From positions 1-20,163 of IMG/VR virus record IMGVR_UViG_3300004369_000884: 20,163 nt of DNA, one strand, 5' to 3'. Both the position numbers and the translations under genes were made by a program. Of this stretch, positions 1-20,163 are shown piece after piece. Each line of letters begins with the position of its first letter. The first letter of the stretch is position 1. This DNA comes from a virus. The notes under the pieces were generated by a model. That model saw nothing but the letters and a program-made list of their open reading frames with translations. It did no database searches and had not been told where the DNA came from.

Positions 1-2
1 AT

Positions 3-563
3 CTGACTGGAACCCCAACGGCTCCTACCGCTGCAACGACTACGAGCACCACTCAGATTGCGACGACTGCTTTCGTTCAGCAGGAAATCAACGCATTGGT
101 TGACGCCGCTCCGGGCACTTTGGACACGTTGAACGAGTTGGCTGCAGCGCTCGGAGATGACGCCAACTTCTCGACGACGGTGACTGACTCGCTGGCGTTG
201 AAGGCTCCGTTGGCTTCACCGACCTTTACTGGAACGGTTACTCTTCCTGCTGGCACAAACATTCGTCACGACTATGACGGGTATAGTTCAAACACCACGT
301 TGGTTGCTGGTCACGCAGGTCATACTTTGGAAATCTCATCAGCGGCGAATATCAATGTCCCTACGAACGCTTCAGTAGCGTTCCCTGTTGGAACTGTTAT
401 TAACATTATTCAGACCGGAACAGGCACAGCGACAGTTAATGCTTTATCGGGAGTTACAATTAATGCTGCGGTTGGTCTTAAAACCCGTGAACAGTGGTCT
501 ATGGTAACGTTGCATAAGCGTGGAACCGATACTTGGCTCCTGACTGGCGATGCAAAGGCGTGA
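3..563 (+). CDS. Tail fibre protein, C-terminal part (5' end outside window)
   Basis: The reading frame is open from the window edge and ends at the TGA at 561-563, giving about 186 C-terminal residues. The early part has the motif order of phage tail-fibre repeats: a Thr-rich stretch (TTTSTTQIATTAFVQQEI), then LDTLNELAAALGDD, then SLALKAPLASPTFTGTV. This alternation of short helices and beta turns is common in long trimeric tail fibres. The last 90 residues are Thr/Val/Asn-rich and look like a beta-structured tip (ending TWLLTGDAKA). It is probably a receptor-binding or fibre-shaft protein on the virion. The next gene begins 7 nt later, so the two are probably co-transcribed. The family is inferred from sequence pattern; which fibre it is cannot be told. 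Confidence 0.8.
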   Translation: MTGTPTAPTAATTTSTTQIATTAFVQQEINALVDAAPGTLDTLNELAAALGDDANFSTTVTDSLALKAPLASPTFTGTVTLPAGTNIRHDYDGYSSNTTLVAGHAGHTLEISSAANINVPTNASVAFPVGTVINIIQTGTGTATVNALSGVTINAAVGLKTREQWSMVTLHKRGTDTWLLTGDAKA

Positions 564-569
564 TGACTG

Positions 570-1244
570 ATGGCACAAGATAGGGGCGGAAGCCTTCCTT
601 TCGGAACTTTCACATACACCGACGGCACGGACGCCGGCAACCTCGTCACGTCTCTGGTTGGCCTCGGGTTCCCTGCCACAGAAGCAGTCGATACGTCAAA
701 TACCACGGTTTCTGGCGATGTTGGTAAAGCCCATGAAATCGTTGTAGACGGTGTCACCTATACGACCACGTCAAGTTTTGAGATTCCTCTTGGCACAACT
801 ATTTCTGTTCGAGCGATTGGTCCGTTCTTCCCGCCGCACTTCCCACCTCACTTTCCTCCGTTTTTCCCGCCCCACTTCCCTCCCCATTTCCCTCCGTTCT
901 TCCCTCCCCATTTCCCTCCGCACTTCCCTCCGTTCTTCCCGCCTCATTTCCCGCCACACTTCCCGCCCCACTTCCCTCCGCACTTCCCTCCGTTCTTCCC
1001 TCCCCATTTCCCGCCGCACTTCCCGCCGTTCTTCCCTCCTCATTTCCCGCCACACTTCCCGCCCCATTTCCCGCCGCACTTCCCACCATTCTTCCCTCCG
1101 CATTTCCCGCCACACTTCCCACCATTCTTCCCTCCGCATTTCCCGCCACACTTCCCGCCATTTTTCCCGCCGCACTTCCCACCGTGGTTCCCTCCTCACT
1201 TCCCGCCACATTTCCCTCCGTTTTTCCCGCCGGGCTTCAAGTGA
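570..1244 (+). CDS. FPPX tetrapeptide-repeat protein, putative appendage/structural protein
   Basis: A 224-residue protein. Residues 1-86 form a Gly/Thr/Val-rich, probably beta-structured head resembling small phage fibre modules. Residues 87-222 are 34 perfect tandem tetrapeptides of the form Phe-Pro-Pro-X, where X is His in 23, Phe in 9, Trp in one and Gly in the last. The protein ends Phe-Lys. The H/F pattern has a higher-order period: mostly HHF (12 residues), plus two consecutive HHHHFHHF blocks that look like a 96 bp duplication. No signal peptide or membrane segment is visible. The start is ATG at 570 with AAAGGCG nine bases upstream. It lies between a tail-fibre gene and a small membrane protein, so a virion role is likely. 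I do not recognise the repeat from a named family. The Pro-Pro content makes it a candidate substrate for the prolyl-hydroxylase-like enzymes downstream, but this is inference. Confidence 0.8.
   Translation: MAQDRGGSLPFGTFTYTDGTDAGNLVTSLVGLGFPATEAVDTSNTTVSGDVGKAHEIVVDGVTYTTTSSFEIPLGTTISVRAIGPFFPPHFPPHFPPFFPPHFPPHFPPFFPPHFPPHFPPFFPPHFPPHFPPHFPPHFPPFFPPHFPPHFPPFFPPHFPPHFPPHFPPHFPPFFPPHFPPHFPPFFPPHFPPHFPPFFPPHFPPWFPPHFPPHFPPFFPPGFK
828..1235 (+). repeat. 34 x 12-bp coding tandem repeat (FPPX)
   Basis: Thirty-four in-frame 12-bp units, each TTY-CCN-CCN-NNN. Proline codons vary freely (CCG, CCC, CCT, CCA) and His alternates CAC/CAT, so selection appears to act on the protein rather than the DNA. 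Units 10-17 (from 936) and 18-25 (from 1032) share the same HHHHFHHF order and nearly the same bases over their first 35 nt, indicating a recent 96-bp duplication. The plus strand is almost all pyrimidine and the minus strand almost all purine. Confidence 0.95.
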
Positions 1245-1247
1245 TGG

Positions 1248-1529
1248 GTGTCCGGGGTGCGCAAGTTTTTAAACTGGTACCTCGGACCCATCAACCTTGA
1301 GCGTGATTCGCGTGTTAGTGGTGGGTTCGGCTGGATCGGCCTGATAGCGATCATCGTTACATACGATGTATTTGCTATGAGGACTAAGCGAATAGAGACA
1401 CTATCTCGATATTTTTGGCGGTCAGCCGAACAAAGCATTGCTGGCCCAGCCCTTCGCTTAATTTGGGTTTGGCTCACTTTCCATCTACTTTTCGAGGCGA
1501 AAGTGAGGAAGGTGCTGCACGGAAAGTGA
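1248..1529 (+). CDS. Small two-helix membrane protein
   Basis: A 93-residue basic protein with two hydrophobic segments, about residues 26-44 (GGFGWIGLIAIIVTYDVFA) and 65-82 (IAGPALRLIWVWLTFHLL), joined by a charged loop with a LSRYFWRSAEQ-type amphipathic stretch. The start is GTG at 1248, 3 nt after the upstream stop; the ATG at 1244 is out of frame and closes quickly. The layout (segment, YD, polar loop with LS..F.R, second segment, HL) resembles small membrane proteins common in actinophages (DUF7427-like), but I cannot confirm that family from sequence alone. Its position after virion-like genes would also allow a lysis-associated or membrane-anchoring role. The function is unknown. Confidence 0.6.
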   Translation: MSGVRKFLNWYLGPINLERDSRVSGGFGWIGLIAIIVTYDVFAMRTKRIETLSRYFWRSAEQSIAGPALRLIWVWLTFHLLFEAKVRKVLHGK

Positions 1530-1559
1530 CCTTGTACCTCGACTTTTGAAATCCGAATA

Positions 1560-1575
1560 TGGTACGATCAGCAAC
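1560..1575 (+). promoter_or_regulatory. Extended -10 promoter, probable leaderless start
   Basis: TGGTACGAT at 1560-1568 fits an extended -10 element (TGn-TANNNT). The predicted transcription start, about 7 nt downstream, falls at or next to the ATG at 1576, implying little or no 5' leader. There is no convincing -35 hexamer (TCGACT at 1539-1544 is a weak match). The same TGGTANNNT pattern recurs at 10301, 15813 and 17843. Confidence 0.4.
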
Positions 1576-2211
1576 ATGGCTGATGTAGAAGAGGTATCCC
1601 TCATCCAGCCCGGACACTTTGGATCTTCGGTTGACAATATCACCATCATCGAAGACTTCGTCGATCCGGACCACCTTAAAATCCTGCAAGATTTTTTCCC
1701 AACAATTGATGAGTGGGAAAATCCTCTCGGGGACGAGTTCAACGAAGACGGAACGTGCATCTATGACGCCTCATATTGGTGGGACAGGATGTGTAGCGGA
1801 ACAATCCTTCAGAGGATTGCGCCAGACATGCATGAGTTGATCGATTTTTACATCGACAAGATGCAACGTGTGCTTGAAGAAAAGTTCAACGTTTCGCTCT
1901 ACAAGAGGCCTCCGGTTTTGATTCGATGGTTGCCCGGCAACGAACAGCAACCACACGCGGACAAGCAATTGAATGACGGAGCACCAAACCCGTTCCCCTT
2001 GTATGACATCAACTCAATCATTTATTGGAACGACAATTTCGAGGGTGGAGACTTCTACTATCCGGAGCATGACATCCACCTCCCCATCAAAGCGGGAATG
2101 GCAGTCGCCCATCCGGGTGATGTCCACTATCTACATGGGGTTAAGCCCATCATCTCAGGTGAACGATGGACAACCCCTTCGTTCTACACGATCACGGAAG
2201 TGAGGAAGTAA
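1576..2211 (+). CDS. 2OG-Fe(II) oxygenase, prolyl-4-hydroxylase-like (A)
   Basis: A 211-residue cytosolic protein with a double-stranded beta-helix oxygenase core. The iron ligands are read as H127-x-D129 (QPHADKQ) and H187 (VHYLHGV), with R197 (GERWT) ten residues later to bind the 2-oxoglutarate carboxylate. The spacing and the preceding YWNDNFEGGDFYYPE strand-turn are typical of the prolyl-4-hydroxylase/Tpa1-like group. The expected reaction is hydroxylation of a protein side chain or small molecule using O2 and 2-oxoglutarate, releasing succinate and CO2. I chose ATG 1576 over the upstream in-frame TTG at 1546 because a -10 box lies directly before it. It shares a TAATG overlap with oxygenase B. 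It is the first enzyme after the structural genes and probably opens the operon. The substrate is not known. Confidence 0.85.
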   Translation: MADVEEVSLIQPGHFGSSVDNITIIEDFVDPDHLKILQDFFPTIDEWENPLGDEFNEDGTCIYDASYWWDRMCSGTILQRIAPDMHELIDFYIDKMQRVLEEKFNVSLYKRPPVLIRWLPGNEQQPHADKQLNDGAPNPFPLYDINSIIYWNDNFEGGDFYYPEHDIHLPIKAGMAVAHPGDVHYLHGVKPIISGERWTTPSFYTITEVRK

Positions 2212-2915
2212 TGCGTATCGGCGGCTATTTGGGAAATCCAACAGACGGAATTCTTCTTTACAAGGATGTCTGGCCGAAAGAATCTGATTTTGTTGGACGC
2301 CTTGAGCGTGGCCTTGAAGGAAGTTCTCACGAATACTTTTCGTGGAAGCAGGCAACTGTCGGTGACTACGAGGTCATGAAGGACTATCGAGACTGCTTTG
2401 ATTTCAAACTCCGTCAAGCAGACATGCCGGTTCCAGAGGAATTCGCTGATCTCGGTCGGGTCTACGAAGAAGTTATCGGTGGTGTTCGCGAATGCGTTCG
2501 ACACTACTCATCTCTCTACAACCTCCAACTCGATTACGAGGAAGCGACCAACTTCGTCAAGTATGGCGAGGGACAGCACTTCGCAATTCACCCGGACTCC
2601 GGCTTCTCGTACTCTTGTGCCGTGTCGGCGATTGGATACATCAACGACGATTATGAAGGCGGCGAGTATGTCATGCCGTTCAAGAATCTGAAATTCATCC
2701 CTGAGGCTGGCGATGTGATCGTTCACCCGAGTGATTTCATTTATGCCCACGCATCACAGCCGGTTGCATCCGGTGTCAAGTATTCAGCAGTGACGATGTA
2801 CGACTACAACGACCGTAACCATCAGGCGCATTCCGCACCCAAAGCAGCAGAACCGATCATCACGATGAACAACATCCCGGTGGTCAACAACCAAACATCG
2901 GCATACAACGGATGA
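2211..2915 (+). CDS. 2OG-Fe(II) oxygenase, prolyl-4-hydroxylase-like (B)
   Basis: A 234-residue protein whose start codon overlaps the upstream stop (TAATG), with GAGGAAGT just upstream as ribosome-binding site. The iron ligands are H127-x-D129 (AIHPDSG) and H180 (IYAHASQPV). The 2OG-binding residue ten positions later is K190 (SGVKYS), the Lys variant also found in animal collagen prolyl 4-hydroxylase. The core carries the IGYINDDYEGGEYVMP signature of the family. Residues from about 200 to 234 form an extra Asn/Pro/Ala-rich tail outside the catalytic fold. The closest relative in this window is the oxygenase at 12495, which shares the HAS.PV.SGVKYS.V motif. An in-frame ATG at 2166 would give a longer N-terminus, but it lies within gene A and lacks a good ribosome-binding site. 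Confidence 0.88.
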   Translation: MRIGGYLGNPTDGILLYKDVWPKESDFVGRLERGLEGSSHEYFSWKQATVGDYEVMKDYRDCFDFKLRQADMPVPEEFADLGRVYEEVIGGVRECVRHYSSLYNLQLDYEEATNFVKYGEGQHFAIHPDSGFSYSCAVSAIGYINDDYEGGEYVMPFKNLKFIPEAGDVIVHPSDFIYAHASQPVASGVKYSAVTMYDYNDRNHQAHSAPKAAEPIITMNNIPVVNNQTSAYNG

Positions 2916-3634
2916 AAGCAACGGTCACAAGGACTCACCAGAATCCTCCACAAATCCGCCAAGCGACGGTACGTAGAGACTGGATGGACGAGACGTACAA
3001 GAAGCATGCGTACAAATGCCTTCCGTTGACAGAAGCGAACGTCAACGGTTGGGAATTGGTTCTCCAACAAGATGTCGTAATTCAATGGGATGGCGGTCTA
3101 ACTGTTCCACGGGTTCTGAGTGGCGAAAAAATGACGTTTGAGACAAACGGCCAGACCTACGAGCGCGACATCGTCATGCCCAGCATTATCGGGATTATGT
3201 CATTCACAACCGGCTGGTCGTTTTCAACCCCTCCGGGAATCGCCACATGGATCAGCGGGTCGCCTAATTACTTTGTTGATGGCGCAGTTCCATTGACTGC
3301 TCATATCCCATCAGACTGGTGGCCCGACGAGTTCAACATGAACTGGAAAATCACCAAGATCGGCGAACCTGTCGTTTTCCCCGCTGGGTCACCATTCATG
3401 TTTTTCCAGTTTTACGACACCTCGTTGATGCCCAGCATCGAGTTCGAAGTAGAGAACTACTGGGACAAGCCAGAACTTTCTTCTGCCAGACAGTCCTATG
3501 GCGATGCGAAAATGAAGAAGTTGCAAGATGAGCCATGGACATGGATGGGTGGCATCCGGACAGGGCTCGACGAGAACGGAAACAGGATTGGGCCTCGACA
3601 TGAGGGTCACGTTGAACTAAAGGAACCTCAGTGA
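2912..3634 (+). CDS. DUF6065-like protein (first copy)
   Basis: A 240-residue protein starting with an ATGA overlap on oxygenase B. It carries features I associate with DUF6065, a family of unknown function. These are a CLPLTEANVNGWEL segment at about residues 36-49, then QWDGG, then GWSFSTPPG at about 101-109, an acidic/Trp segment with FNMNW, and finally a FPAGSPF strand. A second protein at 16994 keeps the same order (PWEIKTAPGWS, MNW, IPMGTPI), so this window has two divergent copies. No transmembrane segment or known catalytic triad is visible. The compact beta-rich pattern suggests a binding or small enzymatic domain. It sits inside the oxygenase operon, so it may bind or present the substrate, which is inference. 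The family assignment comes from memory of motif order and is moderately sure. Confidence 0.6.
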   Translation: MKATVTRTHQNPPQIRQATVRRDWMDETYKKHAYKCLPLTEANVNGWELVLQQDVVIQWDGGLTVPRVLSGEKMTFETNGQTYERDIVMPSIIGIMSFTTGWSFSTPPGIATWISGSPNYFVDGAVPLTAHIPSDWWPDEFNMNWKITKIGEPVVFPAGSPFMFFQFYDTSLMPSIEFEVENYWDKPELSSARQSYGDAKMKKLQDEPWTWMGGIRTGLDENGNRIGPRHEGHVELKEPQ

Positions 3635-5205
3635 GAAAATTTGGCGGAATTGCTCTCGGCCTAAAACTTGGAAATCTTGGTTTCAAGATCAAAGGCGTCA
3701 CAGCAGAACAGGTGTTCGACGACCCTGCGTACTTCAAAGAGATCTTCAAGCGCAACAAGGTCATTGGTTTCATCGGAATGAGGCCAACCGACACGGAGCA
3801 CATGCAGTTGGTCGACTGTCTCTACAAGGGTGAGCGCGACCCAGAGTTCAGTAGTGGACTATTGGCTGGTCAGCGGCACGAAACAGTAAGAGATGTCGAA
3901 GACAAACTTGACCCAGAGGGTTTTCTTGAGCGCAACTGGCATGTGGATAACCCATTCCTCGATGAACCGCCATGCCTCGTCTCGATTCACATGACCACCT
4001 ACAAGGTTGATCCCGACTATGGGCACACCTTTTTTGTCAGCCTCGCCAACCTCTACGATGAGTGTCCGGCCCATATCAAAGAACACCTCAAGGATGCTCG
4101 ATTCGTTTGCCAGACAGGCGCAATCGATCAGGACATTTCGACCCACCCTGCACTGCGAACCCATCCCGATACTGGCGAAACAATGCTGTATTGGACTGGA
4201 CCGGGAACAGCCCTTGCTGGCGGTAACACGCCGTGGTTCGATGAACTATACGAGTGGGTTACCAATTACTGCGCCAACGAAGCGAATCGTTTCAAATGGG
4301 TTTGGTCTGAGGGTGATGTGATCATCTGGGACAACCGCGCTGTGATGCACGGCTTTTACAGCGGGTGGGATCGTTCTGAGCGAATTTTCCAGAGGGTCGA
4401 GGTGGGCAACGAAAAGCCTTTCTACGACCCGGAGCATATGGGGAACTGTGATCCCGACTTTGGTGACACCAATGAGTACAAGGGTGTAAAGAAGGATAAA
4501 TCCAAGGGACCGAATCCGGACCACATTCCTCTTGTGTTCACCAAGGGTATTTATGCGCTGGAAGGACTCGAACACCTCTTCCAGAAAGTAACTCTTTTTG
4601 TTTTTTCAAAGGATGGGTTTATCCCTGAGAAGGTTCAGGAGTTCAAGAATTACATCGACGAAACGGATGATCTGGCTGATGATTTCCACGTCGTGGGTGT
4701 GCCAATCGATGAATCAAATCGCGTTTTCGCAAATTTGATGCGTTACAGCAAGAGCCACAATGTTGAAGATCCCGTGGAAGGACAGATGTTTTTGTTCTCT
4801 CGGAACGGCGACACTCATGGTGGCTCAATGCCGGCACGTCAGGATCTGATGCAGTCCAAGGGTAATGAAGACGGATCTCTCACCCCGATGGAAACAGTTC
4901 GTGCGTATCTACGGTGGCACCCTGACATGCGCCACGCAGGTCACGCTTGGCATTACCCCGACTGGTTCCCGCATCAACCTTTGCAGTTCCGGCCTTGGGA
5001 TTATCACAACCTTTCGTTCATGACCTATGAGGGGTTTGGTGGAAAGAACCCGCCCGAAGACTTCTTGGTGCAGTTCGCCATCGACACGATCTACGGTTGT
5101 TTCAATCACCTGAGAGACAACGGCGAGCGTCGGAGAATCATTGAACGGATCAATGATTACATTTCGTACATGCTGGAGTTGGATGAACATGAGTTCGAAA
5201 GATAA
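3631..5205 (+). CDS. TauD/TfdA-type oxygenase with unknown C-terminal domain
   Basis: A 524-residue protein starting at GTG 3631 (GTGA overlap, AAAGGA six bases upstream). Residues 1-265 form a TauD/TfdA dioxygenase domain: H104-x-D106 (NWHVDNPF), distal H240 in WDNRAVMHGFY, and R251/R255 in RIFQRVEVG for 2-oxoglutarate and substrate binding. Typical TauD proteins are about 280-300 residues, so this one is nearly twice the usual length. Residues 290-524 form a separate region with an alternating strand/helix opening (VTLFVFSKDGF, then DDFHVVGVPIDES). It continues with a QMFLFSRNGD segment, a His/Trp-rich stretch (RHAGHAWHYPDWFPHQP) and a helical end. I do not recognise this second domain. The fusion implies a dedicated partner function, perhaps substrate recognition or a second catalytic step. 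The first domain is well supported; the C-terminal role is unknown. Confidence 0.82.
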   Translation: MRKFGGIALGLKLGNLGFKIKGVTAEQVFDDPAYFKEIFKRNKVIGFIGMRPTDTEHMQLVDCLYKGERDPEFSSGLLAGQRHETVRDVEDKLDPEGFLERNWHVDNPFLDEPPCLVSIHMTTYKVDPDYGHTFFVSLANLYDECPAHIKEHLKDARFVCQTGAIDQDISTHPALRTHPDTGETMLYWTGPGTALAGGNTPWFDELYEWVTNYCANEANRFKWVWSEGDVIIWDNRAVMHGFYSGWDRSERIFQRVEVGNEKPFYDPEHMGNCDPDFGDTNEYKGVKKDKSKGPNPDHIPLVFTKGIYALEGLEHLFQKVTLFVFSKDGFIPEKVQEFKNYIDETDDLADDFHVVGVPIDESNRVFANLMRYSKSHNVEDPVEGQMFLFSRNGDTHGGSMPARQDLMQSKGNEDGSLTPMETVRAYLRWHPDMRHAGHAWHYPDWFPHQPLQFRPWDYHNLSFMTYEGFGGKNPPEDFLVQFAIDTIYGCFNHLRDNGERRRIIERINDYISYMLELDEHEFER

Positions 5206-6025
5206 AGACCTGCCAGTCGGCAAACACCTCGGAGGGGGCGTAGTCCTTTTCGAACAAGTGTTCGATCTTGACTGGGACTGGATGCGGGATTACTGCAAAA
5301 CAGTTTTGCAGCAAGAACGAGACACTATGTACACCCCGGGGGTTGATCCGATTACCGGAGAGGATGGCTACATCAACCGGAGCGGATACTTCTTCAAGAA
5401 GGACTCCATCGATGAGATGCCGTGGCGAGGAAGTTTTGTCCATCAGGACAGTCGTCTAGAAGTGATCGAAACCCTTGAATACATCGAGGAACGCCGAGAC
5501 CAGTGTCTGCTCTCCTACCTTGAGATGTTCCCCATTGCTGGTAAGTGCATTTGGTGGAAAATCAAGAGCCACATTGTTGCGTATCCAGTTGGCGGGTTCT
5601 TGGGCATGCATGCCGATGTCAGCACCGATTACGAGTATGGCAAGCCTCATCCGCGAGACCAGTTGGCGACACGTAACTCGGTTTCCGTGGTTGCATACCT
5701 GAATGACAGTGTCGAAACCGAAGAGGAACTCGACGGAACAAATTTCACTGGCGGCGCCCACAATTTCGCATATCTCGACATCAATCATAAGAAGATCAGG
5801 AAGGGCGACATGCTCTTTTTCCCCTCCAACTACGTGGCGGCACATGAAGTTCAGCCGGTAACCGGAGGGTGGCGCTACTCCTACTTAGGGTGGTATTGTC
5901 AGGGCACACCGAATCCGGCGGTGTGTGAAAATGTAATGGATCCGCGCGAGAACCCGGAACTTGCCAAAATCTCAACGAATGTGTACATGGAACATGGCTA
6001 CTCAATCCTCCCCCCAGTCGGCTAA
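5189..6025 (+). CDS. 2OG-Fe(II) oxygenase, IWW subgroup (E)
   Basis: A 278-residue protein with iron ligands H141-x-D143 (GMHADVST) and H219 (YVAAHEV), and 2OG-binding R229 (GGWRYSY). Just before the first ligand is the segment CIWWKIKSHIVAYPVGG, shared as x-IWW-x4-H with the proteins at 6575 and 7230. The three therefore form one paralogous subgroup. A loop between the catalytic strands (ETEEELDGTNFTGGA) is longer than in its relatives. About 40 C-terminal residues follow the core, including two Cys. ATG 5189 overlaps the end of the previous gene by 17 nt and has GGAG ten bases upstream; an in-frame ATG lies 6 nt earlier. Translation is presumably coupled to the TauD-fusion gene. The substrate is unknown; hydroxylation of a protein side chain is the default expectation for this fold. 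Confidence 0.85.
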   Translation: MSSKDKDLPVGKHLGGGVVLFEQVFDLDWDWMRDYCKTVLQQERDTMYTPGVDPITGEDGYINRSGYFFKKDSIDEMPWRGSFVHQDSRLEVIETLEYIEERRDQCLLSYLEMFPIAGKCIWWKIKSHIVAYPVGGFLGMHADVSTDYEYGKPHPRDQLATRNSVSVVAYLNDSVETEEELDGTNFTGGAHNFAYLDINHKKIRKGDMLFFPSNYVAAHEVQPVTGGWRYSYLGWYCQGTPNPAVCENVMDPRENPELAKISTNVYMEHGYSILPPVG

Positions 6026-6575
6026 ATCAATCGGGATTATTCACCCCGGAAAGATGGGTGGCACGCTCGCCTATGCGCTCAAGAGAAGCGGTCATACCGT
6101 TTATTGGGCATCAGAGGGTCGCTCCGACGTTACCGAAGCACGCGCGAACGAATTCGATCTGGTGGATCTCGTCAATATCAACACGGTTCTTTCCAAAAGC
6201 GATTTCGTGATTTGTATCGCTTTCGGTGGCGCTCCACTTGAAGTCGCCAAGCACGTTGCCAAGGTTGGCTACTCGGGCATCTATATCGATGCCAACGGCC
6301 TCTGGGGCGAAGAGTCCGAGAAGGAAGTTGCATCAATCATCAACGAGGCTGGAATCACTTACGTCGAGGCTGGCCTGTACGGATGGCCGTATCCGGGCCG
6401 CGATGGCTACACAGATGAGCACACGCTCTACTTGTCGGGCGAAAAAGCGCAAGACGTCGCCGACCTGTTCACCGATGGATACTGGACAACGGAGATCCAC
6501 GAAACTTCCGCAAAGGAAGTTAAGCGTCTACGTAATGACCGGGAGCGAGGAACAGAGTTCCCCGACAAAGACTGA
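5994..6575 (+). CDS. NAD(P)-binding domain protein (6PGDH/DUF1932-like N-domain only)
   Basis: A 193-residue Rossmann-fold protein. The dinucleotide-binding loop is at residues 13-23 (IGIIHPGKMGG), followed by a second strand ending VYWASEGRS, whose Arg suggests NADPH rather than NADH. The pattern IG..HPG.MG...A....GH.V.W..EGRS is that of the beta-hydroxyacid/phosphogluconate dehydrogenase relatives that normally carry a C-terminal DUF1932 helical domain. That helical dimerisation and substrate domain is absent: the protein stops soon after the nucleotide-binding fold, where family members usually run to about 270-300 residues. It overlaps gene E by 32 nt and ends in a 1-nt overlap with the next oxygenase. 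It may supply a reductase activity for a hydroxylated or keto intermediate, or be a bare NADPH-binding module. The start ATG lacks a strong ribosome-binding site. Confidence 0.7.
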   Translation: MATQSSPQSAKSIGIIHPGKMGGTLAYALKRSGHTVYWASEGRSDVTEARANEFDLVDLVNINTVLSKSDFVICIAFGGAPLEVAKHVAKVGYSGIYIDANGLWGEESEKEVASIINEAGITYVEAGLYGWPYPGRDGYTDEHTLYLSGEKAQDVADLFTDGYWTTEIHETSAKEVKRLRNDRERGTEFPDKD

Positions 6576-7243
6576 TGGAAGTTATTCATCACGGTTTTGG
6601 CATCGTCGAGTACGTCGACGCAATTAAGTTTGATTCTGACTTTTTTGAGGCTTGGCTTGCACGGCGCCGAATGCAGGAACCCAGCGACTACGAGCCAGTA
6701 GGTGACGGAACCTACATGAACCGTGGTGGATACATCTTCACTGAAGAGCAGGTCAATGCTTCCCCCGGTCGTCTGCTTCAACTAAAAGTTGACGCCAGCG
6801 ATGAAGACGTGGTTTTTGCGGAAGGTTTGGAAAACGCAATGACCATGTGCGTTTCAAAATATTTTGATTTCTTCCCCGAAGCGCGCCACAGCATTTGGTG
6901 GAGAGCGGTTCCACATGTCGCAACATACGTCAAGGGCGGGTACATGGGGTATCACCATGACAATCTTGTTGGTGACGGGTACGAAAGCGAAAAAGCGATT
7001 TACAGCGTGCTGACAGGATCCCTAATTCTTAAAGACGATTGCGAAGGCGGTGACTTGGGTTTCAAGTACATCGACAAACATTTCAAACCTAAAACAGGTT
7101 CCGCTTTCGTTTATCCGGCTGGATTCTTGGGAACACATGAAGTTGTCCCCGTGACGTCAGGTGAGCGTGTTTCTTACTTGGAATTCTTTGGGCACGGAAC
7201 GCTTGTCGGAACTATTCCGTTTACGCCTCTTAGTACGGAATAA
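6575..7243 (+). CDS. 2OG-Fe(II) oxygenase, IWW subgroup (G)
   Basis: A 222-residue protein with iron ligands H127-x-D129 (GYHHDNL), distal H188 (LGTHEVVPV) and 2OG-binding R198 (SGERVSY). It shares the SIWWRAVPH segment and the GFLGTHEV/YVGTHGV distal strand with the genes at 5189 and 7230. An early motif, GTYMNRGGYIFTEEQ, parallels GYINRSGYFFKKD of gene E, showing that the N-terminal region is conserved too. Its ATG overlaps the last base of the previous stop (TGATG). It is the last plus-strand gene of this run, and its final 14 nt overlap convergently with the minus-strand oxygenase. Both proteins end in a similar Gly-Thr-(Val)-Ile-Pro-aromatic stretch. Confidence 0.86.
   Translation: MEVIHHGFGIVEYVDAIKFDSDFFEAWLARRRMQEPSDYEPVGDGTYMNRGGYIFTEEQVNASPGRLLQLKVDASDEDVVFAEGLENAMTMCVSKYFDFFPEARHSIWWRAVPHVATYVKGGYMGYHHDNLVGDGYESEKAIYSVLTGSLILKDDCEGGDLGFKYIDKHFKPKTGSAFVYPAGFLGTHEVVPVTSGERVSYLEFFGHGTLVGTIPFTPLSTE
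7213..7242. terminator. Inverted repeat at convergent gene ends, possible two-way terminator
   Basis: TATTCCGT at 7213-7220 and ACGGAATA at 7235-7242 are perfect 8-bp inverted repeats around a 14-nt loop. The repeat spans the stop codons of the two converging oxygenase genes. No run of T follows on either strand, so a classical intrinsic terminator is not proven. The placement at the only convergent junction in the window is the main support. Confidence 0.3.
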
Positions 7244-8219
7244 CAGTACCGACGGGTGCTCCCTCTTTCGAGCGCTCCTGAGTTTCAATGGTGGAGGCGT
7301 GGAAACCAAGAGCGACATCTTTGGACGTATCCAAATCGGAATATCCAGAATGCGCAAACTTCACGTGGTCCTGATACAAGAACGGAACGTAAACTGGAGC
7401 CAGCCACATATCGCTTTCCTGCGGCTCTAAAACCTCATACTTGTGCTCGCCGCCGTGTCCAAACTGCGTCAGGTACGTATAGCGCGGCGTTTCTCCAGTC
7501 ACCTGTGCGACGCCGTGGGTTCCAACATAGTTTGCCGGGAAAAGAATGATGTCTCCGGTTTTCGGCTTGATCGTCAAGTCGAGATAAGGGAAATGCATCT
7601 CCCCACCCTCGTAGTCATCGTTGAAGTAGGCCAGACCGTTGACGACCTGATACATGGCGATCTCTCTGCCGCTGTAGTACCTCTGACCATCAATGACGAA
7701 CGTATTCGTATCGTTATCGTTGTGTAGACCGAGGTTTGCACCCGGCATGTACTTCAGGCAATGACCGCGCATTCTCCACCAAATGCTATTAACAATGAGT
7801 GGGTACAGATCGCAGTATCTGACAAGAGCGTGATACAGGGATTCCTCTACATGCTCGAAGAACGAACGAACTTCGTGGGGCGTTCCGGGGTGAACCGGCT
7901 CTGGCATGCCCATGCCTCCAACGCGCATCGGAAGGGCGAGGAGATCCTTGATGTCGACAATTTTTCCGTCAAAGGTTTCCCCACGGATCATATTGCCTTC
8001 GTCATCTTTGATGATCTCTAGGCCACACGAGGGGACGTACGCCATCTCGTCAATGTACGGGAGTACAACACTTTGATCGATTTCGAAAGCATTATGGAAA
8101 TGAATGACCCCACCAACGTAACTGGTGTAAGACATCTTCCCGATTCTTGCGCAGTCAGCCTCGTCTAGGCTGTAAAAGGCATACTTGTCTCTTGTGGGCT
8201 CACCGTATCGTGCTGGCAT
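7230..8219 (-). CDS. 2OG-Fe(II) oxygenase, IWW subgroup (H)
   Basis: A 329-residue protein, the longest single-domain oxygenase here. The iron ligands are H166-x-D168 (GLHNDND), distal H235 (YVGTHGV) and R246 (ETPRYTY), which lies 11 residues after the His rather than the usual 10. The core includes LAYFNDDYEGGEMHFPYL and the subgroup signature NSIWWRMRGH. Relative to genes E and G it has an N-terminal extension of about 30 residues, an insertion at about residues 75-115 (Gly/Met/Pro-rich) and a C-terminal extension of about 65 residues. Starting at residue 29 (MSYTSYVGG) is possible but leaves no ribosome-binding spacer. It is the last gene of the minus-strand operon, 9 nt after the methyltransferase-like gene. 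This subgroup therefore occurs in both operons and on both strands. Confidence 0.85.
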   Translation of the reverse strand: MPARYGEPTRDKYAFYSLDEADCARIGKMSYTSYVGGVIHFHNAFEIDQSVVLPYIDEMAYVPSCGLEIIKDDEGNMIRGETFDGKIVDIKDLLALPMRVGGMGMPEPVHPGTPHEVRSFFEHVEESLYHALVRYCDLYPLIVNSIWWRMRGHCLKYMPGANLGLHNDNDTNTFVIDGQRYYSGREIAMYQVVNGLAYFNDDYEGGEMHFPYLDLTIKPKTGDIILFPANYVGTHGVAQVTGETPRYTYLTQFGHGGEHKYEVLEPQESDMWLAPVYVPFLYQDHVKFAHSGYSDLDTSKDVALGFHASTIETQERSKEGAPVGTVIPY

Positions 8220-8228
8220 GTTGCCAGA

Positions 8229-9002
8229 TTACCTCAATTTGTAGGCGAGAATGGTACCTATCTCGTCGTGTGCCAAGTGATAAACCTCAAAATCGTCTCG
8301 CTGGACAATTCTCCGATTAACCCTATGCATGCGCTCTTCGTGCGCTCGCATACCATCCTCGTACAAAGCCCCAAATTCGGCTAGGTCGTAGATCATCATG
8401 ATTCCGCCAACCCGGATTGAGTCGAGAAGGCCGTCAATGATATTGAGGTTTGGGGTAAGGAAGTCGTGAGTGTGGAGGCGAGCGGAGTCGAAATAGTTAA
8501 CGATCGTTCCTTGCTCGAAATCCTGAAGGTCGATCACGCTGTATGTGCATTCGGACTGGTTGGGGATCGTTCCGTTTTCGTCGAGGGTGTCCTCCATGAT
8601 CCGAGTCTCAAACGTGTTGATCCAATAGTAATCCTTGCTTGCCGCCTGCATATGGGAGGTATGCATGTGGATCGGGAACGAGCCGGAAATCAGGATTTTT
8701 TCCGGCGTCGCACTGTCTACTGGCTTCAAAATGCCATATAGTGACTTCACCGCGACGTAGTTGCGCCATGCGTACTCAAGCCACGTGTTGTCCTGCTCGC
8801 CGAGCCACGTCGAGTATTTCCAGAAATACCAGTCTCTACCCATTACGGCCTGTCGCATGTCGGCACCGGTCTCAAGGATCGCAGCATCAGCGAGGCGTGA
8901 ATAGTCGCGGACGATGCTGAGTTCGTCGTCCCAAGTAGTTCCGGTCTGATTCGTTGAAAGGCTCCGAGCAACAACGCCTTTATTGAAGATATTGCTAGAC
9001 AT
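8229..9002 (-). CDS. Methyltransferase-fold-like protein (first copy)
   Basis: A 257-residue protein starting at ATG 9002, with TGAGGT eight bases upstream; its start overlaps the preceding gene by 8 nt. Residues 100-257 show a Rossmann-like alternation: strand KILISGSFP, strand TYSVIDLQ, then NIIDGLLDSIRVGGIMMIYD at about 186-205, and a final hairpin DDFEVYHLAHDEIGTILAYKLR. The last two elements resemble strands 5-7 of class I SAM-dependent methyltransferases, but the usual Gly-rich SAM loop is not clear. The protein at 16267 has the same arrangement, including DDIFVYHIPVSLGITVLTKR at its end, so the two are distant paralogs. The N-terminal 100 residues are Trp/Tyr-rich and helical. Methyl transfer or SAM binding is a working guess, not shown. 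Confidence 0.5.
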   Translation of the reverse strand: MSSNIFNKGVVARSLSTNQTGTTWDDELSIVRDYSRLADAAILETGADMRQAVMGRDWYFWKYSTWLGEQDNTWLEYAWRNYVAVKSLYGILKPVDSATPEKILISGSFPIHMHTSHMQAASKDYYWINTFETRIMEDTLDENGTIPNQSECTYSVIDLQDFEQGTIVNYFDSARLHTHDFLTPNLNIIDGLLDSIRVGGIMMIYDLAEFGALYEDGMRAHEERMHRVNRRIVQRDDFEVYHLAHDEIGTILAYKLR

Positions 9003-9330
9003 TGTTTGCAACCTCAAATGACGAAATATGACGACGTCGCCAGAATCTGCGGCAGAGCAAAATCATCCAACTTTTTTGCTTCCTCCCAAAGGAGAACCCG
9101 GAGTCAAACGAGCGATCCTTGCCGTTGATATTGACGTACGACTCCATTTGGTGCGGTTCGAACATCCATCCGCAACGAGCAACCAAGTCGTCGATCGTAT
9201 ACGTTTCCATATCTGCCTCGGTAAGGCCGAGAATGTAAAAGCATGAAAGAAGGTGGGTGTTCACCCAGTCGAGTTCGGCTTGTGAACTGTACACCTTCCC
9301 GGAGGTTTGGCTCGTCGATCGAATTGCCAT
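8995..9330 (-). CDS. Hypothetical protein, 111 aa
   Basis: I do not recognise this protein. Residues 1-70 are mixed helix with LDWVNTHLLSCFYILGLTEADMETY and an MFEPHQMESYV segment. The last 35 residues switch to a strongly basic, Trp-rich stretch (GRKQKSWMILLCRRFWRRR), which could bind nucleic acid or membrane. It sits in a chain of overlapping minus-strand genes: its ATG shares one base with the upstream stop (TGATG), and its stop overlaps the next start by 8 nt. This tight coupling supports a real gene. The compositional change near the C-terminus could also reflect a frame change; that cannot be settled here. Confidence 0.6.
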   Translation of the reverse strand: MAIRSTSQTSGKVYSSQAELDWVNTHLLSCFYILGLTEADMETYTIDDLVARCGWMFEPHQMESYVNINGKDRSFDSGFSFGRKQKSWMILLCRRFWRRRHISSFEVANNV

Positions 9331-9560
9331 CAGATGTCTTCTTTGATTTTCTCGCAGAGAATGACGGCACCTTCCTCGGTGAACTCAAGAGCACCCACCG
9401 TGGGGTTGAACGCAATTGTCTGTTCCATGCGATCGTCGAGAGGGGATGACTCATTGGGGTTTTCTTCTGGAAGAGCCTTTCCTGACGCTGCGGCAACCTC
9501 GCGTGGGTGTCGGTCATCTCCATTGATGACGGCGAGCAAATGAGGTGACGAGAACTTCAT
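9330..9560 (-). CDS. Hypothetical acidic protein, 76 aa
   Basis: A small acidic protein of unknown function. It starts with an ATGA overlap on the upstream gene and ends sharing one base with the next start. The opening (MKFSSPHLLAVINGDD) suggests a beta strand. A Pro/Glu/Ser-rich middle (ALPEENPNESSPLDD) looks flexible, and the C-terminal part (FTEEGAVILCEKIKEDI) looks helical. No known motif, signal peptide or membrane segment is visible. Confidence 0.6.
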   Translation of the reverse strand: MKFSSPHLLAVINGDDRHPREVAAASGKALPEENPNESSPLDDRMEQTIAFNPTVGALEFTEEGAVILCEKIKEDI

Positions 9561-9769
9561 GACGTGAGTGCTTCGAATGCCGACAACTGCCGTTTGAGGG
9601 ACACGTAGTTGTAGTAGTTCGGGTCGCCTTCCGGAACAGGGATCTCCATGGCTGATGTTGCGCTCTGAGTGTCAACCTCAAGAAATGTGCAAAGAACAAA
9701 GATCGAGTACTCAAGGAAATCCTGTGCCTCTGATTTTGCCTGCGCGATGATTGCTGGCGAAAGTGCCAT
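9557..9769 (-). CDS. Hypothetical small protein, 70 aa
   Basis: I do not recognise this protein. It has a strong ribosome-binding site (AAGGAG) before its ATG, 12 nt after the upstream gene. It begins with a helical segment (AIIAQAKSEAQDFLEYSIFVLCTFLEV) and continues with a Pro/Tyr/Asn-rich stretch (EGDPNYYNYVSLKRQLSAF). The hydrophobic run at about residues 21-30 is too short for a clear membrane segment. Its stop overlaps the next start (ATGA), indicating translational coupling. Confidence 0.6.
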   Translation of the reverse strand: MALSPAIIAQAKSEAQDFLEYSIFVLCTFLEVDTQSATSAMEIPVPEGDPNYYNYVSLKRQLSAFEALTS

Positions 9770-9781
9770 GATTGCTCCTTA

Positions 9782-9994
9782 TCAGAGGCTTGCCATGTAA
9801 GCCTTAGCGGCGTTAAGCCTACCAAGAGCACCGACCACTTCAGCGTCACTCGGATCGTCTGAAGTGAAATCATCGGTCAAGGACTCCGGCTCAATACCGC
9901 GTCCAAGGCAGGCAATGAGTAAATCTTCCTCAAGTGCGCCGAGAGCATCCTCAACTGCTTCCAGTTTTTCGGCATCGGAAATCGTATAAACCAT
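9782..9994 (-). CDS. Hypothetical acidic small protein, paralog of upstream gene
   Basis: A 70-residue, strongly acidic helical protein. The N-terminal half (ISDAEKLEAVEDALGALEEDL) looks like an amphipathic helix. The second half has the pattern LI..L..G..P.......DP followed by L.RL..A.AY...L. The 77-residue protein encoded just upstream on the same strand shares this pattern, so the two appear to be tandem duplicates. An AAGGGG ribosome-binding site lies ten bases before the ATG. The function is unknown; a DNA mimic, adaptor or regulator is possible but has no direct support. Confidence 0.6.
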   Translation of the reverse strand: MVYTISDAEKLEAVEDALGALEEDLLIACLGRGIEPESLTDDFTSDDPSDAEVVGALGRLNAAKAYMASL

Positions 9995-9999
9995 GAGAA

Positions 10000-10233
10000 T
10001 CAGACCCCTTCCAGCGCGCTCTTCAAGCGGTTATAGGCGGCAACCCGCTCGGCTAGACGGATGTCGAGAACACCCTCGCAGTCTTCTGCTGCTGGGTGTG
10101 TGGCGGGATCAACTTCATCGGGGTTAACGCCCGCGTGCAAGGCAGCAACCACGATCAATTTTTCCTGTTCTTTTAGGACATTTGACAGATGCTGACGTCG
10201 TGCTTCACTGCTAATTCTGTTCAGCGCTACCAT
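10000..10233 (-). CDS. Hypothetical small helical protein, first gene of minus operon
   Basis: A 77-residue helical protein, basic at the N-terminus (ALNRISSEARRQHLSNVLKEQEKL) and acidic later. The ATG at 10233 is preferred over the ATG at 10272. A clear TGGAG ribosome-binding site precedes it by eight bases, and the promoter at 10271-10279 would start transcription inside the longer frame. It shares EKLI..A...G..PDEVDP and RLAERVAAYNRL patterns with the next gene, suggesting tandem duplication. It is the promoter-proximal gene of a seven-gene minus-strand operon ending in the 329-residue oxygenase. The function is unknown. Confidence 0.6.
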   Translation of the reverse strand: MVALNRISSEARRQHLSNVLKEQEKLIVVAALHAGVNPDEVDPATHPAAEDCEGVLDIRLAERVAAYNRLKSALEGV

Positions 10234-10263
10234 ACTTTTTCTCCAGAGGACGAGGTGATAACC

Positions 10264-10279
10264 AGTAATCATTGTAGCA
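10264..10279 (-). promoter_or_regulatory. Extended -10 promoter for minus-strand operon
   Basis: On the minus strand TGCTACAAT (10279 to 10271) is an extended -10 with a near-consensus TACAAT hexamer. Transcription would start near 10264, giving a leader of about 30 nt that carries the TGGAG ribosome-binding site of the gene at 10233. No -35 match is evident. It is divergent from the promoter at 10301. Confidence 0.5.
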
Positions 10280-10300
10280 CGTATGCATACCGGGCAGTCG

Positions 10301-10315
10301 TGGTATTATTCGACC
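10301..10315 (+). promoter_or_regulatory. Extended -10 promoter, probable leaderless start
   Basis: TGGTATTAT at 10301-10309 is an extended -10 (TGn-TATTAT). The ATG at 10316 is the seventh base after it, so the mRNA should begin at the start codon. The box lies only about 22 bp from the divergent minus-strand promoter, so the two may compete or be co-regulated. Confidence 0.5.
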
Positions 10316-10960
10316 ATGCTCAAAATTGCTCCTCCTTCCCAAGATTTAATTGACATTTTGAAGTCTGAACACCACATGGGTCCCACGGCAGATGGTGGGA
10401 GCATCTACGACCTACATCTGTCCCCCGTTGATGGATCTGGGAGCAACATGCTCGCTGACCGCCACGGGAAGGTGACGATGATCGTCAACGTCACCGGGGA
10501 GTGTGGGAACTCGATGCAGTACCCAATGTTGCAGGTCCTTGAATACGACTACGCCGATTATGGCTTCAAAATTCTCTGCATCCCGACAAATGATTATTGC
10601 GAATACGCATACGGGGACTTTAAGAACAACTCAACCAGCACGGCGGAACAGGCATATGACTATGCTTACTACAACTACCGCGTGAGAATGGATTTCTCGG
10701 AACTTGCTGTTTCGAGGTACGAACACGAGGGTGAAGAACCAAAAACACCACATCCTCTTTACGAGCGGCTTGGCGTGCAGGGTAGTCCGATTCGGGGAAA
10801 TTTCGAAAAGTGGGTGGTCTCCAAGGACGGAACCAACCGAGCCAGATTTACCAACGGGTCACTTCTCCCGGCAAACCTTGAAACCGGATACGACTATTAC
10901 AGCCCACAAGAGGCGTTGCGTCGTATCCGTGCGGCGATCGAGTACTACCTGTCGGAGTAA
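10316..10960 (+). CDS. Glutathione-peroxidase-like protein
   Basis: A 214-residue thioredoxin-fold protein. Residues 29-100 follow the glutathione peroxidase pattern: IYDLHLSPVDG, then GKVTMIVNVTGECGNSMQYPML with C63 in the active-site position, then GFKILCIPTNDYC. Near 161-170, GNFEKWVVSKDG aligns with the family's WNFEKFLVDKDG, keeping the Asn but losing the active-site Trp. The usual FGGQ glutamine motif is not recognisable. C95 is a second Cys that could act in resolution. The expected role is thiol-dependent peroxide reduction, which would protect the nearby iron and flavin oxygenases or the host cell. A region of about 45 residues (105-150, Tyr-rich) replaces the family's normal middle loop. 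The start is ATG 10316, placed by the adjacent -10 box rather than the in-frame ATG at 10283. With two altered catalytic positions, the activity is uncertain. Confidence 0.72.
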   Translation: MLKIAPPSQDLIDILKSEHHMGPTADGGSIYDLHLSPVDGSGSNMLADRHGKVTMIVNVTGECGNSMQYPMLQVLEYDYADYGFKILCIPTNDYCEYAYGDFKNNSTSTAEQAYDYAYYNYRVRMDFSELAVSRYEHEGEEPKTPHPLYERLGVQGSPIRGNFEKWVVSKDGTNRARFTNGSLLPANLETGYDYYSPQEALRRIRAAIEYYLSE

Positions 10961-10962
10961 AA

Positions 10963-11913
10963 ATGAATTGGTCCCCGAGGACAGGGGTGTCGACTAAAAA
11001 CCTTAGCGTGCATGTAGACGACCTCGTAAGTGACTATAAGGCTACGGGCCTGATAAGCCTCAAAAGTCTTTACGCCGATCACGACGCGGTCGCAGAACTC
11101 TGCACCTTGCTGTCACCACACCTCAAATGGCACCATTACGTTGATGACACAACCTTTATGGCGTGGCCATACAAACAAGACCATGACGGCAGGATTGGCG
11201 TGGTGTCAGATCAAGGGAGAAATGAACCCGATGTCACCCTGATCGAATGGCACATCGAAGGTGTTTCGATGCAATACCCACAATGGGGTGGGGCTTGGAA
11301 CATGTACAACTTCAAAGCGCCCCCCAACTCTGGCTCGACAGGCTTCGTTGACATGGCTGGCCTATACAACGATCTCTCTGTGGACGAACGCAAGTTTCTT
11401 GATTCAGCGGAGATTATCCATTTCTGTAACTGGACGATCCCCCCCACGGAGGAGCAGTTCGGTAAATTCATGGATTCGGTTTCGCAAGGTAAGCGAATAA
11501 TTTACAGCAAAGACGGCGACGAATACGTTGCCTCCTTTTCCCGACCCGCAGTTGAGCGTCATCCGACGTTCGGCATGTCGACACTACGGACTTGCCCATG
11601 TCACAATTCCTTCGGGCTGCAAGAGCATTTACTTCTTGTTGGGGGGCGGATTCCCAGCGATGGCGAAAGAGACTTTTTTGCCAAGACGATGGACAAGATC
11701 CGTTGGGAAATATCGGAAAACGAAGAACGCCAGCATTGGTATTTCTGGGATGAAGGCGATCTCCTGATCGTCGACCTGTTTCGATTGGCTCACGGAGTGC
11801 GCGCCGGGTACGAAAAGGGCCAACGAAACTTTCAGGGATATTGGCTGTTTGAGCCGGGAGTTCCAGAAGAGCCGTCTCCTAGACTCTTGTCCCTTCCGGA
11901 TGATATAGGATGA
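10963..11913 (+). CDS. TauD/TfdA-like oxygenase with HxE iron motif
   Basis: A 316-residue protein starting 2 nt after the peroxidase-like gene, with CGGAG seven bases before the ATG. The proposed iron ligands are H97-x-E99 (EWHIEGVSMQYP) and H277 (RLAHGVRAGY), with R288 (GQRNFQGYW) for 2-oxoglutarate. The HxE form replaces the more usual HxD and is established in clavaminate synthase and the VioC/AsnO amino-acid hydroxylases, which belong to the same superfamily. The stretch EGDLLIVDLFRLAHGVRAGY matches the distal-His strand of TauD/TfdA proteins (GD....D...-.HG). It may therefore hydroxylate a free or carrier-bound amino acid, which is inference. The middle region (about 150-230) has several Cys (CPCHNSF) not typical of the family. 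Confidence 0.72.
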   Translation: MNWSPRTGVSTKNLSVHVDDLVSDYKATGLISLKSLYADHDAVAELCTLLSPHLKWHHYVDDTTFMAWPYKQDHDGRIGVVSDQGRNEPDVTLIEWHIEGVSMQYPQWGGAWNMYNFKAPPNSGSTGFVDMAGLYNDLSVDERKFLDSAEIIHFCNWTIPPTEEQFGKFMDSVSQGKRIIYSKDGDEYVASFSRPAVERHPTFGMSTLRTCPCHNSFGLQEHLLLVGGRIPSDGERDFFAKTMDKIRWEISENEERQHWYFWDEGDLLIVDLFRLAHGVRAGYEKGQRNFQGYWLFEPGVPEEPSPRLLSLPDDIG

Positions 11914-11917
11914 CCTC
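11906..11917 (+). promoter_or_regulatory. Possible -10 box, leaderless spacing
   Basis: TAGGAT at 11906-11911 (within TGATATAGGAT) ends 6 bases before the ATG at 11918, the same spacing as the boxes before 10316 and 16994. No good -35 is seen. It overlaps the upstream gene's end, so readthrough from upstream is equally possible. Confidence 0.3.
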
Positions 11918-12076
11918 ATGACGACGCCGCCCTTTAACCCCAACGACGTGATTGCCGACCTATCGGAGCAAGTCAAGCAGTTGTCTCTCAACAATACGAT
12001 CTTGCGCGCAATGCTGAAGGCTTCCAACGAAGCAATCGACGCCCTGCAAAAGGTCGAGACCGAGGACGATGTGTAA
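11918..12076 (+). CDS. Small coiled-coil-like protein, 52 aa
   Basis: The frame runs from ATG 11918 to TAA 12076 and encodes 52 residues. After a short MTTPPFNPND start it is one predicted helix (VIADLSEQVKQLSLNNTILR..., then ASNEAIDALQKVE) with a heptad-like Leu/Ile spacing, ending in an acidic tail. Its stop shares one base with the next start (TAATG), supporting a translated gene. Small coiled-coil proteins of this type are common phage adaptors. The function is not known. Confidence 0.6.
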   Translation: MTTPPFNPNDVIADLSEQVKQLSLNNTILRAMLKASNEAIDALQKVETEDDV

Positions 12077-12498
12077 TGGAACGTGTTATCTACGTTCCAT
12101 CTGAAGAAGATCTGACAGAAGCGAACAATCTTGCGTTAAATACAGGATTACCGATACAGGTTGGCGATTCCGAACTCACTTCTGATTTATCGTTTAACAG
12201 GGACGAAACACAAATTCTTGAAATTCCGACTGTTCAGGAGTTGATTGTTTCTCGAAACTTCTTCCGTCTTGGCCAGATCCTCCGTGTGGAATACGTCGAC
12301 GAGTACGACAGTGTTGCCAATGTGAAGATGCGCCTAACTCACGAGAGTGGCGTATCGGAAGAGTTCAAAGGCGATGGTTATTTCGAGGATTCCAGCGTCG
12401 TATTCAAAGTTCGACCTAAATCTATCGGCAAGTATGCTGGAGATATTTTTGATAATGATGGGGTTATCGGCACTTTCTCCTGTGAGGTAAGGGCATGA
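12076..12498 (+). CDS. Hypothetical beta-rich protein, 140 aa
   Basis: I do not recognise this protein. It begins MERVIYVPSEEDLTEAN and then alternates short strands and loops: ILEIPTVQELIVSRNFF, LRVEYVDEYDSVANVKMRLT and SSVVFKVRPKSIGKY, ending GVIGTFSCEVRA. The pattern suggests a small all-beta, perhaps immunoglobulin-like domain, and the protein is acidic overall. It overlaps the preceding gene by 1 nt and the following oxygenase by 4 nt (ATGA), so it is translationally coupled to that enzyme and may act with it. No signal peptide or membrane segment is visible. Confidence 0.6.
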   Translation: MERVIYVPSEEDLTEANNLALNTGLPIQVGDSELTSDLSFNRDETQILEIPTVQELIVSRNFFRLGQILRVEYVDEYDSVANVKMRLTHESGVSEEFKGDGYFEDSSVVFKVRPKSIGKYAGDIFDNDGVIGTFSCEVRA

Positions 12499-13058
12499 TT
12501 GATGCCTTCATCAAGGTCTCAAAGGTCGAGTGCGACTTTGCGTCTCTCGTTACGCTGGCTGAGCAATGGTCTCAAATTCCCGGATTTCCATCACGTTGGA
12601 GGCAGGGAACTGTCGGTGACGGGGAAATAATTGCCGGTCGCTCAAATCAGATCTTCGACATTCAGGCCGTTCTGGAAAACGAAGACTACAGAACTCACCC
12701 CATGGTCTCGGCTTTCAGGGATATCCACAAAGTTATCGATCCAATTATCACCGCATACAAGGAGGAATTTTCGATTCCTCTTCGTTTTGACAACGGGTGG
12801 GCGTTGAACCGCTACCAAGAGAGTCAGCAGTATGTGAACCATTACGACTGGTCTCCCGGTGAAGACAGGACGGTAAGTATCGTCGTGATGGCCAACACTT
12901 GCGAGTCTGGGGGAGAACTCGTTTTCACTGAAGCAAACGTGTCCATTCCCGCCGAAGAGGGAAATGTCGTTGTCTTTCCTTCTTCGTTTCCTTACAGGCA
13001 TGCATCTATGCCGGTCAAGTCGGGTGTTAAGTATTCGCTAGTGTCGTGGCTGGGTTAA
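12495..13058 (+). CDS. 2OG-Fe(II) oxygenase, prolyl-4-hydroxylase-like, Lys type
   Basis: A compact 187-residue oxygenase. The iron ligands are H116-x-D118 (VNHYDWS) and H169 (PYRHASMPV), with K179 (SGVKYS) ten residues on as the 2-oxoglutarate anchor. The core has SIVVMANTCESGGELVF in place of the usual YLN..-EGGE strand. It is closest in this window to oxygenase B, with a shared distal motif HAS.PV.SGVKYS.V. It starts with an ATGA overlap and is followed 2 nt later by a related degenerate protein and then by the halogenase. Phage and bacterial gene clusters often place such oxygenases next to flavin halogenases, so joint action on one substrate is plausible. It is a minimal version of the fold, lacking N- and C-terminal extensions. 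Confidence 0.85.
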   Translation: MIDAFIKVSKVECDFASLVTLAEQWSQIPGFPSRWRQGTVGDGEIIAGRSNQIFDIQAVLENEDYRTHPMVSAFRDIHKVIDPIITAYKEEFSIPLRFDNGWALNRYQESQQYVNHYDWSPGEDRTVSIVVMANTCESGGELVFTEANVSIPAEEGNVVVFPSSFPYRHASMPVKSGVKYSLVSWLG

Positions 13059-13060
13059 TC

Positions 13061-13624
13061 ATGTTTCCACAAATTTACAAAACGTACATTTCCCATTACT
13101 CGAATGCTGTTGTGGTTCATGATGAGATGGAGAAAATCATCACCCGAGGTACAAAAAGCGATTGGTCGTTCATCAGTTTTTTGACTGTTATTGACGAAAA
13201 CGACACAACTGCGTCATCCGAGATGGCATCACTTTTTCCGTTGAGCACAAACGTGGATGACTCGCTACTTGATTATCTCAGAGAGCATGTGACATCGATC
13301 GAGGCCGCCGCGAATGAGTCTGTTTATGATTATGCGCTAACTCACGACTTGAATAATTACAACGGCGGGCTATATGACCTACTGCGGGTTTCCTCCAAGA
13401 CTCCTAACAAGCAGTCGGTTGTTCTTGGCGACAATCTGCAAGAAGGATTATTTACCGAACTTGTTTCCTTGTCGGACAGCGAAGCAAAGGCAGTGTTTCC
13501 ATTCGTCGATCAGACCGTGACGATGAATAAAGGTGACGCTTTGTACTTCCCCGGGGGATTTCCCTTTTCTCACAGAATCAAAACAAGCGGGAGCAACCTC
13601 TTCTTGAAGAGAATGCTGCGGTGA
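13061..13624 (+). CDS. Degenerate 2OG-oxygenase-like protein
   Basis: A 187-residue protein, the same length as its upstream neighbour. The C-terminal 50 residues keep the family frame: a strand FPFVDQTVTMNKGDALYFPGGFPFSHRIK, with H171 at the distal iron position, then SGSNLFLKRML. The first metal motif is missing: where H-x-D is expected after YDLLRV there is only SSKTPNKQS. The Lys/Arg that should follow the distal His is also replaced (N179 at the aligned place), and the loop is two residues short. Iron and 2-oxoglutarate binding are therefore doubtful. It may be a non-catalytic partner of the oxygenase at 12495 or a strongly diverged enzyme. The frame is intact, so this is not a simple pseudogene. 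ATG 13061 is chosen because the earlier frame opening lies inside the upstream gene. Confidence 0.6.
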   Translation: MFPQIYKTYISHYSNAVVVHDEMEKIITRGTKSDWSFISFLTVIDENDTTASSEMASLFPLSTNVDDSLLDYLREHVTSIEAAANESVYDYALTHDLNNYNGGLYDLLRVSSKTPNKQSVVLGDNLQEGLFTELVSLSDSEAKAVFPFVDQTVTMNKGDALYFPGGFPFSHRIKTSGSNLFLKRMLR

Positions 13625-13630
13625 TGACTG

Positions 13631-15112
13631 ATGATAGAGAATATTTCAGTCGTAGGGTCTGGAACCGCTGGTCTTATCAATGCTTTAGTTTTAAAACGAA
13701 TTTTCTCCAACATTCACGTTGAAGTTGTTTCCTCTGGAAACATTCCCATCATCGGTGTCGGCGAGGGAAGCACCGAGCATTGGAGCACATTCGAAAAACT
13801 TGTCGGCATCAATAGGCCGTCGATGGTGAGCAAAACTGAAGCAACATTTAAGTTCGGCATCAGGTTTGAAGGCTGGACGAACCATACGCCTGACTACTTC
13901 CACAGTATTAGTGGCGGCCAGAACTTTCACTCTACTTTTATCGGCACCTACAACTGGGCACACGCCAACGACAAACAGTTGACTCCGACATTTGGCCTTC
14001 CGTCTTTGGTTAAGAATTTCGTCAGAGACATGGGAGATGAAACACTAGGTCAGACCAACCAGTTTCATTTCGACACATTTCTACTGAATGACTTTTTAAA
14101 AGAAGAGTGCAGGAGTTCAGGAGTTGTGTTCACCGACGGCGTTGTTGTCGATTTGGAAAGAGACGCTACTTCTGGAGACATAACCGGCTTGATTCTTGAG
14201 GGACACGAAAAAAGCGTTAAAACCGACTTTGTTGTTGATGCCTCTGGTTTCCGCAAAGAGATTATTAGCCGCTTGGGAAATACTCGATGGCTGTCTTACG
14301 AGGAGTACCTTCCCACTAATAGCGCTGTTGTCTTCCAGACACCGGAAGATACTGAACGTGGAATAAAACCTTACACTCTTGCCAAGGCCATGCAAGCGGG
14401 GTGGATGTGGGAAATCCCAACCCAAACACGACGAGGCAATGGCTACGTCTTTTCCTCGAACCATATTTCGGAATCCGAAGCCATCCATGAGGCGTCAGAG
14501 TCGAGCGGATTTGAAGTCCCCGACACGGCGAGAGTTATTAATTTCGATCCCGGGAGACTCGACGTTACGTGGCTGCACAACTGTGTTGCCGTCGGTCTTG
14601 CATCTAATTTTGTTGAGCCACTTGAAGCAACATCGATTGCCGCATCAATTAATCAAGCAATGCTCCTCACCAGTTACGTTCCAGCGTATTTACATAACGC
14701 TGAAATAATCCGTAATGAATACAACAGAATGTTCGACTCCATGATGAACAATCTTCTCACGATGATTGCGATGCACTACGTGTCGGACAGGGACGACACA
14801 CCGATGTGGTCGGAACAGCAGAAAAAGCCGAAACCAGAACTACTTTCACACTTGATCGAAATAATGAAATTCCGTGGTCTGGAAGAACACGACGTACCCA
14901 GCACAGGTTTTGAACTTTTTCGGGCGTTCCATTTTTGGCATGTTGCTCAGGGTCAGGGTCTCATAAGTAAAGAGGCATGTCAGCGAAATATTGACATGCG
15001 TGGCACGTCAACTTACCTGAGGCGAGAGGTCTCCGATATCATTCAGGGCAACAGGGAACCATCGTTTATTCCTCACAAAGAAGCATTATTGAAAGGACAG
15101 ACCTGTGGCTAA
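13631..15112 (+). CDS. Flavin-dependent tryptophan halogenase
   Basis: A 493-residue protein, close to the usual 500-530 of the family. The FAD-binding GxGxxG is at residues 9-14 (VVGSGTAG). The diagnostic WxWxIP motif, which distinguishes flavin halogenases from monooxygenases, is at 258-263 (GWMWEIP). K74 (TFKFGIRFEGW) matches the catalytic lysine that carries the chloramine or hypohalous intermediate in PrnA-type enzymes. FVEPLEATSI near residues 332-341 fits the conserved FAD/substrate segment. The reaction is chlorination or bromination of an aromatic ring, typically tryptophan, using FADH2, O2 and halide. No flavin reductase is encoded nearby, so reduced flavin would have to come from the host. 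It overlaps the next oxygenase by 8 nt. Whether it acts on free tryptophan, a peptide or a protein cannot be read from sequence. I avoid a Prn-type gene symbol because regioselectivity is unknown. Confidence 0.92.
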   Translation: MIENISVVGSGTAGLINALVLKRIFSNIHVEVVSSGNIPIIGVGEGSTEHWSTFEKLVGINRPSMVSKTEATFKFGIRFEGWTNHTPDYFHSISGGQNFHSTFIGTYNWAHANDKQLTPTFGLPSLVKNFVRDMGDETLGQTNQFHFDTFLLNDFLKEECRSSGVVFTDGVVVDLERDATSGDITGLILEGHEKSVKTDFVVDASGFRKEIISRLGNTRWLSYEEYLPTNSAVVFQTPEDTERGIKPYTLAKAMQAGWMWEIPTQTRRGNGYVFSSNHISESEAIHEASESSGFEVPDTARVINFDPGRLDVTWLHNCVAVGLASNFVEPLEATSIAASINQAMLLTSYVPAYLHNAEIIRNEYNRMFDSMMNNLLTMIAMHYVSDRDDTPMWSEQQKKPKPELLSHLIEIMKFRGLEEHDVPSTGFELFRAFHFWHVAQGQGLISKEACQRNIDMRGTSTYLRREVSDIIQGNREPSFIPHKEALLKGQTCG

Positions 15113-15812
15113 GGCGCCGAAGTTCTACTTCCCCGATGGGCAGAGAAGCCAAATTATGTATGGCGACAACCTCATTAGCGACAAGTCGTGTCGTGGCCTG
15201 ATTGCTGAATGCAAAACATACTTTGATCGCCTGTTTCAACCGGGAATCACTTTGGGTGGAATCAACTCGCTCGTAAAGAGTTCTAGCGATTTCAATTTTT
15301 CTAAATCGTATGTCGACTCGCAGGGTGTTGACTCCAGTAATTTTTCGTTCTACGAGAATGAAGTAACTGATGGCCTCTACAAGGCAATCGGTTACTACAT
15401 TCAACAATACGAAGAATTGTGGAAATGGCCCGGGGTGAGGGATACGGGATACCGTCTCCAGAGGTATTTCAAGAGTCATGGCTACTACAGGACTCATATT
15501 GATGGGGCTCCATGGGACACAACCGGAGGACCCGGGCCGAGAGTCTTGGGTGTAGTTATCTACCTCAACGATGTCGAGGTTGGGGGAAGCACGTACTTCC
15601 CGGCTCACGATGTTCACGTTCCAGCCAAGGCTGGCCGAATTAGCGTTTTTCCTACAAATTGGACGCATCCACACATGGGTCAGACGCCCATCAGTTGCGA
15701 CAAGTGGATGATCAGCACCTTTATGGTTTGCGACGTTTACGAAAGACCAGAGCCGCAAGAGCCACCAACCTACTCTGAGCAGACTGATGAAACCCTTGCT
15801 GCAGATGGCTGA
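15105..15812 (+). CDS. 2OG-Fe(II) oxygenase, prolyl-4-hydroxylase-like, Lys type (C-terminal tail)
   Basis: A 235-residue protein starting at GTG 15105, inside the end of the halogenase gene, with AAAGGA eight bases upstream. The iron ligands are H131-x-D133 (YRTHIDGAPW) and H190 (THPHMGQTP), with K200 (CDKWMIS) as the 2-oxoglutarate anchor at the canonical +10 spacing. The central strand VLGVVIYLNDVEVGGSTYFP is a very good match to prolyl 4-hydroxylases (YLN-(D)-VE-GG-T-FP), the best in this window. Of the proteins here, this one most resembles true prolyl hydroxylases. The last 25 residues are Pro/Glu/Thr-rich and probably flexible. Co-translation with the halogenase suggests that the two act on the same target or pathway. 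Confidence 0.88.
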   Translation: MAKAPKFYFPDGQRSQIMYGDNLISDKSCRGLIAECKTYFDRLFQPGITLGGINSLVKSSSDFNFSKSYVDSQGVDSSNFSFYENEVTDGLYKAIGYYIQQYEELWKWPGVRDTGYRLQRYFKSHGYYRTHIDGAPWDTTGGPGPRVLGVVIYLNDVEVGGSTYFPAHDVHVPAKAGRISVFPTNWTHPHMGQTPISCDKWMISTFMVCDVYERPEPQEPPTYSEQTDETLAADG

Positions 15813-15840
15813 TGGTAAACTATTAGGTGCAACCGGAGGT
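15813..15840 (+). promoter_or_regulatory. Possible extended -10 promoter and strong RBS
   Basis: TGGTAAACT at 15813-15821 fits TGn-TANNNT. It lies in a 33-nt gap between genes and is followed by GGAGGT at 15835-15840, a strong ribosome-binding site 5 bases before ATG 15846. Unlike the leaderless cases, this transcript would have a short leader of about 17 nt. Confidence 0.4.
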
Positions 15841-15845
15841 AATCG

Positions 15846-15995
15846 ATGAGCGACCCAGAATCGAACTACACCCCTGAAGGGTGGAATCCTGAACTTCAAC
15901 GTTTTGTTCGGGATGACAAACAAGAGATCGAAGTCGTTGAGTGTTTCCTTTTTGAGAGCGTTCCGATTCACGAAAATGAGGAAGCAGACTCGTGA
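15846..15995 (+). CDS. Small acidic protein, 49 aa
   Basis: The frame from ATG 15846 to TGA 15995 encodes 49 residues and has the strongest ribosome-binding site in the region (GGAGGT). It contains YTPEGWNPELQRFVRDDKQE followed by an acidic end (FLFESVPIHENEEADS). It resembles the short acidic proteins found between larger phage genes. It overlaps the next gene by 4 nt (GTGA), indicating coupling. The function is unknown. Confidence 0.6.
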   Translation: MSDPESNYTPEGWNPELQRFVRDDKQEIEVVECFLFESVPIHENEEADS

Positions 15996-16264
15996 CAAAA
16001 TTTGACATTCAGGATGAATACGACTATCGCATCAATCAGGTTGCTCGTTTGATTGCTATCTGTGGCGAGGACGAAACTCGTGCCGTAGATATATCGGTTG
16101 ACGAACTTATGGGTTTGCTCGCCGGCCATTACTACCCCGACGGCATCGTTGATGGCCCGATGACGGATTCCGAAAAGCAACTTCACCGCATTTGGTACAG
16201 AACCAAGGAGCAGGCACGTGCCAACTGCTACTACCGTGACGTCTTGAAAGCAAGGATGGCGTGA
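15992..16264 (+). CDS. Hypothetical protein, 90 aa
   Basis: An unrecognised protein starting at GTG 15992 (GTGA overlap). Residues 5-30 (DIQDEYDYRINQVARLIAICGEDETR) and 60-90 (EKQLHRIWYRTKEQARANCYYRDVLKARMA) look helical, flanking an acidic/Gly middle (GLLAGHYYPDGIVDGPMTD). There are two Cys but no metal-binding spacing. It ends in an overlap with the next gene and is probably co-expressed with the second methyltransferase-like protein. Confidence 0.6.
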   Translation: MTKFDIQDEYDYRINQVARLIAICGEDETRAVDISVDELMGLLAGHYYPDGIVDGPMTDSEKQLHRIWYRTKEQARANCYYRDVLKARMA

Positions 16265-16266
16265 GA

Positions 16267-16974
16267 ATGGCTGAGATTTCAAACTCGCAGTTGTATGCGC
16301 TTACTGAGTCAGTTTCTAACTCGACCCACAAAGACACGTACTCGCTTGAGCGACGCACGGAATTCGGGAATCTTGTAAAAAATGAAGACATTTCTTACGG
16401 AGCGCCCGAAGACCGTAACAGTATTGGTTTTGCGACTGAAATTGTCCAGTACGACCTGATTGCTACCGGATCTTTCAATTTCAATATCCTTTCCGCCGCT
16501 TACTACACAGCGGTCGAGTCTTTGATTCGTATGTCGCGACCAGCATCTATGTATTGCGGAGATGGCACATCTTTGCGTCTAGTGATGACGGCTGGTTTTG
16601 GGGCTGATCTTTACGTCCAGAACTCGATCCACCTCGACTACATCGAACGACTTTTCCCTCTCCCCGAGGGCATTGAATATTCCGTCATTACGCGAACAGA
16701 TAGCGAGGCCGGTTCTTTCCCCGTCCCATTTGATATGTCGATTATTGACACGACTGCAGCATCGAGGAACAGGGAAATGCTTGAAGCGCTTATCGAAAAC
16801 ACCACATCTGGTGGTTCCGTGATTATGACAGTCTCGTTGGACCAAGGAATGTTTCCACGTTACGGATCTGCGCATGATTACTGGCCAATGTTCGCCGATC
16901 TCTCGGAGAGGGACGACATCTTTGTGTACCACATCCCCGTCTCTCTAGGAATAACGGTTCTGACAAAACGCTGA
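16267..16974 (+). CDS. Methyltransferase-fold-like protein (second copy)
   Basis: A 235-residue protein. Its order matches the protein at 8229-9002: a helical N-terminus (AAYYTAVESLIRM), a strand with a glycine turn (RLVMTAGFGADLY), IEYSVITRTD, then FDMSIIDTT, the helix EMLEALIENTTSGG leading to SVIMTVS, and a closing hairpin DDIFVYHIPVSLGITVLTKR. These last elements resemble the C-terminal strands of class I methyltransferases, with the acidic FDMSIIDTT at the strand-4 position. The SAM loop (TAGFG) is weak but clearer than in the first copy. GTG 16261 (GTGA overlap, AAGGA four bases upstream) is an alternative start two codons earlier. The function and substrate are unknown. Confidence 0.55.
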   Translation: MAEISNSQLYALTESVSNSTHKDTYSLERRTEFGNLVKNEDISYGAPEDRNSIGFATEIVQYDLIATGSFNFNILSAAYYTAVESLIRMSRPASMYCGDGTSLRLVMTAGFGADLYVQNSIHLDYIERLFPLPEGIEYSVITRTDSEAGSFPVPFDMSIIDTTAASRNREMLEALIENTTSGGSVIMTVSLDQGMFPRYGSAHDYWPMFADLSERDDIFVYHIPVSLGITVLTKR

Positions 16975-16993
16975 GATCGTGTAGGCTTCGGCT
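16960..16993 (+). promoter_or_regulatory. Promoter with leaderless spacing
   Basis: CTGACA at 16960-16965 (one mismatch to TTGACA) is separated by 16 bases from TAGGCT at 16982-16987. The ATG at 16994 is the seventh base after the box, so transcription should begin at or next to the start codon. No Shine-Dalgarno sequence precedes this ATG, which agrees with a leaderless mRNA. Confidence 0.45.
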
Positions 16994-17839
16994 ATGCCTG
17001 AACTCTCAAGTGAAAACGTGATCGGCGCCAAGGTTTTCGGAGATATCCCCGAGATTAAACCGGGTCAAATAATGGTTGCTCCGGTCACCAATCGGATGTA
17101 TGACGAGAGAATTCAACCGATTGATAACTTTTTGCATTTCCCTGACTGGTTCAAGGACCTGAACGCAGAAAGACAGACCCTAAAAAGATGTCAAGGGACC
17201 CAAGATTACTTGAATACCGGAATGACTCTACGTCTTCCTTGTGATGTTCGGATTCGCCTGAACGCTTTCGGAAATGGGTGGGAAGCACGGTACGACACGC
17301 AGGAGCCAATTCAGGGTCTCGGTGTTGAAAGTTTCAGTTACGAGCAAACGGGCCCTGTTCCTGCTACCGATGGGCGAAAGATTGAAACTGGAAATTGGAT
17401 CAAAATCCTAAATCCTTGGGAAATCAAGACTGCTCCCGGGTGGTCTTCAATGATTCTTCCGGTTCTGTGGGAACAAAAGAGGGAATGGTCGCTCATGCCC
17501 GGGGTTGTTCATACGGATTTTTACCATCATATGAACTGGGTTCTCAACATCTTTAGTGATGATGAAGAGTTTGTAATTCCGATGGGCACACCTATTGCGC
17601 ATGTGATCACATTCCCGAGGACTGTCAAGAGTGAAGTGGTTTTTGCTGATGAGGACGTCCATAAACTCATTTATGCTCGTGGGATGGGCGAGGTGTTTAC
17701 CGGCTATGCAGAAAACAGATCACGTCGGTACCGCATGTACCAGAGGAAAGTCGATTTACAATGCCCAGTATTCCACGGCACGCCAGAACCCAAGTTGGGC
17801 TGGTTTCGTAAGGTTTTCCGTCTCTTCAGACAGCCTTGA
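16994..17839 (+). CDS. DUF6065-like protein (second copy)
   Basis: A 281-residue protein. It shares with the 2912 gene product a core in which NPWEIKTAPGWSS (residues 140-152) is followed by a GVVHTDFYHHMNW segment and EEFVIPMGTPIAHVITF. The first half (DYLNTGMTLRLPCDVRIRLN, then WEARYD) corresponds to the CLPLTEANVNGWEL/QWDGG part of the first copy. The C-terminus (WFRKVFRLFRQP) is basic and amphipathic. A promoter lies directly before it and no ribosome-binding site is visible. It sits between the accessory enzymes and the structural genes. The family assignment rests on motif order and the similarity of the two copies; no catalytic residues can be named with confidence. Confidence 0.6.
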   Translation: MPELSSENVIGAKVFGDIPEIKPGQIMVAPVTNRMYDERIQPIDNFLHFPDWFKDLNAERQTLKRCQGTQDYLNTGMTLRLPCDVRIRLNAFGNGWEARYDTQEPIQGLGVESFSYEQTGPVPATDGRKIETGNWIKILNPWEIKTAPGWSSMILPVLWEQKREWSLMPGVVHTDFYHHMNWVLNIFSDDEEFVIPMGTPIAHVITFPRTVKSEVVFADEDVHKLIYARGMGEVFTGYAENRSRRYRMYQRKVDLQCPVFHGTPEPKLGWFRKVFRLFRQP

Positions 17840-17842
17840 TGC

Positions 17843-17877
17843 TGGTAACATGTAGTGGAGTACGTTTCGCCGAGAGG
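17843..17877 (+). promoter_or_regulatory. Extended -10 promoter for structural genes
   Basis: TGGTAACAT at 17843-17851 matches TGn-TANNNT. Transcription from about 17858 would give a leader of about 28 nt with GAGAGGA (17871-17877) as ribosome-binding site before ATG 17886. It would drive the three structural genes that follow. Confidence 0.4.
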
Positions 17878-17885
17878 ATCAACAA

Positions 17886-18257
17886 ATGGCCTTCTATCAG
17901 ACACGAATCGTTGGCCCAGTAACTCTGGGGACGACGGGGAGTAGCACCACAGCCCCAACTTCCGCCTCTTATGAGGTGCCGACGGGCCACACCATCATTG
18001 TGAAGCAGTTGATTTTCAGCAACCTGACGGCAAGTTCAAAGACAATCACTTTCTGGACTGTTCCGCATGGGTCTTCTGCAGCAACTTCAAACATCGTTTT
18101 CCACGACTTGCTCATCAACGCTAACGAAACGACCCTGATCAACCTGTCTCTGGTTCTAGCGGAATCAGGTGGAAACGGTGATCGCATTTACGCTCGGGCC
18201 AGCGCTGCAAGTTCTATCAACATGACAATCAATGCAGTGGATGAGGATGGAACCTGA
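17886..18257 (+). CDS. Small beta-sandwich structural protein, 123 aa
   Basis: A 123-residue Ser/Thr/Asn-rich protein with alternating hydrophobic strands: ASYEVPTGHTIIVKQLIFSN, SKTITFWTVPHG, NIVFHDLLINANETTLINLSLVL and SINMTINAVDEDG. This resembles small phage head-tail or tail-appendage beta-sandwich proteins with a (tail-completion-like) TGHT.IVK.L..SN motif. There is no signal peptide. It is followed by a paralogous pair of fibre-like proteins, with a TGATG overlap at 18257. A virion role is likely, but the exact position in the particle is unknown. Confidence 0.68.
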   Translation: MAFYQTRIVGPVTLGTTGSSTTAPTSASYEVPTGHTIIVKQLIFSNLTASSKTITFWTVPHGSSAATSNIVFHDLLINANETTLINLSLVLAESGGNGDRIYARASAASSINMTINAVDEDGT

Positions 18258-18943
18258 TGGGTGGGATCGTAAGGCTGAACGCCCCAGATCCCCTCGCCGA
18301 GTACGTCAATTCTGCTGATGAGATCTACGGTACGGGTGTAGATGGGAACGTCCAGATAACGTCAAACACGCATTTGACGTCGGACATGTTCTATTACAAC
18401 TTGACCATTGACCCCGCGATCACCCTGTTCACCGACGGGTACCGGATTTTTGTCAAGAATTTATTGACGCTTGGTGAAAACTCCATCATTGGAACTCCCG
18501 GTGGGTTTTCCGGAAGTGGGACAATTCTCGGTGGAGGGGCAAGTGGCGGCGAGTCAGTAACAAATAGCCTCGGAGGAGGCGCTGTCTACTACACCTACAC
18601 GGCAACGGCTCCTACGGCTTCCAATGGTGGAAGCGTCTACTACCAATACCCATCTCAAGCCATTCTCGGATATCAGATCACCGCATCGTCCAATGGACCC
18701 GTATATCTTCGAGGGGGCGCTGGATCCGCTAGTGGTGACGGTGGCGGCGTTGTCATTCTTGCCGCCCGCTACATCTCCTGCGATGGCGCAGCACAAATTT
18801 CGGCAACCGGCGGGCCTGATGCGGGCGGTGGCGTCGTCATTGTCGTAAGCACTCCCAGTGTGGTTCCTGCGGGTCTCGATCTCAATGTTGATGGGCAAAG
18901 TGGAGGGTATACAGGAACCGCTATTTACCTAGAGGTTGACTGA
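18257..18943 (+). CDS. Glycine-rich fibre/appendage protein
   Basis: A 228-residue protein. Residues 24-83 (YGTGVDGNVQIT...SDMFYYNLTIDP...LFTDGYRIFVKNLLTLG) are clearly paralogous to residues 20-73 of the following gene. They look like a beta-helical cap of the kind found in phage fibres. The rest is Gly/Ser/Thr-rich (GGFSGSGTILGGGASGGES, then GGGAVYYTYT) with hydrophobic strands (GGGVVILAARYISCDG, GGGVVIVVSTPSVVPAG). Such Gly-rich beta proteins are typical of tail-fibre shafts and tips. It is coupled to both neighbours by TGATG junctions. It lacks the collagen-like and His-rich parts of the next protein. Confidence 0.75.
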   Translation: MGGIVRLNAPDPLAEYVNSADEIYGTGVDGNVQITSNTHLTSDMFYYNLTIDPAITLFTDGYRIFVKNLLTLGENSIIGTPGGFSGSGTILGGGASGGESVTNSLGGGAVYYTYTATAPTASNGGSVYYQYPSQAILGYQITASSNGPVYLRGGAGSASGDGGGVVILAARYISCDGAAQISATGGPDAGGGVVIVVSTPSVVPAGLDLNVDGQSGGYTGTAIYLEVD

Positions 18944-20163
18944 TGACGATCGTTCGCGTTAAGCGCAAGCCAGATCAGAGGCTTGGCAACGACTCTGTCT
19001 ATGGCGCTGGCGTGGACGGAAACGTGACGATTAACGGCACGTTTATTATGACGCGCGATTACTACTGGGATAACTTGACGGTGAACGCCGGCTCTATCCT
19101 TTTCACGAACGGGTTTCGCGTATTTGTAAAAAACACGCTGACGATGAATTCCAGTGCAAAAATTGGCATGCCATCGTCAGTTAACACCGTCAACACGTTT
19201 GGCACACTTATCGGTCGAGCCGATGACAATGACGTAGCAAAACAATATGTGATCGGTGACAAATCCGGAGCGACACAAGTTCCGCAATCAATCATCAAGG
19301 ATCTCAACTTCTCAATTCGAGGATGGCACTTCGACCCTGTTGAAGGTTTCCGACGCGCCGAGGGTGGCGGTGACGGAACTAAAGGTCTTGACGTTGGCGG
19401 AACAACCGGCGGCGCTGCGCCCAATGCGCCCGCAGGAAACGCTGGAAATGCCGGCGGAGCAGGTGGAGCAGGAGGAAACGCCCCAGCGCCAGCAACTGCA
19501 GGAAACCCCGGAAATGCCGGAAACCCGGGAACTGCCGGCAACTCGGGAAATCAAGGAAACCCCGGAAACCCGGGGGCAACCGGAATAGGCGGAGAGGGCG
19601 GAGACGGTGGCGGTCTTGTTCTCATTGTTGCAAAAAACATCGTTTACGCGGGGTCAAGCGGTAGCGCCACAATCGAGTCATTCGGTCGCGGTGGATACGC
19701 TGGTTCAAAGGGAGCGGACGGAACGGCAGGAAATTCGGGTACTGCGGGAACGAGCGGTTCTGCGGGCACCGCTGGAACGAAGGGAAACGCTGGACACACT
19801 TATCCGGCCCACCACACCCCATCTACGACAAATCCAACACACCACTACGTCAGTGGGCACAACACGTCAACCCAGAACCATCATCACACGTCCTCACATA
19901 CCCCTTCTACCGCAAATCACGCTCAGGCCCACGGTGGAGCAACTGTTGCTGATCACACTTGCAAGGCCGATACGAACCCTACTTATACGCATAATCAAAG
20001 AAGCAACGCTCACCACAACCGCCACTATGACGGCTATTTCTCCTACTATCACAACACTGCTTACAGGAGTAACGATCATCACAGCCATACCGGTGGTGGT
20101 AACCCAACAGGAAACCATCACTGCAACCCTAACTACAACCCCAACCACAACCACCATTACGTC
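18943..20163 (+). CDS. Collagen-like, histidine-rich fibre protein (3' end outside window)
   Basis: The frame is open from ATG 18943 to the window edge: 407 residues with no stop. Domains in order are as follows. Residues 20-73 are a YGAGVDGNVTIN...LTVNAG...FTNGFRVFVKNTLTM cap paralogous to the previous protein. Residues 150-186 are a Gly/Asn/Ala/Pro-rich linker. Residues 187-222 are twelve continuous Gly-X-Y triplets with Pro in the Y position four times (P189, P195, P207, P210). A short hydrophobic strand (GLVLIVAKNIVYAG) follows. Residues 251-286 are a second twelve-triplet block. Residues 287-407 contain about 25 His in 121 residues, mostly paired, plus Asn, Thr and Tyr. Collagen-like triple helices occur in known phage fibres. 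The Y-position prolines are the kind hydroxylated by collagen prolyl 4-hydroxylases. The His-rich tail may bind metal. This is probably a virion fibre; the modification is inferred. Confidence 0.78.
   Translation, partial: MTIVRVKRKPDQRLGNDSVYGAGVDGNVTINGTFIMTRDYYWDNLTVNAGSILFTNGFRVFVKNTLTMNSSAKIGMPSSVNTVNTFGTLIGRADDNDVAKQYVIGDKSGATQVPQSIIKDLNFSIRGWHFDPVEGFRRAEGGGDGTKGLDVGGTTGGAAPNAPAGNAGNAGGAGGAGGNAPAPATAGNPGNAGNPGTAGNSGNQGNPGNPGATGIGGEGGDGGGLVLIVAKNIVYAGSSGSATIESFGRGGYAGSKGADGTAGNSGTAGTSGSAGTAGTKGNAGHTYPAHHTPSTTNPTHHYVSGHNTSTQNHHHTSSHTPSTANHAQAHGGATVADHTCKADTNPTYTHNQRSNAHHNRHYDGYFSYYHNTAYRSNDHHSHTGGGNPTGNHHCNPNYNPNHNHHYV
19501..19608 (+). repeat. Collagen-like Gly-X-Y block 1 (12 triplets)
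   Basis: Codons 187-222 encode twelve unbroken Gly-X-Y triplets (GNP, GNA, GNP, GTA, GNS, GNQ, GNP, GNP, GAT, GIG, GEG, GDG). Four Asn-Pro-Gly sequences place Pro in the Y position. The underlying 9-bp units vary in sequence, so this is a protein-level repeat. Confidence 0.9.
19693..19800 (+). repeat. Collagen-like Gly-X-Y block 2 (12 triplets)
   Basis: Codons 251-286 encode twelve Gly-X-Y triplets starting GYA, GSK, GAD, GTA and ending GTK, GNA, GHT. This block is Thr/Ser/Ala-rich with no proline, unlike block 1. It runs straight into the histidine-rich tail. Confidence 0.9.

Follow-up and report, generated by a model that had tools for sequence, protein, structure and literature searches.

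The principle of a proline-rich repeat that is served by its own prolyl hydroxylase is already known in other systems. Animal collagens, for example, are tandem proline-rich rods that undergo prolyl hydroxylation, collagen-like rods also occur as phage tail fibers, and the hydroxyproline-rich glycoproteins of plants and algae likewise combine proline-rich repeats with small prolyl-4-hydroxylases (P4Hs) of the same fold (algal P4H, PDB 3gze). A virus-encoded P4H fold has been described in chlorovirus PBCV-1 (vCPH, PDB 5c5t), and this enzyme was reported to turn Pro-containing peptides into hydroxyproline-containing ones in a sequence-specific manner (Eriksson et al. 1999, as cited in PMC7019647). 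Hydroxyproline was sought in chlorovirus particles and not found, and the role of vCPH is stated to be unknown (PMC7019647). Aquatic phages have many 2OG-Fe(II) oxygenases (one cyanophage has 24), and what these enzymes do there is described as uninvestigated (PMC9602691). In the Baltic water column, a viral prolyl 4-hydroxylase also ranked with the most abundant auxiliary genes, and its use to the virus "remains cryptic" (PMC9301287).

Here we describe a locus in a 20,163-bp IMG/VR virus fragment (the window, meaning the whole stretch of DNA analyzed) in which a gene for tandem Phe-Pro-Pro-aromatic units (FPPX) is followed by genes for P4H-type enzymes. In profile and fold the window enzymes resemble vCPH, but vCPH belongs to a virus of eukaryotic algae, whereas FPPX loci are multigene enzyme islands beside a tandem-repeat gene. 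Collagens are built of Gly-X-Y triplets, a pattern that FPPX does not show, with no Gly inside the tract. The plant and algal glycoproteins have repeats of the Ser-Pro type with no aromatic unit, and no glycosylation gene was identified in FPPX loci. The neighboring prolyl-hydroxylase-type genes, which were overlooked in an earlier note on this DNA, are the best clue to the function of FPPX.

The FPPX gene (positions 570 to 1244, plus strand) runs from an ATG start to a TGA stop and encodes 224 amino acids. Residues 87 to 222 form 34 FPPX units with no break, followed by a terminal FK (the tract spans positions 828 to 1235, plus strand). The earlier note had described a perfect FPPH/FPPF repeat with varying codons and nested H/F periods. 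We confirmed the 34 units and found that X is H in 23, F in 9, and W and G in 1 each; the order of X is HHFHHFHHFHHHHFHHFHHHHFHHFHHFHWHHFG, which contains the HHF runs and the two adjoining HHHHFHHF blocks that the note had pointed out. TRF detected a 96-nt DNA period with 90% identity in the tract, so the H/F order is partly a product of DNA block duplication. Comparison of the FPP codons of neighboring units gave 47 synonymous and 0 nonsynonymous differences, against 231 and 660 possible changes, respectively, which indicates that the protein pattern is kept by selection, as had been claimed, and is not a fresh microsatellite. Twenty of the 34 12-mers are distinct.

Judging from the resources searched, neither the FPPX repeat family nor its link with phage P4H islands appears to have been described. 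The tract matched 0 families in PHROGs and Pfam, and nothing corresponding to the unit was found in INPHARED or in the literature searched, in agreement with the earlier view that no described family has this unit. PDB sequence matches to circumsporozoite NANP repeats reflected composition only. The whole window protein had no match in cultured phages, in a search whose sensitivity is narrowed by low-complexity masking. Among viral sequences the repeat is widespread: the exact pattern FPPHFPPHFPP occurred in 82 viral stretches and FPPFFPPFFPP in more than 120, and our collection of tracts with 8 units or more has at least 96 distinct members. The earlier note had raised the prospect that relatives carry only a short or broken version; they are long and intact, with a median of 14 and a maximum of 34 units. 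Over 2,039 units, X was F in 1,216, H in 590, Y in 207, W in 20, and another residue in 6 (99.7% aromatic), with H and F somewhat favored by scans seeded with H- and F-containing triplets and with Y and W turning up outside the seeds. The 96 tracts tend toward either an H/F or a Y/F type: 48 have H only, 31 Y only, and 15 are mixed. Habitat or lineage may underlie this split. When runs of X codons beginning with A or G were scanned for, 25 stretches came back; judged by eye, the ones that have a clear carrier are FPPS/FPPD tracts after fn3-like sequence in L230, L243, and L244. In 84,980 prokaryotic genomes, true members were found only in three metagenome-assembled genome (MAG) contigs (L097, L102, and L106), and two of the three also hold 2OG hits, so these contigs are probably viral. 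Other FPP repeats in cellular genomes were mostly low-complexity runs of FPPL or FPPH that lie in unrelated frames.

Histidine-rich glycoprotein is a described Pro/His tandem repeat (GHHPH) and in that respect resembles the window tract. A (GHHPH)4 peptide is named in PMC7432113. The 23 regularly spaced His residues of the window tract would fit an array for binding metal, which the earlier note had entertained as a function, but in FPPX His is optional and can be absent: 33 of the 96 distinct tracts have none, and F and Y replace it freely. We therefore regard a histidine metal-binding array as very improbable, and it is not supported as a general function.

The stiff polyproline-like rod suggested in the earlier note is plausible in light of the composition of the window tract (50% Pro) and of an AF2 model with neither helix nor strand, although at a pLDDT of about 50 that model proves nothing about shape. 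Such a tract might act unmodified, as a stiff rod or aromatic adhesive whose length and aromatic faces suffice and to which the adjacent enzymes are irrelevant. The Pro content, the almost invariably aromatic X, the selected pattern, and the C-terminal position described below all agree with this, and a 3-unit (12-residue) period in the order of X, found in 17 of 54 tracts, would fit a helix with three residues per turn. However, the period is partly DNA duplication, being present, more weakly, at synonymous positions as well (7 of 54 tracts), and for that reason we dropped it as proof of a polyproline-II helix. An unmodified rod also leaves the enzyme linkage unexplained, and we consider it improbable.

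The FPPX tract ends proteins whose bodies are otherwise unrelated, including PASTA, fn3, Gly-rich, and putative Ig-like types, and several carriers match tail fiber, tail spike, or baseplate families. In 93 of the 167 proteins whose end is complete, the tract was the C terminus, typically as FPP[SRGA]FK; a motif scan placed a short tail after it in 48, a Hint-like segment in 12, and an S74-like segment in 3. Pfam backs Hint_2 or S74 in some of these posttract segments. Hint and S74 domains are self-cleaving types, and their cleavage could leave the tract at the mature C terminus. The Hint-like segments (L008, L013, L016, L023, L025, L043, L135, L146, L160, L185, L186, and L206), several of which end in HNK, suggest from their sequences that some of these tail proteins process themselves.

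In the window protein the tract is preceded by a globular N-terminal domain of about 86 residues (residues 1 to 86; positions 570 to 827, plus strand), which lies within the coordinates of the earlier note but was absent from its description. Ten close relatives of this domain were found, and an alignment with 8 relatives has 21 invariant residues. AF2 folds it as a compact beta-alpha-beta unit, with a pLDDT of about 85 to 90 in most blocks of residues 11 to 83, and the top five PDB matches in Foldseek were all PASTA domains, at weak E values of 0.2 to 1.6. The window protein matched no Pfam family, PASTA (PF03793) included, and hhalign found no significant profile link between the domain (A2) and the PASTA-type carrier set (probability of 10%). 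As the sequence test for PASTA failed, we refer to the domain as PASTA-like only, a divergent form judged by its alignment and modeled fold. PASTA itself was detected at an E value of <0.01 in 5 of 40 carrier representatives, and carrier L078 passed the Pfam cutoff (24.6 bits versus 23.2). FPPX carriers thus resemble the described phage tail proteins with PASTA or fn3 domains, some of them passing or nearing the Pfam cutoffs for these families, but the tract itself is in neither family.

The FPPX gene of the window stands directly behind a tail fiber gene, the 3′ end of which (positions 3 to 563, plus strand; phrog_454, E value of 1.3e-29, with phrog_2631 and phrog_7032) stops 6 bp ahead of the FPPX start codon. 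The same order of fiber and FPPX was found in L085, L089, L091, and L011, where the open reading frame (ORF) in the fiber position has 846 to 2094 amino acids. After FPPX comes a 93-amino-acid protein (1248 to 1529, plus strand) resembling DUF7427/phrog_1042 below the cutoff, which most close relatives retain at this place, ahead of the first hydroxylase. The first enzyme, a 2OG-Fe(II) oxygenase of P4H type that we call type A (1576 to 2211, plus strand; PF13640 below the cutoff, HxD...H intact), begins 332 bp past the FPPX stop codon. It is followed by a second P4H-type enzyme, type B (2211 to 2915, plus strand; PF13640, E value of 3.7e-8, with structure matches), which has 40% identity with an enzyme beside an fn3-type FPPX gene. 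A DUF6065 protein (2912 to 3634, plus strand; E value of 8.8e-43) is conserved in FPPX loci between the hydroxylases and TauD, and the window continues with a TauD/TfdA-type 2OG dioxygenase that has a C-terminal extension (3631 to 5205, plus strand; E value of 4.8e-25). Across the window and its close relatives, the gene order is tail fiber, FPPX, usually a protein of about 90 residues, 2OG A, 2OG B, DUF6065, and TauD.

Further 2OG-Fe(II) oxygenases of family PF13640 are encoded at 5141 to 6025 (plus strand; E value of 2.7e-11), 6575 to 7243 (plus strand; 1.8e-7), 7230 to 8219 (minus strand; 1.6e-7), 12495 to 13058 (plus strand; 9.4e-14), and 15105 to 15812 (plus strand; 1.8e-8). A second TauD-type 2OG dioxygenase (10963 to 11913, plus strand; 1.5e-14), a GSHPx-like protein (10283 to 10960), and a flavin-dependent tryptophan halogenase (13631 to 15112, plus strand; 1.6e-98) lie among them. 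With seven PF13640-type and two TauD enzymes, the halogenase, and the GSHPx-like protein, the roughly 14 kb from 1576 to 15812 is an unusually dense island of oxidative enzymes. The halogenase has about 35% identity to cyanophage enzymes; a tie between it and the Trp of the tract was considered and set aside, there being no pattern across long contigs. At the far end, an open-ended ORF (18943 to 20163) has a collagen-like, Gly-rich stretch followed by a His/Asn/Tyr-rich stretch and could be another unusual fiber tip or a frameshifted end.

By iron-binding triad and double-stranded beta-helix fold, the downstream enzymes are of the prolyl-4-hydroxylase type, and prolyl hydroxylation is their predicted activity. 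The HxD...H triad (H127, D129, and H180) is invariant in 11 of 11 aligned sequences, including all 7 window enzymes. The nearest solved structures to a joint profile of the enzymes are prolyl hydroxylases, led by the Bacillus anthracis P4H (E value of 7.6e-15), and the same profile also matches chlorovirus vCPH, human collagen P4H, and algal P4H. When enzyme B was modeled with AF2 (pTM of 0.80), its nearest Foldseek matches were likewise prolyl hydroxylases, with TM-scores of about 0.4 to 0.55.

Genomic coupling between FPPX and these enzymes was observed in both directions. Starting from the repeat, 150 nonredundant FPPX loci contained 458 2OG hits (3.11 per 10 kb). Control viral loci amounting to 176 kb gave 2 (0.11 per 10 kb), and cellular loci amounting to 89 kb gave none. 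A 2OG gene was present in 83 of 102 FPPX loci of at least 8 kb versus 2 of 14 controls, and PF13640 genes were found on all 29 of 29 long FPPX contigs. The nearest 2OG enzyme lies at a median of 298 bp from FPPX, usually on the same strand and downstream; where 3 kb was available on each of the two sides, one was found within 3 kb in 32 of 37 loci and within 1 kb in 29 of 37. On eight long contigs, 56 of 67 2OG genes fell between −2 and +16 kb from FPPX, a region that makes up 16% of the sequence; genes within one contig are not independent, so that a nominal p-value for this clustering is not to be taken literally, but every one of the eight shows it. The best match of the first enzyme across carrier classes (set by a rough rule) was itself in first position in 75 of 98 cases.

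In the reverse direction, enzymes A and B were gathered by their own sequences; the alignments used consisted of enzymes next to FPPX, and each scan kept its best 80 hits, so that the result covers this enzyme subfamily only. Type A orthologues collected by sequence alone adjoin FPPX. Among loci with at least 3 kb upstream, an aromatic-Pro tract was present on the same strand no more than 5 kb upstream in 35 of 47 loci for A and 37 of 50 for B, versus 6 of 292 background windows. Counted over nonredundant loci with this upstream length among the best 80 hits per scan, FPPX was found in 32 of 34 for type A and 32 of 43 for type B; 6 more of the 43 have a different proline repeat (PPGFFAPPGFFS, FPPSFPPD), and L313, L353, and L379 show proline/Phe repeats by eye. 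In most of the loci without such a same-strand tract, FPPX is on the opposite strand or one of these different repeats (PPGFFAPPGFFS, FPPSFPPD) is present. L414 and L420 have no tract in the flank, and their contigs carry FPPX elsewhere (L005 and L036). Among the best 80 hits per scan, L328 and L336 were the sole loci without any visible proline repeat. The same classifier was positive for 1 of 22 controls and for 0 of 6 cultured-cyanophage-type or unrelated phage loci; cyanophage-type 2OG genes, tried as a large control set, provided two loci only.

An alternative hypothesis is that FPPX and the 2OG enzymes are mere neighbors in a variable island of tail fiber and accessory genes and that host metabolites, DNA, or other phage proteins are what the enzymes modify or convert. 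Published proposals for such enzymes involve 2OG/nitrogen control or DNA repair (PMC3037559), and 2OG enzymes are encoded near the tail genes of cultured cyanophages that have no FPPX-type tract, from which it follows that the wider 2OG family has other substrates. However, the same two enzyme subfamilies recur next to FPPX in unrelated carriers, the pair survives changed strand and order (L443 to L452), the same enzymes adjoin alternative proline repeats where FPPX is absent, and their nearest solved structures are prolyl hydroxylases. The persistence of the pair in inverted orders and the substitution of one proline repeat for another weaken an explanation by regional linkage, which we judge unlikely, though less so than either an unmodified rod or a metal-binding array.

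In six loci (L345, L346, L347, L350, L361, and L367), a sister repeat, PPGFF[AS], stands in place of FPPX, with the same hydroxylase subfamily adjacent. Pro-Pro-Gly, which is contained in this unit, is the classic substrate motif of collagen P4H.

The host can be suggested only broadly. The portal common to several FPPX contigs has its nearest counterparts in phages of Gordonia and Brevibacterium (about 43% across half of the protein), and a Gram-positive aquatic host is possible on this sequence likeness. No match to the anchor proteins of Pelagibacter phage HTVC008M was found in FPPX contigs. The 156-kb contig IMGVR_UViG_3300027848_000009 (G002; L261 to L268) has two portals, and its actinophage-like capsid module lies a long way from the FPPX region; the contig appears to contain two phages and may be a chimera of them, for which reason a host assignment from its capsid genes was withdrawn.

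We propose, with a probability of roughly 60%, that FPPX serves a virion adhesin as a stiff appendage at its C terminus and that the adjoining enzymes hydroxylate the prolines of this appendage, although genomic association by itself does not establish a substrate. The FPPX gene product would be an accessory tail or adhesin protein, incorporated into the virion and anchored by its small PASTA-like domain. The (Phe-Pro-Pro-aromatic)n appendage would probably form a polyproline-II-like, extended rod with aromatic rings along its length, and at the free C terminus it would be in reach of the cell surface or of other virion parts, where it may serve in adhesion. The prolines of the rod would be substrates of the P4H-type 2OG-Fe(II) oxygenases encoded directly downstream, and the conversion of some of them to hydroxyproline would alter the stiffness, solubility, or binding of the rod.

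FPPX is a very simple and apparently undescribed protein material in which aromatic-Pro-Pro rods reach 34 units. This tightly linked proline-rich gene, with its high regularity, offers the phage enzymes a concrete candidate for a substrate, which shifts their likely role from host metabolism to virion maturation. We speculate, at about even odds, that phages have a hydroxyproline-protein system of their own, in which aromatic-proline repeats (FPPX and PPGFF) on tail or adhesin proteins are paired with dedicated prolyl hydroxylases, several of which could possibly split the positions of the repeat unit among themselves. If this is true, a large class of so-called auxiliary metabolic genes would have its native substrate in the FPPX and PPGFF repeats.
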